Below, piece after piece: positions 1-59,901 of a stretch of 59,901 nucleotides of DNA. A program made the position numbers and the translations under genes. The notes under the pieces were generated by a model that saw only the letters and a program-made list of their open reading frames with translations, was not told where the DNA came from and did no database searches. Numbering within the stretch: the first letter of the stretch is position 1; each line of letters begins with the position of its first letter. This DNA comes from Myxococcota bacterium (GTDB lineage: Bacteria; Myxococcota_A; Polyangia; HGW-17), in assembly GCA_018821305.1 (NCBI GenBank), contig JAHJMN010000143.1, forward strand, positions 1 to 59,901. Direction: 5' to 3'.

Positions 1-279
1 ACAAACACTAACCTTCAAAGTAAACGCCCTGCTGCTGTCCCTGTTTTCCTGACTTTCTGTTTTCCTGTAATTATTATACGATGTTGTATTTATTAATTAT
101 TTCTTTCCAAATTTCACTAACCGATCAGCATTGGGTCTAGTTCAGGGGTTCAGAATTTTTGTTTTGGTTAGTTTCCAGAAATGGATTTCTTGTAATTCGA
201 TGCATTTCTGATAGGATTTTCGGGGCTCCAGTAACAGAATATTCGCTGGAAACTTGCAATGTAAAGGAGATACAGAAAA
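1..279. other. Intergenic region before the ankyrin gene
   Basis: No gene is supported here. The first 75 bases carry several TCCTG/CCCTG runs resembling the CCTG-rich arm of repeat family C, so this may be a decayed fragment of that family. A clear ribosome-binding site (AAAGGAGA, about 266-273) for the ankyrin gene closes the region. Confidence 0.4.
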
Positions 280-1464
280 ATGGGCAATTTTTATTTTCCT
301 CTGATTTTCGAGGTTCTTCTCTTATTTGCCGGTACTGAGTCTGAAGCCAGGCTGCAAGCCCGATGTGGAAAAGTAAATCTTGCTCGTGCTGCATCATTGA
401 ATGATTTATCATGCATATCATGGTTGGGAAAAAAATTTCCATCTCAGGTTAATACCGCCAGTTCGTGTTGCGGCACCCCTCTTATGAGTGCTGCCCTGTT
501 TGGTCATTCAAAAAGCGTTCAGTTGCTGCTATCTATGGGAGCGGATGTTAAAATAAAAGACTCACAAAAACGCACGGCCCTGCACCACGCTGTTCAAGGT
601 AAGAACTATGAAGTAGTAAAGACACTACTGGAAAAAGGGGCCGACATAAATGCTCAGGACGAGAACGGAGCATCGCCTCTTCATAGTTCTGCTTATTATA
701 ATACCCTTGAAATTGCTAAACTTCTGGTAAAAAAGGGAGGTAATCTTCAACTCAAACATAGAATTTATGATGTCCCTCTATTACATGCAATGCAATTTGG
801 CCATGTGGAAGTAGCCCGACTTTTTCTTTCTCTTACTAAATTGAACATGCGTAAAAATCAGGGAGTTAAAGTAATGTTTTTGGCGGCCAATGCTTCAAAT
901 ATTTCACTTCTTCCCGCATTATTAAAGAGGGGTGGCAATATTAATATCACAGGTGATGATGGACAGACGCCCTTACATTCTTCCGTTCGATTTGCTGACG
1001 CTAAAACCGTAAAAACACTCCTGAAGTATGGAGCAAACCCAAATTTTATAGATAAAGATGGAGACACACCATTGCATGATGCCTGCTTTTACAGAAAAAC
1101 TCCCATTGTTTCTGTACTGATTGCCGGAGGGGCTAAAATAAATGCAGTAAATAAAAAGGGACAAACTCCACTTCACACCGCAGTTTATGCTGGCACAACT
1201 GTTTCAATTCATATGTATGGCAGCCGAAAACTGGGCATCAGACCTGGAATCAGATACAAAAAGATTCCTCCGGAAGTTGTGGAAATCCTCATTAAAAAAG
1301 GAGCAAAATTGAACCATATTGATCTTGAAGGAAACACTCCTTTGCATATAGCAATCAAGAAGAACGAATGTAAAATAGTTGAACTTCTCATCAAAAACGG
1401 AGCAAAAACCAACACAAAAAATCTAAAGAGCCTTCTCAAATCCTCTAAATGCAAAACAAAATAG
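280..1464 (+). CDS. Secreted ankyrin-repeat protein
   Basis: The protein has 394 residues. The first 23 or so form a plausible signal peptide (hydrophobic core FPLIFEVLLLF ending at SEA), followed by about nine ankyrin repeats with the usual TPLH...A...G...VV..LL..GA pattern from about residue 62 to 385. Repeat 4 is degenerate, and repeat 8 carries an insertion of about 25 residues (about 308-330). Ankyrin repeats are protein-binding scaffolds; a signal peptide points to the periplasm or cell surface, but no partner or enzymatic domain is visible. The start is supported by AAAGGAGA 6 bases upstream. It is monocistronic: the next gene is on the other strand. The family is confident, the function unknown. 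Confidence 0.85.
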   Translation: MGNFYFPLIFEVLLLFAGTESEARLQARCGKVNLARAASLNDLSCISWLGKKFPSQVNTASSCCGTPLMSAALFGHSKSVQLLLSMGADVKIKDSQKRTALHHAVQGKNYEVVKTLLEKGADINAQDENGASPLHSSAYYNTLEIAKLLVKKGGNLQLKHRIYDVPLLHAMQFGHVEVARLFLSLTKLNMRKNQGVKVMFLAANASNISLLPALLKRGGNINITGDDGQTPLHSSVRFADAKTVKTLLKYGANPNFIDKDGDTPLHDACFYRKTPIVSVLIAGGAKINAVNKKGQTPLHTAVYAGTTVSIHMYGSRKLGIRPGIRYKKIPPEVVEILIKKGAKLNHIDLEGNTPLHIAIKKNECKIVELLIKNGAKTNTKNLKSLLKSSKCKTK

Positions 1465-1579
1465 CCACTATACTGAATTACCCAACTTAGTTTTTTTTCG
1501 GTTTTTACTCAGGTATGGATTTATTAAAAGGCAAATAATATTGAACGGTATTTAAAATGTAAAGATGCTTCAGAATTAC

Positions 1580-1640
1580 TAGTGGCCTGTTAGAAATTTT
1601 AATAAAATTCTTCGCGAAGCGAATTACAGAACACGAACTA
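1580..1640 (+). repeat. Family A inverted-repeat element, copy A1
   Basis: The element is bounded by TA on both sides (1580-1581 and 1639-1640). The outer arms GTGGCCTGT and ACAGAACAC pair with mismatches. Inside are an AATTTT/AAAATT hairpin and the self-complementary block CTTCGCGAAG. The same architecture recurs near 30650, 35516, 35675 and 53472, and in decayed form near 40272. No open reading frame lies within. Confidence 0.75.
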
Positions 1641-1675
1641 AATAAACATCTAAGCATATAATTTAAAATGAGTTA

Positions 1676-2257
1676 TTACCATTGTTCCCAGAAGACAGAG
1701 AGTGATAATCTACCTTTTTTATCGGGTATGAGCATTGTTTCAAGTTCCATTCCTTCAGTAAAACAAAAATTAAAGGAGTCAGCCCCGATGGCAAGGCCGG
1801 TAATCCGGTTACCATGGGAATGCTCGATTTCGGATGCTATATGGTTTGATTCATCAGCGTAGGGAAAATTATGCGGTGACGGCGAAGATCGGTCACCATA
1901 TTCTTTTGAAAACATTCTTGCAGTTATTTTTTCAGTTGGTTTCCCACTGCCACATTTATAAAGTAACTGTTTATTTTTCAGGTAGGAAAGGACCCAATCT
2001 CCATTTTCAAGGTAGAGTATAAATCCGGAATTCCCGGATACAGAATCTATTACAAACTTGCCCTTTACCTTTTTGCTCAGCTTACTTATAAATGAGTAAT
2101 ATTCAGATTCAAAAATACTGGTTAGAACATTCTGCTGGTTTTTGGTGAACCCATTGGGATCTTTTACTGGTTTTTCTAAATGTTTCAAGATTTTATCACA
2201 GTGCTTTATTGGGATCTGTGCAGCCCGAAGATGGATGAAATAATACGCAAAAAGCAT
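1676..2257 (-). CDS. Hypothetical protein
   Basis: I do not recognise this protein. The frame is open further upstream to 2422, but that extension is translated from the tandem array, so I place the start at the internal ATG at 2255-2257 (193 residues). No strong ribosome-binding site precedes it, so this start is uncertain. The C-terminal part has ordinary protein composition, with segments such as GFILYLENGDWVLSYLKN and a compact end at SVFWEQW. It is probably a small soluble alpha/beta protein. No signal peptide or catalytic motif is visible. Its 5' end lies about 100 bp from the degenerate repeat array. Confidence 0.5.
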   Translation of the reverse strand: MLFAYYFIHLRAAQIPIKHCDKILKHLEKPVKDPNGFTKNQQNVLTSIFESEYYSFISKLSKKVKGKFVIDSVSGNSGFILYLENGDWVLSYLKNKQLLYKCGSGKPTEKITARMFSKEYGDRSSPSPHNFPYADESNHIASEIEHSHGNRITGLAIGADSFNFCFTEGMELETMLIPDKKGRLSLSVFWEQW

Positions 2258-2360
2258 ATTACTTGAAATGTATTTGTAGCAATAATAGTGTTTTGTCAAT
2301 AATAAAGTTGAACTCAAACACAAAAATACTGACTGGATTCGAAAAATGGCGGCAGAGCTG

Positions 2361-2960
2361 AAAGTTACGGGAGGGTCTACCACAGAAAAGGAATCTATAC
2401 TGAGAATTACAGTGGAGCCCACAGGAGAAAATGCGGCAAAGTAAAAAGTTTCTGTGGGGGCTACATGGGAAAATGAGACTGAAGCCGAAAAATTCCGGCA
2501 GAGCTATAGGTTACAGTAGAGACTACCGTAGTCACTTCGACTGACCTGGAAATTACAGTGGAGCCTTTGGAGTTAAAGGCGGCAAAGCCAAAAGTTACAG
2601 TGGAGGCTATGGGGGCAACAGTGACTGAACTCAAAATTACAGTAGAGCCCACAGGAGAAAATGCGGCAAAGTAAAAAGTTTCTGTGGGGGCTACATGGAA
2701 AAATGAGACTGAAGCCGCAAAATTCCGGCAGAGCTATAGGTTGCAGAAGGGACTACCGTAGCAACTTCGTCTTGCCTGGAAATTAGAGTGAAGCCTATGG
2801 AGTTAAAGGCGGCAAAGCCAAAAATTATAATGGAGGCTATGGGGGCAATAGTGACTGAACTCAAAATTACACTGGAGCCCACAGGAGAAAATGCGGCAAA
2901 ACAAAAAATTACAGTGGAGGCTAAGGGAAAAAAAGCGGCAGAGCTAAAAGTTTTATTTCT
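2361..2960. repeat. Degenerate 42-bp unit array in a 230-bp higher-order tandem repeat
   Basis: The basic unit is 42 bp, beginning AAAATTACAGTGGAG and ending near GCGGCAAAGCC. Five units plus a partial unit of about 20 bp form a 230-bp block: the marker ACAGGAGAAAATGCGGC recurs at 2421, 2651 and 2881. On the plus strand the unit reads as a 14-residue repeat (KITVEAMGANAAEL-like); on the minus strand it reads as another 14-residue repeat (STVIFGFAAFSPVG-like). Because 230 is not a multiple of 3, and TAA/TAG codons interrupt both readings, this looks like a decayed repeat-protein gene or a satellite rather than an intact gene. Confidence 0.75.
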
Positions 2961-3152
2961 GAAAAAAATGAAAAAATGTCCTTCAGAATATATATTAAAA
3001 AACAACTGGTTATAGAGAAAAGAACCTCTGGAAATGAAAAAATTTAAAAAAAAAATGAAACCGCATTGGTGTAACGGCGAAAACATTGTGTCCCGAATGG
3101 TTCCGGACATAATTTTATAACTGAGGATTCATCCTCTGAAAGGACGTGTACC

Positions 3153-3866
3153 ATGCGTACAAGAAAAAATTTAACAAACAGTGATTTTATAAGTATCGGT
3201 AGAAGATTCGGTTCATCCGAAATCCAATTGGAAGCACAAAATGCGGCGGCAAAATGGTCAAGAGATATTGAAACTTTATCTGAATATGGATTTACGCCTT
3301 CAAAACTTGAACAATTTAATTTACTCCGGAGCAACCATTCAACTCTCATTGAAAAACGGCCTGAGAGCATTATTGCAAAGATGGTTACAACCAGAGAAAA
3401 AAACAAAATAATTAATTCAGCATGGAAATGGCTGGAGAAAGTGCAATCAGTGCTTGGAGATTTTGCCGAAAACGATGCTGAATTTGCCATAAGACTTAGA
3501 AAGATTACACCATCCGATGACCCGGAACTTTTAGCTGCAATCCCTGTTTTTTCAGAAATTCTAAATGAGAAGAAATCTTATTTTGAGCCTGAAGTAAAAG
3601 TTGAAGTGAGACTTTCTGAAGTAGCAAATATTATGGAGAATCTTTCTACGGTTTATGGCAAACAAGCTACATTAAAAGAAAAAACCAGAATTGATACTGA
3701 AGAAATCGACTTGTATGATGGGATGCTCTATACCACAATGCGCAATCTATATTCAGCAGGCCGTGCTGCTATAAGAGCTGGAATTCTAAGTAATACAAGC
3801 GATTACAAATTTACAATGAGAAGTAATTCAAATCCGCAAAAGCCTGATCCTTCACTTGTTTTGTAA
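3153..3866 (+). CDS. Hypothetical protein, helical, 237 residues
   Basis: I do not recognise this family. The start is supported by GAAAGGACG just upstream. The protein is soluble, mainly alpha-helical by composition, with no signal peptide, membrane segment or catalytic motif. A C-terminal block (MRNLYSAGRAAIRAG followed by a basic, Asn/Ser-rich tail) could be a self-assembly or DNA-contact region, but this is only a guess. It begins about 190 bp downstream of the 42-bp repeat array, on the strand in which the array reads as KITVEA repeats. A short hairpin (GAGGATTCATCCTC, about 3123-3136) lies between them. Confidence 0.65.
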   Translation: MRTRKNLTNSDFISIGRRFGSSEIQLEAQNAAAKWSRDIETLSEYGFTPSKLEQFNLLRSNHSTLIEKRPESIIAKMVTTREKNKIINSAWKWLEKVQSVLGDFAENDAEFAIRLRKITPSDDPELLAAIPVFSEILNEKKSYFEPEVKVEVRLSEVANIMENLSTVYGKQATLKEKTRIDTEEIDLYDGMLYTTMRNLYSAGRAAIRAGILSNTSDYKFTMRSNSNPQKPDPSLVL

Positions 3867-4050
3867 ACTGTGGAATGAACCCGAATAATTGGCGTCATAA
3901 AAAACTTACTCCGGTCGGTTATTCTTATTCTTGAAAAAAGTCATTTTTTTAATAAAATAAAAACACTAACCCCAGTCGGTTATTCTGTTAAAAAAACTAT
4001 TTTTATTGAATTACTTTTAGTATATCTTTAATGAGACTTCAGGAGTTACT
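3867..4050. other. Intergenic region with a short direct repeat
   Basis: Two copies of a roughly 22-bp sequence ending CGGTTATTCT (about 3903-3925 and 3964-3986) are spaced about 60 bp apart in an AT-rich gap. No gene is seen. AGGAG at 4041 region serves the downstream lipoprotein gene. Confidence 0.35.
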
Positions 4051-5652
4051 ATGCGGTTTTTCTTTGCTGTTTTAATTATTCTTTCGTCCTCCTGTGAAAA
4101 TAGTAAAACCATAAAGCTTGTTAAATTGACAGGGGCAATACAAAAAGGCCCTTTCATAACAGGCTCGTCCGTACGTATGATAATCCTGGACGAGAATTTC
4201 AATCCGACAGGAGAAATCTTCTTTACAGAAACAATCTCAAACAGTGGAAATTTCGTTCTTGAACTGGCCCATTCGACTCCAGTTATGCTTGAAGGATATG
4301 GCTATTACTTCAATGAAAACACTGGAACCCTATCTCACAGCCCTCTGACATTGCGAGCCATATATAAGCCAGATGGCTCTCCAACCCAGCAGGTTTACAT
4401 TAATCTTATAACTCATTTAACTGTTGAAAGAATAAAAGAGTTGCTCAAGTCTGGTTCAGGGTTTGATCAAGCAAGACAAACAGCCGAATCTGAACTAATA
4501 AGTGCTTATAATATTTCAAATATTTATACTCATTCGAGTCCCGGCACATCGCTGAATCTGGAAGGTGGTGACTCTGATGAGAATGCATTTTTGCTCTTAC
4601 TCAGTGCCGTAACAATTGAAGCTGCCAGAGTCCGTACGAACGATCCTTCCTACAGTTCCGGTGATTTTCAGGAATTGCTTAATATTCTTTCTGATGATTT
4701 GAGAGATGGAACAATGGAAGATCTGAATGTTGCATACATCCAGTCTGGTTTCATGAATTTAAAGCCTTTACTTATAAAAAACCATGTAGCCGAAAGATTT
4801 CAGAAAACAAATTCAAATGCACAGGTTCCCGATTTTGAAAGAATAATTGATAGAGATGGCGATGGTGTTGTTGACAGCCTTGATAACTGCCCACTTGTGC
4901 CAAATCCACTTCAGGAAAACGCTGATGGTGATGGACGTGGAGATGCATGTGACGATTGCCCTGATACGGCTTGTCCCCATGATTGCATTACCGGAACTAA
5001 CGAAGATGGCACAACAAAAATTCTCTGCGTGCAATTCTGTTACAGTGACAATTTTCGTGAAGATGTCCCGCTCGCTGGTTTTTCAAATGCAGAGTGCAGT
5101 GGTTATTTATCTGGGGAGTTATGTTCCGTTGACTATCAATTCTATCTGGGGGACGCCGGTTATGAAGGTCCGGGAAGAACTGGCATTTGTGCGCAAGAGT
5201 GCGATTTTCTAAGTAATAACTGTCCGGAGAATGAGTCTTGTCTTTCCGCTCATTGGTTTTTTCCTTACCAAGAGCCTGCAACAATATGTGTCGCAGACGA
5301 ATTAAACTACGAACGCGATGAACAAAGAAACTGCATGCCGGATTTTTCTCTGTGCGGTGAGGGAAAACACTGCGGGTTGCTCCCAGTCAAGTATCGTCCG
5401 GAAGTTTCACTATCTGCATTCATTACTTCCTGTGTTCCCATTTGTGATCCATCTAATCCAGTAGAATGCAATGGAGGTACATGCCACACAGATTCACTTA
5501 CTTATGACACTGGGTTTGGCCTCTGTGATATGCAAACGGGAGATTTCCAGCAACCGTGCAATCCAGACGGAAGTTGCGTTCCTGGCAGAACATGTACCTA
5601 CATGGAAGAAGATACAATCATAGGACATGTAGAAGTTTATTTGTGTCTTTAG
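4051..5652 (+). CDS. Lipoprotein with thrombospondin type-3 repeats, paralog 1
   Basis: The protein has 533 residues with a lipoprotein signal ending at SSSC (Cys at about residue 15). Residues about 27-110 form a beta-rich domain ([23 protein letters not shown]) that is shared with the next gene. A helical region follows to about 265, then a Ca-binding thrombospondin type-3 segment ([32 protein letters not shown]), then a Cys-rich C-terminal half that probably holds many disulfides. It is most likely anchored in a membrane leaflet facing the periplasm or exterior. AGGAG with a short spacer fixes the start. The next gene follows after 62 bp and is a full-length paralog, implying tandem duplication. 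The specific ligand is unknown. Confidence 0.8.
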
Positions 5653-5714
5653 TTCTAAAAATATAGGGCAATTGAAATTTACACTGATTATAGAAAAATA
5701 TTTTGGAGCACCTC

Positions 5715-7367
5715 ATGAAAATAAAATTCTTCTTTTTATCAATACTTTTAGCACTATTTTCGTGCGAAAATAGTGAAAGCTGTGAAAAGGATTCGGTAGT
5801 TGAAAACAGGTTTGACCTATCAGGATCTGTTCAGAAAGGACCATATCTTCTGGGTTCAACGATTAATGTTATAAAACTCAATGATAATCTTGAGCCAAGT
5901 GGTATGGTTTTTATGACCTCAACATATAATGATAACGGAGAGTTCTCTGTTTCAGTTGATTCTGCCGGCCCTGTTCTTATTGAAGGATATGGCTACTTTT
6001 TCAATGAAAACACAGGCTCTGTTTCAAAAAGCCTGCTCACTCTCAGAGCCCTGTATTTTCCTCAGACAGAAACAGTTCAGAATACAAGAGTAAATATTCT
6101 TACTCATCTGACTATTGAAAGAATTAAACATTTTATTAATGAAGGACTTGAGCCTGGTCAAGCTATCACATCAGCGGAGACTGAACTTGTTACTCAACTT
6201 GGAATAACAGTCCCTGAATTTTCTTTATCAAGTCGCAACTCATCAATGAACCTGCAAGGTGGTGATAATGACGACAACGCTTTCCTTCTCCTCGCAAGTG
6301 CAGTTTTGATTGAGGCTGGTAGATTACGTAACAATGGCACATATTCCGATGCAAGTTTTCAGGAATTTCTTAATGTTCTATCCAATGACTATCGCGATGG
6401 TGAACTTGAACAAACCAATAAGGACCTCATTTTTGAAGCTCTTATAATTATCAATCCTATTCTCATTAAAAATAATATGGCTATGCGTTTTCTGAAACTT
6501 GGTTTATCAGTTGAGGTTCCCGATTTTGAACGAATTATTGATCAGGATGATGATGGAATCCCCAATGATGAAGACAATTGTAAACGAGTACCAAATCCAT
6601 TACAGGAGAATTCCGATGGGGACGGACGTGGTGATGCATGTGATGATTGCCCTGATACCCCGTGCGAAAATGATTGTATTCCAGCCATACCGGATGGAAT
6701 GCCATCTGTAGATACCTGCGTAGAGCTTTGTGATAACAATAATATTGAAAGTCCGGACAGTCCTTTGGGGTTTGCATCAGCCAGTTGTTCAGGCTATTTG
6801 CATGGAGCTGTTTGCAGCCTGGGGGTTTCAACTATTCTTATTGAAACCGGCTATGGTAATTGGTATGATGAAATATATTTCTCATTATGTACCCTGAAAT
6901 GCGACCCTCTTAATGATACATGTCCAGAAGGAAACTACTGTTTTCCTTATAAATTCGACTGGAATTTCAACGATGAAGGTGGTTATGAATTATGTCTTCC
7001 CGAAGAATACTTCCCGGACACTCCGGAAGGACAGAACTGTGCTTTAAATTACTCAATGATGACATGTCGAGAAGGAACAATGTGTGGTTGGTATATAGAT
7101 TCGTACGTTGCTCCTGAAAATAACTCCCCTTGGCATGCACGCTGTCTTGATATATGCGATCCTGCTATTCCTGATTCATGTAATTCAGGAACCTGCCGCT
7201 CTGATCTTTTCCCGGAAGATCGAGGTTATGGTTTCGGTCTGTGTGAACCCCATCTGGGAGGGGAAAATGAACTTTGCTATGCTGACGGTTCCTGTGAAAA
7301 TGGGCTTGTTTGCACCCTTATTGAAACTGTAGATTGGGGAAATTATTCCGAATGTAAACCTGAGTAA
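5715..7367 (+). CDS. Lipoprotein with thrombospondin type-3 repeats, paralog 2
   Basis: The protein has 550 residues. I choose the ATG at 5715 because GGAG lies 6 bases upstream; an earlier TTG at 5703 is in frame but has no ribosome-binding site. It has a lipobox ALFSC, then the same N-terminal beta-domain as its upstream neighbour ([23 protein letters not shown]), a helical middle, a thrombospondin-3 segment ([31 protein letters not shown]) and a Cys-rich C-terminus. The aligned motifs are close, while the Cys-rich tails have diverged more, as expected if the tail meets variable partners. It probably forms an operon with the upstream paralog. Confidence 0.8.
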
Positions 7368-7440
7368 TAGAATCAGCATAGTGAGCCTTGTTTTTAGATA
7401 GCTTAAGGACTATGGACATTTTTATAAGGGTTGGTTGAGG

Positions 7441-8058
7441 TTATTTCCAGAGCATGGCAATATCAAGGGAGCCACCCAGTACGAAACCGTTGTGGTTTTC
7501 AGGATCGTTTATGGACCATAGTGGGATGGTATAAACAGTTATCCCTACCTGAATATCAAACTTTCCGTGTGGTCGTAAAATGGTGATGCCTCCATAGCCA
7601 CCCAGAATGGGACCCATTGCAAAAAAAGATCGCGTGCGATTGGTTCCTGAAGAGTCTGAATCCACATCTGGGCCATAGTGCATGGATATTCCAGCCATTG
7701 GTCCAGCCTGTAGCTTTAAGTTATTTGTGCTCAGTACGCTTATTTTGAGGGTAACGGAGGGTTCAAATTGCAGCATCTTAAATGCTGCCCCAAACAGAAT
7801 AGGACGCATTGCAGGCAAATCAAACTCGAGAACTGTCTTCGATGAGAGTTCTTTACCAGCGTAGATGGAAATATCCATTGCTGGTCCTCCATTTACCCCG
7901 GGATCCGTTGCAACACACATGCGAATGTTATCATAACGTCCTCCTATGCGAGCTTTGGTTCCAATCCGCCACGGTGAAGCTTGAATCTGCATTGGTAAAA
8001 AAAACAGCATTGTAAAAAAAGTAAATTCAAAAATTTTATATCTGGTAAAAATGAACAT
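7441..8058 (-). CDS. Predicted outer-membrane beta-barrel protein
   Basis: The protein has 205 residues with an N-terminal signal peptide (core FEFTFFTMLFFLP, cleavage near IQA-SP). The mature part alternates polar and hydrophobic residues in Gly-rich strands (AGPMAGISMHYG, GPILGGYGGITI) and ends in a hydrophobic strand, LDIAMLWK. This pattern suits a small eight-stranded barrel, although the last residue is not the classical Phe. AAAGG precedes the ATG. It is transcribed toward the convergent lipoprotein pair and away from the MopE-like gene on the same strand. No substrate can be read from the sequence. Confidence 0.6.
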   Translation of the reverse strand: MFIFTRYKIFEFTFFTMLFFLPMQIQASPWRIGTKARIGGRYDNIRMCVATDPGVNGGPAMDISIYAGKELSSKTVLEFDLPAMRPILFGAAFKMLQFEPSVTLKISVLSTNNLKLQAGPMAGISMHYGPDVDSDSSGTNRTRSFFAMGPILGGYGGITILRPHGKFDIQVGITVYTIPLWSINDPENHNGFVLGGSLDIAMLWK

Positions 8059-8247
8059 GAAATAGCCTTTTGTTTTTCTGACGTTCAGATGCTACCACAA
8101 TAAAAATCACATTCAAACTAACCTTATGGAAATAAGTCAGGTTATTTGAATTGAATTGATATTATTGGTGTTTGGGTGTTGATTTGGAATGATCCCGGAT
8201 GAGAGTAGATAATGTAGTGTTATTGAAGTTTGGATTCAGTATGGAGA

Positions 8248-11200
8248 TCAGGGAGTTACGGTTATTTCACCGTTGTCAACGGGGGAGTAGTTGAGAGAAC
8301 CTCCGTGGCCGTTAGCACCGGATAAATCGCAATAAATCCAACTCAAACCGCCATCCATTGACATACGGTAAGTATAGTCATAAGTGCCCGCCGTTGAAAT
8401 ATTAAGGGGAGCCATATACTCATCATTGTTTCCTACGTTAGCATTGAATGTCGCATCTATCCAGGTCCAACTGTCTCCGGCATAAGAACCCTGAGCACCC
8501 CAACCGAGTTGAGCTTTAATGAAAGCATAGGCTCCTGCGGCATCAGTTCCGGAATCTGTACCTATTTTTTCATATACCTGACCATAGATATTTTCCGAAT
8601 TTACACCTTCCGAAGTCGTGGTTGTGGCAGGCCACTGAAGATTACACCAGCCGATGAGGCAGTGATCGTTTTCATCACCGGGCGTTCCAAAATCACCACC
8701 TGAAAGCTGGGAGAATCTGGTTTGACACCAGTGTGGACCGTCATCATTGAGCGTTGCAGGGTCCGCACCGAATACTGCTTCGGGGCTGAGGTTCAAAGAT
8801 TTCCCGGCAACGTGGTTCCAGGTATCATCCCAGAGAATCAGGTCAAATGATGCCATGTCTGAGTCACGATAGATTTCAATATAACCTCCAGTAGTGTTGA
8901 GTTCAGGCATTGAAAGGAATTCAACATTCGCTGTAAAACCACCGTTAAGACCGGTATCACCCGTCAGAGCAATTACCATGAAACCACCGGAAGGCAGGAG
9001 TGTTGTAGTGGAAATAACGTAGGATGCGTCCTCTGTGAAATTGTCCACAAGGAAACCGACACCTTCGAGATTTATCTGATTTGAAGATGAATTGTAGATT
9101 TCAAAATACTGACCTTCAGCGGGAGTATTTGAATTTACAGCCTGAATCATGACTTCCGTTACAGCAAGATCCGTCAGATCCGGAGAAAATGCCTCCTGGC
9201 AAACACCGGGCTCTGCTGGAAGTTCAAGGTAATTGGCGTCACAACTGCAGTATGCAGCCACTGTTCCGCCATCATCAGTACATGAAGCGTTTGATTGACA
9301 GGTCCCCGCATCAACAACGGAGTCACAATTATTGTCCTGACCGTCGCAAACTTCAGGTGCGCCAGGGTAAACAGTATTGTCCGAAGGACCGCAGTCGGTA
9401 TTATTTAAAACATAACCCACTGGCTGGCTACACGCAACTGCAGATACTGCAGGATCACCAAAAGTGTCGCCGTCGGAATCCTGATAATAGGTGCCGCAAC
9501 CGGTGTGGCAGGCAGCGCTTGTGTCGTCACAATCGGCTCCAAGGTTGCAGCCAGCGCCGTAGTTATCTCCATCGTCATCAAGGCAATTACCGCAATCATT
9601 CCAGTGGGCATTGGAAGAGTCATCACAGTCGCCTGAGTTGGTTACATAATTCGCAGGCTGAGTACATGCTTCTGTTGAAACAGAGGGATTCCCGAAGGTG
9701 TCACCGTCGAAATCCTGATAGTAGGTGGTTTTTACACCTTCATCTACGGTGCCGTTACAGTTGTTGTCTTTTCCGTCGCAAACTTCTGCGTTACCGGGAT
9801 ACCGAGTGTTATCAGTGTCATCGCAGTCGTCGGAATTGGAAACATAACCGCCGGGCTGGCTGCATGCCTGCGTTGTTGCTGAGGCGTTGCCGTGGCCGTC
9901 ATTATCGGAATCCTGATAGTAGGTGGTGGTTACTCCTTCATCCACGCTGCCGTTACAGTTATTATCTTTTCCGTCACAGACTTCTGCGTTGCCGGGATAC
10001 CGCGCATTATCAGTGTCGTCGCAATCATCGGAATTGGAAACATAACCGCCGGGCTGGCTGCATGCCTGTGTTGTTGCTGATGCATTGCCGTGGCCGTCAT
10101 TATCGGAATCCTGATAGTAGGTGGTGGTTACGCCTTCATCCACGCTGCCGTTACAGTTGTTGTCAAGGCCATCACAGATTTCGGGATTGCCCGGATACCG
10201 CAGGTTTGTTGAGTCATCACAGTCTGTTAAGTTGGAAACATAACCGACAGGTTGAACGCAAGCCACTTGTGTTACTGCCGGATTTCCATAAGTATCTCCA
10301 TCGGAATCCTGATAGTATGTATTGCAACTGGTATGGCAAGTAGAGCCCGTTGCAATGGAATCATCGCAGTCCGCACCAAGATTACAGTCGGTGCCATAAC
10401 CGTCAAGATCGTTATCAACGCAATTACCGCAATCGTTCCAGTGAGCAGCGGAAGCGTCGTTACAGTCGCCGGAGTTTACTACATAACCTGCCGGCTGGCT
10501 GCAGGCCTGCGTTGTAACAGAAGGATTTCCGAAGGTGTCGCCGTCGGAATCCTGATAGTAGGTGGTGGTTACGCCTTCATCCACGCTACCGTTACAGTTG
10601 TTGTCTTTTCCGTCGCAGACTTCAGCATTGCCCGGATACCGAGTGTTATCCGTGTCGTCGCAGTCAGTTAAATCAATAACGTAGCCCGCAGGCTGGCTGC
10701 ATGCATCCCTCATCGAACCGGCATTTCCGAAAGTGTCTCCATCGGAATCTTGATAGTAGGTGTTGCAACCGGTATGGCAGGCGGCGCCAGTTTCAACGGT
10801 GTCATCACAATCTGGTCCAAGGTTACAGCCACTTCCGTAGTTATCGTTATCGAAATCCAAGCATGTGGAACAATCACTCCAGTGGCTGGCACTGTAATCG
10901 TTACAATCACCATTATTGGCAACATACCCAGTAGGCACAGTACATCGAGTTACGGACAGCATGGGATTTCCATATGTATCGCCGTCAGAGTCACGATAAA
11001 ATGGGCTACAAGTGTTATGACAACCGGTTCCTGTGGCAAGGGTGTCATCACAGTCCGGCCCGAGATCGCAGCCGGGCCCATGATTGTCACCGTCAGCATC
11101 AGTACAATTTCCGCAGTCGCTCCAGTGATTTGCATTGAGATCGTTACAGTCTGAGGAGTTTGTTACATAGCCAGCAGGTTGACTGCAGGCAGTGACTGAT

Positions 11201-12549
11201 GCAGATGAATTTCCGTAAGTATCGCCGTCGTTATCTCTGTAATATGTGCCGCAACCGGCATTGCAGGTAGCTCCCGTTTCAACACTGTCATCGCAGTCAT
11301 CTCCAAGATCGCAGCCGAACCCATAGCCATCACCGTCGTCATCGATACATCCAGTGCAGTCATTCCAGTGAGTAGGGCTTGAGTCAAGACAGTCGGTGTT
11401 ATCCGCCACATAGCCTGTGGGCTGAAGGCAGGCAACCATTGAAACACTCGGGTTTCCATATGTATCGCCATCAGCGTCGCGGTACCAGGTACTGCAACTG
11501 TTATGGCAACCGGCTCCCGTAGAAGAACTGTCATCACAATCGGGCCCGAGATCGCAACCGGCTCCATATCCGTCGCCGTCAACATCTGTGCAACCGCCGC
11601 AATCATTCCAGTGATTGGGATTGGCGTCATTACAGTCGGTGTTGTTTGAGACATATCCTGCAGGCTCAATGCAGGTGGTCATAAATACAGAGGAATTACC
11701 GTAACCGTCACCATCGATATCCTGATAAAATACGGTACAACCCGCATGACAGGAGGAACCCGTAATAGTAGAATCGTCACAGTCTTCTCCTGCATCACAA
11801 CCCATACCGTAGCCGTCGCCATCATTATCGATGCAATTATCGCAATCGTTATGGTGCAGTTCTGAATTATCATCGCAGTCATCCGGGTTTGCAACGTAGC
11901 CTTCTGGCTGAATACAGGCTATAACAGAGGCCTGGGAGTCGCCATAAGTATCGCCGTCTACATCAGCATAGAAGGTTTGACAGTTGTCAAAACAACCGGC
12001 ACCCGTTAGGATTCTATCGTCACAGTCATCACCCATATCGCAGCCGCTGCCGTAGCCGTCACCGTCTTCATCGATGCAGGAATCACAATCACTCCAGTGC
12101 ATATTGTCGGTATCGTCGCAGTCATTTGAGTTCGCAACATAGCCTGCGGGCTGGGTACAGGCCATTACTGAGTCGTTTGCATCACCGTAAGTGTCATTAT
12201 CCGTATCAGCAAAAAACTCCTGCTGAAGATTTTCATCAATAATACCATCGCAATCGTTATCGAGTTCATCGCAACTGGTTTCATCAACTTCATAATCTTC
12301 TAAGAGTGAGTAATCCGGCTCTACCCATTGATTTCCATCGCATATTTTAACGCTTCCGGCACAAACACCATCCTGTAAATCCGCAGCGGGAGCTTCCCCT
12401 TCACAGGTATTAGTATTATTAGTGTTGTTTGTGTTATTGGTGTTATTTGTATTGGTATTATTTGTGTTATTACTGTTGTTTGACGGATCGTCATCACACG
12501 AAACAATGAATAACCCGAGGAAAAGTATAAGCAGAAGACTTTTTCTCAT
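8248..12549 (-). CDS. MopE-like metal-binding repeat surface lipoprotein with lamin-tail domain
   Basis: The protein has 1433 residues. A lipoprotein signal ends at LFIVSC (Cys at 18), followed by an Asn/Thr-only linker (about 22-47). Then comes a long array of about 13 modules of the form YYxDxDGDTYGN...CxQPxGYV...DCDD, interleaved with CxDxDGDGYGxGCxxGxDCDD modules and EVCDGxDNNCNGSVDEG modules. These resemble the MopE/Myxococcus putative metal-binding motif, with Asp-rich loops suited to Ca. About 1121-1298 is a lamin-tail domain (VTEVMIQAV..., YFEIYNSS), and 1299-1433 is a beta-sandwich-like end domain. It is probably a surface-exposed, disulfide- and Ca-stabilised stalk. AAGGAG precedes the ATG. 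Confidence 0.88.
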   Translation of the reverse strand: MRKSLLLILFLGLFIVSCDDDPSNNSNNTNNTNTNNTNNTNNTNNTNTCEGEAPAADLQDGVCAGSVKICDGNQWVEPDYSLLEDYEVDETSCDELDNDCDGIIDENLQQEFFADTDNDTYGDANDSVMACTQPAGYVANSNDCDDTDNMHWSDCDSCIDEDGDGYGSGCDMGDDCDDRILTGAGCFDNCQTFYADVDGDTYGDSQASVIACIQPEGYVANPDDCDDNSELHHNDCDNCIDNDGDGYGMGCDAGEDCDDSTITGSSCHAGCTVFYQDIDGDGYGNSSVFMTTCIEPAGYVSNNTDCNDANPNHWNDCGGCTDVDGDGYGAGCDLGPDCDDSSSTGAGCHNSCSTWYRDADGDTYGNPSVSMVACLQPTGYVADNTDCLDSSPTHWNDCTGCIDDDGDGYGFGCDLGDDCDDSVETGATCNAGCGTYYRDNDGDTYGNSSASVTACSQPAGYVTNSSDCNDLNANHWSDCGNCTDADGDNHGPGCDLGPDCDDTLATGTGCHNTCSPFYRDSDGDTYGNPMLSVTRCTVPTGYVANNGDCNDYSASHWSDCSTCLDFDNDNYGSGCNLGPDCDDTVETGAACHTGCNTYYQDSDGDTFGNAGSMRDACSQPAGYVIDLTDCDDTDNTRYPGNAEVCDGKDNNCNGSVDEGVTTTYYQDSDGDTFGNPSVTTQACSQPAGYVVNSGDCNDASAAHWNDCGNCVDNDLDGYGTDCNLGADCDDSIATGSTCHTSCNTYYQDSDGDTYGNPAVTQVACVQPVGYVSNLTDCDDSTNLRYPGNPEICDGLDNNCNGSVDEGVTTTYYQDSDNDGHGNASATTQACSQPGGYVSNSDDCDDTDNARYPGNAEVCDGKDNNCNGSVDEGVTTTYYQDSDNDGHGNASATTQACSQPGGYVSNSDDCDDTDNTRYPGNAEVCDGKDNNCNGTVDEGVKTTYYQDFDGDTFGNPSVSTEACTQPANYVTNSGDCDDSSNAHWNDCGNCLDDDGDNYGAGCNLGADCDDTSAACHTGCGTYYQDSDGDTFGDPAVSAVACSQPVGYVLNNTDCGPSDNTVYPGAPEVCDGQDNNCDSVVDAGTCQSNASCTDDGGTVAAYCSCDANYLELPAEPGVCQEAFSPDLTDLAVTEVMIQAVNSNTPAEGQYFEIYNSSSNQINLEGVGFLVDNFTEDASYVISTTTLLPSGGFMVIALTGDTGLNGGFTANVEFLSMPELNTTGGYIEIYRDSDMASFDLILWDDTWNHVAGKSLNLSPEAVFGADPATLNDDGPHWCQTRFSQLSGGDFGTPGDENDHCLIGWCNLQWPATTTTSEGVNSENIYGQVYEKIGTDSGTDAAGAYAFIKAQLGWGAQGSYAGDSWTWIDATFNANVGNNDEYMAPLNISTAGTYDYTYRMSMDGGLSWIYCDLSGANGHGGSLNYSPVDNGEITVTP
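9715..10310. repeat. Near-identical 198-bp internal repeats in the MopE-like gene
   Basis: The marker CTGATAGTAGGTGGT recurs at 9715, 9913 and 10111, giving a 198-bp (66-codon) period. The two central modules encode nearly identical protein (YYQDSDNDGHGNAS to VDEGV), differing at only a few positions, whereas other modules of the array are well diverged. This indicates recent in-frame duplication or gene conversion inside the coding sequence. Confidence 0.75.
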
Positions 12550-12683
12550 AATGACTCCTTATATTGGCGTTAGCCTGTTGCACATCACAGAGTAAATTTT
12601 CAGTGCACTATTATACCCTTAAAATCTTTGTTATCGACCCTAAAATTGAATTCTTCAGAAAAAATCTACCCCATGGCAGTTTT

Positions 12684-15497
12684 TCAGTTTCCTTTTAATA
12701 TCTCGTGGATTTTCGCTGAAAGCTCGCTCATTGAGAAAGGTTTGTGTATAAAGTTGACGCCATCTTCCAGAATACCCTTTGAAGCAATAACATCTGCAGT
12801 ATATCCGGACATGAACAGGCGATGTATGGAAGGACGCATTTCCATGATTAATGCACTGAGATCCCGCCCGTTCATTCCGGGCATAATGACATCAGTCATT
12901 AGTATATCAATGTTATTTTTGATATTTTTACAAATGCGAAGGGCGTCATTGGGGGTTCGGGCTTTTAAAACTTGATAGCCCATATTTTCCAGCATACCCG
13001 CCGTAACATTGAGGATCATAAGCTCATCTTCAACAAGAAGTACTGTCTCTGAGCCGTGAATAATTTTTATTTCAGGATCATCTGCTTTTTTAACAGGAGT
13101 TTTTAAATCCTCACACACGGGAAGGTAAATCATCACCTGCGTGCCTTTTTTCTCTTCGCTGTCTATTTTTATATAACCGCTATTCTGCTTTACAGCACCA
13201 TAGATAGTTGCAAGTCCAAGACCGGTGCCTTTACCCACACCCTTTGTTGTAAAAAACGGTTCAAAAATGTGAGACAGGGTTTCTTCACTCATTCCATTGC
13301 CGTTGTCAGAGACGGAAAGCCTGATGTATCTACCGAATTCCATATCTTTTTCCGGCATTACATCCCCTTGGGAGAACGAAATATTACTTGTTTGAATGGT
13401 TATCTTACCGCCACCGCCCATGGCATCCCGGGCATTCAAACACAGATTTGCAAGCATCTGATCTACTTGGGCGGGATCAACTTTTACGGGCCATAATTCG
13501 AAAAATGGTTCGAATATCAACTCAATATCCTCGCCGATAAGTCTGCGTATCATGCCAAGCATACCCGAAACAGTTGAATTAACATCAATAACTTTCGGGG
13601 CAATTATTTGTTTCCGAGCAAAGGCGAGGAGTTGGCGAGTCAAGTCCGCAGATCGCTCCGCGGCTCTCTGAATTGAGGAAAGCTCGTGGTAGAGGCTGTT
13701 TTCGGGCTCCGTTTCCGACAGGGCAAGTTCCACATGTCCCAGGATGACTGACAGCATATTGTTGAAATCGTGAGCGACACCACCCGCAAGACGTCCAATA
13801 GATTCCAGTTTTCTCGACTGGATAAGTTCTGCTGATAGCTTTTCTCTTTCTTCCTCAATTGTTTTTCTTGCCGTTATATCCTCGGCACAACAGACAACAT
13901 AATCCACACTTCCTCCGGAATGAAAAATTGGGGTCTGTGAAATTGAAAGAAAATGCTTTTCTCCCTGGTAATCTGTAAGCCATTCTTCCCTTGAGGAGAC
14001 TTTATTCCCCGAGAATGCCGGCTTACTCAATTCTCGAATAAAATTTACTTTGTCCTGGGCAATGCATTCATCGAGACGTTTAAACGCCAATTTATCAATA
14101 TCTTTACCCATGAAATCAGCATGAGCTTTATTTACTGCACCATAGGTATTTTCATCCGTGAGATACCAGATTTGAGTTGGAATATTGTCTAAAAGAATCC
14201 GTTTCGATGTCGTGGATTTTTCAAGGTCACTTCGGGCATTTTCTGTTTCCCTGAGCATTTTCCTGATTTTTCGTCTGGCAATTTCAGATTCCTTTAACCG
14301 CTGTTTCTGAATCAGCGTTTCATTTGCCATTAATTCAGCCAGACCTTTTTTCATATTTAAAAGAGAATCTGAAAGACAGGAAAGAGGATTCTCTGGAGAA
14401 AGGAGATCCCCTGGAAAGTTTATATCTTCCTGCCAGTGCATTGCACCAAAAACATTGGCGAGTTCTTTTAAATCTTTTTTACTGACCACAATGTCTCTGA
14501 CTGTGGTCTGCCCTTCTCCGGAAGATATGAAATTATTCAATTTATAGAAAGCTTCATCCAGATCATTAACTAAAATTATCCTCTGCTGAATGAAAGGAGC
14601 AAAAAGCCTGATAGCAATTTTGTTTATTCTATCGGGACGAATTGCAATCTGAACTGACTTGTCATGGCCATAAAGCCTGTTTACTCTTTCAGCTTCTTTA
14701 GCAAAAAGATGTCTCAGACGAATAGAATTGATGGGAGCAAGTTCGGTATAATCAACCATTATAAATGGGATATTACTGAAATTATTATCCTTTATTACTT
14801 TTTCAAGAAGGGCACCACATCGGTGGATGTCTTGCGCTTGAGTAAGGTTGCCGTGCATGGAAATATAGAATAGTTTACCACTTATCCCGCCCAGACGATA
14901 ACGCAGATTAGCCTCATTGCGGTATTCCCACTCGGGGTTGAAGAAAACATCTTCAAAAACAATTTTTTCTGAAGTACCGGGAAGGGCATCATTAGTTTTT
15001 ATTTTATGCTCATTTATTATCTCCAATGCAGTAAAAACAGCAGACGCGTAATCTTCCTTAACTTCGATTTTGAGGCCGGGATTAAAGAATCTCAGCCCTT
15101 TCAGGATAATTTTTTTTACCCGGGAATAATCCTGGATCATGACTATCCCGGACAGGGAATCACCGTGAGAAAGCAGAGTTGATACCTGACTTTTCAGAGC
15201 ATGAGCAGGCATAAACCCTTTGACTGTGCGAAGGTTTATTACAATAACGTACTTATCTGAAATTCCAGATTGTTTACAAAAATCCCTGAAGAGATTATCC
15301 ATCTTTTCCGGTTGGCAGTTTTTAAAATGGCCACGGTAATCCACAAAGATTATGGCCTCTCCGATTTTATTTATTGTGACAATGCAGTCTTTATCTATTT
15401 CCTTATCGGTAAATAATGGAATTGAAAGTACAGGCAATCCTGTGAAGGAACATACAGTTGTTACACCAACGGGTGTTTTTTCCATGGGGGTCGTCAT
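12684..15497 (-). CDS. Soluble hybrid histidine kinase / response regulator
   Basis: The protein has 937 residues and no membrane segment. Residues about 36-165 and 199-325 look like two related alpha/beta domains of STAS-like pattern. These are followed by a coiled-coil-like linker (about 380-430), a PAS domain (about 435-545), HisKA with phospho-acceptor His576 (GGVAHDFNN), HATPase with N box (LCLNARDAM), G1 (DNGNGM) and G2 (GKGTGLGL), and a C-terminal receiver with Asp869 and Lys919. It therefore belongs to the NtrB/PAS hybrid class and can relay phosphate internally. No ribosome-binding site clearly chooses between the ATG at 15497 and the one four codons later. It is encoded 149 bp downstream of the toroid-enzyme gene on the same strand. 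The stimulus is unknown. Confidence 0.88.
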   Translation of the reverse strand: MTTPMEKTPVGVTTVCSFTGLPVLSIPLFTDKEIDKDCIVTINKIGEAIIFVDYRGHFKNCQPEKMDNLFRDFCKQSGISDKYVIVINLRTVKGFMPAHALKSQVSTLLSHGDSLSGIVMIQDYSRVKKIILKGLRFFNPGLKIEVKEDYASAVFTALEIINEHKIKTNDALPGTSEKIVFEDVFFNPEWEYRNEANLRYRLGGISGKLFYISMHGNLTQAQDIHRCGALLEKVIKDNNFSNIPFIMVDYTELAPINSIRLRHLFAKEAERVNRLYGHDKSVQIAIRPDRINKIAIRLFAPFIQQRIILVNDLDEAFYKLNNFISSGEGQTTVRDIVVSKKDLKELANVFGAMHWQEDINFPGDLLSPENPLSCLSDSLLNMKKGLAELMANETLIQKQRLKESEIARRKIRKMLRETENARSDLEKSTTSKRILLDNIPTQIWYLTDENTYGAVNKAHADFMGKDIDKLAFKRLDECIAQDKVNFIRELSKPAFSGNKVSSREEWLTDYQGEKHFLSISQTPIFHSGGSVDYVVCCAEDITARKTIEEEREKLSAELIQSRKLESIGRLAGGVAHDFNNMLSVILGHVELALSETEPENSLYHELSSIQRAAERSADLTRQLLAFARKQIIAPKVIDVNSTVSGMLGMIRRLIGEDIELIFEPFFELWPVKVDPAQVDQMLANLCLNARDAMGGGGKITIQTSNISFSQGDVMPEKDMEFGRYIRLSVSDNGNGMSEETLSHIFEPFFTTKGVGKGTGLGLATIYGAVKQNSGYIKIDSEEKKGTQVMIYLPVCEDLKTPVKKADDPEIKIIHGSETVLLVEDELMILNVTAGMLENMGYQVLKARTPNDALRICKNIKNNIDILMTDVIMPGMNGRDLSALIMEMRPSIHRLFMSGYTADVIASKGILEDGVNFIHKPFSMSELSAKIHEILKGN

Positions 15498-15646
15498 CCA
15501 TTCAATGGCTTTGTCGTCTTAAAAGATTTGACCGAACGAAAACGCTCTTGAATGAATATTACTTAAAAATTATTCCCATTTCATCAGAAATTTATACTCT
15601 GTATAACAAACAAATCATTTCCGACAATATCACCGTGGAGATGCTG

Positions 15647-17314
15647 CTATGCGATTACTCTTTCAATGGAAACTTCACCGGTATCGCGAAGCGTGTCAAG
15701 TTCCGCCCGGGTGAGAGTCCGGCCGGCTACTTCAAGTTCCATTGGTTGGAAATATCGGGATTGTGGAACATAACGAACGGGAAGTTCTTCTCCAAGTATA
15801 ATCGTTTCGATATCAAGACCTTTACGGCAGGATATTCGGTCGATAACGCGAAGACCATCCACTTCAAGTCTCAGATTCCGTACAAGGGAAATGGGAGCTG
15901 TTTTATTGCGAAGCATGAGAATTTTCCGGATTCCGCCCTTAATGTGGTTGGCACTTTTGTGATGCCAGCCCAGAGCTGCCATACCAGCCCGGAAGACTGT
16001 CATTTTCAAAGGATCAAAAGTCTGTGAAGACATGGTAAAACATCTTGCTTTGACTTGAGCTTCAACTCCCTGAATAGAGAAATTTTTCTCATCGTCAATC
16101 CAGGAAGAAGTGAAAAATGTACCGTTCTTAAGTCGCCCACTGATTCCCGTATCAGAGGCTATTATTTTTCCTTCTTTCGAACCAACATCAAAGAGTTTAA
16201 AGTTTCCGCCCCGGGCGAGATTAGCTACTATCCAGTATTTTCCACGCTTTGCACCCCATATTCCTGCGTCGGCAATATTGAATGAAGAATCACCAGCCTC
16301 CTGGAAGGGTAAAAGAGGAAGATCGCCACCCCGGGGAGCAAAATCCCTCGCCGCAAAAAGAAACTCAGGAATTCGATAAACAAAGTATCGCTCTGCCTGT
16401 AAAGCGGGATAGACGCTGGCACCTTTTTTAAAACCAGCCAGCATATGGTTCGCCTGCGCTAGAGCAATAGGATGTTCCCTGCCTAATATTTCGTAACCAT
16501 GAGGATAAAAGTGCAGAGTTTCTCGGGACCCGAGTGTTCCTCCGTAGTGGTGGTCGGGATAGACGAAATACTTCGTAACATCCAGTGCTTTAACAGCAAT
16601 ATCATATAGTTCTTTATCAAAGCGTGCCTGGCATGTTCGACCGATGAAGGAAATTGTAGCACTCAGATACCCTGGATCAATACCATCATATTCCAGGCAC
16701 CACCCCTCGGGATGACAGTACTTCATAAACTCTGCTTTTCGTTCTTCGTAAAGAGGCTCAAACTCTCTAGCGTCTAGAAGTTCAATGGCTTCGCGCAGAG
16801 GCAAAATCGCCATAGCATGATGATTTGCAAGAACACCGATTTCATCATTTTCCCCGAGAAATCGCGCGGCACGATACATGGTTTTTCGGATTGTTGCCAT
16901 TTCCTGAGGATTTAGAAGAGACTCTACAGATTTGTAAGCATGAACCATGCTGTGGAGTAGAAAGCCCGTAGGCCCGGCCCAACCTCGCTCATTTGGATAA
17001 AACTCATCATATGAGCCATCAGAATGCTGAATCTGTGCAAGATACATCAGGCCCGCTTTAATCCACTGTCCTACTTTTGGATGGGCATAATAAGGACTCC
17101 CGATACCGTCAGTGGTATAAGCCAGAGTCAAACCAAGTATACCGTACTGTGCTATGGCAGATGGAAAATCAACAGCTCTCGCAAGCCAGTATTCGCGATT
17201 TGCACAGCCATAGGTTTTTGAAAGGGGATTTCTGTCCATCGTTGAAAGAAATCTTGGTATTTGATCAAGAGCGTGACCTATATATATGTTTTTCAAATTA
17301 TCAGTCTTCTTCAT
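15647..17314 (-). CDS. Putative (alpha/alpha)-toroid polysaccharide lyase-like protein
   Basis: The protein has 555 residues and no signal peptide. The N-terminal half is helical with motifs reminiscent of heparinase/alginate-lyase toroids: SPYYAHPKVGQWIKAGLMYL, HSDGSYDEFYPNERGWAGPT, and VLANHHAMA with Asn164-His165-His166 in a typical catalytic context. The C-terminal half is beta-rich, as in the beta-sandwich of the heparinase II/III family. The likely role is polysaccharide processing, but the assignment rests on fold-level features and could be a GH88/105-like or uncharacterised toroid. The gene starts inside the 3' end of rimI (14-bp overlap), so it belongs to the same operon. Cytoplasmic location is odd for a lyase. 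Confidence 0.55.
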   Translation of the reverse strand: MKKTDNLKNIYIGHALDQIPRFLSTMDRNPLSKTYGCANREYWLARAVDFPSAIAQYGILGLTLAYTTDGIGSPYYAHPKVGQWIKAGLMYLAQIQHSDGSYDEFYPNERGWAGPTGFLLHSMVHAYKSVESLLNPQEMATIRKTMYRAARFLGENDEIGVLANHHAMAILPLREAIELLDAREFEPLYEERKAEFMKYCHPEGWCLEYDGIDPGYLSATISFIGRTCQARFDKELYDIAVKALDVTKYFVYPDHHYGGTLGSRETLHFYPHGYEILGREHPIALAQANHMLAGFKKGASVYPALQAERYFVYRIPEFLFAARDFAPRGGDLPLLPFQEAGDSSFNIADAGIWGAKRGKYWIVANLARGGNFKLFDVGSKEGKIIASDTGISGRLKNGTFFTSSWIDDEKNFSIQGVEAQVKARCFTMSSQTFDPLKMTVFRAGMAALGWHHKSANHIKGGIRKILMLRNKTAPISLVRNLRLEVDGLRVIDRISCRKGLDIETIILGEELPVRYVPQSRYFQPMELEVAGRTLTRAELDTLRDTGEVSIERVIA

Positions 17315-17795
17315 TATTATCAGTTTCTTTCAGGTAATAAGTATATAGCAGGGCATCTTCCCCGGTGTCAGAATAATAGCGGGGACGCTTTCCTACAAGA
17401 GTAAAACCCGTTTTCTCATACAGTGATATGGCCGCAAGATTATTTATCCTTACTTCCAGATACACAAACTGGCAAATTACAGCATGGGCCTGACCTAAAA
17501 TATAATCAATAAGCACCTTCGCAAAGCCCTGTCTTCGAAACTCAGGATTAACAGCTATATTAAGAATGTGAATTTCATCCTCAACGAGCCAGAAAACGGA
17601 AAAAGCATACAGGGTAGTTTCGCCGGGATCGGTTATCCCGATAGTAAAACTGTAATCAAGCCCCATTTCAGAGATGAATGCTGTCTTGGACCACGGATTT
17701 CCGAAGGACTTCCGTTCAATATCTAGAAGTTGAGACAACCACGTTTTATCGAGTTCTATTATTTGAAATTCAAGTGCCGCCATCGGATTCTTCAT
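17301..17795 (-). CDS. rimI: Ribosomal-protein-alanine N-acetyltransferase RimI
   Basis: The protein has 164 residues, a normal length for RimI, which acetylates the N-terminal alanine of ribosomal protein S18 and related targets. GNAT signatures are clear: HILNIAVNPEFRRQGFAK (acetyl-CoA-binding motif A) and VYLEVRINNLAAISLYEKTG, followed by the RimI-typical RPRYYSDTGEDALLY ending. The start overlaps the end of engB by 26 bp; an alternative ATG four codons in would shorten the overlap to 14 bp. It is translationally coupled in the TPR-engB-rimI-toroid gene string. Confidence 0.9.
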   Translation of the reverse strand: MKNPMAALEFQIIELDKTWLSQLLDIERKSFGNPWSKTAFISEMGLDYSFTIGITDPGETTLYAFSVFWLVEDEIHILNIAVNPEFRRQGFAKVLIDYILGQAHAVICQFVYLEVRINNLAAISLYEKTGFTLVGKRPRYYSDTGEDALLYTYYLKETDNNEED

Positions 17796-18393
17796 TTACC
17801 AGAGAAATGACTTTTCTCCAAATATCATCAATGCCAAGAGGCTTTAATGAACTGAACATCACAGGACGCATTCCACAAGCTTCGGTAACACTGATACTGG
17901 CTTTACCCCAATGGGTTTTCGGAATCTGATCAACCTTTGTTAATACCGGGAACACTTTTATATTATTAATCTTTAACCATTCAATAAATTCATACTCATC
18001 CTCGGAAACATCCCGACGAGCATCAAAAAGAAGAAAAACAGCCTTGAGCATGGTGCGACTTTGCAGATAATCAGTGATAAAAGTACCCCATTCCTCACGC
18101 ATACTCATTGGAACTTTCGCATAACCGTACCCGGGAAGATCTGCCACTACAAGAGAAGGTCCATCCTTAACATCTACCCGGAAAAAATTTATTTCCCTGG
18201 TTCTTCCGGGAGTACGACTAACTTTTACCATTTTTCGATTATTAAATAGTAACCTCAGAAGGCTTGATTTTCCAACATTGCTCTTGCCTGCCACCGCGAA
18301 TTCAATGCTTTCATCATTAGCAGGAAGATTTGAAACGGATGTAGAACCTTTTATAAAAGTTACTTCGGATAGTACTACTGGAATCTTAATCAT
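17770..18393 (-). CDS. engB: Ribosome biogenesis GTP-binding protein EngB (YihA/YsxC)
   Basis: The protein has 207 residues. This GTPase assists large ribosomal subunit assembly. Visible motifs are G1 GKSNVGKSS (residues 36-44), switch region PGRTREINFF, G3 DLPGYGYAKV and G4 TKVDQIP. Length and motif order match the family. The start ATG overlaps the stop of the giant TPR gene (ATGA, 18390-18393), so it is translationally coupled to it, an unusual partner for engB. Confidence 0.95.
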   Translation of the reverse strand: MIKIPVVLSEVTFIKGSTSVSNLPANDESIEFAVAGKSNVGKSSLLRLLFNNRKMVKVSRTPGRTREINFFRVDVKDGPSLVVADLPGYGYAKVPMSMREEWGTFITDYLQSRTMLKAVFLLFDARRDVSEDEYEFIEWLKINNIKVFPVLTKVDQIPKTHWGKASISVTEACGMRPVMFSSLKPLGIDDIWRKVISLVNEESDGGT

Positions 18394-21300
18394 TGAATCT
18401 GTTCAAGAAATGCTTTGATTTCTGCATTGGAGGGATCTTCCGTGAGACCACGTTGAGCACTTGCTTTTGCTTTTGCCGCATTACCCATAAGAAGGTCAAT
18501 TCTGGCTATTTCAAGGAAAATTTCACCCTTGGTAATGACACCGTCGATCTTCTGGAATAAAAGGGCACGGAACAGTTTCTGTCCCTGATCATGATTACCA
18601 ACCTTAACATTGCATTTTGCCATTGCGATGAGATTAGGCACGTAAGTAGGATCAAGTTTCTGTGCTTTTGTATAATAATCCAGAGCACCCTCGTTATCAC
18701 TTTGCCCTTCACGGATTCCGCCAAGGCGTTGATAAATTGAGGCAAGATCCTTTTTGGCATTGCGATCTTTTGCAAGTTCATCACAAAGGGAATTATAAAT
18801 CTGTTCTGCCTGAGAATAATTCCCACCGGCAAAGTAAGCATCCCCAAGTTGTTTCTTTACTTCGATGTTCTCGGGATCAAGACCGGTAGCCTCTTCGAGA
18901 TATGGGAAAGCTGCTTCGCCAGCACCCATTTTTACGTAAAGATCTGCAAGTTCAAGAAGAGCCGGCAGTCGGTCTTCCTTCTCAGTGACATATGGCAGAC
19001 GATTTTGATAAAGCTTCACAAGCATCTGCTCATCATGTTTGGTAGTGGCAATTTCTTTAAGTTTATTGAAGGAATCCGAATGTTTAGGATAGAGCCTCAG
19101 AGCTTCCTGCCAACGAACAATCGCTGTTTCCTCATCTCCCAATTTAAGTGCCACATTACCACGACGGAATGCAAGTTCGGCACCCTCACTTCCCTTGGGC
19201 TCGAGCAGTGCTGCTTTTTCAAGATATTGTTGACATTTTTCCCACTCTTCACGGTTTTCATGCAGGCGGGCCAGTCCCGTAAGTGCCGTCACATTGCCAC
19301 CGTCACGATCAAGTATTTCTTCAAGAATCTTAAGAGCTTCATCTCCATTTTCGAGATTTTCCTCCCAAATTCTTGCTATTTTATCCAGCATGACTACTTC
19401 CATGCTGCTTTCACCAACAGACCCGAAATACGCTGCTCGTTTTCTAAGCACTTCAATTAAATCATAATACCTTTCAGCAGCAGTGTAGATCTCTGATAGT
19501 TTATCAAAAACTTTGTCGTGATCCGGCTTGATATCAAGAATCTGATTATAATAATCAGCGGCATCATCCGGCTCGTTAAGGGAATTAATACAGAGATTTG
19601 CCAGGGCAAGATACGTTTCCACTTTCGTGTCATCGTCTGATGCCATGGAAAGTTTTGTAAAGTACATGTCCTTAATGGAATCCCAATCCTGTCGATTCTT
19701 GAATATCTTCATCATCTGATTGAAGGCTTCAGTATCTCCAGGAACCGCATCGAAAGCATCTCTCCAGGCTTCTTCAGCTTTATCAGGCTTATCAAGTTTC
19801 TCATCGTAAATCCGTGCGATGCGTTTGCGAACTTCCTGAATATCTTCGACTTCCTGAAGGTAATTCATGTGAATACCAAGAATATCTACAAGATCGTTCC
19901 AGTAATCCATGGATTCATAAAGCCTTATCAATTGAGTGCGGCAGTTGAGATCCATTTCATCCATCTCCAGAAGCTCTTTCCATGCCTTCAGAGCTCTTGG
20001 CATATCATTCAGATTGATTTCATAGAGTCTGGCAATTTCTTCCAGAATCGGCTTTTTCACTTCCGGGTCATACTCAACTTGCGATCTTCGGTCGAGGATA
20101 CGAACAAGATCAGATATTGAATCTGACATGCGATAAATTTCTTCCAGAGCTTTGAGAGCAGTGATGTTTTCATCTTCACGACGAAGAACTTCACCGTACA
20201 TTTTCTCAGCTCCAGAAGTATCACCGGCTCTGAGACAAAGTTCAGCTGTTTTCTGAGCAGCATTTACTGAAGCAATATCATCCATTTCTTTTGATAACGC
20301 CCCGGTAACGGCTTCCACGACTAGAGTTATTTTCCCTGCCATTTCGGCTGTATTCATGAATTCATCAAGATATGTTGGGTCTTCCGGGCTATATGCAAAA
20401 GCTTTCTGCCAGAAACTGATGGAAGAATCCATATCGCCAGCGCTGGCCGCTGTCTGGGCTGCCTTTGCCATAAATGCTGACTTATCTGTTGCATCTTCCA
20501 CAAGGCTTGCCCTCGCTTCATAAAGCTTGATAAGTTTTTCCGGACGTGACAATCGTTCATAGACGGGTTCAAGAACATCGAGTACTTCACCAAGGACTTC
20601 CGCAGAAGCATTGAACATTGATTCCAGAGCAATGATGCTGTCTGAGTGATCCGGATTCAAATCCAGAGCCATTCTGAATGCACTGACTGCTTCTGTTGGA
20701 TTATCAAGCTTTTCATTTAAAAGCTTACCTAATCTATACTGGTAGAGCGCCTTCTCATCCGTACCGTCCGCAGTATTTGCTTCCATTTCAAGAAGTTCTG
20801 AGAGTTTTTCCCACTTCTCAGTGGCTATCAACAACCTGTCAAGTTCGTTCATAACACCAAGATTAGTCGGTACATTCTCAACCAGTTTATCGAGGGTCTT
20901 GACGGCATCTTCAAGTTGCTCAAGATTCAACTCAAAAATTCTGGACTGGGTAAGCATAAGTCTGGTCTTCAGTTCTTCATCATAAATGTCTTCAGTGATC
21001 TCTGAATATAACTCTGTGAGAGATTTCCACCCATTAATTATTTCAGCCAGCCGATGGAGTTGCATTTCCGTAGACTGATTTTCCGGCTCAATTCTAAAGA
21101 GTCTGCCCCAATGATTGAAGGCATCCTGATTATTATTTGTTTTCTCATACAATCCTGCAAGATTATAGAGATATCTCTTCATATCTTCAGGCTGAATTTC
21201 CTTCTGAATGAGTTCGGAATATAGTTTTATTAGAGATTCATCATCACCAAGGGAAGTATATAACGGCTCAAGAATTGATGCGGCGGCACTACTGAAATCA

Positions 21301-24300
21301 TCCTCTTTCACGAGGACAGAGAGAGCATCCAGGGCCGGTTTGTACGAAGGTGCAAAATCCAGAATGAATCGATATTTTTCAAGTGCAGAATTAATGTCGC
21401 TCATTTCATTCTGAAGTACTTGAGCAGTTTCAAATATGAGGTCATTGCGTTTTTCATCATTCATTTCAAGGCTGATGAGTTTTTCATAACATTCAATGAG
21501 ATCCGGCCAATTTTCCTCTTTCCTGTAAAGTCTTGCAAGGTCATTAATCGCCCTGGTATTCTCGGGTACTTCTTCAATAATCATCTTAAGGGCATTAATT
21601 GCTTCGAACGTATCTTCAAGTTTTGTTTCATGAATTGCCGAAAGTTTAAAGGCTTTTTCAATGCGTTCGTCTGGAGCAATATCCATTATATTGCGAATAA
21701 TTTCAGGGAGTTCATCCCATTTTTCAGATTTTTCATATAGTCTTTCCAGAGACCTCAGTGCCTGCTCATCCATAGGAACAAAGTCGAGAAGTTTTCGCCA
21801 TGTTTCAATGGCTTTTTCAGTTTCTTCAAGTACATCCATCCTTAAAAGAGCAAGTTTTCTTAAAGTTTCTCCAGCACTTTCCGGTTCACTGAGAAGTTCA
21901 CTCTTACGATCTAATACATCCGCAAGCTCACTCCACTGTTCAAGCTCAGTAAGAATCGAGGCAAGTTCACTGAGAGCATCCAGATGATCATCCCTGATCT
22001 CAAGAATTCTACGATAAGAAACCACTGATGCTTCTTTTTCTTCAAGAGTTTCACTCTGTATTCTAGCTACCCTTAAAAGAACACTGACCTGAAGTTCCGT
22101 GTCATAACTATCTTTGATGCCTTTTTCCAGAATTTCAATGTACTCTTTCCAGTTACCAGCTCTTAAAGCTAATCCGTAAAGATTATTGAGAGTATCTCCA
22201 TCATTTATATCTAAAAGCCATGCGTCAGAGAGAGCTTTGAATGATTTTTCCAGATTCTGGGCTCTATCATCATATAATTGAGAGCATTCTTTTAGATACT
22301 GTATCTTCTGATATTCATCCTCCGTAAGACTGATAAGCACTTCATAAACCCTGATAAGTTGTTTCCACTGATCAAGAGTCTGATAAATGGGTTGAAGTAT
22401 TGTTGCTGTTCGCAGTTGTACGGTTTCATTGGAAAGAAGTTTTTCAAGATAAACCAGAACACGATCGTTCAGAGGATCAATCCGAAGAATATTTTCGAGA
22501 CAATCAACGCTGCTATCCGGTTCACCAAGTTTTTCATTGTAAAGCTCGGAAAGACGAAGATTCAGATTTATGATGTCATCGGGATCCGACTTCGTATTTA
22601 CCTGATATGAAATATGTTCGACTAGTTCTTCCCATTTAGCGAGCTTGGTATAAAGCCTTGTGAGCGCGCTGACTGCTTTTTCATCTTGAGGATCTCCTTC
22701 AAGAATTTCACGATAAGTCTCAATAGCCTCTTCGTTTTTATCAAGTTGATCTTCAAGAACACCACAAATTTTGTAAAGATACGGATTTTTCTTAGTTGGA
22801 TCAAAGAATGAATCGGCAATTTCACGATAAACTTCCAGCAGAACTTCCCATTTTTTATTTTCAATGAGGAGAAGTTCAAGTTCACGGAAAATATCATCGC
22901 GGTTTCTATCGGCAGCCAGAATGCGTTTATAGCATTCAATAGCATCATCTATTCGCTGGAGTTGTTTTGCATAAATTCTGGCTAATTCTTCAGAAATTTG
23001 AAGAATATGTTCAGCGTCTCCATATGAATTTTCAAGAATTCGAGCGAAAACCTCGGATACTTCCTGCCATTTTTCCAGTAATTCCGCAAGATTAACCAAT
23101 CTTTCAAGAATCTGATGATTTTCGGGTTTTTCTTCAAATAAATAACCGTACCACACAAATGCCTGTTCGAGGTCTTCGAGAACTGTTTCATAAAGTTCAG
23201 CAATGCGCTTGGTCAGCCCACTCTTAACTTCTGGATCTCCTTCAAGATTCCTCTGAAGACTGAAAACATTGATAAGTTTTGTCCATACCTGCCGAGCTGC
23301 ATAGATCGGGACTAATACCTCTGCAGCTGAAAGTGCATAGGCTTCGTTTTCAAGGAATTTTTCAATTCTTTCAATTGTAGGATCTGAAGCAGGATTTCCA
23401 CCTAACGCTGCACGGAATGATTCAATTGCACGATCTGCGTCATCAAGGAAATCCATGAAAACTTCGCCCATACTGAATCGAATTTCCACGGCCTCATCAA
23501 TTTCTTCTACATAGCGTATTCTTTGTTCATAAAGTGAAATAAGATCATCCCACAGTTCCTGATCAAAATAAAGACCTTCCAGGGCACGGAATATGGAAGG
23601 ATCCTCCGGCCGGAACATCATAATGTCGTTGTAATGCTCAGTGGCTTGTTTGAGATCATTAAGTTTTTCATGAGAGAGTTTTGCCGCTTTTACAAGAACC
23701 GTATATCTCGTTTCATCACTGCATCCAGGAAGTTCACTTCTCGAAATATAAATATCATGCAGCGCCTTCCAATCGGATGTTTCTTCGTACACTCTCTCAA
23801 GAGCATCCATGGCATGAAGGTTCTCAGGACTATTTTCAAGAACTTTTTCATAGTATTTTCGGGAAGTTGCAAGGTCTGAAAGAGCATCGCGACTAACGTC
23901 TGCTATAGTCAGGAATACACTTTCCTGAACTCTACCATCCATAATGTCTTCACCGATTGTTTTATAAAGTTCAACAAGTTCGGCCCATCGACCTTCAATA
24001 GATGCCAGTCTCTGGAGTTGATCAAGGATATCCTGTAGATCCGGTTCCGAAAGGGCTTCTTTACAGGCCTGACCATAGAAACCAAAGGCAGCTATGGGTT
24101 CACCAAGTTCATTTTCCTTAATTCGGGCAATCTTAAGGAAAAGATCTACTTTCTCCCTCGGATCCATACTGTATCCGGCCTTTAAAACATAAAGACCCGT
24201 AAGTTTTTCCCAATTATCATCTATTTCGTAAATAGTTTCAAGGATACCAGCGGCTGAAAGTGCAAGGAATTCTTCACCATTCAGCATGGATTCCAGAGCC

Positions 24301-27300
24301 ATTTTCGCTTTTTCATGTCCTGGATCTTCTTCAAGAACTTCTCTATATCTCGCTATTGCTCTTTCTGGTTCTTCAAGGTGTACTTGAAGAATGTACCCAA
24401 GTCTGTATTTCAGACTGCGGGCCATTTCTGAGTCATAAGTGAGAGCGAGTTCTTTTTCAACAAGATCATATACATCGGCCCATCGTTCCAGGCTTTCATT
24501 TAAGCGAGCAAGGTATCTTAATGCTTCACCATCATCAGGATTCTCAAGTAGAATTGAGTTCCAGGCTTCTGCGGCACCTTCAATTTCGCCGAGACTTTCC
24601 TCCCTCAATATGGCTATCCGACTCCAGCAACTCTTCCTCAGTTCTGAATCATCAGTGTATTCTACTTTGCGACTGAGCACATCAACGAGCTCCGCCCATT
24701 TTTCAATTCTACTGTAAATAATTTCCAGACGTTCAAGAGCTTCCCTGTCATCGGGAAATTCCTCAAGAAGTCTTGAGTGAGTTTTTGCAGCATCGTCTGG
24801 AGAATCAAGCATATCTTCCTGAAGCAATGCAATTCTTCGGAAAATATTCTTTCTTTCAGTTTCATCGCTTACCCAGGTAAGTTGCCTGTTATGTAAATCA
24901 ATTATTTCAATCCACTCTGAATGCATTGAATAAAGGTCAATTAGAGAGCTTGCGGCACGAGCCTGATATTCAGTATCATCTTCGGCATCCAATAGCCTTC
25001 GATACCATTCGATTGCCTTTTCGAAATCGTTCAATTGACGTTCGTAAATTCGAGCTACACGCTCAGTGTAGAAAAGTTTCAATGACTCATCGTCACCGGC
25101 GGCAGTGATTGCTTCTTTCCATACTTCAACGAGATCTGAATAACTGTTCAGCGCAATTGCAAGTTGTTCAATGGAATTACGAACCTCTTCATTATGCGGA
25201 TCTTTATTCAGTGCTCGACGAAGAGCACTGAAGGCATCTTCAGCTTTCCCGAGTTGGACTGTGAGTATGTCTGCTTCTTTCAGCAACAACTGAACGGCAT
25301 CATGAGTATCCGCTGCAAATTCAAGTTGAATTTCCAACATTTTTACATGTTGTTCATAATCACTATCAAGCTCATAAAGTTCTGCAAGAATTACAGAGCT
25401 TTCAAGCCTTGTTTCAGGAATTTCCAGCATTTCAGAAAGCATATTTCGAACACCCTCATGGGTTTTTCGAATTTCGATAATTTCTTTAATAATTTCGATA
25501 GCTTCTTGATTTCTTTTGAGTTTATGGAGAAGAATATCACATCTTGCGTAAAGGAACCTGACTTTGGCATCACCACTGGTCTGCCATGAGAGATCTTCCT
25601 CATATATTCTTGCCAGATTTTCCCAATCATCTGACAATTCATAAAGTCTAACCAAGCTTTCAAATGCTTCAGGATTTCCCGGCTCAAGCTCTCGCAGCGT
25701 ACTGTAAGATTTGATTGCCGCCGGTATATCCGTAAGCATGTTTTCATTCAGATGGCTCAACTTGAAGAGCATTTCTTTACGAAGCTCAATATCATTAAGA
25801 GCATCGATGCTTTTTTCGTATAAGGTTCGAAGATCATTCCATCTTTCAGAAAAACTGTATATTCGTTCAAGGGCCAGGAAGGCACCTTCATGAAGAGGAT
25901 CTTCTTCTAAAACAATATTATAGAACTTTTCAGATTCTTCTCTGTTATCGCGATCTTCCTCTTCTAAAAGGGCAATTTCCCAAGCAAGTTCAAGACGAAG
26001 ATTGTCTATACCGCTATCAATGAAGTCCAGATAAAGCTTTTTGAGTTCATCAAGTTTGTCATCAAGACGTGAAAGACTTCGGAGTTCCTGTCTTGTTTCT
26101 TCTGAGGATGGATCCAGAGTAAAGAGAGTACAGGCAATGTCAAATCCCTTACCGGTATCACCAACTTTTCTGGTAACGATGTTCAGAAGCTCACGATATT
26201 TCGCGATCTTATCATTTGCATCGGAAAGGAACTGGGCAATTACTTCAAGAGCTGATGCATAATCTTCCCACTGATTCAGCCCAGAAAAGTGCGGAGCTAA
26301 GAGCTCAGCAGATTTTACGCGGTAAGTAATATCCATATCGCCAGTAAGAATGGCTTTCAGACTTTGAACTGTTTCGGGATGTGGAGGATCCGTTGATTCG
26401 ATAATTATTGAATAATAATCCAGAGCATCTGAAGGTTTTTCCAGATTTTTCAGATTAAGATTTCCAAGACGGTACCTGAGATTGGTTTGTTCCGCAGAAC
26501 CTTCATCTGCGAGAATAAGTTGGGTTTTAAGTATTTCTTCGAGTTCCGACCAGTTGCCAACATCATTATATAAACGATCAAGAGCTTCCAGAGCTTTTAA
26601 ATTAGTATCGTCAAGGGAAAGAATCTCTTTGAACAAGTTTATGGCGTCATCCTTTTTATCGAGATAAATCTCAAAAATCTGAGCCATCTTGTGACGAGCC
26701 TGAAGAGTGTATGCACTGTCCGTCACGGTTTCCAGTTGTTCTTTAAGAATATCAATGAGAGCAGTCCAATCTTCACGATATTCGTAAATGGTAGCGAGTC
26801 CGGAAAGGGCTTCTCCGGATGCATTATCAATTAAAAGAACTTCACGCCATATTTTCTCACCTTGTTCAAGCTCCGTCAGTTCCTCAACATAAATTCTTGC
26901 AAGTCTCGAAAGCAACGCAGTTTTGGATTTTCCTTCAAGGGTTTCCACGGCTTTATTCATGGAAACTGCAGCTTCCTTCCATAAGGAAGCTGTAGCCGCA
27001 AAAGTCTCAACCCTGCTGGCCATATGGTCATCATTGGGAACGATTGTGAGTGCTTCACAAGCCCAGCGGAAAGCTTCCGCAGGATTATTTAAATTATCTG
27101 TATTGAGAGAAATAAGTTTATCAAGCCATACAAGCTTCTCAGATTCTTTTTCCTCCGAATGATATAGAATTTCATACATTCTGGAAGCAAGAGACCATTT
27201 GCTTGCGCCTTCATATATTGGAAGAAGTTTCTGCGCTGCTTCTCTGTTTACCGGATCGACTTCAAGAATACGCTCAAACGGTTTAACCGCCCGGTCAGGT

Positions 27301-29546
27301 TTTTCCAGTTTATCTATGTAGATTTCTGCGACTTTGAATAATAAACTGACTTTTTCATCATTTTCCGTGGCACTATCTGCGCAGGAAGACAACGTTTCGA
27401 TGTATCCTGTCCAGTTTTCTTTTTGACTGAACAGATTCTCAAGTTCAACCCAGTTTTTATTGGCAGCATAAAGATCTTTTAAGATTTTCAGTGCCTTTGC
27501 ATGGTTGGGATTAAGTTCGAAAACCTTCTGCCACAACTCCATGGACAGTGAACCAAGGGAATTCATTTTGTCTGTGAGAATTGAACCCGCTCTTTCCAGA
27601 ATCGGAAGAGCTTCATCATCCATTGAAAGACTTATTTTCCTGCGAAGCATTTCCACAAGAGCAGGATATCTTTTCTCCCTGTCATACAGGAAGACCAGAT
27701 TTTCCATGGCATCAATATCATGAGGATCTATTTCTAAAACCATGTTCCAGGTTTCAATGGCAAGTTTCATATTGCCAAGGGGCTGCTGAGCGAATTTTGC
27801 CAGATCGACCAAAAGAGGTAGCTTTTGATCTTCAGAGGCCATTTCTATTTCCGTCAGTTTTAAATCAAAAAGCCCCTTCCAGTTCCTTCGTTTTTCGTAG
27901 ATATCTTTAAGTTGACCAATGACTTCCATATCTTTCGGGTCTATCTGCAAAACTGCTTCAAGAGGCTCCGATGCTTTATTGGGGTTCGTCAACTTATCGT
28001 TGTATAGATCAGCAATTTTCTTGAGATATTTTATTTTATTTACATCAACAGTTTCGTTATCAAGCTTCTGCTGATAGATAGTGATAACCTCTTTCCATCG
28101 TTTCATGACCTCGTATTTGTCAATCAACCGGTCAAGCGCCGCTGAATTGTCGGGGTCAAGTTTCAAGATCTGGTTATAAACATTTACAACCATGGCATCC
28201 ACTCTGATTCTGTCTTCAATCAAGTCTGCCATGTTGAAAAGCACACTAACTCTTGCAGGGATATCATCCTGACGAATTTTATGCTCTTCGTCTTTGTAAA
28301 GATCAAGCAACTGAGTCCATTTTTCCGTTGAAGTATAAAGATCTTTGAGAGCTTCAAATGCTTCGATGGATTCAGGATTTGTTTTGTAAATCTTTTTCCA
28401 GACTTCAATTGCCTTATCAGGACTCGTTTCCCGGGCAACTTCTGTCAGTTGATGAGCAAGTTCAAATTGTCGCGGATCATCGGGCTTTACAGTGCGAAGT
28501 GCTTTTTGAAGCATTGTGATATGTCTGAGGAAATCTCCCTTACTGCGATAAAATTCCCCAAAAAAATTCATAACCAGCGGACTTTCAGGTTCCGCTGCCA
28601 TTACTTTTTGAAAATACGGTTCGGCACTATCCAGATCTCCGACTTTTTTCCACCACAGCATTCCCAACTGAATATAATTTCCCAGATCGGGATTTCGGGA
28701 ATTTTTTATTTCAAACTCATAGAAACCAATGAGATCTTCCCATTTTTCCTGAACTGTAAATGCATCCACCAGAAGACTTCTGGCAGCATCGTCCCCTGGA
28801 ACGACTTCGAGAGCTTTAAGAAGATGACCTTCAGCCTTTTCAGGGGTAGAGGTTTTTTCAATGTAGATCTTGCTTATTTCAAGAAGGTACGTCAGTTTTT
28901 CCTGAGGAACTTCTATTTTATCCAGACGGCTCTCAATAAGTGTGAGCAGGTTATCATATTTTTTATTGATACGATAAAAATGCTCAAGGTGCAAAGAAAC
29001 CTCAGCATTTTCGGGATCTGCATCATGAGCTTTCAGTAGTAAATCTTCCACAAAGGCCTGTTCATCTCCATACTTTGCGGCAACTTCCGCTGCCCTGAAA
29101 TACATGTGACCAATGAGTTCCGGCTCCGTGGAGCCATCCGCCTCGCTCATATACTTATCCAGCAGTTTTTCCCAGTTCTGGGCTTCAAGTTCAAGACTCT
29201 CGGCTCTTTCTGAGCTGTCGGTGTCTTCCGGGGAGAGCACAGCCAGTTTTTTGTATGCTTCCAGCGCTTCATTCCCAAGCCATAACTGATTATCCAGCAA
29301 TTCGGCCATAGTTTTTAGAAGTTCTGAATTATCTGGATCTATTTCCAGACCAGTCCGAAGCAGTTCATGTCCCAGAATATACAGTCTGACATCGAAAGCC
29401 TTCTTGTAATTTTTTAGAATGAAATCCACTTTCTCGCTGGAGGAGCCTTCAGCGGATTTCAGGGCTTCCGTGAATTCAGTCAGGAGTTCCTGGTCAGAGG
29501 GTGTTCTTAAAAGGTTTGCGGCTAACGTCTTGATTTCCTTTATCAT
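18390..29546 (-). CDS. Giant tetratricopeptide-repeat protein (3718 residues)
   Basis: The whole protein is built of helical repeats. A recurring supermotif of about 70-80 residues, W..L...Y followed by A...Y..IL..DP....AL..L..LY, runs from about residue 130 to 3350, giving several dozen degenerate TPR pairs. The last 350 residues or so are more canonical TPRs (DYYTKAQKLDPTYVPNLIAMA). It is strongly acidic, with no signal peptide or membrane segment, so it is probably a cytoplasmic solenoid scaffold. The frame is open for 11 kb with no disruption. The start at 29546 is preceded by AGAGAGG. Downstream it overlaps engB by 4 nt. It occupies 19% of the window, so its expression cost implies a real role, which I cannot name. 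Confidence 0.9.
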   Translation of the reverse strand: MIKEIKTLAANLLRTPSDQELLTEFTEALKSAEGSSSEKVDFILKNYKKAFDVRLYILGHELLRTGLEIDPDNSELLKTMAELLDNQLWLGNEALEAYKKLAVLSPEDTDSSERAESLELEAQNWEKLLDKYMSEADGSTEPELIGHMYFRAAEVAAKYGDEQAFVEDLLLKAHDADPENAEVSLHLEHFYRINKKYDNLLTLIESRLDKIEVPQEKLTYLLEISKIYIEKTSTPEKAEGHLLKALEVVPGDDAARSLLVDAFTVQEKWEDLIGFYEFEIKNSRNPDLGNYIQLGMLWWKKVGDLDSAEPYFQKVMAAEPESPLVMNFFGEFYRSKGDFLRHITMLQKALRTVKPDDPRQFELAHQLTEVARETSPDKAIEVWKKIYKTNPESIEAFEALKDLYTSTEKWTQLLDLYKDEEHKIRQDDIPARVSVLFNMADLIEDRIRVDAMVVNVYNQILKLDPDNSAALDRLIDKYEVMKRWKEVITIYQQKLDNETVDVNKIKYLKKIADLYNDKLTNPNKASEPLEAVLQIDPKDMEVIGQLKDIYEKRRNWKGLFDLKLTEIEMASEDQKLPLLVDLAKFAQQPLGNMKLAIETWNMVLEIDPHDIDAMENLVFLYDREKRYPALVEMLRRKISLSMDDEALPILERAGSILTDKMNSLGSLSMELWQKVFELNPNHAKALKILKDLYAANKNWVELENLFSQKENWTGYIETLSSCADSATENDEKVSLLFKVAEIYIDKLEKPDRAVKPFERILEVDPVNREAAQKLLPIYEGASKWSLASRMYEILYHSEEKESEKLVWLDKLISLNTDNLNNPAEAFRWACEALTIVPNDDHMASRVETFAATASLWKEAAVSMNKAVETLEGKSKTALLSRLARIYVEELTELEQGEKIWREVLLIDNASGEALSGLATIYEYREDWTALIDILKEQLETVTDSAYTLQARHKMAQIFEIYLDKKDDAINLFKEILSLDDTNLKALEALDRLYNDVGNWSELEEILKTQLILADEGSAEQTNLRYRLGNLNLKNLEKPSDALDYYSIIIESTDPPHPETVQSLKAILTGDMDITYRVKSAELLAPHFSGLNQWEDYASALEVIAQFLSDANDKIAKYRELLNIVTRKVGDTGKGFDIACTLFTLDPSSEETRQELRSLSRLDDKLDELKKLYLDFIDSGIDNLRLELAWEIALLEEEDRDNREESEKFYNIVLEEDPLHEGAFLALERIYSFSERWNDLRTLYEKSIDALNDIELRKEMLFKLSHLNENMLTDIPAAIKSYSTLRELEPGNPEAFESLVRLYELSDDWENLARIYEEDLSWQTSGDAKVRFLYARCDILLHKLKRNQEAIEIIKEIIEIRKTHEGVRNMLSEMLEIPETRLESSVILAELYELDSDYEQHVKMLEIQLEFAADTHDAVQLLLKEADILTVQLGKAEDAFSALRRALNKDPHNEEVRNSIEQLAIALNSYSDLVEVWKEAITAAGDDESLKLFYTERVARIYERQLNDFEKAIEWYRRLLDAEDDTEYQARAASSLIDLYSMHSEWIEIIDLHNRQLTWVSDETERKNIFRRIALLQEDMLDSPDDAAKTHSRLLEEFPDDREALERLEIIYSRIEKWAELVDVLSRKVEYTDDSELRKSCWSRIAILREESLGEIEGAAEAWNSILLENPDDGEALRYLARLNESLERWADVYDLVEKELALTYDSEMARSLKYRLGYILQVHLEEPERAIARYREVLEEDPGHEKAKMALESMLNGEEFLALSAAGILETIYEIDDNWEKLTGLYVLKAGYSMDPREKVDLFLKIARIKENELGEPIAAFGFYGQACKEALSEPDLQDILDQLQRLASIEGRWAELVELYKTIGEDIMDGRVQESVFLTIADVSRDALSDLATSRKYYEKVLENSPENLHAMDALERVYEETSDWKALHDIYISRSELPGCSDETRYTVLVKAAKLSHEKLNDLKQATEHYNDIMMFRPEDPSIFRALEGLYFDQELWDDLISLYEQRIRYVEEIDEAVEIRFSMGEVFMDFLDDADRAIESFRAALGGNPASDPTIERIEKFLENEAYALSAAEVLVPIYAARQVWTKLINVFSLQRNLEGDPEVKSGLTKRIAELYETVLEDLEQAFVWYGYLFEEKPENHQILERLVNLAELLEKWQEVSEVFARILENSYGDAEHILQISEELARIYAKQLQRIDDAIECYKRILAADRNRDDIFRELELLLIENKKWEVLLEVYREIADSFFDPTKKNPYLYKICGVLEDQLDKNEEAIETYREILEGDPQDEKAVSALTRLYTKLAKWEELVEHISYQVNTKSDPDDIINLNLRLSELYNEKLGEPDSSVDCLENILRIDPLNDRVLVYLEKLLSNETVQLRTATILQPIYQTLDQWKQLIRVYEVLISLTEDEYQKIQYLKECSQLYDDRAQNLEKSFKALSDAWLLDINDGDTLNNLYGLALRAGNWKEYIEILEKGIKDSYDTELQVSVLLRVARIQSETLEEKEASVVSYRRILEIRDDHLDALSELASILTELEQWSELADVLDRKSELLSEPESAGETLRKLALLRMDVLEETEKAIETWRKLLDFVPMDEQALRSLERLYEKSEKWDELPEIIRNIMDIAPDERIEKAFKLSAIHETKLEDTFEAINALKMIIEEVPENTRAINDLARLYRKEENWPDLIECYEKLISLEMNDEKRNDLIFETAQVLQNEMSDINSALEKYRFILDFAPSYKPALDALSVLVKEDDFSSAAASILEPLYTSLGDDESLIKLYSELIQKEIQPEDMKRYLYNLAGLYEKTNNNQDAFNHWGRLFRIEPENQSTEMQLHRLAEIINGWKSLTELYSEITEDIYDEELKTRLMLTQSRIFELNLEQLEDAVKTLDKLVENVPTNLGVMNELDRLLIATEKWEKLSELLEMEANTADGTDEKALYQYRLGKLLNEKLDNPTEAVSAFRMALDLNPDHSDSIIALESMFNASAEVLGEVLDVLEPVYERLSRPEKLIKLYEARASLVEDATDKSAFMAKAAQTAASAGDMDSSISFWQKAFAYSPEDPTYLDEFMNTAEMAGKITLVVEAVTGALSKEMDDIASVNAAQKTAELCLRAGDTSGAEKMYGEVLRREDENITALKALEEIYRMSDSISDLVRILDRRSQVEYDPEVKKPILEEIARLYEINLNDMPRALKAWKELLEMDEMDLNCRTQLIRLYESMDYWNDLVDILGIHMNYLQEVEDIQEVRKRIARIYDEKLDKPDKAEEAWRDAFDAVPGDTEAFNQMMKIFKNRQDWDSIKDMYFTKLSMASDDDTKVETYLALANLCINSLNEPDDAADYYNQILDIKPDHDKVFDKLSEIYTAAERYYDLIEVLRKRAAYFGSVGESSMEVVMLDKIARIWEENLENGDEALKILEEILDRDGGNVTALTGLARLHENREEWEKCQQYLEKAALLEPKGSEGAELAFRRGNVALKLGDEETAIVRWQEALRLYPKHSDSFNKLKEIATTKHDEQMLVKLYQNRLPYVTEKEDRLPALLELADLYVKMGAGEAAFPYLEEATGLDPENIEVKKQLGDAYFAGGNYSQAEQIYNSLCDELAKDRNAKKDLASIYQRLGGIREGQSDNEGALDYYTKAQKLDPTYVPNLIAMAKCNVKVGNHDQGQKLFRALLFQKIDGVITKGEIFLEIARIDLLMGNAAKAKASAQRGLTEDPSNAEIKAFLEQIQ

Positions 29547-29826
29547 GACCTCTCTCTTGTCATTTCAGGTTAATGTTCTATAACTTCGGTAAATAAACAT
29601 GGACGTCATGGTAACGCCTAAATTATCTGGAATCAATTACAAACATAAACTGAATTCAGACTTTTTTTACAAACAAAACAACTATTTGATAATAAACAGT
29701 GAATTATTTTTTATTCAAGATAAAAAGCACGGTAACTGACAGATTTTTAAAAGAGCCAAAAAAAAAACTATATTGAAAAGGGCTCAAAACGTCAAAATGA
29801 GAACTGGAAAGCCAACGCCAAATCTC

Positions 29827-29954
29827 TAAACCGCTTTCGGAGTAATACGATAGTGAACAAATTTCAGGAAATGCTACAGGAATGAGCCACTGATTGTCCT
29901 TTTACTGCTACTGATTTCCTGATTGCCTGAAATTTTTTAACAGGCAGACAGGTA
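29827..29954 (+). repeat. Family C element, truncated copy C1
   Basis: It begins TAAACCGCTTTCGG with the left terminus AGTAATACGATAGTGA, continues through the CCTG-rich arm and ends at CAGACAGGTA, where copy C2 begins. The right terminal repeat is missing, suggesting that C2 inserted into C1 or that the two recombined. Confidence 0.65.
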
Positions 29955-30297
29955 GACCGCTTTCGGAGTAATACGATAGTGACTTAACTTAAAGAAAGTC
30001 TTAAGGAAAAAGACCCTGATTTTCCTGTTCCTGCTACTGCTCTCCTGTGTTCCTGAATTTCTTTAGCAGGGATTCAGGTAGCCAGGAAAACAGGTTCAGG
30101 AGCTGGTCGTAAATATTTAACATCAAAGCATAATTACAAAAGTTAGAATGAAATATCCACTTTATTCCTGATTTTCTTTAGCAGGGAAAGCAGGTAATCA
30201 GGAAAACAGTGACAGAAGCTGGTCGTAAATATTTAACATCAAAGCATAATTACAAAAGTTAGAATGAAATATCCACTTTTAAACTTTCGATCCTTTT
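29953..30297 (+). repeat. Family C element, copy C2 with internal duplication
   Basis: The left terminus is TAGACCGCTTTCGGAG at 29953, and the right end reaches TTTCGATCCTTTT near 30297. A roughly 64-bp segment starting AGCTGGTCGTAAATATTTAA occurs twice (about 30101-30164 and 30217-30280), each copy preceded by a CAGG-rich half-stem, so this copy is longer than its relatives. No coding potential. Confidence 0.7.
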
Positions 30298-30326
30298 TGG
30301 AAAATATTCCTTTTCAGGACACGAAC

Positions 30327-30389
30327 TAGTTACTGTCCTGAAATACCGAAAATCAAATTTTTCGCCCATTTTTTGCTCAGGACAGTAAC
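30327..30389. repeat. Family B inverted-repeat element, copy B1
   Basis: A TA followed by a perfect 12-bp terminal inverted repeat GTTACTGTCCTG (30329-30340) / CAGGACAGTAAC (30378-30389). It is followed by a spacer (CGCAAGGTGTTGAAT) that also follows copy B4 at 35653, so the repeated unit extends beyond the stem-loop. Confidence 0.75.
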
Positions 30390-30413
30390 CGCAAGGTGTT
30401 GAATTTATTACTA

Positions 30414-30651
30414 TACCGTTTGCGGAGTAATACGATTGTGACTCGTTTTAAAGAAATGCTTCAGGAATGAGCCCCCTGATTTCCTGTTCCTGCTACTGAT
30501 TTCCTGTTTCCCTGCAATTTTAAACAGGGAAACAGGTAGTCAGGCAAACAGGTTCAGGTCATAAACATTCAATATCAAAGCATAATTACAAATGGCAGGA
30601 TGAAAACATTCAATTTTCCCGTTTCGATCCTTTTATTCCGCAAGCGGTCTA
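30414..30651 (+). repeat. Family C element, full-length copy C3
   Basis: It has terminal inverted repeats TAccGTTTGCGGAGTAA (left) and TTATTCCGCAAGCGGTCTA (right). Inside, CCTGTTCCTGCTACTG and TTTCCTGTTTCCCTG face CAGGGAAACAGG and CAGGCAAACAGG, forming a long imperfect stem. It is 238 bp, the cleanest full-length copy, and directly abuts family A copy A2 by sharing the TA at 30650-30651. Confidence 0.75.
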
Positions 30652-30714
30652 GTGGCCGGATAGAATTTTTAATAAAATTCTTCGCGAAGCGAATTTCCGG
30701 ACACGATCGAACTA
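30650..30714 (+). repeat. Family A element, copy A2 (supplies the cheX stop codon)
   Basis: TA at 30650-30651 and 30713-30714. The outer arms GTGGCCGGA/TCCGGACAC pair with one mismatch. The inner hairpin GAATTTTTAATAAAATTC and the block CTTCGCGAAG follow. Compared with A1 and A3, both sides of the outer stem have changed together. On the minus strand the right end reads TAG and is the stop codon of cheX. Confidence 0.8.
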
Positions 30715-31170
30715 ACTGGATACGAAAGAATAGAAAACGTTATCCATGTCATCAATAAAAGCGCAATTTACATCTGCTCTTTTAACGAGGTCTTCAAAAT
30801 CCTTCTGGGACAAGGATTGTAACGAAGGAATACCGAGAGTATAAGATTGGCTGTCCCCGTACACCTGATTGACAAAAATTCCAACAACCATGTTCAGGAG
30901 TTCATTCACCGCAGCGGGACATTTTTCCATTACTTCTTCATCGTCTTCATCCAGACCAAGAAGGTTGCCAGCTAGTTGAGCAGCCTGTGCAGGGCTCGTG
31001 ACAAGAAACACAGTACCACTTACCGGACCACGAAAATCCATGCGGGAACAAATATTTTGTGGAATATAAACAACATCTTCTTCATATTCTTGAATAAGAT
31101 TAAAGGCTGCTTCTTCAAATACCTGAGAAACAGAACTGAATAAATTTTCAGGCGTTATCCTATCTTTCAT
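30712..31170 (-). CDS. cheX: CheX-like chemotaxis phosphatase domain protein
   Basis: The protein has 152 residues. CheX/CheC proteins dephosphorylate CheY-P using a conserved Glu and Asn. The sequence shows PAAVNELLNMVVG with Glu90 and Asn93 in the ExxN spacing, within the typical alpha/beta fold (FRGPVSGTVFLVTSPAQAAQLAGNLLG). It overlaps cheY by 4 nt (stop/start ATGA at 31167-31170), so it is the last gene of the cheD operon and probably acts on the adjacent receiver. Its TAG stop lies exactly at the end of repeat copy A2. Confidence 0.8.
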   Translation of the reverse strand: MKDRITPENLFSSVSQVFEEAAFNLIQEYEEDVVYIPQNICSRMDFRGPVSGTVFLVTSPAQAAQLAGNLLGLDEDDEEVMEKCPAAVNELLNMVVGIFVNQVYGDSQSYTLGIPSLQSLSQKDFEDLVKRADVNCAFIDDMDNVFYSFVSS

Positions 31171-31550
31171 TTCTTTCCTCCAAGAAGTCTACTAAAAATA
31201 TCTCTGAATATTTCTGGCCTGAAGGGCTTTTTGATATATTCTCTGACCCCCGAACTTAATAGTTCTTCAATTTTTAAAGTGCTCTGCTCTGAAGAAACTA
31301 CTACAACAGGAATATCCGAAAGCAAATCCCCATTTTTCATGTTTTCAACAAGCTCAAATCCAGTCATCTCCGGCATGTTAAGATCAGTGAAAACAATATC
31401 TATCCACTCTTTATCCAAAACAGCCAGAGCTTCTTTTCCATTACACGCCTCAAAGATTGTCTGGATTTCTACGCCACTCATGTTAATGGCTTTTTTTATA
31501 ATATTTCTAACTATTTCAGAATCATCAACAACTAAAACACGGTAACTCAT
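31167..31550 (-). CDS. cheY: Single-domain CheY-like response regulator
   Basis: The protein has 127 residues: a receiver domain alone. The acidic pair is Asp9-Asp10 (VVDDSE), the phospho-acceptor Asp56 (FTDLNMP), a Ser at the Thr position (VVVSSEQ) and Lys108 (YIKKPF). It is the third gene of the cheD-HDOD-cheY-cheX operon and sits 2 nt after the HDOD gene. Output could be the flagellar or gliding motor, or the HDOD protein. No motor or CheA gene is nearby, so the partner kinase is elsewhere. Confidence 0.85.
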   Translation of the reverse strand: MSYRVLVVDDSEIVRNIIKKAINMSGVEIQTIFEACNGKEALAVLDKEWIDIVFTDLNMPEMTGFELVENMKNGDLLSDIPVVVVSSEQSTLKIEELLSSGVREYIKKPFRPEIFRDIFSRLLGGKK

Positions 31551-31552
31551 AA

Positions 31553-32410
31553 TTATCTCCGTATCTCTTCGAAGATTTCGGTTAATTCAAGTATATCATC
31601 GAGACTCTCACTTGCAATTTTTTCAAGTTCGGGTGTTTTTATGCCCAGCCATTCAGTGACCACGGGGTCGATACTTCTCATCAGTTCGGCGTCATCAGTG
31701 CCAAGACCAAGAGTATGGGCAAGACTATCCGCCACATGAATTATTCCTACGAAATCTTTGAGGCCTGGATCTTCAGTTTTTGAAGGGTTATGGTGCCAGC
31801 GATTAGCTTCACAAATATCCTGGGGCAGTTTCCATTTCTTTGAAATCAAATATCCTATTTCCTGATGATCTGTCCCCAATATTTTCTGTTCAACCTGTAT
31901 CTCAGTCATTTTTTCATCAAGAAGGTCCTGAAATTGCGTGCTGTTTTGTTCCAGGTACGTCGAAACAACAAGTTTTCCCAGATCATGGAGCAGACCCGCC
32001 GTAAAAATCATCTCACCCGCTGTAATTTTATGTATTCTTGCAATATTACTGGAAATAATTGCAACGGCGGCACAATGCTTCCAGAATTCTCGGCTGGAAA
32101 TTCCGTATCCCACGAGCATATCCGGAAGAATACGACCGAGTTCGTTGGCGATAGCAGCTTCAAAAACTCGTTTTGCTCCCAGAAGATTGATTGCCAATTT
32201 AATGGTGTTTATTTTTCTAGGAATGCCAAAATAACTTGAATTGGCCAGCCTGAGAAGATTCGCCGTAAGAGAAGGATCAAAACTTATGGTTTCTTCAAAC
32301 TCTGAGAGGCTGAAATCAGGTTTCCGCAATATTGCAGAGAGCTTTATACTTGTCTGGCTGAATGCGGGAAGAGCTTCAATTTTATTTATAAATTCGTCAC
32401 GGGAAATCAT
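31553..32410 (-). CDS. HDOD-domain signalling protein
   Basis: The protein has 285 residues. HDOD is a divergent HD-type fold used as a signalling module, often next to two-component genes. The N-terminal EALPAFSQTSIKLSAIL and DPSLTANLLRLANSSYFG blocks are classic, together with IKLAINLLGAKRV, TAGLLHDLGKLV (HD pair retained) and DHQEIGYLI. Whether it has catalytic activity cannot be judged. It starts inside the end of cheD (4-nt overlap) and precedes cheY by 2 nt, so it is tightly coupled to the chemotaxis genes. Confidence 0.9.
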   Translation of the reverse strand: MISRDEFINKIEALPAFSQTSIKLSAILRKPDFSLSEFEETISFDPSLTANLLRLANSSYFGIPRKINTIKLAINLLGAKRVFEAAIANELGRILPDMLVGYGISSREFWKHCAAVAIISSNIARIHKITAGEMIFTAGLLHDLGKLVVSTYLEQNSTQFQDLLDEKMTEIQVEQKILGTDHQEIGYLISKKWKLPQDICEANRWHHNPSKTEDPGLKDFVGIIHVADSLAHTLGLGTDDAELMRSIDPVVTEWLGIKTPELEKIASESLDDILELTEIFEEIRR

Positions 32411-32886
32411 AGTTCTATTTCACTTCCTCTGGATTTTATTGTTACTCTACCCGTAGCCAGTTCCAGTTTAGCCGTACGGCTTTTTGCATCTCCTACATCC
32501 TCACTCAGTATCGCATAACCATTTTTCCAGAGCATTTTTCTCAATATTGTGTAATTCCTCTTTCCTATGTCAAAAGTCCCATTGTCTTCGTACAATTTAC
32601 CACCTCCCGCTACCCTGATTGTCATATTTACTTTAGAACCACCAGCTTTGTAAAAATCTTCAAAAAGCAAAGGAACGCCAGTATCTGCAAACATTGCGGG
32701 TTTTTGATCTGCTTTTTCCGGTGATGTCTTTGATAGAGGAAGCATAAAGTGAATCATTCCCCCAACCTTGTTCACGGGATCATAGAGTATAACGGCAATA
32801 CAACTTCCCAGAGCATAGGTGATGAGGACATCATCTGGATTATTACTGACTTTATAATCGGCAATCTGAACGGTTATATTATTCAT
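32407..32886 (-). CDS. cheD: Chemoreceptor glutamine deamidase CheD
   Basis: The protein has 159 residues. CheD deamidates specific glutamines of chemoreceptors and is regulated by CheC/CheX-type partners. The Cys29-His46-Thr69 triad is visible (ALGSCIAVILYD, GGMIHFMLP, MFADTGVPLL), as are RVAGGGKL and the conserved GKRNY. It is the first gene of the operon cheD-HDOD-cheY-cheX. The ribosome-binding site is weak (TTGGGG). A copy of the GAAAxCGGTCTGG motif lies about 45 bp upstream. Confidence 0.92.
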   Translation of the reverse strand: MNNITVQIADYKVSNNPDDVLITYALGSCIAVILYDPVNKVGGMIHFMLPLSKTSPEKADQKPAMFADTGVPLLFEDFYKAGGSKVNMTIRVAGGGKLYEDNGTFDIGKRNYTILRKMLWKNGYAILSEDVGDAKSRTAKLELATGRVTIKSRGSEIEL

Positions 32887-32930
32887 AAAAGCCCCAAATA
32901 TTGGCTTTGCCCACCTGATTTTAAATTTCC

Positions 32931-32958
32931 AGACCGCTTTCTGTTTAAAGGATCGAAA
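32931..32958 (-). promoter_or_regulatory. Solo terminal-repeat motif upstream of cheD
   Basis: On the cheD strand it reads TCGATCCTTTAAAC then AGAAAGCGGTCTGG. Close matches lie upstream of queG (51281-51308) and yncE (54753-54777) in the same orientation relative to the gene. It resembles the right terminus of family C but occurs without the rest of the element. A regulatory role is inferred, not shown. Confidence 0.4.
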
Positions 32959-33120
32959 TAAATTATGGACACAGGTAAACTTTTTTGCTCATTCCATAAT
33001 TCAACACAATCGTTATAAACCAGAAGTGATCCAAATCAGGTAACTTCAACAGTTAAAAAAAAATTGAAATAGACAGCCTGTGTTGATCACTTTTATCGGT
33101 TGTTTTTTCTGTTTATTAAA

Positions 33121-33185
33121 TAGTAACTGTCCTGAAATGCAGTTTTTCAAATTTTTCCTCAATTTTTTGCTCAGGACAGTAACTA
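33121..33185. repeat. Family B element, copy B2
   Basis: TA on both sides (33121-33122, 33184-33185), with arms GTAACTGTCCTG and CAGGACAGTAAC (one mismatch as an inverted repeat). The right TA is shared with the start of the adjacent family C copy, showing head-to-tail docking of elements. Confidence 0.75.
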
Positions 33186-33471
33186 GACCGCTTCATTAGT
33201 AAAAGGATCGAAATCTAAAAAGTGAATATTTGCTTCAAGTTTTTGTAATTTTACATTGATATTAAATGTTTATGACCTGACCCTGTTACCTGTTTGCCTG
33301 ACTACCTGAATCCCTGTTAAAAAATTTCAGATAAACAGGAAATCAGTAGCAGTAACAGAGGCAATTTTTGCTTTGCAAAAATGCAAGGGGAAAACAGGGG
33401 GCTCATTCCTGAAGCATTTCTTTGAATTGAGTCACTATCGTATTACTGTGGAAGCGAAGCAAATCGTCTTA
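33184..33471 (-). repeat. Family C element, reversed copy C4 with nested insert
   Basis: It reads TAGACCGCTTCATTAG with AGGATCGAAA at the left, then the CCTG/CAGG stem, and ends near GTCACTATCGTATTAC; the last 20 bp or so are diverged. It carries a 39-bp insert (about 33361-33399) containing the hairpin ATTTTTGC-TTT-GCAAAAAT, which is also present in copy C6. Confidence 0.65.
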
Positions 33472-33514
33472 CGGAAGGATTTCCTGCGGAAATAGGTAAC
33501 CGTGAAATCAGCAA

Positions 33515-33892
33515 TCAGAACCACATGTCAGAATTTTCAATGCACCCCGGAAAATGCTCAATCTCACCGCTTTCATTAACGGTGACCACATCGAGTCTTA
33601 TTTCTTCAACATCTGGTATTTTTCTCAGTCTGAAAGAAACGAAAATCCTTACAGCCCTGAGGAATTTCATCATTTTCGACCCCTCAATACTTTCAGAAGG
33701 ATGGCCATACCGAAAGTTTCTTCGTGATCTGACCTCAACAAAAACAAGCGTGTTATTGATTTTCGCAACAATGTCAATTTCCCCTGAATTTTGATACTTT
33801 ACGTTCCTGTCAATTACTTCATAACCCGCCTTTTCAAGCCAGGTAGCTGCCAACTCTTCATTTTGTCTTCCGAATACATGCCTATCATACAT
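33515..33892 (-). CDS. yraN: YraN/UPF0102 endonuclease-like protein
   Basis: The protein has 125 residues from the ATG at 33892, which has GGAGGG upstream. The open frame continues 124 codons further upstream, but that part is antisense to the NtrC-like gene and is not credible. The family signature is clear: HVFGRQNEELAATWLEKAGY, then GEIDIVAKINNTLVFVEVRSR with the Asp...Glu-x-Arg nuclease-like core (Lys replaced by Arg in EVR). The members are predicted Holliday-junction-resolvase-fold nucleases; the biological role is not established. It is divergent from the NtrC-type regulator with a 127-bp shared promoter gap. Confidence 0.9.
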   Translation of the reverse strand: MYDRHVFGRQNEELAATWLEKAGYEVIDRNVKYQNSGEIDIVAKINNTLVFVEVRSRRNFRYGHPSESIEGSKMMKFLRAVRIFVSFRLRKIPDVEEIRLDVVTVNESGEIEHFPGCIENSDMWF

Positions 33893-34019
33893 CTTGCAAA
33901 GCCCTCCGGATCTGTTATCACAGTATTGTTGAAAAAGTTTCGCTGTAATGTCGAAATTTTTTTGCCACCCTAGGATTATTTCAAACTTGAACCATATAAT
34001 TTCAGGACTGTAATTTGAA

Positions 34020-35429
34020 ATGGACGCTAATGAGACTGTTTTAATCGTTGATGATGAAGACAATCTGCGTCGTGTGCTATCCGTCCAACTTTCTCGTAGC
34101 GGCTTTGAAACCCTTACGGCACCTGATGGAATAAAAGCTCTCAAAATCCTTGAAAAAAGACCGGACATTGCCGTGGTAATAACCGATCTGAAAATGCCAG
34201 GTATGGACGGGGTTGAACTTCTCAAAAATATAAAACAACTGAATTCTCGCCTTCCGGTAATCATTTTGACAGCTTTTGGAACAATTACTTCTGCGGTGGA
34301 AGCAGTTAAATCCGGGGCTTTTGACTATATGGAGAAACCTTTTGATAAGCAAGCTCTTTCACTGATGGTAAAAAAGGCTGTCACCCACTGGCGTTCTACA
34401 AAACTGGAAGCTAATCCAGTGGAAGATACTTCATCCTCCAACGTTCAATTTGGCATGATTGGTTCATCAAAACAGATGATGTCCATATTTCGTCTGATTT
34501 CAAGAATTTCTGCATCAAATTCCACAGTTCTCATAACCGGGGAATCCGGAACTGGCAAAGAATTGATTGCTGATGCTGTGCACTCATTGAGTAACCGCAG
34601 CAACAAACCATTTATAAAGGTGAATTGTGCCGCGATTCCTGAAAACCTTCATGAAAGCGAATTTTTCGGTCATGAAAAGGGCGCATTCACTGGAGCGGCT
34701 AATGCAAAACCAGGTCGTTTTGAACTTGCAAATGGAGGAACAATTCTCCTTGATGAAGTTGCGGAAATTCCTTTTGCAATGCAGGCAAAACTTTTGAGGG
34801 TACTTCAGGAAGGAACCTTCGAAAGAGTTGGTGGAATCAAGACTTATACTTCGGATGTTCGAGTTATTGCTTCCACAAACCGGAATCTCATTGAGGAAAT
34901 AAAAAATGGTGGATTTCGAGAAGATCTTTTCTACAGGTTGAACGTACTTCCCGTAAATTTACCACCACTGAGAGAGCGCCGGGAAGATATTCCCCTTCTT
35001 ATTAATTATTTTATCAGGAAGTTTGCATCCGGAAATAAATATGTCAAAATATCACCGGTTGCAATGGAGAAACTTACATCATATGCCTGGCCGGGAAACA
35101 TCAGGGAACTGGAAAATGTTATGGAAAGATCCATCCTTTTGCTGGATGGAGATACACTTACTGAAAATGATCTCCCATCAGAGATCTCTGGAATAGAAGG
35201 CTCTCCCTGGCTACCGGGTACACCTGTGGAAGAATTTGATGATTTTTCCGACAGTGGACTCAAAGAAGTTGTAAAAAGGGAAACCAATCGCCTTGAAAAA
35301 GAGTTAATTACAAAGGCATTGACCTCAACCGGTCAGAATGTTACTCGCGCTGCAGAACTTCTTCGGATAAGCCGTAAGGGACTGCAACTGAAAATGAAGG
35401 AACTTGGCCTTCGTGAAGATTTTGATTAG
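34020..35429 (+). CDS. NtrC-family sigma-54-dependent response regulator
   Basis: The protein has 469 residues: a receiver domain (Asp11-Asp12, Asp56, Lys at YMEKPF), an AAA+ domain with Walker A GESGTGKE, the sigma-54 contact loop GAFTGA, Walker B GGTILLDEV and arginine fingers (FREDLFYRL), and a Fis-type helix-turn-helix at the C-terminus (NVTRAAELLRISRKGLQLKM). It activates transcription from sigma-54 promoters when phosphorylated. No cognate histidine kinase is adjacent; the hybrid kinase at 12684 is one candidate by class only. Its TAG stop lies 3 nt before the end of family B copy B3. Confidence 0.93.
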   Translation: MDANETVLIVDDEDNLRRVLSVQLSRSGFETLTAPDGIKALKILEKRPDIAVVITDLKMPGMDGVELLKNIKQLNSRLPVIILTAFGTITSAVEAVKSGAFDYMEKPFDKQALSLMVKKAVTHWRSTKLEANPVEDTSSSNVQFGMIGSSKQMMSIFRLISRISASNSTVLITGESGTGKELIADAVHSLSNRSNKPFIKVNCAAIPENLHESEFFGHEKGAFTGAANAKPGRFELANGGTILLDEVAEIPFAMQAKLLRVLQEGTFERVGGIKTYTSDVRVIASTNRNLIEEIKNGGFREDLFYRLNVLPVNLPPLRERREDIPLLINYFIRKFASGNKYVKISPVAMEKLTSYAWPGNIRELENVMERSILLLDGDTLTENDLPSEISGIEGSPWLPGTPVEEFDDFSDSGLKEVVKRETNRLEKELITKALTSTGQNVTRAAELLRISRKGLQLKMKELGLREDFD

Positions 35430-35432
35430 TTT

Positions 35433-35493
35433 GTTACTGTCCTGTAATACAGTTTTTCAAATTTTTCGTCAATATTTGACTCAGGACAGTAAC
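35433..35493. repeat. Family B element, copy B3
   Basis: A perfect 12-bp inverted repeat GTTACTGTCCTG (35433-35444) / CAGGACAGTAAC (35482-35493), with an inner TCAAAT/ATTTGA hairpin. It starts 3 nt after the stop codon of the NtrC-type gene and is followed by a spacer (GACCTTGAAATTATTGT) leading to family A copy A4. Confidence 0.8.
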
Positions 35494-35515
35494 AACGAAG
35501 ACCTTGAAATTATTG

Positions 35516-35587
35516 TAGTGTTCTGAATAGCATGTTTTCGTAAACATGCTCAATTTTGATAAAAATTGAATTTCAGGACACGAACTA
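35516..35587 (+). repeat. Family A element, copy A4 with replaced hairpins
   Basis: TA at both ends (35516-35517, 35586-35587). The outer arms GTGTTCTGAA/TTCAGGACAC pair with one G-T wobble. Its first inner hairpin is GCATGTTT/AAACATGC (8 bp, perfect) and the second CAATTTT/AAAATTG. Neither sequence is like those of copies A1-A3, yet the three-stem layout is the same. Confidence 0.75.
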
Positions 35588-35589
35588 GT

Positions 35590-35652
35590 TAGTTACTGTC
35601 CTGTAATACAGTTTTTCAAATTTTTCGTCAGTTTTTTATTCAGGACAGTAAC
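35590..35652. repeat. Family B element, copy B4
   Basis: TA followed by GTTACTGTCCTG (35592-35603) and closed by CAGGACAGTAAC (35641-35652). Its downstream spacer CGCAAGGTGTTGAAT matches that of copy B1, and it leads into family A copy A3. With B3-A4 it forms a tandem pair of B-spacer-A composites. Confidence 0.8.
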
Positions 35653-35674
35653 CGCAAGGTGTTGAATATATTAC

Positions 35675-35736
35675 TAGTGGCCTGTTAGGATTTTTAATAA
35701 AATCCTTCGCGAAGCGAATTACAGGACACGAACTGA
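35675..35736 (+). repeat. Family A element, copy A3
   Basis: The left boundary is TA (35675-35676). The outer arms are GTGGCCTGT/ACAGGACAC, the hairpin is GGATTTT/AAAATCC, and the block is CTTCGCGAAG. The hairpin differs from copy A2 (GAATTTT/AAAATTC) by a paired change on both sides. At the right end the expected TA reads TG. Confidence 0.75.
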
Positions 35737-35779
35737 TTAACTTCAAGGTCTGAAACGGCCTTTGGAGAAAGACAATTAT

Positions 35780-36760
35780 ATGAAAATATGTCCAGTATGT
35801 CATGAAACTTTCTCAGATGAACTGACATCATGTCCCCGGGACAACTCGGTTCTTAAATTTGTAAGTGTTTCCAGCCTCAATTTTATAAGTGGGCAGATTG
35901 TAAATAAGAGATTTAAACTGGATTCCCGTATTGGTACCGGGAGTTACAGTCAGGTTTGGCGGGCTGAAGATATCACCAACAATACAAAAGTTGCTGTTAA
36001 ACTTCTGGATTTTCAATCCACCTGCATTGACGAAGTCAGGGACAGTGTATCCAGATTTTTCCGGGAAGCTTATGCAGCATCTCAACTGGGACACCCAAAT
36101 ATAGTTAAAGTAATCGATTTTGGTGAGGAAACCTGTGGTCAACTCTACATGACCATGGAACTGATTGAAGGTGTTTCTCTTACAAAAACAATTCGCTCTT
36201 TCAAGTGGCCTGATGATTTTAGCAGAGCTTTAAATCTTGTAATCCGCATTACTGAAGGCATGGAAGTAGCTCATAAAGCAAGTATTATTCATCGAGATCT
36301 GAAAAGTGACAATATAATCGTTACGGGGACCGGGGCCGATGAAAACATCAAGATTCTTGATTTCGGAACTGCGAAAATTCTTGATGACGACCGACTTGCT
36401 CAAATCAGCAAGGATTTTATCTACGGAACACCATCTTATATGTCACCAGAACAGGCCCGGGGTGTCGCTATCGATGAAGGCAGCGACATTTATGCACTGG
36501 GAGTTATCATGTTTGAAATGTTTACAGGAGATCTTCCATTTAAGGGCTATACTTCCAGTGTCCTCGTTCAACACCTTCAAAAACCGCCTCCGAACCCCAA
36601 AGCGTTAAACGACATTATGCCAAAGAAAATGTCGGATATGATTCTAAAATGTCTGAAAAAAGATCGTAAAAACCGATTTGAGAACATGGCTGATTTAAGA
36701 ATGGAACTTGAAGCTGTTAAAACAAAAATAACCAAATCTTTTAAAATTGTTCAAGATTAG
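35780..36760 (+). CDS. Cytoplasmic Ser/Thr protein kinase with N-terminal zinc ribbon
   Basis: The protein has 326 residues from the ATG at 35780 (GGAGAAAG upstream; an in-frame TTG at 35762 overlaps that site). The first 20 residues hold a CPVC...SCPRD zinc-ribbon-like motif. The kinase domain follows with GTGSYSQVWRA (glycine loop), VAVKLLD (Lys), HRDLKSDN (catalytic loop), DFGTAK and PSYMSPEQ, so it should be active. No transmembrane or extracellular part is present, unlike many bacterial PknB-type kinases, so the zinc ribbon may be the targeting module. The gene precedes the M2 peptidase lipoprotein by 92 bp on the same strand. Confidence 0.92.
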   Translation: MKICPVCHETFSDELTSCPRDNSVLKFVSVSSLNFISGQIVNKRFKLDSRIGTGSYSQVWRAEDITNNTKVAVKLLDFQSTCIDEVRDSVSRFFREAYAASQLGHPNIVKVIDFGEETCGQLYMTMELIEGVSLTKTIRSFKWPDDFSRALNLVIRITEGMEVAHKASIIHRDLKSDNIIVTGTGADENIKILDFGTAKILDDDRLAQISKDFIYGTPSYMSPEQARGVAIDEGSDIYALGVIMFEMFTGDLPFKGYTSSVLVQHLQKPPPNPKALNDIMPKKMSDMILKCLKKDRKNRFENMADLRMELEAVKTKITKSFKIVQD

Positions 36761-36822
36761 CCCCAAGCCAGACAACTTCTCTTATTTTTAAAATTATCGT
36801 AGAAACCCGCAAAGAATATGCT

Positions 36823-36828
36823 TATAAT
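36823..36828 (+). promoter_or_regulatory. Possible -10 box of the M2 peptidase gene
   Basis: A perfect TATAAT lies 24 bp before the start codon, preceded by a TG two bases upstream that could act as a near-extended -10. No good -35 box is seen at the usual distance. AAAGGAGG follows directly as ribosome-binding site. Confidence 0.35.
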
Positions 36829-36852
36829 ACCCAAACCTTAAAGGAGGATTAA

Positions 36853-38706
36853 ATGAAAAAAATACTGTCAACACTCTTGATTGGAACTGTTGCTCTTGTG
36901 AGCTGTACAGGTAAGGATAACAAAGTGGATACTGCGGACAAAACCAATGTAAAAAACCCGGACAAAGATCCGGTAACTGAAAAAGCCCCGGAAAAAATTG
37001 ATTGGAAAAAGAAAGCAGCAGAATTACTGACGGAATACAATTCCAAAGCAGCAAGCTTATATAAAGAAGCAGCATTAGCATACTGGGATGCAGCTCTTAC
37101 GGGTAAATTTGATAAAGCATCTGAAACTGAGCTGGCTTTCCGGAAGTACCATTCTGATAAAGCTATGTTTGATAAAGTTATGGAACTTCAGAAAAATTCT
37201 GCGGATTTTGATGAAGATACAAAACGTACTTTAAAACTTATTGAACTCGGATACAGGGAAAATGTTCTTCCAACTGAGGAACTGAAAAAACTCGTCAATG
37301 CATCCAAAGAAATCGAAAAGATCTTTTCAACTTTCCGTGGGAAATATGATGGCGCTCCTCGAAAAAAATTAAAAAAAGGGGAAAAGCCTGTTAATACTTT
37401 TTCAAACAATGAACTGCTTTCATTTCTCAAAAAAGAAACAAACACCTTGAAACGCCAAAAAATATGGGAAGGCCTTAAAGATGTCGGGGAAGCTGTTGGT
37501 CCCAAACTCGTAGCTCTGGCAAAACTGCGAAACGATGCAGCAAAAAAACTTGGATTTAAAGACTTCTGGCACATGAGGATAGTTCTTCAGGAACACGATC
37601 CGGACAAACTTGTAACTTTATTTGATGACCTTCAAAAGCTTACAGATGCTCCTTTCAAGGCCATGAAAGACGCCCTTGACAAAGAACTGGCTCGGAAATT
37701 CAGGATTAAGACTGCACAACTTATGCCCTGGCATTATGATAATCCATTCTTCCAGGAAGCTCCTCCAAGTGCAAAAGTTAACCTTGATGAATTTTTCAAA
37801 AACAAAAAGAAAGAAGACATTGTTGCAATAGCAAAAACGTTTTTCAACGACATAGATCTTAATGCTGATGATATCATTGAGAGATCTGACTACTATGAAA
37901 AACCCGGAAAAGATCAGCATGCTTTTTGTACAACCATTGACCGGGAAAATGATGTTCGAATGCTCCTTAATATCCGGCCGAATGTTTACTGGATGGACAC
38001 CATGCTTCACGAAACGGGACATGCTGTATATTATAAATATATTGACAGAAACATGAACTGGACACTCAGAGAAGCAGCTCATATATTTACAACGGAAGCT
38101 GTGGCCATGTTTTTCGGTGCCCTTTCAAAAAATATTCCATGGCTGACTGAATACCTTAAGGCTCCCAAAGCGAGGGTGAAAAAACTTGAAAAAGCCATAA
38201 TCGAGCAGCGTATTCGGGAACAACTTATTTTTGCGAGATGGACTCTTGTGATGTTCAACTTCGAAAAAGCTCTTTATGAAAACCCCGATCAGGATCTCAA
38301 CAAATTGTGGTGGGATCTCGTGGAAAAATATCAATTCTTAAAGCGCCCTGTTAAAAGAAATAAAGCGGACTGGGCTTCAAAACCCCACTTTACAATTGCT
38401 CCTGTTTACTACCACAACTACCTCATGGGCGAGCTTTTTGCGGCCCAACTTCGTGCTACTTTTGCAAAAACAATGGGTCATAAAGGTCACCCGGGACAGA
38501 TTGATTTCAATAAGAAAAAAGAAGTTGGCAAATTCATGAAGGAAAAACTCTTTACTTCAGGAATGAAAGTCCATTGGGGCGCATTCGTTAAAAATGCTAC
38601 CGGTGAAGAGCTTTCATCCCGTTTCTTTGCAGAAGAAGTTAAAAACCCTGACGAAAAACCTGTTAAAGCCACCAAAACAGTAAAAAAAGCTAATAAAGGC
38701 AAATAG
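36853..38706 (+). CDS. M2 (ACE-like) zinc metallopeptidase lipoprotein
   Basis: The protein has 617 residues. The signal sequence ends at a lipobox (VALVSC), then a charged linker (about 20-45). The catalytic motif HETGH (His386, Glu387, His390) and a downstream Glu415 in FTTEAVAMFFG match the HExxH...E arrangement of family M2, with the ligand spacing of about 29 seen in angiotensin-converting enzyme. The rest is helical, as in this family. It is a predicted membrane-anchored dipeptidyl-carboxypeptidase-like enzyme acting outside the cytoplasm; the physiological substrate is unknown. A Lys-rich tail (KATKTVKKANKGK) ends the protein. AAAGGAGG supports the start. Confidence 0.88.
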   Translation: MKKILSTLLIGTVALVSCTGKDNKVDTADKTNVKNPDKDPVTEKAPEKIDWKKKAAELLTEYNSKAASLYKEAALAYWDAALTGKFDKASETELAFRKYHSDKAMFDKVMELQKNSADFDEDTKRTLKLIELGYRENVLPTEELKKLVNASKEIEKIFSTFRGKYDGAPRKKLKKGEKPVNTFSNNELLSFLKKETNTLKRQKIWEGLKDVGEAVGPKLVALAKLRNDAAKKLGFKDFWHMRIVLQEHDPDKLVTLFDDLQKLTDAPFKAMKDALDKELARKFRIKTAQLMPWHYDNPFFQEAPPSAKVNLDEFFKNKKKEDIVAIAKTFFNDIDLNADDIIERSDYYEKPGKDQHAFCTTIDRENDVRMLLNIRPNVYWMDTMLHETGHAVYYKYIDRNMNWTLREAAHIFTTEAVAMFFGALSKNIPWLTEYLKAPKARVKKLEKAIIEQRIREQLIFARWTLVMFNFEKALYENPDQDLNKLWWDLVEKYQFLKRPVKRNKADWASKPHFTIAPVYYHNYLMGELFAAQLRATFAKTMGHKGHPGQIDFNKKKEVGKFMKEKLFTSGMKVHWGAFVKNATGEELSSRFFAEEVKNPDEKPVKATKTVKKANKGK

Positions 38707-38707
38707 T

Positions 38708-39241
38708 TCACTTAATACTGCAATTTCCACCGCAGCTATAATGAATGATTGACCCGCTCTCCGGGGGTGTTTCCAGAATAAATTCCACCAGTTTATCAAA
38801 GTGACGATCCAGAATCCTGTTCATGAGACAATCGGAACTGAGCCAGACTACGTACTGCCCGGCGCTTATTTTTATCAGATTATTACCCTTATTGTCATTG
38901 GGTTTACACCTTTTTTTATTTGCTGAAAAGTAATGATCATTTGTTGCAAAATCTTTATACTTCACCACATTCAAACTGAACCTGTAAAAATAATTGGACC
39001 CACTGCGAACAATGGGTTTTTTCAGTTTAAAATCCCACCTTTTTGCATACTCAATTCCTTTTTTCTTTTCCTCTTCCGAAATCGGTAATTCCAAATATTT
39101 AAAGTTGTAGTTTTCTCCAGCGTATTTTAAATATTTATCAATACCTTCAACATCAATGTTTTTATTGTATTTTTTTACTTTGATTTTATTATTACACGAA
39201 GTAGCAATTAATAAAATACCCATTATTATAATTTTTTTCAT
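38708..39241 (-). CDS. Small hypothetical lipoprotein
   Basis: The protein has 177 residues with a lipoprotein signal ending at IATSC. The mature part is Lys/Asn-rich and contains two short Cys motifs near the end (SSDCLMNR and YSCGGNCSIK). I do not recognise a family. Its stop codon is 1 bp from that of the convergent M2 peptidase. The AT content looks higher than in neighbouring genes, and the gene may have been acquired separately, but this is only an impression. Confidence 0.6.
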   Translation of the reverse strand: MKKIIIMGILLIATSCNNKIKVKKYNKNIDVEGIDKYLKYAGENYNFKYLELPISEEEKKKGIEYAKRWDFKLKKPIVRSGSNYFYRFSLNVVKYKDFATNDHYFSANKKRCKPNDNKGNNLIKISAGQYVVWLSSDCLMNRILDRHFDKLVEFILETPPESGSIIHYSCGGNCSIK

Positions 39242-39310
39242 GAAGGCCCATCCTGTTATTCAAATTTGTAATTAAAAATCATCAACTCATAAGAAGAGAT
39301 ACTAACTATT

Positions 39311-39332
39311 TAGTATTTCAGGACATTAACTA
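39311..39332 (-). repeat. Half family B element at the rluA stop codon
   Basis: On the minus strand it reads TAGTTAATGTCCTGAAATAC, the left arm of family B with small changes. The matching right arm is absent. The TAG at its end (39330-39332) is the stop codon of the RluA-family gene. Confidence 0.6.
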
Positions 39333-40196
39333 TTTATAATCTTCGTCAGCTTGTTTAAAGTGAAAAAATGACCCTGGAGGTTTTGACTCGATTACAACGG
39401 TTTTCTCCGTCACCGGGTGAGGCAAGCTAAGGTATATCGAATGTAATCTGATTCTTCTTACATATTTGCGCTCTGCACCGTAACGGCGATCACCCACTAT
39501 CGGGCACCCCAAATCCCTCATGTGAACCCTGATTTGATTTTTTCTCCCGGTATGAAGAGTGATTTCGAGAATTGTGTAGTCACCAACAGTTCCCGTAGTG
39601 CGGTACTGCGTCTTCGCAAACTTTGCCCCCTCCTCTTCATTTTTAACACTGTACATTCGCTGAAACTCGTTTTCCAACAGCCAGGAAGAATGAATCCCTT
39701 CGGGTTTTGGGGGTTTTCCTTCCACAATTGCCATGTATCGCTTTTCTGTTTTCTCCCAGTTTTCGCTCAGTTGTTCCATTACTGATTCGGACTTTGCAAA
39801 CAGGAGCACTCCGGAAACTTCTTTATCAAGTCTGTGAACAACATAAACTCGAATGCGACCTTTTGAATTATCCCGGTACCATTCAGTGAAAACTGCGGAA
39901 CAACTTGGGGCGTTGTCGGCACTGGAAGTGTTTATTCCCGGTGGTTTATCAATTGCTACCAGCCAGTCATCCTCATAGAGTATTTTAAAAGGCGCCTCAG
40001 TAGTCCTTTTGGTATATTCAGCAATTTCAATTTCATCCCCCGCTTCAAGGGTGTGGGCATAGTGTGTAATGACCTGACCTCGAAGTCTGATATTTCCACT
40101 TTTAAGGAGTTTTTTTATCCTTGTTGCAGGGGAATCAGGATAAACTTTACTTAAAAATTCCATAAGTGTTGTTCGCTCAGTAACTTCGTGCTTCAA
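39330..40196 (-). CDS. RluA-family RNA pseudouridine synthase
   Basis: The protein has 288 residues. An N-terminal S4 RNA-binding domain (about 10-60: ATRIKKLLKSGNIRLRG) is followed by the RluA catalytic domain with HRLDKEVSGVLLFAKS, catalytic Asp124, and the conserved LHTGRKNQIRVH and LHSIYLSLPHP blocks. It isomerises uridines in rRNA or tRNA; the exact target (RluC/RluD or other) cannot be told from sequence alone. The start is TTG, supported by GGAAAGGA at the right spacing. The stop codon falls in a half family B repeat. Confidence 0.92.
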   Translation of the reverse strand: MKHEVTERTTLMEFLSKVYPDSPATRIKKLLKSGNIRLRGQVITHYAHTLEAGDEIEIAEYTKRTTEAPFKILYEDDWLVAIDKPPGINTSSADNAPSCSAVFTEWYRDNSKGRIRVYVVHRLDKEVSGVLLFAKSESVMEQLSENWEKTEKRYMAIVEGKPPKPEGIHSSWLLENEFQRMYSVKNEEEGAKFAKTQYRTTGTVGDYTILEITLHTGRKNQIRVHMRDLGCPIVGDRRYGAERKYVRRIRLHSIYLSLPHPVTEKTVVIESKPPGSFFHFKQADEDYK

Positions 40197-40498
40197 AATT
40201 CAGTCCTTTCCGGAGTGAAAACAAAATCCGGACTGATAATTTCTTATTACGTTTCGATTATTGTTGCAACTTAGATCGTGTCCGGAAATTCCCTTGGCGA
40301 AGAATTTTATTAAAAATTCAATCCAAATCAGCCGAAAACTCAGTTTTTATTTTTCTGGATAAACACAAGCATGAGCTTGCAGTATACAATCAAAAAAAAA
40401 CGATTGAGAAGCACACCTTTTTTTAGAAATTGTGGAATTAAGATACTTGATAATTTAATTTTAGTTGTTAAAATGCCCCGAGGCGAAAGGAACATGAA
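40197..40498. other. Intergenic region with a decayed family A element
   Basis: The divergent gap between the RluA gene and an outer-membrane protein gene contains a reversed, degenerate family A copy (about 40272-40331: TAGATCGTGTCCGGAAATTC and then AGAATTTTATTAAAAATTC). AGCATGAGCTTGC-type short hairpin sequence lies near 40367. No small gene is supported. Confidence 0.5.
40272..40331 (-). repeat. Family A element, decayed copy A6
   Basis: In reverse orientation it carries the conserved terminus GGACACGATC-TA and the GAATTTTTAATAAAATTC hairpin of copy A2. The other outer arm has decayed (TTTGGATTG instead of GGCCGGATA), so pairing of the outer stem is largely lost. Confidence 0.6.
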
Positions 40499-41746
40499 AT
40501 GAAAAGATTTCTACTATTTTCAATAATTTCAATCTCGTTATTAACATCCGCAGCTCAGGCGGCGGATCCTCCCGCAGACTACCTGGCGGACAAACCCAAA
40601 GCTGCAGCTAAAAAGATTTACGGTTGGGTTCCCTACCTGAAAACTTCCGGCAATATTTCGTTTACAAACAGCCAGGATGTTGTTGGTCAGCCCGATGGTT
40701 CCACCTGGAATATCGGCTACATTCTTTCCGGTGGCCTCAGTTACATGAACAAAAACGGGATAGAGTGGGTAAACACCCTCGGATGGCAACTTAACTATCT
40801 CAAAACGCCACTTATCGAACAGTTTGCCAAATCAATGGACAACTTTGAAATAAACTCCACCTTTTTATATCACCTGCCCAAGGTAAAATGGATGGGGCCT
40901 TACGGTCAGTTCGGACTTAGAACTGCCCTGTTCTCCGGATATATGATTACTGCTACTGATGCCCAGGTGGACTACATCAATACAAAAGGTGAACTCACAA
41001 GGTCTGCAAATTTTCTTGCCCAGGACCGCATCGATCTCACAGATGCTTTTGCCCCGACGATTCTCAAGCAGAGTCTTGGCATGTTCGTAAAACCGCTGGA
41101 TAAAAAGCAACTTAAAGCATACATCCAGCTCGGTGGTGGAGCCTGGGAGATTTTTGGGCGCAATGGTTGGATCCTGGCAGACGATGCCGCAACACCAAAC
41201 CTTGAAGTCAAAGCCCTTGACGATACGATTCAGTTAGGTGCCGAGTTAAACTTCACGCTGGAAGGTGCCTGGAAAAAGGTTTTCACCTACGGTTTTAAAG
41301 CCAATTTTATGATGCCTGTTTACACAAACAGCGACTCTGACCTGTCCGGTCTGGATCTTTTAAATATGGATTTTGAAGTTAAAGCTGGAGTCAAAGTCAG
41401 CAAATATGTTTCCATTGACTACACTTTTAAAGCAGCTAAGTTTCCACTCATTTCTGAAAAATGGCAGCTTATCAACGGTCTTGTGATTTCTTTCAACGCT
41501 GCCCTTATTGAGCCCCCAAAAGAAAAAGCTAAACCCAAAGCCGCAGCGGACTGCAAAAAAATCGAAGCAGAACTTCTGAAGATGAAAACTGCAAAAGAAC
41601 AGGCTGAAAAACAACTGAAAACGGTTCTTGAACGCGAGCGGGAAGAAATGAAAAAACGCCTCGAGGAAAAGAATAAACCAGAGCCAAAGCCGCCGGTAAC
41701 GGATACCCCCGTTTCAAAACCAGAGCCTGGGGCAAAAAACGAATAA
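40499..41746 (+). CDS. DUF3078-like outer-membrane protein with C-terminal coiled coil
   Basis: The protein has 415 residues with a signal peptide ending at AQA-AD. A beta-barrel-like region (about 40-335) with repeated amphipathic strands and aromatic belts (TSGNISFTNSQD, YILSGGLSY, TLGWQLNY) resembles DUF3078-type outer-membrane proteins. The tail (about 345-415) is Lys/Glu-rich, predicted coiled coil, ending in a Pro-rich stretch that could reach the peptidoglycan. GAAAGGAAC precedes the ATG. The family match is only pattern-based. Confidence 0.6.
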   Translation: MKRFLLFSIISISLLTSAAQAADPPADYLADKPKAAAKKIYGWVPYLKTSGNISFTNSQDVVGQPDGSTWNIGYILSGGLSYMNKNGIEWVNTLGWQLNYLKTPLIEQFAKSMDNFEINSTFLYHLPKVKWMGPYGQFGLRTALFSGYMITATDAQVDYINTKGELTRSANFLAQDRIDLTDAFAPTILKQSLGMFVKPLDKKQLKAYIQLGGGAWEIFGRNGWILADDAATPNLEVKALDDTIQLGAELNFTLEGAWKKVFTYGFKANFMMPVYTNSDSDLSGLDLLNMDFEVKAGVKVSKYVSIDYTFKAAKFPLISEKWQLINGLVISFNAALIEPPKEKAKPKAAADCKKIEAELLKMKTAKEQAEKQLKTVLEREREEMKKRLEEKNKPEPKPPVTDTPVSKPEPGAKNE

Positions 41747-41756
41747 AAACTATAAA

Positions 41757-41777
41757 AAACTATTTTGATAATAGTTT
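41757..41777 (+). terminator. Possible stem-loop after the outer-membrane protein gene
   Basis: AAACTATT and AATAGTTT form a perfect 8-bp stem with a 5-nt loop. It lies 10 bp after the stop codon but has no T-tract, so intrinsic termination is doubtful; it may be partial or protective. Confidence 0.25.
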
Positions 41778-41810
41778 CAGAAACATTCTGATAAGAAAGG
41801 TATATTAATT

Positions 41811-42623
41811 ATGGATTTCGAACGATATTGGTCTCTCATTCAGATACATGGAGTCGACTTTGCAATTCGAATTGTGAGTGCACTGGTTATCTACTTTGCA
41901 GGAAAAATTGCCCTGCGAATTGTAGTCTCCATGCTTCAAAAATTCCTTACGCACCGGAAAATTGATGCTACTATTTCCCGCTTTCTTGAAAATGCAGTTA
42001 AAACCGTATTCAATATTTTCATTTTTCTTGCGGTCCTTGCCCGCCTCGGCATCCAGACCACTTCTTTCATTGCGATCTTAGGTGCCGCATCCCTGGCTGT
42101 TGGTCTTGCTCTCCAGGGCGCTCTTTCAAACTTCTCCAGCGGCATCTTAATTATGCTTTTCCGTCCGTTCAAAGTTGGTGATGTAATTGAAACAAGTGGA
42201 TCCACCGGTGGTGTTGAAACCATTGGTCTTTTAACCACCGAACTTTTAACACCTGACAAACGTCAGATCATAATCCCCAACAGCAAGGTTATGTCTGATA
42301 AAATTATTAATTATTCAGCCATGGAAACCCGACGGGTGGATCTTAAAATTGGCGTTTCCTATTCCGATGATTTGAAAAAAGCTAAAGATGTCATCACTGC
42401 AGTGGTTAAAAAGAATAAGTTTGTTCTGGAAGAACCCGCCCCTGCAGTTTTCGTAGCTGAGCTCGCTGATTCCAGTGTTAATTTAGCCGTCAGACCCTGG
42501 GTAAAAACTCCGGATTACTGGGACTGCATGGGAACTCTGGTTGAAGAAATCAAACTTGCCCTTGATGAAAACGGAATTTCAATTCCCTTCCCGCAGACTG
42601 ACGTCCATCTTTTTCAAAAATAA
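41811..42623 (+). CDS. MscS-family mechanosensitive channel
   Basis: The protein has 270 residues, small-conductance MscS length. Three hydrophobic segments (about 18-45, 60-80, 84-125) are followed by the pore-lining TM3 motif GLALQGALSNFSSGI, then FRPFKVGDVIE and the C-terminal beta/alpha domain (IIPNSKVMSDKIINYSA). It releases solutes on membrane tension. AAGAAAGG precedes the ATG. It sits between outer-membrane and lipoprotein genes with gaps of 64 and 188 bp. Confidence 0.95.
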   Translation: MDFERYWSLIQIHGVDFAIRIVSALVIYFAGKIALRIVVSMLQKFLTHRKIDATISRFLENAVKTVFNIFIFLAVLARLGIQTTSFIAILGAASLAVGLALQGALSNFSSGILIMLFRPFKVGDVIETSGSTGGVETIGLLTTELLTPDKRQIIIPNSKVMSDKIINYSAMETRRVDLKIGVSYSDDLKKAKDVITAVVKKNKFVLEEPAPAVFVAELADSSVNLAVRPWVKTPDYWDCMGTLVEEIKLALDENGISIPFPQTDVHLFQK

Positions 42624-42811
42624 AATCCCCCCTATTTATCTGTTATAACAATACAATTTAAAAGTAGTGAATTTTATTTTACACTACTCCGATTATTGTC
42701 AGCTTTTCAAACTACAATTACGGGAATATATAATGTATATCCTGTTTTTTTCCAAATTGTTCAGGATAGTTTGACTATAACTATAAGGACGTTATTTAAA
42801 AAGGGTGCACC

Positions 42812-43900
42812 ATGAAAAAAATCTTTTTATTCCTGCCGGCCATGGTTCTGATAATTGCAGCATGCACATCCCCACCCAAGTCAACAACTATCTGGAGAGT
42901 TGGCTCCCTTGCAAATCATGGTAACCGGATTGCCCTTCTACCTCTGGATGTAAGAGTTCACACACAGGGCGTAGATAAAGGTAAGAAAAATAAAATCTGG
43001 GAAAAAAGCATGAACAACGGCTACGCTTTAATGAAAGCCCTGCCGTCACTTCTGGAAAGCAGACACTTCTCGGTAACTCACCAACTTATGTGGTCGGGAA
43101 TTGGCGTTGACGAGAAAGGTCTTGAAACTCCAATGCTTTCCGATGCTCAAATGGCCCGTATTTTTCTCTCAATGTCCGGTTTTGCGGGAAGCATTAAAAA
43201 CGGCCCCCTCAAACACTCCGCTGTTCCTGATGTTTTTCGGACCCTTTCCTCTTCATCTGATCTTACATTATACAGCGCCCAATGGACTAACTACAAACAC
43301 ACTGTTGATGGTGGGAAAGTATTCCTCAAGACCCTTGGTATAATACTTGTTGTTGTAGTGGTAGCAGTGATCGTAGTGGCCCTCGTTGCTGCTTCCGGAA
43401 AAGGCGGTGGCGGTGGAAAAGGCGGTATTTTCAGTGGAATGGGACGACTTTTCGGCGCAGGAGCAAAGGGAGCAGCCAGAGCAACCGGAACCGTTGCCAA
43501 GGCCGTTGCCAGAACCGCAGGCAGGGCTGCAATCCAAACTGCACGAGTCGCTGCCAGAGTAACTTTCCGTGTAATGATTGAAAACGGCCCCATCGTAGTT
43601 GACATTCCCGAAGGAAATCTTGAACCCGTGTACGCACAATCAGAACTTCCCGCAGAAGAACCCGAAACATGCAATCGATACCTTGGTGTATATCACGGCA
43701 TCAGCCCTTTAAGACCAGTATTCGCAAAGTACGGAATGTTTTACGCTTTTGCCCTTGTGGAGAATAAAACAGGGAGAATAGTCTGGGATGCCCGTATATT
43801 CATCCCTCAGGGAGCAGATACGAAAGGACTTGATCAGAAACTCAAAGCCGTTTTTGCTTCACTTCCATCTTATCGAATGGCTGCACCTGCTTTACAATAG
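42812..43900 (+). CDS. Lipoprotein with internal hydrophobic segment and glycine/alanine-rich zipper
   Basis: The protein has 362 residues. The lipobox is LIIAAC (Cys18). The N-terminal part (about 24-170) is soluble alpha/beta. Residues about 173-194 are a very hydrophobic Val/Ile run, followed by a Gly/Ala-rich stretch (196-250: GKGGIFSGMGRLFGAGAKG and repeated AKAVARTAGRAA-like helices) and then a C-terminal domain (about 250-350). I do not recognise the family. A lipid anchor plus internal transmembrane-like and glycine-zipper segments suggests membrane insertion or oligomerisation. A small Pro-rich lipoprotein gene follows 22 bp later. Confidence 0.7.
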   Translation: MKKIFLFLPAMVLIIAACTSPPKSTTIWRVGSLANHGNRIALLPLDVRVHTQGVDKGKKNKIWEKSMNNGYALMKALPSLLESRHFSVTHQLMWSGIGVDEKGLETPMLSDAQMARIFLSMSGFAGSIKNGPLKHSAVPDVFRTLSSSSDLTLYSAQWTNYKHTVDGGKVFLKTLGIILVVVVVAVIVVALVAASGKGGGGGKGGIFSGMGRLFGAGAKGAARATGTVAKAVARTAGRAAIQTARVAARVTFRVMIENGPIVVDIPEGNLEPVYAQSELPAEEPETCNRYLGVYHGISPLRPVFAKYGMFYAFALVENKTGRIVWDARIFIPQGADTKGLDQKLKAVFASLPSYRMAAPALQ

Positions 43901-43922
43901 TTTTTTCAAGAGGATTACCATC

Positions 43923-44291
43923 ATGGATGTTCGCAACAAATTGGTTTTACTTAATCAGGTTAACTCCACACCTATAGAAAAGCCTTCAAAACTGCCATTA
44001 TGGGCAGTATCTATTATTTTAGGAGCCGGGATATCATTTACAGCTTGTAATTCAAGCAAAGACCAGGATCAGACGCCGCCTGTTAAAACGCCGGATGACC
44101 GCAGTGCAATGAAAGCCGCTCCAGTGCCCGACTCAGATATGAAGTCGCCGCCCGTTCCCATGTACGGGGCCCCGATAATGAAAACAGTACAACCAGACCC
44201 GACCCCTCCGGAATATACGGAATACGGTGTTCCGCCTCCGCAAATGGTAGCCCCCAGACCAGCTCCCGTTCCCCTTTACGATGTTCCATAG
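43923..44291 (+). CDS. Small proline-rich membrane or lipid-anchored protein
   Basis: The protein has 122 residues from the ATG at 43923, supported by AGAGGA upstream (an earlier in-frame start at 43788 lies inside the preceding gene and lacks support). An N-terminal basic segment is followed by a hydrophobic stretch with GAGISFTAC, which resembles a delayed lipobox, then a Pro-rich, disordered tail (about 50-122) with repeats such as PVPMYGAP and EYGVPPP. The function is unknown; it is probably an envelope protein co-expressed with the preceding lipoprotein. Its TAG stop (44289-44291) is formed by the left end of family C copy C5. Confidence 0.65.
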   Translation: MDVRNKLVLLNQVNSTPIEKPSKLPLWAVSIILGAGISFTACNSSKDQDQTPPVKTPDDRSAMKAAPVPDSDMKSPPVPMYGAPIMKTVQPDPTPPEYTEYGVPPPQMVAPRPAPVPLYDVP

Positions 44292-44566
44292 ACCAACTTC
44301 GGGGTAAAATGATCGAAATCTAAAAAGTGAATACTTGCTTCCAGTCTTTGTAATTTTCCATTGATATTGAATGGTTACTCCCTGATCCTGTTTCCTGACT
44401 ACCTGACTACTTGTCTACCTGTTAAAAAATCAGGTAAACAGGAAATCAGTAGCAGGAACAGGACAATCAGGTTGGCAATTTCGCGCAACCGAAAACTATA
44501 AATGAGATTTTTCCTGAAGAATTTCTTTAAATTAAATTACTATCGCATTACTCTGAAAGCTGTCTA
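44289..44566 (-). repeat. Family C element, full-length copy C5
   Basis: It starts TAGACCAACTTCGGGGTAA and ends TTACTCTGAAAGCTGTCTA, matching the family termini. It contains the CCTG/CAGG stem (CTACCTG against CAGGTAAACAGG and so on). At 278 bp it is complete. Its first three bases are the stop codon of the upstream small protein gene, and it also separates that gene from the convergent ftsZ. It fills most of the gap 44292-44586. Confidence 0.8.
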
Positions 44567-44586
44567 CCTTCGATTAAAAGATGTGA

Positions 44587-45840
44587 TCAGGGCTGGGGTG
44601 ATACGGGAGGAAGTGAGTGCTGCGTATTGAGTTTTCGAAGATATGCCGGTTTATTCATTTCACTGTCAAGAGGCGTGGCAGGTTTCTGATCCATTGAAAG
44701 ATTTGGCAGTTCCTGACTCCTGGCTCGCATTACGGGCATTTCGCCGGATGGAGTTTTGCGTACTTCCATCTGATCCGTTACTTTATAATTCATCTGCATC
44801 TGGGATACTTTACGTGAAATTCCATGTGATGAATCAAATACTTCGTTTCCAGCAGGTCTCGCGTCCACAATGGCTCCATTCTCAAATTCGAAACCTGTGG
44901 CAATAATTGTAACACGGACTTCATTTTCAAGACTGTCGTCGAACACAGTACCCCAGATTACGTTGGCATCTTCATTTGCCATATCTTCAATAAGCATTGC
45001 TGCTTCATTGATCTCAGCAAGAGGCAGTCTGGAATTGCACGTAATATTAACTAAAACGCCTGTAGCGCCTTCAATGGAAACATCTTCAAGTAAAGGACTT
45101 GAAATTGCATTTTTAACAGCTTCCACCGCTGCCCGATCGCCTTTGTGGGTACCAATTCCCATTAGTGCGCGGCCTTTATCATGCATGACTGTTCTGACAT
45201 CCATAAAGTCTACATTAACATAACCGGAATTGACGATCAGATCCGTAATGCCCTTGGAAGCATTCAGGAGAACCTGATCCGCCCGGCAAAAGGCATCTTG
45301 AATACTGATATTCTGACTGAGAGACAGAAGTTTGTCGTTCGGGATGATAATAAGAGCATCAACTTCGTTCTGAAGCATCGAAATGCCTTCTTCAGCTTGT
45401 CTCATGCGTCGGCGACCTTCAAAACGGAATGGTTTGGTCACAACACCAACGGTGAGAGCTCCTGAATCTCTTGCTATTCTTGCAATTACAGGCGCTGCCC
45501 CGGTTCCTGTACCACCACCCATGCCCGCAGCGATAAAGATCATGTCTGAACCCTTGAGGGACTGTCTGAGAGCATCTTCGCTCTCTTCAGCGGCCACTTT
45601 ACCCTTTTCAGGATTAGCACCAGCACCAAGACCACTTGTTGCTTTTTCGCCAATCTGGATTTTTACGGAAGCAGGATTGCGATCCAGAGCCTGTCTGTCG
45701 GTGTTTGCGACAATGAAATCTACTCCTGAAAGAGCATTTTCAACCATGTTTTTCACGGCATTTCCACCGGCTCCACCAACACCGATGATTTTAATTCTGG
45801 CTTCTCCGTTCCTGTTGTTCTCATCCATAGTAAAGGGCAT
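44587..45840 (-). CDS. ftsZ: Cell division protein FtsZ
   Basis: The protein has 417 residues from ATGCCC at 45840, preceded by GGAGG at 5 bases; the frame is open 16 codons further but without a ribosome-binding site. The tubulin signature GGGTGTG (AAGMGGGTGTGAAPVIA), the N-terminal GVGGAGGNAV and the T7 loop (NVDFMDVRTVM) are intact. A variable linker leads to the C-terminal peptide MNKPAYLRK, which should bind FtsA, with a further LNTQ.. tail. It is the last gene of the dcw string, 89 bp after ftsA. Confidence 0.97.
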   Translation of the reverse strand: MPFTMDENNRNGEARIKIIGVGGAGGNAVKNMVENALSGVDFIVANTDRQALDRNPASVKIQIGEKATSGLGAGANPEKGKVAAEESEDALRQSLKGSDMIFIAAGMGGGTGTGAAPVIARIARDSGALTVGVVTKPFRFEGRRRMRQAEEGISMLQNEVDALIIIPNDKLLSLSQNISIQDAFCRADQVLLNASKGITDLIVNSGYVNVDFMDVRTVMHDKGRALMGIGTHKGDRAAVEAVKNAISSPLLEDVSIEGATGVLVNITCNSRLPLAEINEAAMLIEDMANEDANVIWGTVFDDSLENEVRVTIIATGFEFENGAIVDARPAGNEVFDSSHGISRKVSQMQMNYKVTDQMEVRKTPSGEMPVMRARSQELPNLSMDQKPATPLDSEMNKPAYLRKLNTQHSLPPVSPQP

Positions 45841-45929
45841 CGCATCCTCCATATCAAATCGCCCATGAGGGCGTGAAAATCTGTTCAAATTTCAATCGGG
45901 CAAAAGCAATACTTATCCCGAAAATAAGA

Positions 45930-47210
45930 TCAGTCAAAAAAACTCTCGAACCATGAAGCCACTTTATTGAAAACATTGGCTTTTTCTTTTACTTTATTTT
46001 CCGAATCAATGATGGTTCTTGCCTGAAAATCACTTCCCTGAGCACAGTGCATGAGGGTTCCGACACTTGAGGCAAACTGCGGTGCTCTGGCCATGTCAAA
46101 CATACCCTGAGGTATAGTTGGTATTCCAGCCTCTACCTTCATTTCCAGTATATTTTCAAGGTATTCCTTCAAACCACGCAAATTTGATGTTCCCCCCGTG
46201 AGAAATACTGTCATGGGATGATCAAGTTCGCAGCCCGCTTCATGAAGAGGCTCTAAAAGCCTTACAAGTATATCTCTCACTGCTGTTTCAATAATTCCAG
46301 AAACATCATACCAGGAAATATTACCCATTCCAAGTCCGCTCAACTGTTCGATGGTTTCGTGGCCATTTTCCAGTAGAAATGGAGCAGCATAGCCAAAGTG
46401 CTGTTTAATCATTTCCGCTTCAGACTGGATACAGCGTAGCTGTGACGCTATATGGTTTGTTATATAGTTTCCACCAATGGGGATGACATCACAGTACTCA
46501 AGCATTCCATTTCGATAAACAGTTATATCAGTACTTCCTGCGCCAATATCAATTATTGCGCAACCCAGAATCAGGTGTCTTTGCAGTGCAACACTGAGAT
46601 GTGTGGCATAGGGGGAGAAAATTATTCCACTGATGGAAACGCCTGCCAGATTACAAGCTCTCTGAATATCATCAATAATTGAAGTGGGAACTGTCAAAAT
46701 TCTCGCTTCAATATCCATGCGTACACCCTTCATTCCTACGGGCTTTGCAACGGGGGTTCCGTCCACTAAGAACCGACCGGGAATAACATGGACTATACTT
46801 TCGTTTGGATTAAGCGGTAAAGCCCTTGCAGCGCAACTGAGTCGTTCAAGAGTTCTCTGAGTAATAATATTACCAGGCTCATCAACTGCAACCATAGCGT
46901 TATTGGAGTGTATCTGAAAATCTCTGTCTTTAAGGCCAACAAAGACCTCTTCAACTTCAAAACCAAGGATACTGCGTGCGTCACTTATGAGGTCCCGCAT
47001 AATCCTTGATACTTCCTCAACATTTACTATCCGGCCGGCGTTAACACCGCTGGTATTGTAGTGTATCAGTCCAGACAGTGAGACAAACTGACCTGAAGCA
47101 ACGCTTCCAACACTGAGGCTGATTTTGTTTGAGCCAATATCAATAGCTGCTACCAGTTGTTCGATATCCTGTAAGTTTGAATCCATAATCACTTCCCGGT
47201 TATTTCCCAT
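45930..47210 (-). CDS. ftsA: Cell division protein FtsA
   Basis: The protein has 426 residues, actin-like. Visible are the ATP-binding AAIDIGSNKI and AIIDIGAGSTDITVY motifs, the 1C-domain region, VFLTGGTSNLRG and a C-terminal amphipathic helix (NKVASWFESFFD) for membrane attachment. GGAG 7 bases upstream supports the ATG at 47210; a second Met nine codons in has a weaker site. It anchors FtsZ to the membrane. A 177-bp gap separates it from ftsQ and may contain its own promoter. Confidence 0.95.
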   Translation of the reverse strand: MGNNREVIMDSNLQDIEQLVAAIDIGSNKISLSVGSVASGQFVSLSGLIHYNTSGVNAGRIVNVEEVSRIMRDLISDARSILGFEVEEVFVGLKDRDFQIHSNNAMVAVDEPGNIITQRTLERLSCAARALPLNPNESIVHVIPGRFLVDGTPVAKPVGMKGVRMDIEARILTVPTSIIDDIQRACNLAGVSISGIIFSPYATHLSVALQRHLILGCAIIDIGAGSTDITVYRNGMLEYCDVIPIGGNYITNHIASQLRCIQSEAEMIKQHFGYAAPFLLENGHETIEQLSGLGMGNISWYDVSGIIETAVRDILVRLLEPLHEAGCELDHPMTVFLTGGTSNLRGLKEYLENILEMKVEAGIPTIPQGMFDMARAPQFASSVGTLMHCAQGSDFQARTIIDSENKVKEKANVFNKVASWFESFFD

Positions 47211-47305
47211 GAGTGGCTCCGGAACCGATTTTCAAATGCCTGAGATGTGCCGTTTGAAAACAGCCTTCTCATTTCGAAACAAATATGTTTTGAAACTTGT
47301 AGGTT

Positions 47306-47318
47306 GAAACCGGTCTGG
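47306..47318 (+). promoter_or_regulatory. GAAACCGGTCTGG motif in the ftsQ-ftsA gap
   Basis: It matches the core of the motif found upstream of cheD and queG (GAAAxCGGTCTGG), but here it is in the opposite orientation relative to the gene (ftsA is on the minus strand). It may be a partial element end rather than a control site. Confidence 0.3.
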
Positions 47319-47387
47319 AAAATTTCCAACGGAAAAAATTTTTATCAGAGAAGTTTCAAATCCGCCATTTTTGGGAACTTAGGATAT

Positions 47388-48485
47388 CTAACGATTTGAA
47401 CTTAAATGATTATTGGTCTTTTTTGTGAAGTTTGCGTTTTGACGGGCAATAACTGAAGATTTCTTATTCTTCTTTTTATTCAGAGGATTTATATCGGCTT
47501 TTAATTTTTCTACATGCTTTCGAGTGTACTTTGTTTTAATTTTTTTTCCGTCTTTTTCAGATTGAAGTTTTCCTTCATCATCTTCGTCTTTTTCCTCTTT
47601 TTTAATAACTGGAATCACAAGGGCTCTGGTTGGATTCTCACGGTTATCAAGATAAATCAGATTTATGTCTTTCAATGCAATCTCTACATTTGCCAGAAAT
47701 TGATCCAGAACTGCAAACTGTTGCTTGTAATTTTCCAGATCTACCTGAACTGATGTGGTACTTTCCTTGAGAATAAGTCTGGCAGAATCATGCTTTACAT
47801 ATACTTCAGAAACCGCAGGTCTGGCGGAATTGGAAGAATATACCTCCATCATATCAATAACTCTCTTAAGTCTTCGACTGATGACCGCAGGTTTAAGATT
47901 GTAATCTTCACGGGAGAACCCCGTAATAATAAATTTTCCCTTGAGAGCAGATGTTTCAGCCTTTTTAAAGATTTGACCTTTTGAATTCAGCAGATAAAAG
48001 TTGTTCTCCCCACCGGAAGTTAGAAATAAAACTGAACAAACAGCACTTTCTTCTTCGATTTCTATTACAATAGTGTCCGGCAATTTTCGCCAGACACGGG
48101 CTTCACGAATCCATGGATGTTCAACTAATTTTTTACGCACCTCTCCAGGTTTGACTTTAAATATATTCGTTCCCCAACTCAATCCTGACTGTCGAATAAC
48201 TTCTTTTTTTTCGATTTGCCGTGTATGTCCAATTTTTACATGGCGAAGACGAAAATGTGTTCCATGATAAACATATTGATATCCTTTATATATACCAAAC
48301 AAGAGGAGCACTAGAAATAAAAACCCTCCCACGGGCGCTCTATATTTTTTTAAATCAATCTCTGGAAGCTTGAACCTTTCCTTTTCAGGAACTGGAACCT
48401 CATCAGTTGATGAAGGCGCCTCCTTGATGACCCTGCGTACGCCACGGGTAGGCGTTGCTTTTTTTCTCAATTTCGGAATTCTCAT
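47388..48485 (-). CDS. ftsQ: Cell division protein FtsQ/DivIB
   Basis: The protein has 365 residues, topologically typical: a basic cytoplasmic N-terminus, one transmembrane helix (about 51-69), a POTRA domain (HFRLRHVKIGHTRQIEKKEV..SGLSWG) and the FtsQ domain (PWIREARVWRKLPDTIVIEIEEE). The C-terminal tail (about 300-365) is unusually long and Lys-rich (KKNKKSSVIARQNAN..) compared with standard FtsQ. It recruits later divisome proteins. murC lies 28 bp upstream. Confidence 0.9.
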   Translation of the reverse strand: MRIPKLRKKATPTRGVRRVIKEAPSSTDEVPVPEKERFKLPEIDLKKYRAPVGGFLFLVLLLFGIYKGYQYVYHGTHFRLRHVKIGHTRQIEKKEVIRQSGLSWGTNIFKVKPGEVRKKLVEHPWIREARVWRKLPDTIVIEIEEESAVCSVLFLTSGGENNFYLLNSKGQIFKKAETSALKGKFIITGFSREDYNLKPAVISRRLKRVIDMMEVYSSNSARPAVSEVYVKHDSARLILKESTTSVQVDLENYKQQFAVLDQFLANVEIALKDINLIYLDNRENPTRALVIPVIKKEEKDEDDEGKLQSEKDGKKIKTKYTRKHVEKLKADINPLNKKKNKKSSVIARQNANFTKKTNNHLSSNR

Positions 48486-48513
48486 AAACCAATTTCCTGT
48501 TCAGTTAGTGTCC

Positions 48514-49923
48514 TTAAATATTTTTATTAAAATTCTTAAGTTTTTCCAACAATGATGGTCCTACTTTAGTTATACTTCCAGCCCCAAGAGTAATAACCAG
48601 ATCTCCGGTTTTGACTGTTTTCATGAGCTCAGCAAGGGTCGAATCTGGATCTCCTGTAGATATTGCCGTCCTCCTGGAACTTCTGGAAATTGAGTCAGCC
48701 AATCTACGGGAATTAACATTTTCTCGCGGAGGTTCCCCGGCTCCATATATCTCTGAAACAAATATCAAATCAGCATTAACAAAGGCACGGGAAAATTCCG
48801 AAAACAAATTAACAATTCTGGAATATCTGTGAGGCTGAAATACTGCAATTATCCTGCGATCCGGGTAACCCAGACGAGCAGCTTCCAGTGTGGCCATAAT
48901 TTCCGTTGGATGATGGCCATAATCATCAACCACCAGAATGCCGCCATACTCACCTTTGATTGTAAACCTTCTGTCAACACCTTCAAACTCCTTGAGAGCT
49001 TTTGCAATGGATTCAAAAGGCAACCCTAATTCCAGAGAACAAGCAACACAGCCAAGGGAATTAAGAACGTTATGACGTCCTGGAATATGAATTTCAATTT
49101 TCCCGACCTCTTTTCCATGTGCACTTACATTATAGGTACTCATGAGCCCGTCTGTTTCAAGGTTTTCCGCTCTGTAATTAGCGTGAATAGATTGACCATA
49201 GGTTACAATTTTGCGATGTACCGTCTGAGCGACATTCATCAGGTGTTCATTGTCGGCGCATACTATATTAAACCCATAAAATGGAACGGAGGACATAAAA
49301 CTTCTAAAACAGTGCTTTAAGTCATTAAAATCACTGTAGTTTTCCATATGCTCCTGATCAATATTAGTAACAATATTTACCATTGGTCTCAAAAATAGAA
49401 AACTCCGATCACTTTCGTCCGCCTCAACGAGCATAATTTTACCCGTCCCGGTTTTTGCATTTGAACCGAGAGAATTGAGTTTTCCGCCTATTATGACCGT
49501 CGCTTCTGCTTGTGCTTCCTGCAATATTGTCGCCATTAAAGAAGTTGTAGTTGTTTTTCCGTGGGTACCCGCTACGGCAATCCCGTCGGAAAATCGCATA
49601 AGTTCTGCAAGCATTTCTGCCCGTGGAATTACAGGAATTTTAAGATCTCTGGCCATAATAATTTCTGGATTATCATCCCGTACGGCACTGGATTTTACTA
49701 CCACATGAGCATTGACTACATTTTCACCTCGATGTCCTTCAAAAATTGTCGCACCTTTTTTCTCGAGGCGCTCAGTGTTCTCATTTTTTCTTAGATCGCT
49801 TCCAGTAACTGTGTATCCAAGATCAATAAGAATCTCTGCGATACCACTCATTCCTATACCCCCTACACCAATAAAGTGAATCTTTCGTACTCTTTCCCTG
49901 AAAAGTCTCTGAGGCCTGCTCAT
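48514..49923 (-). CDS. murC: UDP-N-acetylmuramate--L-alanine ligase MurC
   Basis: The protein has 469 residues, full length. It adds L-Ala to UDP-MurNAc, the first peptide-stem step of peptidoglycan synthesis. N-terminal Rossmann motif FIGVGGIGMSGIAEIL, the ATP-binding loop AGTHGKTTTT and the Mur-ligase DDYGHHPTEI motif are present. The start overlaps the murG stop by 4 nt, so it is translationally coupled. Confidence 0.96.
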   Translation of the reverse strand: MSRPQRLFRERVRKIHFIGVGGIGMSGIAEILIDLGYTVTGSDLRKNENTERLEKKGATIFEGHRGENVVNAHVVVKSSAVRDDNPEIIMARDLKIPVIPRAEMLAELMRFSDGIAVAGTHGKTTTTSLMATILQEAQAEATVIIGGKLNSLGSNAKTGTGKIMLVEADESDRSFLFLRPMVNIVTNIDQEHMENYSDFNDLKHCFRSFMSSVPFYGFNIVCADNEHLMNVAQTVHRKIVTYGQSIHANYRAENLETDGLMSTYNVSAHGKEVGKIEIHIPGRHNVLNSLGCVACSLELGLPFESIAKALKEFEGVDRRFTIKGEYGGILVVDDYGHHPTEIMATLEAARLGYPDRRIIAVFQPHRYSRIVNLFSEFSRAFVNADLIFVSEIYGAGEPPRENVNSRRLADSISRSSRRTAISTGDPDSTLAELMKTVKTGDLVITLGAGSITKVGPSLLEKLKNFNKNI

Positions 49924-51065
49924 TTGTTTACTCCATCACCCGATAAGGTAGTGTATTCAGAATAGTTTTTTAAAAATTTAAGCATATCATCACGGATATC
50001 AGATGCGGCCTGAGGTTTTGCCAGAGCCGTCATTTTCCGGGACATTTCTTCCCGAAGTACTTGATCCATAGTAAGTTTTTTTAAAGTTTCTATCAGCACT
50101 TGTACCGTAAGGTCTCGTTCTGTGATACAAACAGCGCCTCCTGCGGATTCAACAGATAGAGCATTAAGTTCCTGATGATTGTCCGCGGCGTATGGATATG
50201 GTATAAGTATTGCTGGCTTGCCTGCAATTGCCAATTCTGCAAGAGTTGTCGCTCCCGCACGGCAGATAATCACATCTGCTTCATTGTACGCATCATGCAT
50301 TTCATATATAAATTCAGACACTTCACTTTTAATGCCAGCTTTTCCATAAGCAGATTTTACTTCAGTTTGATCCAGTTTACCTGTTTGATGCCTGATTTTT
50401 ATATTCAATTCAGATAGTTTTGTGGCCGCATCAATTAGAGCTTTATTAATCGCATGCGCGCCCTGTGAACCACCGAAAACAAGCACATTACATTCAGTGT
50501 GCGCCTCGGATAACCCGGCATTCTTTATGCTTTCAACAATGTTTTCTCTGACAGGATTTCCCGCCGGAATGAACCGGTTTACAGGAAAAAAACCAGCACT
50601 TTCTTTAAACGAAGCGTAAATCCGCCTCACAAATTTGCCCAGAATTCTGTTTGTGATTCCCGGCCTGGTATTCTGTTCAAGGATAAAAGTCCGGAAAAAC
50701 AACATTGTAGCGGTCATCACTAGAGGTCCGGATGCATATCCGCCCACCCCAACAACAATCTGTGGACGAACCCTCAATAGTATCCATATGGATTTGAAAA
50801 AAGCTAACGGAAGTATTAAAAATCCAAGAATTGTGCCTATAACTCTACCGCCTTTGAGTCCTTTAACAGGAATAAGATGAAGGTCATAGCCTTCCCTCGG
50901 CACAACACGCGTTTCAATTCCTCTTTTGCTCCCCACAAAATGAACTTCAGCTCCAATTTTTTTGAAGCTTTCGGCTAAAGCGATACCAGGATAAAGATGT
51001 CCCCCTGTGCCTCCACCAGCTATGATTACTTTAAGTTTTTTTTGTGTCGCTTTCTTTGCGGGCAT
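49920..51065 (-). CDS. murG: UDP-N-acetylglucosamine transferase MurG
   Basis: The protein has 381 residues from ATGCCC at 51065, which has GGAGG six bases upstream; the frame extends 19 codons further upstream without a ribosome-binding site. Signature motifs are GGGTGGHLYPGIALAE, VGVGGYASGP, and a C-terminal donor-binding region with ICRAGATTLAELAIAGKPAIL and PYPYAADNHQE. It makes lipid II at the cytoplasmic membrane. It is the first gene of this dcw string; ftsW and murD, usual upstream neighbours, and murB/ddl between murC and ftsQ are absent here. Confidence 0.96.
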   Translation of the reverse strand: MPAKKATQKKLKVIIAGGGTGGHLYPGIALAESFKKIGAEVHFVGSKRGIETRVVPREGYDLHLIPVKGLKGGRVIGTILGFLILPLAFFKSIWILLRVRPQIVVGVGGYASGPLVMTATMLFFRTFILEQNTRPGITNRILGKFVRRIYASFKESAGFFPVNRFIPAGNPVRENIVESIKNAGLSEAHTECNVLVFGGSQGAHAINKALIDAATKLSELNIKIRHQTGKLDQTEVKSAYGKAGIKSEVSEFIYEMHDAYNEADVIICRAGATTLAELAIAGKPAILIPYPYAADNHQELNALSVESAGGAVCITERDLTVQVLIETLKKLTMDQVLREEMSRKMTALAKPQAASDIRDDMLKFLKNYSEYTTLSGDGVNK

Positions 51066-51280
51066 CCGATTCCTCCAGTTTTCCACCCACCAAGGGGCGG
51101 ATTTTCCCACAGGAGAATACATTTATTATTGCTTTAACTCAAATTTTACTGAAAATGTGATCTTCAATGGTTATTGTAATCCTTAATATAATATCATATG
51201 TTTTCAGACCATTTGGGTACTTTAAGAATGCGTCAGATATAGAAAATATATTGAAATTCGAACTTAACCATAATAGACTC

Positions 51281-51308
51281 TCGATCCTTTAAACCGAAAT
51301 CGGTCTGG
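51281..51308 (+). promoter_or_regulatory. Solo terminal-repeat motif directly before queG
   Basis: TCGATCCTTTAAACCGAAAT then CGGTCTGG, only 2 bases before the ATG at 51311. It contains the 12-bp palindrome ACCGAAATCGGT. It takes the place where a ribosome-binding site would be expected. Matches occur before cheD and yncE. Confidence 0.4.
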
Positions 51309-51310
51309 AT

Positions 51311-52378
51311 ATGGCTCTTGATCAAGATGCAGTTAAAAAAGTTTTAGAAACCTGTTGCCAAAACCTTGGAATTGACGCATGGGGAGTATCAACGCCCCCA
51401 TATGATATAGAATATACTTTACTTAAGTGGATACGTTGCGGTTACCATGGAAAAATGAGCTATCTCGCTCGCAATTACTCACTCAGATCCAATCCTGCCT
51501 ATTTTATTCCCTATACAAAAAGAGTTATCAGTTTTGCCGCATCTTATGGGATTGGTATTGATTCCACTGGCCGATTTGCTTCATATGCCCTTGGAAAAGA
51601 TTATCATTCAAGGATGTCCCTTGCTCTCTCACGTATCACAAGAGAACTAAAAACAAACTTTGGTGGTAAATATTTTTATTTAGTTGATTCGTTTCCTATT
51701 CCCGAACGTGAAGCCGCTGTCAAAGCAGGGCTCGGCTGGATAGGAAAAAGTGGAAACCTCATTGTACCCGGTGTTGGCCCCAATGTTTATCTTGCAGAAA
51801 TTCTTACGGATCTTGAGATAGACAATACGCTTCATAATACCGATCATCATAGTTGCGGCGATTGTAGGAAATGCATTGATGCCTGTCCCGGAAAAGCTCT
51901 CACTGGGGATGGAACCGTTGATTCTACAAAATGCATAAGTTATTATTCAACGGAAATTCGTGAGGCTCCACCGGAAGATTTACGCCGGGAGTGGAATGGG
52001 CGTTTTTTTGGATGCGAAACCTGTGTGGCAGTATGTCCTCATGTAAAAAAACGTACTTCCTGGGATGGCGATGACTCAACTCCCCTGCCTGATGACCTTT
52101 TCCACGAACTTCCTCATCTGGGAAAAAGTCGGTGGAAGGGAACTGTTCTGGAAAGATTCTCTAAAAAGAAACTGATGTATGATTATATAATGTGTGTGAG
52201 TTCATCCCTGGATAAGTTATCAAATCCAGAAATTGAAAATGCTGCAGGATTTATTGGTGAATTCCGAATTAATCTTTCTTTTATCCGCAAAACATGGCCT
52301 GATGATCAGCAACTTCTCAAACTAGTAAACTGGGCCGAAGATATACTATTCAAAATCAGCAATCGTGACTTTCTTTAA
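51311..52378 (+). CDS. queG: Epoxyqueuosine reductase QueG
   Basis: The protein has 355 residues, normal for QueG, the cobalamin- and Fe-S-dependent enzyme that reduces epoxyqueuosine to queuosine in tRNA. Two Cys-rich [4Fe-4S] clusters are visible (SCGDCRKCIDACP and GCETCVAVCP), as is the family block PEREAAVKAGLGWIGKSGN. The N-terminal substrate part (YHGKMSYLARN) matches too. No classical ribosome-binding site lies before the ATG. The downstream convergent gap holds a partial family C element. Confidence 0.95.
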   Translation: MALDQDAVKKVLETCCQNLGIDAWGVSTPPYDIEYTLLKWIRCGYHGKMSYLARNYSLRSNPAYFIPYTKRVISFAASYGIGIDSTGRFASYALGKDYHSRMSLALSRITRELKTNFGGKYFYLVDSFPIPEREAAVKAGLGWIGKSGNLIVPGVGPNVYLAEILTDLEIDNTLHNTDHHSCGDCRKCIDACPGKALTGDGTVDSTKCISYYSTEIREAPPEDLRREWNGRFFGCETCVAVCPHVKKRTSWDGDDSTPLPDDLFHELPHLGKSRWKGTVLERFSKKKLMYDYIMCVSSSLDKLSNPEIENAAGFIGEFRINLSFIRKTWPDDQQLLKLVNWAEDILFKISNRDFL

Positions 52379-52457
52379 CTATGACCAATACTGTTCGGTT
52401 AATGCGTACTATTTGATATTGTTATGAAAAAAAACATTTTAATAAAAACTAACCAGG

Positions 52458-52580
52458 AAGGCAGTAGCAGTAACAGGGAGGCAATTTTTGCTTTGCAAAA
52501 ATGCAAGGGGAAAACAGGGGCTCTTTCCTGAAGCATTTCTTTAAACCGAGTCACAATCCTTTTACTCAGGACACGATCTA
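52458..52580 (-). repeat. Family C element, partial copy C6 with A-like terminus
   Basis: Only the right half of a reversed copy is present, with the nested hairpin insert (52471-52509) also found in C4. Its end reads GAGTCACAATCCTTTTACTC then AGGACACGATCTA, i.e. a family C body joined to a family A-like terminus. The final TA plus C gives TAG on the minus strand, the stop codon of uppP. Confidence 0.65.
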
Positions 52581-53387
52581 AAAAGAGAATAACGAGGGGA
52601 AAAGAAAAACAGTCATACAAAAAGCCGCAAGGGGGAAGAGATACCATGCAAATATCCTTATTTTGCCCTTTTCAACGATTTTTACGAGGAACACTAAACT
52701 GAAAAAACCAGCAATTGCACTAAGGGCAACGCCGGAAATGAGGTGCAGCGGGTTTGAAACCGAGGAAATCGCTCTGCCCTCCAGAATTCCAGCTCCAGCA
52801 ACAGCGGGAATAGCAATGAGAAATGAAAAACGAGCAGCAGCAACGGGTGAAATACCCATTAAGAGGGCTGCACAGATTGTAAAACCACTTCTGGAAATTC
52901 CCGGTGTGACTGCTAAACCCTGCACAATTCCGAGTATTAATGCATGTTTCCAGGTCATGGTAACATCACGTGGACGTATTTTTGAAGTAATAACCAGTAA
53001 GACCGCAGTAAATGTAAAAGCCCCACTGAGATAAAGCCATGGACTTGAGCCCATGAACATTTTTTCGATAGGATTTTTTAAAGTTAGAGCAATAATTGCA
53101 GTAACACCGGTAGCTAAGACTATATGAAAGATTAATAAAACAGACGTACTCTCAACGTTTTTTCTTAATATGAACAAGAAAAAAGATTTGATAAGATCCA
53201 TTATAATATCACGATAATAAAAGATTATTGCGCCGAGAGTTCCGAGGTGGAGAAAAACATTAAAAGCAATAGATGGCTGTATATGAAGAATTTTCTCCAG
53301 AACAACCAGATGACCACTTGACGAAACGGGAAGGAACTCTGTCAATCCTTGAAGCAAACCGAGTAAAAGTGCAGATAATATTGACAT
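52578..53387 (-). CDS. uppP: Undecaprenyl-diphosphatase UppP (BacA)
   Basis: The protein has 269 residues, a polytopic membrane protein. It recycles undecaprenyl diphosphate to the monophosphate for lipid II and other envelope polymers. The diagnostic motifs LLQGLTEFLPVSSSGHLVVLE and GIVQGLAVTPGISRSGFTI are both intact, including the acidic, Ser/His and Arg catalytic positions. The TAG stop (52578-52580) is exactly the end of the repeat element described above. It shares functional theme with the nearby murG/murC. Confidence 0.96.
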   Translation of the reverse strand: MSILSALLLGLLQGLTEFLPVSSSGHLVVLEKILHIQPSIAFNVFLHLGTLGAIIFYYRDIIMDLIKSFFLFILRKNVESTSVLLIFHIVLATGVTAIIALTLKNPIEKMFMGSSPWLYLSGAFTFTAVLLVITSKIRPRDVTMTWKHALILGIVQGLAVTPGISRSGFTICAALLMGISPVAAARFSFLIAIPAVAGAGILEGRAISSVSNPLHLISGVALSAIAGFFSLVFLVKIVEKGKIRIFAWYLFPLAAFCMTVFLFPSLFSF

Positions 53388-53401
53388 TTATTATATAACT
53401 T

Positions 53402-53446
53402 ATGTCCTGAAACACGTACTTTTCAAGTTTACATCGAACAGGACAT
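53402..53446. repeat. Family B-like stem, copy B5
   Basis: ATGTCCTG (53402-53409) and CAGGACAT (53439-53446) form a perfect 8-bp inverted repeat, a shortened family B stem. It is followed by a spacer (GAAGACATTGAAATTATTG) that matches the spacer between B3 and A4, and then by family A copy A5, so this is a third B-spacer-A composite. Confidence 0.65.
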
Positions 53447-53471
53447 TGAGATTGAAGACATTGAAATTATT

Positions 53472-53529
53472 GTGTTCTGTTAGAAACTTTTTAGATTTCA
53501 TGGCGAAGGGAATAACAGGACACAAACTA
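53472..53529 (+). repeat. Family A element, copy A5 (supplies the yncE-like stop codon)
   Basis: The outer arms GTGTTCTGTTA/TAACAGGACAC pair with one G-T wobble. The inner part (GAAACTTTTTAGATTTC, then CATGGCGAAGGG) is a weaker version of the two hairpins. The right end TA (53528-53529) with the preceding C gives TAG on the minus strand, used as stop codon by the beta-propeller gene. Confidence 0.7.
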
Positions 53530-54642
53530 TTTAATAGTACACCCATACCAATCGCGTTTGGATTTGCGGTTCAGGGGACGACGTTTAATTGTAGGTCCCC
53601 ATTTGGAGGGAGCTGTCTCTCCGGGTTTAACCCTATAAACTGCCCAAACATCATCACTGCACCATCCGGTCACATAAATAAATCGGTCATCATGGCTCAC
53701 AGTCAGGCCACTTGCTCGAACAATATCAAGGGGAAGAATTTGAGTTTGATATGTACTTGTATCCATTACAGTCATGCTGTGACCGGTATAGTCAGCAGTA
53801 TAAATAAATTTCCCATCTCTTGAAATTTCGATAGTCTTAGGTTTATTTCCAACTGGCACATTCTTGATGATCTTGTCTGTAGCTGTATCTATTACAGAAA
53901 TGACCGATGTCCCAAGTATACTAACATACAGATATTTACCGTCAGGGCTGATAGCCGTATGTCTAGGCCCGGATCCGGTTTTAATTATTCTATAAGGTCG
54001 TCTTTTATTTTTCTTTAATTTCCCGGACAAATCCACAACAGTTACATTTTTTCCTGCGTTGTTGGCTATATACAATGATTTCTCATCTTTTGACAGGTTT
54101 AAACCTCTTGGATTTTTGTAACCTATGTAGTTATAGGCAACCTTCCAGGTACCGAGATCTACTTCCGCAAACCCTGCCCCTTCCCATTGAGTCATATACA
54201 TTTTTGTATTGGCTCTGTTCAGAAGCATCATTTTTGGGAAACCCCCAACCTTTACTCTTCTAATATGCTTTAAAGTTGGAATATCAACCAAATCCAACCA
54301 ACCACCGTACATATTGGTTGAGTAAAGAGTCTTGGAATCGGATGATACAATAGTTTCAATTGAATTACCCTTATACGCGATGTACTTAATAAATTTAAGT
54401 TCAGGTGTTGAATATACACTGATAGTTTTTATATTTTTCTGACCGAAATTACTTACAAAAAGATATTTACCATCCGGAGAAGTACTGCAACCCTTTGGCA
54501 TTACCGCGGTTTGCGCTCCACCCCAGATGATGAATTCATTATTGGACACAGTAATTTTATCTCCAGGTTTTCTGGTACCCAAAACCGCAGGAGAATGAAG
54601 AACTATTGATATTGATATCAATAAAAATGTAATTTTTTTCAT
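53527..54642 (-). CDS. YncE-like secreted beta-propeller protein
   Basis: The protein has 371 residues with a signal peptide (core FLLISISIVLH, cleavage near VLG). The mature part is a seven-bladed YVTN/YncE-type propeller, with repeats such as STSPDGKYLFVSNFG, LSKDEKSLYIANNAG, ISPDGKYLYVSILG and ISRDGKFIYTADYTG. Such proteins bind partners or small ligands in the periplasm or at the surface. No catalytic residues can be assigned. The TAG stop is formed by repeat copy A5. Confidence 0.85.
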   Translation of the reverse strand: MKKITFLLISISIVLHSPAVLGTRKPGDKITVSNNEFIIWGGAQTAVMPKGCSTSPDGKYLFVSNFGQKNIKTISVYSTPELKFIKYIAYKGNSIETIVSSDSKTLYSTNMYGGWLDLVDIPTLKHIRRVKVGGFPKMMLLNRANTKMYMTQWEGAGFAEVDLGTWKVAYNYIGYKNPRGLNLSKDEKSLYIANNAGKNVTVVDLSGKLKKNKRRPYRIIKTGSGPRHTAISPDGKYLYVSILGTSVISVIDTATDKIIKNVPVGNKPKTIEISRDGKFIYTADYTGHSMTVMDTSTYQTQILPLDIVRASGLTVSHDDRFIYVTGWCSDDVWAVYRVKPGETAPSKWGPTIKRRPLNRKSKRDWYGCTIK

Positions 54643-54752
54643 ATTCAGAATCCATTATCTTCCGGAAAATCTTAATTTCCTGGATATCGCTTTGCTAAAG
54701 CGGTCTAATATTCCACTATTTATCGTGGAAATCAATTTTTATTCATTTATAC

Positions 54753-54777
54753 AGACCGTTTCGGGTTTAAAGGATCA
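54753..54777 (-). promoter_or_regulatory. Solo terminal-repeat motif upstream of the yncE-like gene
   Basis: On the minus strand it reads GATCCTTTAAACCCGAAACG then GTCT. It is about 110 bp upstream of the start, in the same orientation as the matches before cheD and queG. Confidence 0.35.
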
Positions 54778-54838
54778 AAAACAAAATATTTTCCCCCCGG
54801 AATTCTAATTTTTTCCAAAAATAGTAAATTTCTGTAAA

Positions 54839-54868
54839 TTGTTCACCCCCTGAGTGCTGTACTATAAT
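54839..54868 (+). promoter_or_regulatory. Sigma-70-like promoter of the pseudokinase operon
   Basis: A TTGTTC -35 box and a perfect TATAAT -10 box are separated by 18 bp. They lie about 220 bp before the start codon, leaving a long 5' leader. This is the best promoter-like pair I found in the window, but it is not verified. Confidence 0.45.
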
Positions 54869-55085
54869 TTATCTTGGTTTTTCAAGGGAGATCTCAATTG
54901 ATCCATTTTTTACTTATAAAGATACTTCCATACTTAAAAAACGGTGCATGATAATGGATTTTTTGTAAAAATTCTCTTAAAACGTGTATTTCAGGAAGCG
55001 TGATCTTGACCTTATGACATAAACGAATTATCCTTAGCTGAATTTGCAAACGCAAGTTCTGAATAAATGTAAATCGGAGGTACCG

Positions 55086-57356
55086 ATGGCTGATCAGCAG
55101 ACCTATGAATTGGATGGCAGATTTGTTCTTGGCAATTCTGTTGAGGAAAAACCTTCTGGAGTCGTATATGAGGCAACGGATAAAAACTCCGGCGCAAGTG
55201 TTCATGTATTCATCGTCCGACCAGGTATTTTACCGGATCAGGCAGCAATAGACCGCGCCAGAAAAGAAATTCAAACAATCTCGAGTATAAAGAACTGTAT
55301 TGGTGCAATCCATATGAATGTACTCCCGGATGGACGACTGTATGTTGTTAACCGGATACCATCGGGAACCCAGTTGAGTGTTCGAATTGCACAGGGTGTA
55401 ATTCCTTCCGATGAAGCGCTTAAATACATTGAAAGTATGGCTCGTATCCTCAGAGATGCATCTTCCTATGGGGTTTTCCATAGAGAGATAGGACCATCAA
55501 ATATCTATCTCCAACCGGATGGAACAGTTAATATTGGTGGTTTTGGAATAGCACAGATGCTTCTACCTGGAATATTCGGAGATCCCTGGTTCATGTCTCC
55601 GGAGCAGGCATCCGGTTTAGAGCCAGGCTTACCAAGCGCCATCTATAATCTAACCTGCATGTTATATTATATGGTTTGTGGAATGCCGCCATACATTGAT
55701 GGAGATCCAGCTGTTTTGGTTGAAAAACATCGAACTGCTACGCCACCTGCTCCCACATCAATTCGTCCAGATCTCCCTGGTTCCTTTGATGAATTTGCAC
55801 TCAAAGGTCTCGCAAGAGACCCCAATTCGCGGATATCTAATTTTGATTTCTTCGTTAAAGAAATGAAGGCCGCTTTTGGAATTGGAGACCCTTCTCCCTC
55901 AGCAGTTCAATCTTTTGAAGCGGTGGCCGCGCCTGTTGCCGCTCCCGCACCTGTTGCTGCGCCTGATCCTTTTGCTGCACCTGTTGCCGCTCCCGCAGCG
56001 GCTCCGACAGCTCCCGAATCTGCTCAATCACCACAGGGTGAACCTGAAGATGAAGGCGATTCCCGTTCTCCTCGGCGAAGACGAAAAGGCGGATTCCGAG
56101 AGACTTTGTGGTTTAAAAAAGGGGAAGAACAAGAAGAAGCGGCTCCGGTAAAAGCTGATGAACTCATGAAAGTCCAGGAAGGCACTGGAAATATATCTGA
56201 TCAGGATAAGACCCTGGAAGAAAAATACCGTGACGGCCAGGTTGCTTTAAGTGCTGAAGATCGCAGAAAGTTTTCTGTTAGAACAGGTCAAACAGGAGTT
56301 TTTCAGGCTGTAAAGGTGGAAGATATAAAAGCTGCGGAAGCAAAGCGCGAGCAGGCCGAAATTGAGGCTTCAGAAAAACGACGCAAAAGTAAGATGGTAT
56401 GGGGAATTGTTGGAATTATTTTTGTAGCTGCTGCTGTTGCCGGTGGTATCTTCGGTGCAAATAAATATCTCTATAAAAAGCATTTTACTCCTGATTCCGT
56501 CGATAAAATGGAAGCTGTTCTCAAAGGAATTAAGCCCGCACCTCCGCCACAGTTTGTTCTGAACACCAAGTTATCCATTTCTGAGCTTAATTCTGGAATT
56601 GATGCTCTTATAAAAGATAAGAAAAATCTCATTCCTGAAACGCCCGTAGGAGACGGTACCAGTGCAATAGAACTTTTAATGAGTATTAAAGCACACAAAG
56701 ATACCAAACCTGAGTTACTCGAAAAATCAACAATAGAGCTGAAAAACACCGTCTTTTCTCTTGGATATCTTGATAAATATCATGATAAAATTGATTTTCT
56801 CGAGAGAACACATACTGCCTTCGCAGCGATCAACCCAAACGATCCGAATATTGTCTCTTTCAAGACAATGATTGATTTTTACAAATCAAGACGTGCTAAA
56901 AAAGCTAAAATGACCCTGAAGGATTTACTCGGGTTCCTGCCAGTGTATCCAACGCCTCCCCTTTGGGTAAGGGCCAAAGAAACAGATGTCAAAAAACTTT
57001 GGGCTGCGTATACTAAAGCCTTCTCTTCTCCGGACACACTGATTGAAGATACAGAAAATTCGGCATTGAGTATTTTCCTCGCACTGAAAGTTGAAATACC
57101 AAAAGTAAAAAAACTTGATCGCAAAATTAAAAAAGAATGGCCTGAAACTGAAAAGAAACTTAAAGAAAAACTTCTTTCCGAACTTCAGAAACTGTTTGAA
57201 GCAAAACAGTGGATTAATCTGCGACGCATGATCAATGCAATTAGCGCACTTGATTCAAACGAAAAAAGAGCCATCGATGTATATAATAAATCATACATGA
57301 ATTTCCCGAGTCTCACTCTGAGAGAATTTTTTGCAAAACAGTATATGAACAAATGA
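55086..57356 (+). CDS. Membrane-anchored Ser/Thr pseudokinase
   Basis: The protein has 756 residues from the ATG at 55086 (GGAGG 6 bases upstream). Residues about 10-265 have the protein-kinase fold, but key residues are lost: the catalytic loop reads FHREIGPSN (HRD Asp to Glu134, catalytic Lys absent; Asn139 kept), DFG reads GGFG (Asp to Gly152), and the VAIK lysine position is non-basic (VHVFIV). MSPEQ is conserved. A Pro/Ala-rich linker (about 270-320) and charged region lead to one transmembrane helix (about 437-460) and a helical extracytoplasmic domain of about 295 residues. It is probably a non-catalytic scaffold or sensor. It starts an operon with two envelope genes (4-nt overlap with the next). 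Confidence 0.88.
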   Translation: MADQQTYELDGRFVLGNSVEEKPSGVVYEATDKNSGASVHVFIVRPGILPDQAAIDRARKEIQTISSIKNCIGAIHMNVLPDGRLYVVNRIPSGTQLSVRIAQGVIPSDEALKYIESMARILRDASSYGVFHREIGPSNIYLQPDGTVNIGGFGIAQMLLPGIFGDPWFMSPEQASGLEPGLPSAIYNLTCMLYYMVCGMPPYIDGDPAVLVEKHRTATPPAPTSIRPDLPGSFDEFALKGLARDPNSRISNFDFFVKEMKAAFGIGDPSPSAVQSFEAVAAPVAAPAPVAAPDPFAAPVAAPAAAPTAPESAQSPQGEPEDEGDSRSPRRRRKGGFRETLWFKKGEEQEEAAPVKADELMKVQEGTGNISDQDKTLEEKYRDGQVALSAEDRRKFSVRTGQTGVFQAVKVEDIKAAEAKREQAEIEASEKRRKSKMVWGIVGIIFVAAAVAGGIFGANKYLYKKHFTPDSVDKMEAVLKGIKPAPPPQFVLNTKLSISELNSGIDALIKDKKNLIPETPVGDGTSAIELLMSIKAHKDTKPELLEKSTIELKNTVFSLGYLDKYHDKIDFLERTHTAFAAINPNDPNIVSFKTMIDFYKSRRAKKAKMTLKDLLGFLPVYPTPPLWVRAKETDVKKLWAAYTKAFSSPDTLIEDTENSALSIFLALKVEIPKVKKLDRKIKKEWPETEKKLKEKLLSELQKLFEAKQWINLRRMINAISALDSNEKRAIDVYNKSYMNFPSLTLREFFAKQYMNK

Positions 57357-57991
57357 GCAGATATTCTATAATTATTTCCATCGCGTCAATGAGCCTTCTG
57401 TTAGCCTGTACGGGCAATCAGGACGCTTACTCTACTTATAACAACTTTACAAAAGCCTGGAAAAAGCATGATAAGGCTGGAATCAAAAAGTACGTAGCGA
57501 CTCCTGTTCTAAAACGATACTCTGCCTCCACCCTTGTAATGTTCTCAAAGGAGCCTGACAGGAAACCTGTAAAGATATCAAGTAAATCAGATAAAAAGTT
57601 TTTCACTTCTGTGACTACATCTTCAAACACGATGAGTATGGTTTTTCGTGATGGAAAATGGTTTTTTACTGGTTTAATGATTCCCGTATATTCCTCATCC
57701 ACACCGGAGGAAACGGTCAAATCGTTCATTAAAGCATTAAAATTTCAGAGAATAGACATTATTTCGTCATTACTTGTGGAAGATTACCGGCTCAGTATAA
57801 AACAAACCGAACTCGCACAGATTTTCAGTCTGAAGAATCCCGAAATAAAACAGTTACTCAATGACCTTGAAAAAGCAAAAGATACTCCGATTATTACAAG
57901 GGAAAATACCGCCGTTTTACAGTATTCTGACTCAAAGAGTTTCAAGATGAAGCGTGTTGGTAGTAAATGGCTTATTGTAGACCCGGATTGA
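57353..57991 (+). CDS. Lipoprotein with two NTF2-like (DUF4878-type) halves
   Basis: The protein has 212 residues, with lipobox SLLLAC. The sequence has two segments of about 90 residues with the NTF2/DUF4878 pattern: NNFTKAWKKHDKAGIKKYV...MVFRDGKWFFTGLMIP and ETVKSFIKALKFQRIDIISSL...FKMKRVGSKWLIVDPD. Such folds bind peptides or small ligands. Its start overlaps the pseudokinase stop (ATGA), so the two are translationally coupled and may work together at the membrane. The next gene follows after 11 bp. Confidence 0.7.
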   Translation: MSRYSIIISIASMSLLLACTGNQDAYSTYNNFTKAWKKHDKAGIKKYVATPVLKRYSASTLVMFSKEPDRKPVKISSKSDKKFFTSVTTSSNTMSMVFRDGKWFFTGLMIPVYSSSTPEETVKSFIKALKFQRIDIISSLLVEDYRLSIKQTELAQIFSLKNPEIKQLLNDLEKAKDTPIITRENTAVLQYSDSKSFKMKRVGSKWLIVDPD

Positions 57992-58002
57992 CAGGTAAAA
58001 AC

Positions 58003-59325
58003 ATGATTAACAGATATATCATTTTTTCAAGTATAATACTTTTCTTTTCCTCTGGTGCTTTTGCCCAGAATAAATCTGACAGCGAAGACGATGGAGACGG
58101 AAAAGAAGAAACCGTTAAAAAGAAAGATGGTCGAAAACCGGGTGGAACCCATCTTTTCATTGTTATTTCACCTGACGAATATTATAAAACTTTGTCAATG
58201 ATGGCAGTGGAAATAGGGCAAAAACTCGCAAAAAAATCATCCATCATCGCAGTGCCTTTTATCGAATCCGATGCAGTTATTCCCAAAGCAGAATGGGATG
58301 CAGTTTATAAAGATAAATATAAAAAAGGCGTCAAACTTTTCAAAAAAGGCAAATATCCTAAAGCAGTTAAGTTACTTCAATCCACAGTAAACGGCTTTAA
58401 GGATTTAATCACAAAATACGGTCTTACATATAAAATAAGAAGACGACTTTCCATTGCCTACTATTACCTTGGTGGTGCACAGGCTCTTGATGCTCTTACT
58501 GAGAATGCAAAAGGCTCGTTCCGCAGTGCATATAGTCTTTTTCCAATGTACCCTCAACCAAAGAGTGTTTTTAAACAGGAAGCTATTGGAAAGTTATTTT
58601 CCTCTTCCATAGAACCAACAAAAGCTGGCAGCGGTACACTGATTGTTAACAGTCCGGTTAAAGGTTTCGTTTTCATTAATGGTCACCTGATCACCACAAC
58701 TCCAGCAATTATAGAAGATATCGCCCCGGGTAGGCATTCCGTTGCTTTTGGACGATTGGGCTTTAATCCTGTTTTTCAGGAAGTTGAAGTTAAAAGTGCT
58801 GAGAAAACAGTAGTGGATTTTAAAACAACTCCTGTTGCAAATTCGAAGGCATTTTTTCATACACTCGACACTATTGACAATCAATTAGTAAATAAGTCAA
58901 GTGTGCCCGAAGGTATTCTTGAAATTGCCCGGAAAGTACGAGTTGATAATATTATTATCCTCAGGGCTAATGCCAATGATACTGAAGTTTCCTGGTACAA
59001 TATGAAACTGAATGTTTGGCACAAGCGTGTTCGACGAAGAAACGCTGTAATCGGAGATCTCAATAAAGAAGTTGTCAAAGAAGTATTTAATCAGAAAAAA
59101 GTAATTGATCTCGCAACAGTCCGTGAAAAAGATAAGAAATGTTTTTCTGATCGTGATTGCGGAGAAGGTACATGTATCGCAGGGCGATGTACCGATGATA
59201 CTCCAGTCTACAAAAAATGGTGGTTCTGGACAGCCATTGGTGTTGGGGCTGCTGCCCTTGGAGGTGGTTCATACTTCCTCATTAAAATGAAAAACCGCCC
59301 TGAGTTTCGCTTTTCCACCCCATAA
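58003..59325 (+). CDS. PEGA-domain membrane protein with C-terminal anchor
   Basis: The protein has 440 residues from the ATG at 58003 (an in-frame ATG at 57967 lies inside the upstream gene). The signal peptide ends at GAFA-QN. A charged linker is followed by a TPR-like region (about 95-180), then a PEGA domain (about 205-275: GTLIVNSPVKGFVFINGH, TTPAIIEDIAPGRHSVAF) and a Cys-motif DKKCFSDRDCGEGTCIAGRC (about 380-400). A final transmembrane helix (about 410-432) is present. PEGA domains are usually cell-envelope attached. It is the third gene of the pseudokinase operon and presumably the outermost component; the function is unknown. Confidence 0.75.
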   Translation: MINRYIIFSSIILFFSSGAFAQNKSDSEDDGDGKEETVKKKDGRKPGGTHLFIVISPDEYYKTLSMMAVEIGQKLAKKSSIIAVPFIESDAVIPKAEWDAVYKDKYKKGVKLFKKGKYPKAVKLLQSTVNGFKDLITKYGLTYKIRRRLSIAYYYLGGAQALDALTENAKGSFRSAYSLFPMYPQPKSVFKQEAIGKLFSSSIEPTKAGSGTLIVNSPVKGFVFINGHLITTTPAIIEDIAPGRHSVAFGRLGFNPVFQEVEVKSAEKTVVDFKTTPVANSKAFFHTLDTIDNQLVNKSSVPEGILEIARKVRVDNIIILRANANDTEVSWYNMKLNVWHKRVRRRNAVIGDLNKEVVKEVFNQKKVIDLATVREKDKKCFSDRDCGEGTCIAGRCTDDTPVYKKWWFWTAIGVGAAALGGGSYFLIKMKNRPEFRFSTP

Positions 59326-59592
59326 CTACTACAATCTGGCCATATTATAGCATTTTTACACATGGGGGTAATCCTTCTATACCGCTAGCAGTGTAAAAGG
59401 ATCGAAATCTCAAAGTGATGAGAAATAAGATTGTTACTTAGCCGGAGTTTAACAGGCCAAAATAATATATGTGGTATTTCAATGAGATAGAAGGGCAAAA
59501 ATTTTCGTCAGGCACTACATTTGCACTTTTTTGTGATTTTTCAGGAAAAAACAGTGGGAAATGACTGAAAACATCCTATATCAGGGAAAAAA

Positions 59593-59701
59593 TTTTGTCA
59601 ATATTGGCATATGCCAGTATGGCACTACAAATGGCTTTTTGAAAAACCACCAATTGATTTTATTAATTTTTTTACACTATATGGGCGTAATATTGACAAA
59701 A
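59593..59701. repeat. Inverted-repeat element with 13-bp termini
   Basis: TTTTGTCAATATT (59593-59605) and AATATTGACAAAA (59689-59701) are a perfect 13-bp terminal inverted repeat around a 109-bp region that contains the palindrome TGGCATATGCCA (59605-59616). It is different from families A-C, and no second copy is seen in this window. Confidence 0.5.
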
Positions 59702-59721
59702 AAGACCTACTTTACGAATTA

Positions 59722-59901
59722 GCCTGTTAAACCCGGGTTAATTCAAAGAAAGCCTTCAGTAGAAAGACCCTGATTGTCCTGTTCCTGCTACTGATTTCCT
59801 GTGTTCCTGTATTTTTTTAACAGGAACTCAGGTAGTCAGGCAAACAGGATCAGGATCAGGTCATAAACATACAACATCAATGCATAATAACAAATGGTTG
59901 T
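59722..59901 (+). repeat. Family C element, copy C8 cut by the window end
   Basis: It has the family C core (CCTGTTCCTGCTACTGATTT, then CAGGAACTCAGG, CAGGCAAACAGG) and the following conserved segment TCATAAACATACAACATCAA. The left terminus is diverged (CCCGGGTTAATT) and the right end lies beyond the window. Confidence 0.6.

Follow-up and report, generated by a model that had tools for sequence, protein, structure and literature searches.

Membrane pseudokinases are a known theme in bacteria. In the mycobacterial protein MviN, the phosphorylated tail beside the pseudokinase domain recruits FhaA (PMC12599244; PMC11898655, as far as the available text of both goes). The YukC pseudokinase of type VII secretion does not bind ATP and copurifies with the YukB FHA region (PMC9600267, available text), and a phosphomimetic juxtamembrane domain of the kinase StkP is described in the accessible part of its report as favoring the recruitment of division proteins (PMC12077195). 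According to the available text of one catalogue, GLW pseudokinases occur in proteobacteria and have a helix on the C-terminal side of the kinase domain (PMC12599244); the strings "myxo," "deltaproteobacteri," and "PEGA" each occur 0 times there. For Myxococcus xanthus, the accessible text of PMC6791715 gives 99 kinases of this general kind, 11 of which are pseudokinases.

Bacterial pseudokinases are mostly known as single cases. Here we describe one orthologous family, united by descent, neighborhood, and a near-invariant linker, whose members range from intact through partly degenerate to fully dead kinases; it permits a direct test of the role left to a kinase after its chemistry is dropped. 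The most interesting part of this system is the linker-centered family, in which catalysis was lost repeatedly. The literature on myxobacterial or Myxococcota pseudokinases, PEGA, and SpoT does not describe the linker-kinase family in the titles and abstract openings among the matches listed.

The three-gene locus and its proteins

The window covers positions 1 to 59,901 of contig JAHJMN010000143.1 of a Myxococcota bacterium (GCA_018821305.1). Its positions 55086 to 59325 hold three close-packed open reading frames on the plus strand, encoding a membrane pseudokinase, a lipoprotein, and a PEGA protein. The pseudokinase gene (55086..57356; 756 amino acids) starts at the ATG at 55086, with a GGAGG Shine-Dalgarno sequence at 55076 to 55080, and its stop codon is overlapped by the ATG of the lipoprotein gene (57353..57991; 212 amino acids). 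The PEGA gene (58003..59325; 440 amino acids) begins 12 nt past the lipoprotein stop. A promoter and terminator scan was uninformative: it gave 12 promoter and 5 terminator sites, where shuffled sequences gave 13.1 and 4.6.

Residues 10 to 265 of the first protein (55113..55880) form a Hanks-type kinase fold. PF00069 matches at E = 1e-16 and 61.5 bits against a cut-off of 31.7, MSPEQ is present, and the nearest solved relatives are PknB, PknE, PknA, and StkP. The first-pass annotation had read this domain as one that keeps the overall fold and MSPEQ but has lost the VAIK Lys, HRD Asp, and DFG Asp, and both halves of that reading are confirmed, the losses in the window kinase and in the 6 other alignable sequences of the f1/f3 clade. 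Phe42 (55209..55211) occupies the VAIK Lys position, where 7 of 7 f1/f3 sequences have F or L, and the beta-3 strand VHVFIV offers no Lys whether K is aligned to F42 or I43. HRE at residues 132 to 134 (55479..55487) stands for HRD in 7/7, while the other 28 readable family members have HRD or HHD; by motif alignment GFG at residues 152 to 154 (55539..55547) stands for DFG, whose Asp is G or N throughout the seven. None of the seven thus has the residues of an active serine/threonine kinase. Two of the three Gly-loop glycines are also gone from the window kinase; the alpha-C Glu and the catalytic-loop Asn are kept in all seven. Among the aligned f1/f3 sequences, an in-frame stop occurs only in G002 and an N-terminal zinc ribbon only in G009. 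A full-length predicted structure, made with two sequences, has a mean pLDDT of 37, too poor for inspection of the pocket, and was discarded.

Pkinase matches number 66 in this genome, and FHA matches 27. An active kinase in the window, placed at 35780 by the first-pass annotation and named there for a two-hybrid check, is located at 35762 and has intact VAVK, HRD, and DFG motifs; it lies about 19 kb away as one among the 66, and a special tie to the trio is not supported. PADLOC matches (PD-T4-6, mad6) cover essentially the kinase part of the pseudokinase. The ordinary kinase at 35762 matches these models better, and a defense-system reading is disfavored.

The strongest constraint in the protein lies in the linker by the membrane, a feature absent from the first-pass annotation. 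The kinase domain is followed by a variable Pro/Ala-rich spacer (55881..56066), the conserved cytoplasmic juxtamembrane linker (residues 328 to 436; 56067..56393), the core of a transmembrane helix (residues 438 to 456; 56397..56453), and the outer, periplasmic domain (residues 465 to 756; 56478..57353), the least conserved folded part. Mean pairwise identity among the seven f1/f3 sequences is 72% in the linker (residues 333 to 413), 52% in the helix, 46% in the kinase domain, 31% in the outer domain, and 25% in the spacer. Between the window and G001, dN is 0.086 for the linker, 0.30 for the kinase domain, 0.39 for the outer domain, 0.58 for the lipoprotein, and 0.36 for the PEGA protein, with dS saturated everywhere except in the last. 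The predicted transmembrane helix is borne out by a single hydropathy peak (2.37). The outer domain is probably helical, as had been proposed: helices do appear, but in the same low-scoring model, which is not reliable.

The lipoprotein has the lipobox LLAC, and its profile (A3) matches in 61 of the 96 genomes compared. Its C-terminal half is confidently modeled and probably NTF2-like. Of its earlier description as an NTF2-like lipoprotein, the lipobox stands and the fold assignment is the weaker part: PF22813 matches in 1 of 7 lipoprotein members at E = 0.0011, below the cut-off, and Foldseek returns NTF2-like folds among 213 matches, none of them at E ≤ 0.001. The PEGA protein (A4 profile) has a signal peptide and a C-terminal transmembrane helix, both assigned by eye, a PEGA domain (58633..58821; PF08308, E = 8e-7, above cut-off), and a Cys motif, CFSDRDCGEGTCIAGRC (59140..59190), whose four Cys are invariant in 5/5 orthologs and which has a TIGR04201 match below cut-off. 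It had been called a PEGA/TPR protein with a Cys motif; no Pfam TPR match was found at E ≤ 1, and the other two elements are present. PDB profile searches with the lipoprotein and the PEGA protein gave nothing convincing.

With the outer domain as the search query, the pseudokinase was found in 8 of 96 genomes, the window's own included, all of the same order. The lipoprotein gene adjoins it in 8/8, and the PEGA gene comes next in 6 (the window's own, G001, G002, G005, G009, and G003). In G003 the contig stops inside the lipoprotein gene, whose remainder is found with the PEGA gene at one end of a second contig. In G006 the PEGA gene is located away from the kinase-lipoprotein pair, and a profile search of G007 did not find one; the G007 contig carries no more of the kinase gene than its C-terminal end, and this genome stays outside the motif and linker comparisons. 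None of the three genes was found in G004, an f1/f3 genome that is 88% complete. A profile search of contigs gave a single locus, L009, the same place as G001. The neighborhood of the three genes, which the first-pass annotation had offered as a check, is thus conserved in f1/f3, and so is the coupling of a membrane-anchored kinase domain to two exported proteins. This linkage, together with all three residue losses in 7/7 sequences, is well beyond chance.

The linker-kinase family and the decay of its catalytic residues

A profile of the linker (A2) matches the window protein at E = 1.1e-59 and 36 of 96 relatives at E ≤ 0.01. Most members share one architecture, which runs from a zinc ribbon through the kinase domain and the Pro/Ala spacer to the linker and the helix. 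Across 282 genomes sampled evenly from the phylum, with at most 18 candidates scored per genome so that some members may be missed, the profile was found in 6, of which 5 belong to the same class. Two motifs stand out across the 33 full-linker rows (of 36; G093, G065, and G023 were dropped). FRETLWFKKG (residues 337 to 346; 56094..56123) has F337, R338, T340, W342, F343, and G346 in 33/33, and SVRTGQT (residues 397 to 403; 56274..56294), a putative phospho-docking site, has S397, G401, and T403 in 33/33. A profile built from 24 of these rows (A7) gave the same picture. The f1/f3 orthologs were found through the outer domain and the wider family through the linker itself, so that linker invariance in the wider family is inflated, partly by construction. 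Conserved Thr residues need not be phosphosites.

Among the 35 kinase domains that can be read (of 36; G093 was dropped at a contig end), the Lys is kept in 22, the HRD/HHD Asp in 28, and the DFG Asp in 5. All three residues are kept in 4: G053, G059, G076, and G087, the last with DFA. The first-pass annotation had counted orthologs with intact catalytic residues as evidence against a pseudokinase system; such orthologs exist, all outside the window's order and none within f1/f3, and at 4/35 they indicate a family losing catalysis rather than an active window protein.

The pattern of loss differs between lineages. Catalytic residues are intact in f18, and f21 has DFG, DFA, and EFG variants. 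The f7 and f15 members keep the Lys and HRD and have Asn at the DFG Asp; the Lys is lost in f13 and f16, with Gly at that position, in f4, which keeps DLG, and in f2, which has His. All three residues are lost in f1 and f3. The substitutes for the DFG Asp are thus N, G, H, or E, depending on the lineage. The kinase-domain tree tracks taxonomy, with strong support for each of f1+f3, f1-f4, f7+f15, and f13+f16. On this tree the DFG Asp requires at least 3 changes, or 5 if only losses are allowed (hand count); the Lys loss can be one event, and the HRD Asp disappeared a single time, on the branch leading to f1+f3. Judged from these sequences, this is a single vertically inherited family in which catalysis has decayed repeatedly.

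Ancestral neighborhoods and assembly of the operon

The kinase and lipoprotein genes have different ancestral surroundings. Of 36 kinase loci, relA/spoT is near 21, gmk near 21, yicC near 19, and tmk near 16, and bamA, skp, or fabZ is near 0/36. Outside the trio, 32 lipoprotein loci were retrieved as a subset of the 61 genomes with a lipoprotein profile match; bamA is near 15 of them, fabZ near 15, and skp near 11, at least one of the three near 17 (hand-counted union), and relA/spoT near 0/32. Many contigs end early, so these counts are lower bounds. A Pfam check of neighbor identities agrees for L105, L118, and L059. G008, of the same order but in f2, keeps both ancestral places (L045 and L103). 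The best relA/spoT match of the genome that holds the window is on C105, a different contig from that of the trio, and the best bamA match is on C85.

Because the ancestral places are separate and both are kept in f2, the trio was most likely assembled in the f1+f3 ancestor. The operon is then secondary: genes that once had neighborhoods of their own came together late. This assembly most likely falls on the branch that also lost the HRD Asp, although a single branch (n = 1) is too few for a statistical test of the coincidence. That a kinase and a lipoprotein from different neighborhoods were joined in f1+f3 suggests selection for joint expression, and it ties a pseudokinase genetically to a lipoprotein of an outer-membrane biogenesis locus.

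A proposed docking platform and its known counterparts

What would such a protein do? Its kinase chemistry is lost and its linker near-unchanged, so it is probably a docking platform rather than an enzyme. On balance, these sequences favor the reading of the trio as a transmembrane, non-catalytic platform in the cell envelope. Against it stand the PEGA gene missing from the site in G006 and G007 and the lack of all three genes in G004. The first-pass annotation had proposed a non-catalytic kinase domain used as a cytoplasmic anchor. The domain is indeed non-catalytic and membrane-anchored, but the strongest constraint lies in the linker and the operon was assembled late, which makes a mere anchor unlikely. 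Under the platform reading, the cytoplasmic docking site would be made up of the dead kinase domain together with the juxtamembrane linker, and a single helix would connect it to the periplasmic domain, which would cooperate with the lipoprotein and the PEGA protein, presumably through contact. The linker may be the site of input or of output. The invariant Thr403 (or Thr340) could be phosphorylated in trans by an active kinase of the cell and then be read by an FHA protein. The conserved linker Thr, the numbers of Pkinase and FHA matches in the genome, and three precedents make phospho-dependent docking the leading guess, and a phospho-FHA step at the linker, drawn by analogy with MviN/FhaA, is a tentative proposal. 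The family as a whole points to an uncharacterized 80-residue motif as its functional center. A more far-reaching and rather doubtful idea is that the real function of the family resides in the linker and that catalysis could be given up several times over, since the protein serves as a hub for docking at the membrane; in the f1+f3 clade, loss of the last catalytic residue on the same branch as the move from relA/spoT to the outer-membrane-biogenesis lipoprotein would then have produced a relay between the state of the envelope and the cytoplasm, perhaps for the stringent response.

The protein could instead be a structural part of a machine for export or assembly, like YukC/EssB, tied to outer-membrane biogenesis and free of any phospho-signal. 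YukC has the same order of parts, and the ancestral place of the lipoprotein by bamA, skp, and fabZ (17/32 loci; L105 and L118 Pfam-checked) fits this; no YukC/EssB family match at E ≤ 1 and a conserved linker with no counterpart in the available text of the YukC description speak against it, and we regard it as unlikely. Lower still we would place a nucleotide-sensing pseudokinase, whose pocket binds ATP, GTP, or ppGpp without catalysis and reshapes the linker. The alpha-C Glu and Asn kept in 7/7 are compatible with such a pocket, and relA/spoT and gmk, adjoining the kinase in 21/36 loci each, would suggest nucleotide status as the input; yet the beta-3 Lys, two Gly-loop glycines, and the DFG Asp are gone, with bulky F or L for the Lys, the relA/spoT of the window's genome is on another contig, and adjoining genes are often unrelated in function.

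Two further readings are improbable. The kinase domain might be a functionless remnant in relaxed decay, as the long tree branches of this order could suggest. This has little to recommend it against the constancy of HRE and Asn in 7/7, a kinase dN of 0.30 with saturated synonymous sites, conserved linkage, and an in-frame stop in G002 alone of the 7; decay of a dead gene is contradicted by the constant HRE and Asn and the linkage. The least probable reading is an enzyme that, like SelO or SidJ, is still active or repurposed, for AMPylation or glutamylation. A kinase fold whose motifs have degenerated is capable of such chemistry, but SidJ reuses retained ATP- and metal-binding residues (both PMC12599244, available text), and the window kinase lacks the Lys, the HRD Asp, and the DFG Asp and has a degenerate Gly loop.

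The proposed docking platform can be set beside several described systems. Like the catalogued families ActPs1-3, GLW, CP1, DYD, and DLHK, it includes a kinase without key residues (PMC12599244, available text), but GLW replaces HRD in the family of that name, whereas the window clade has HRE in 7/7. StkP and PknB, the PASTA kinases, are the nearest solved relatives of the domain and also use the juxtamembrane segment as a docking site; they are active and carry PASTA repeats, and the window protein is neither active nor matched by Pfam PASTA at E ≤ 1 (NF033483 scores 113.6 bits against a cut-off of 450). YukC/EssB shares the order of cytoplasmic pseudokinase, one helix, and extracytoplasmic domain, with helicity of the window's outer domain taken from the poor model (pLDDT 37), and YukC is a contact hub that binds FHA domains (PMC9600267, available text); the window protein differs in its long conserved linker and its neighbors. 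Membership in type VII secretion was rejected, EssB/YukC being absent from Pfam and NCBIfam matches at E ≤ 1. MviN/FhaA of Mycobacterium (ActPs3) likewise places a degenerate kinase domain on an envelope membrane protein. MviN, however, flips lipid II and has many membrane helices, and the window protein has one helix (one hydropathy peak, no flippase-domain match at E ≤ 1), its kinase domain first, and a conserved linker; the lipoprotein and PEGA neighbors belong to the window system, in which phosphorylation is only a proposal. By analogy, the best reading is that the platform, a member of neither system, would work in the manner of MviN/FhaA or YukC/EssB.

Genes around the pseudokinase trio

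In the window, a division and cell wall cluster comprising ftsZ, ftsA, ftsQ, a Mur ligase gene and a murG-like gene occupies 44587-51122 on the minus strand, together with uppP at 52578-53387, a few kilobases from the trio. In four loci of family f1, within the window's clade, the pseudokinase gene has uppP and a YVTN beta-propeller gene as divergent neighbours. At locus L009, the kinase occurs without an adjoining division cluster. Elsewhere in the window, a 3,718-aa open reading frame composed of TPR repeats (18390-29546, minus strand) is followed by small GTPase and acetyltransferase genes, and at 35762-38706 (plus strand) an intact kinase with a zinc-ribbon-like N terminus is followed by an M2/M32-type peptidase gene.

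Interrupted gene and weak linker matches

The kinase gene of relative genome G002 (locus L003) is broken by an in-frame TAG near position 1785, inside the outer domain, which could be a sequencing error of the MAG. The search with the profile of the juxtamembrane linker gave a second, weak match within one genome, G044 (C13:38017-38214), in a 144-aa frame; in the phylum sample, a marginal match beyond the class was found (G149:C414:129-356, E=4.2e-4).

Second putative lipoprotein

A putative lipoprotein of ~600 aa without any Pfam match is encoded at two lipoprotein loci outside the trio (L105:3473-5281 and L118:3860-5650). Positioned between lpxA/fabZ on one side and the trio-type lipoprotein family on the other, it is present near 14 of the 32 such loci.
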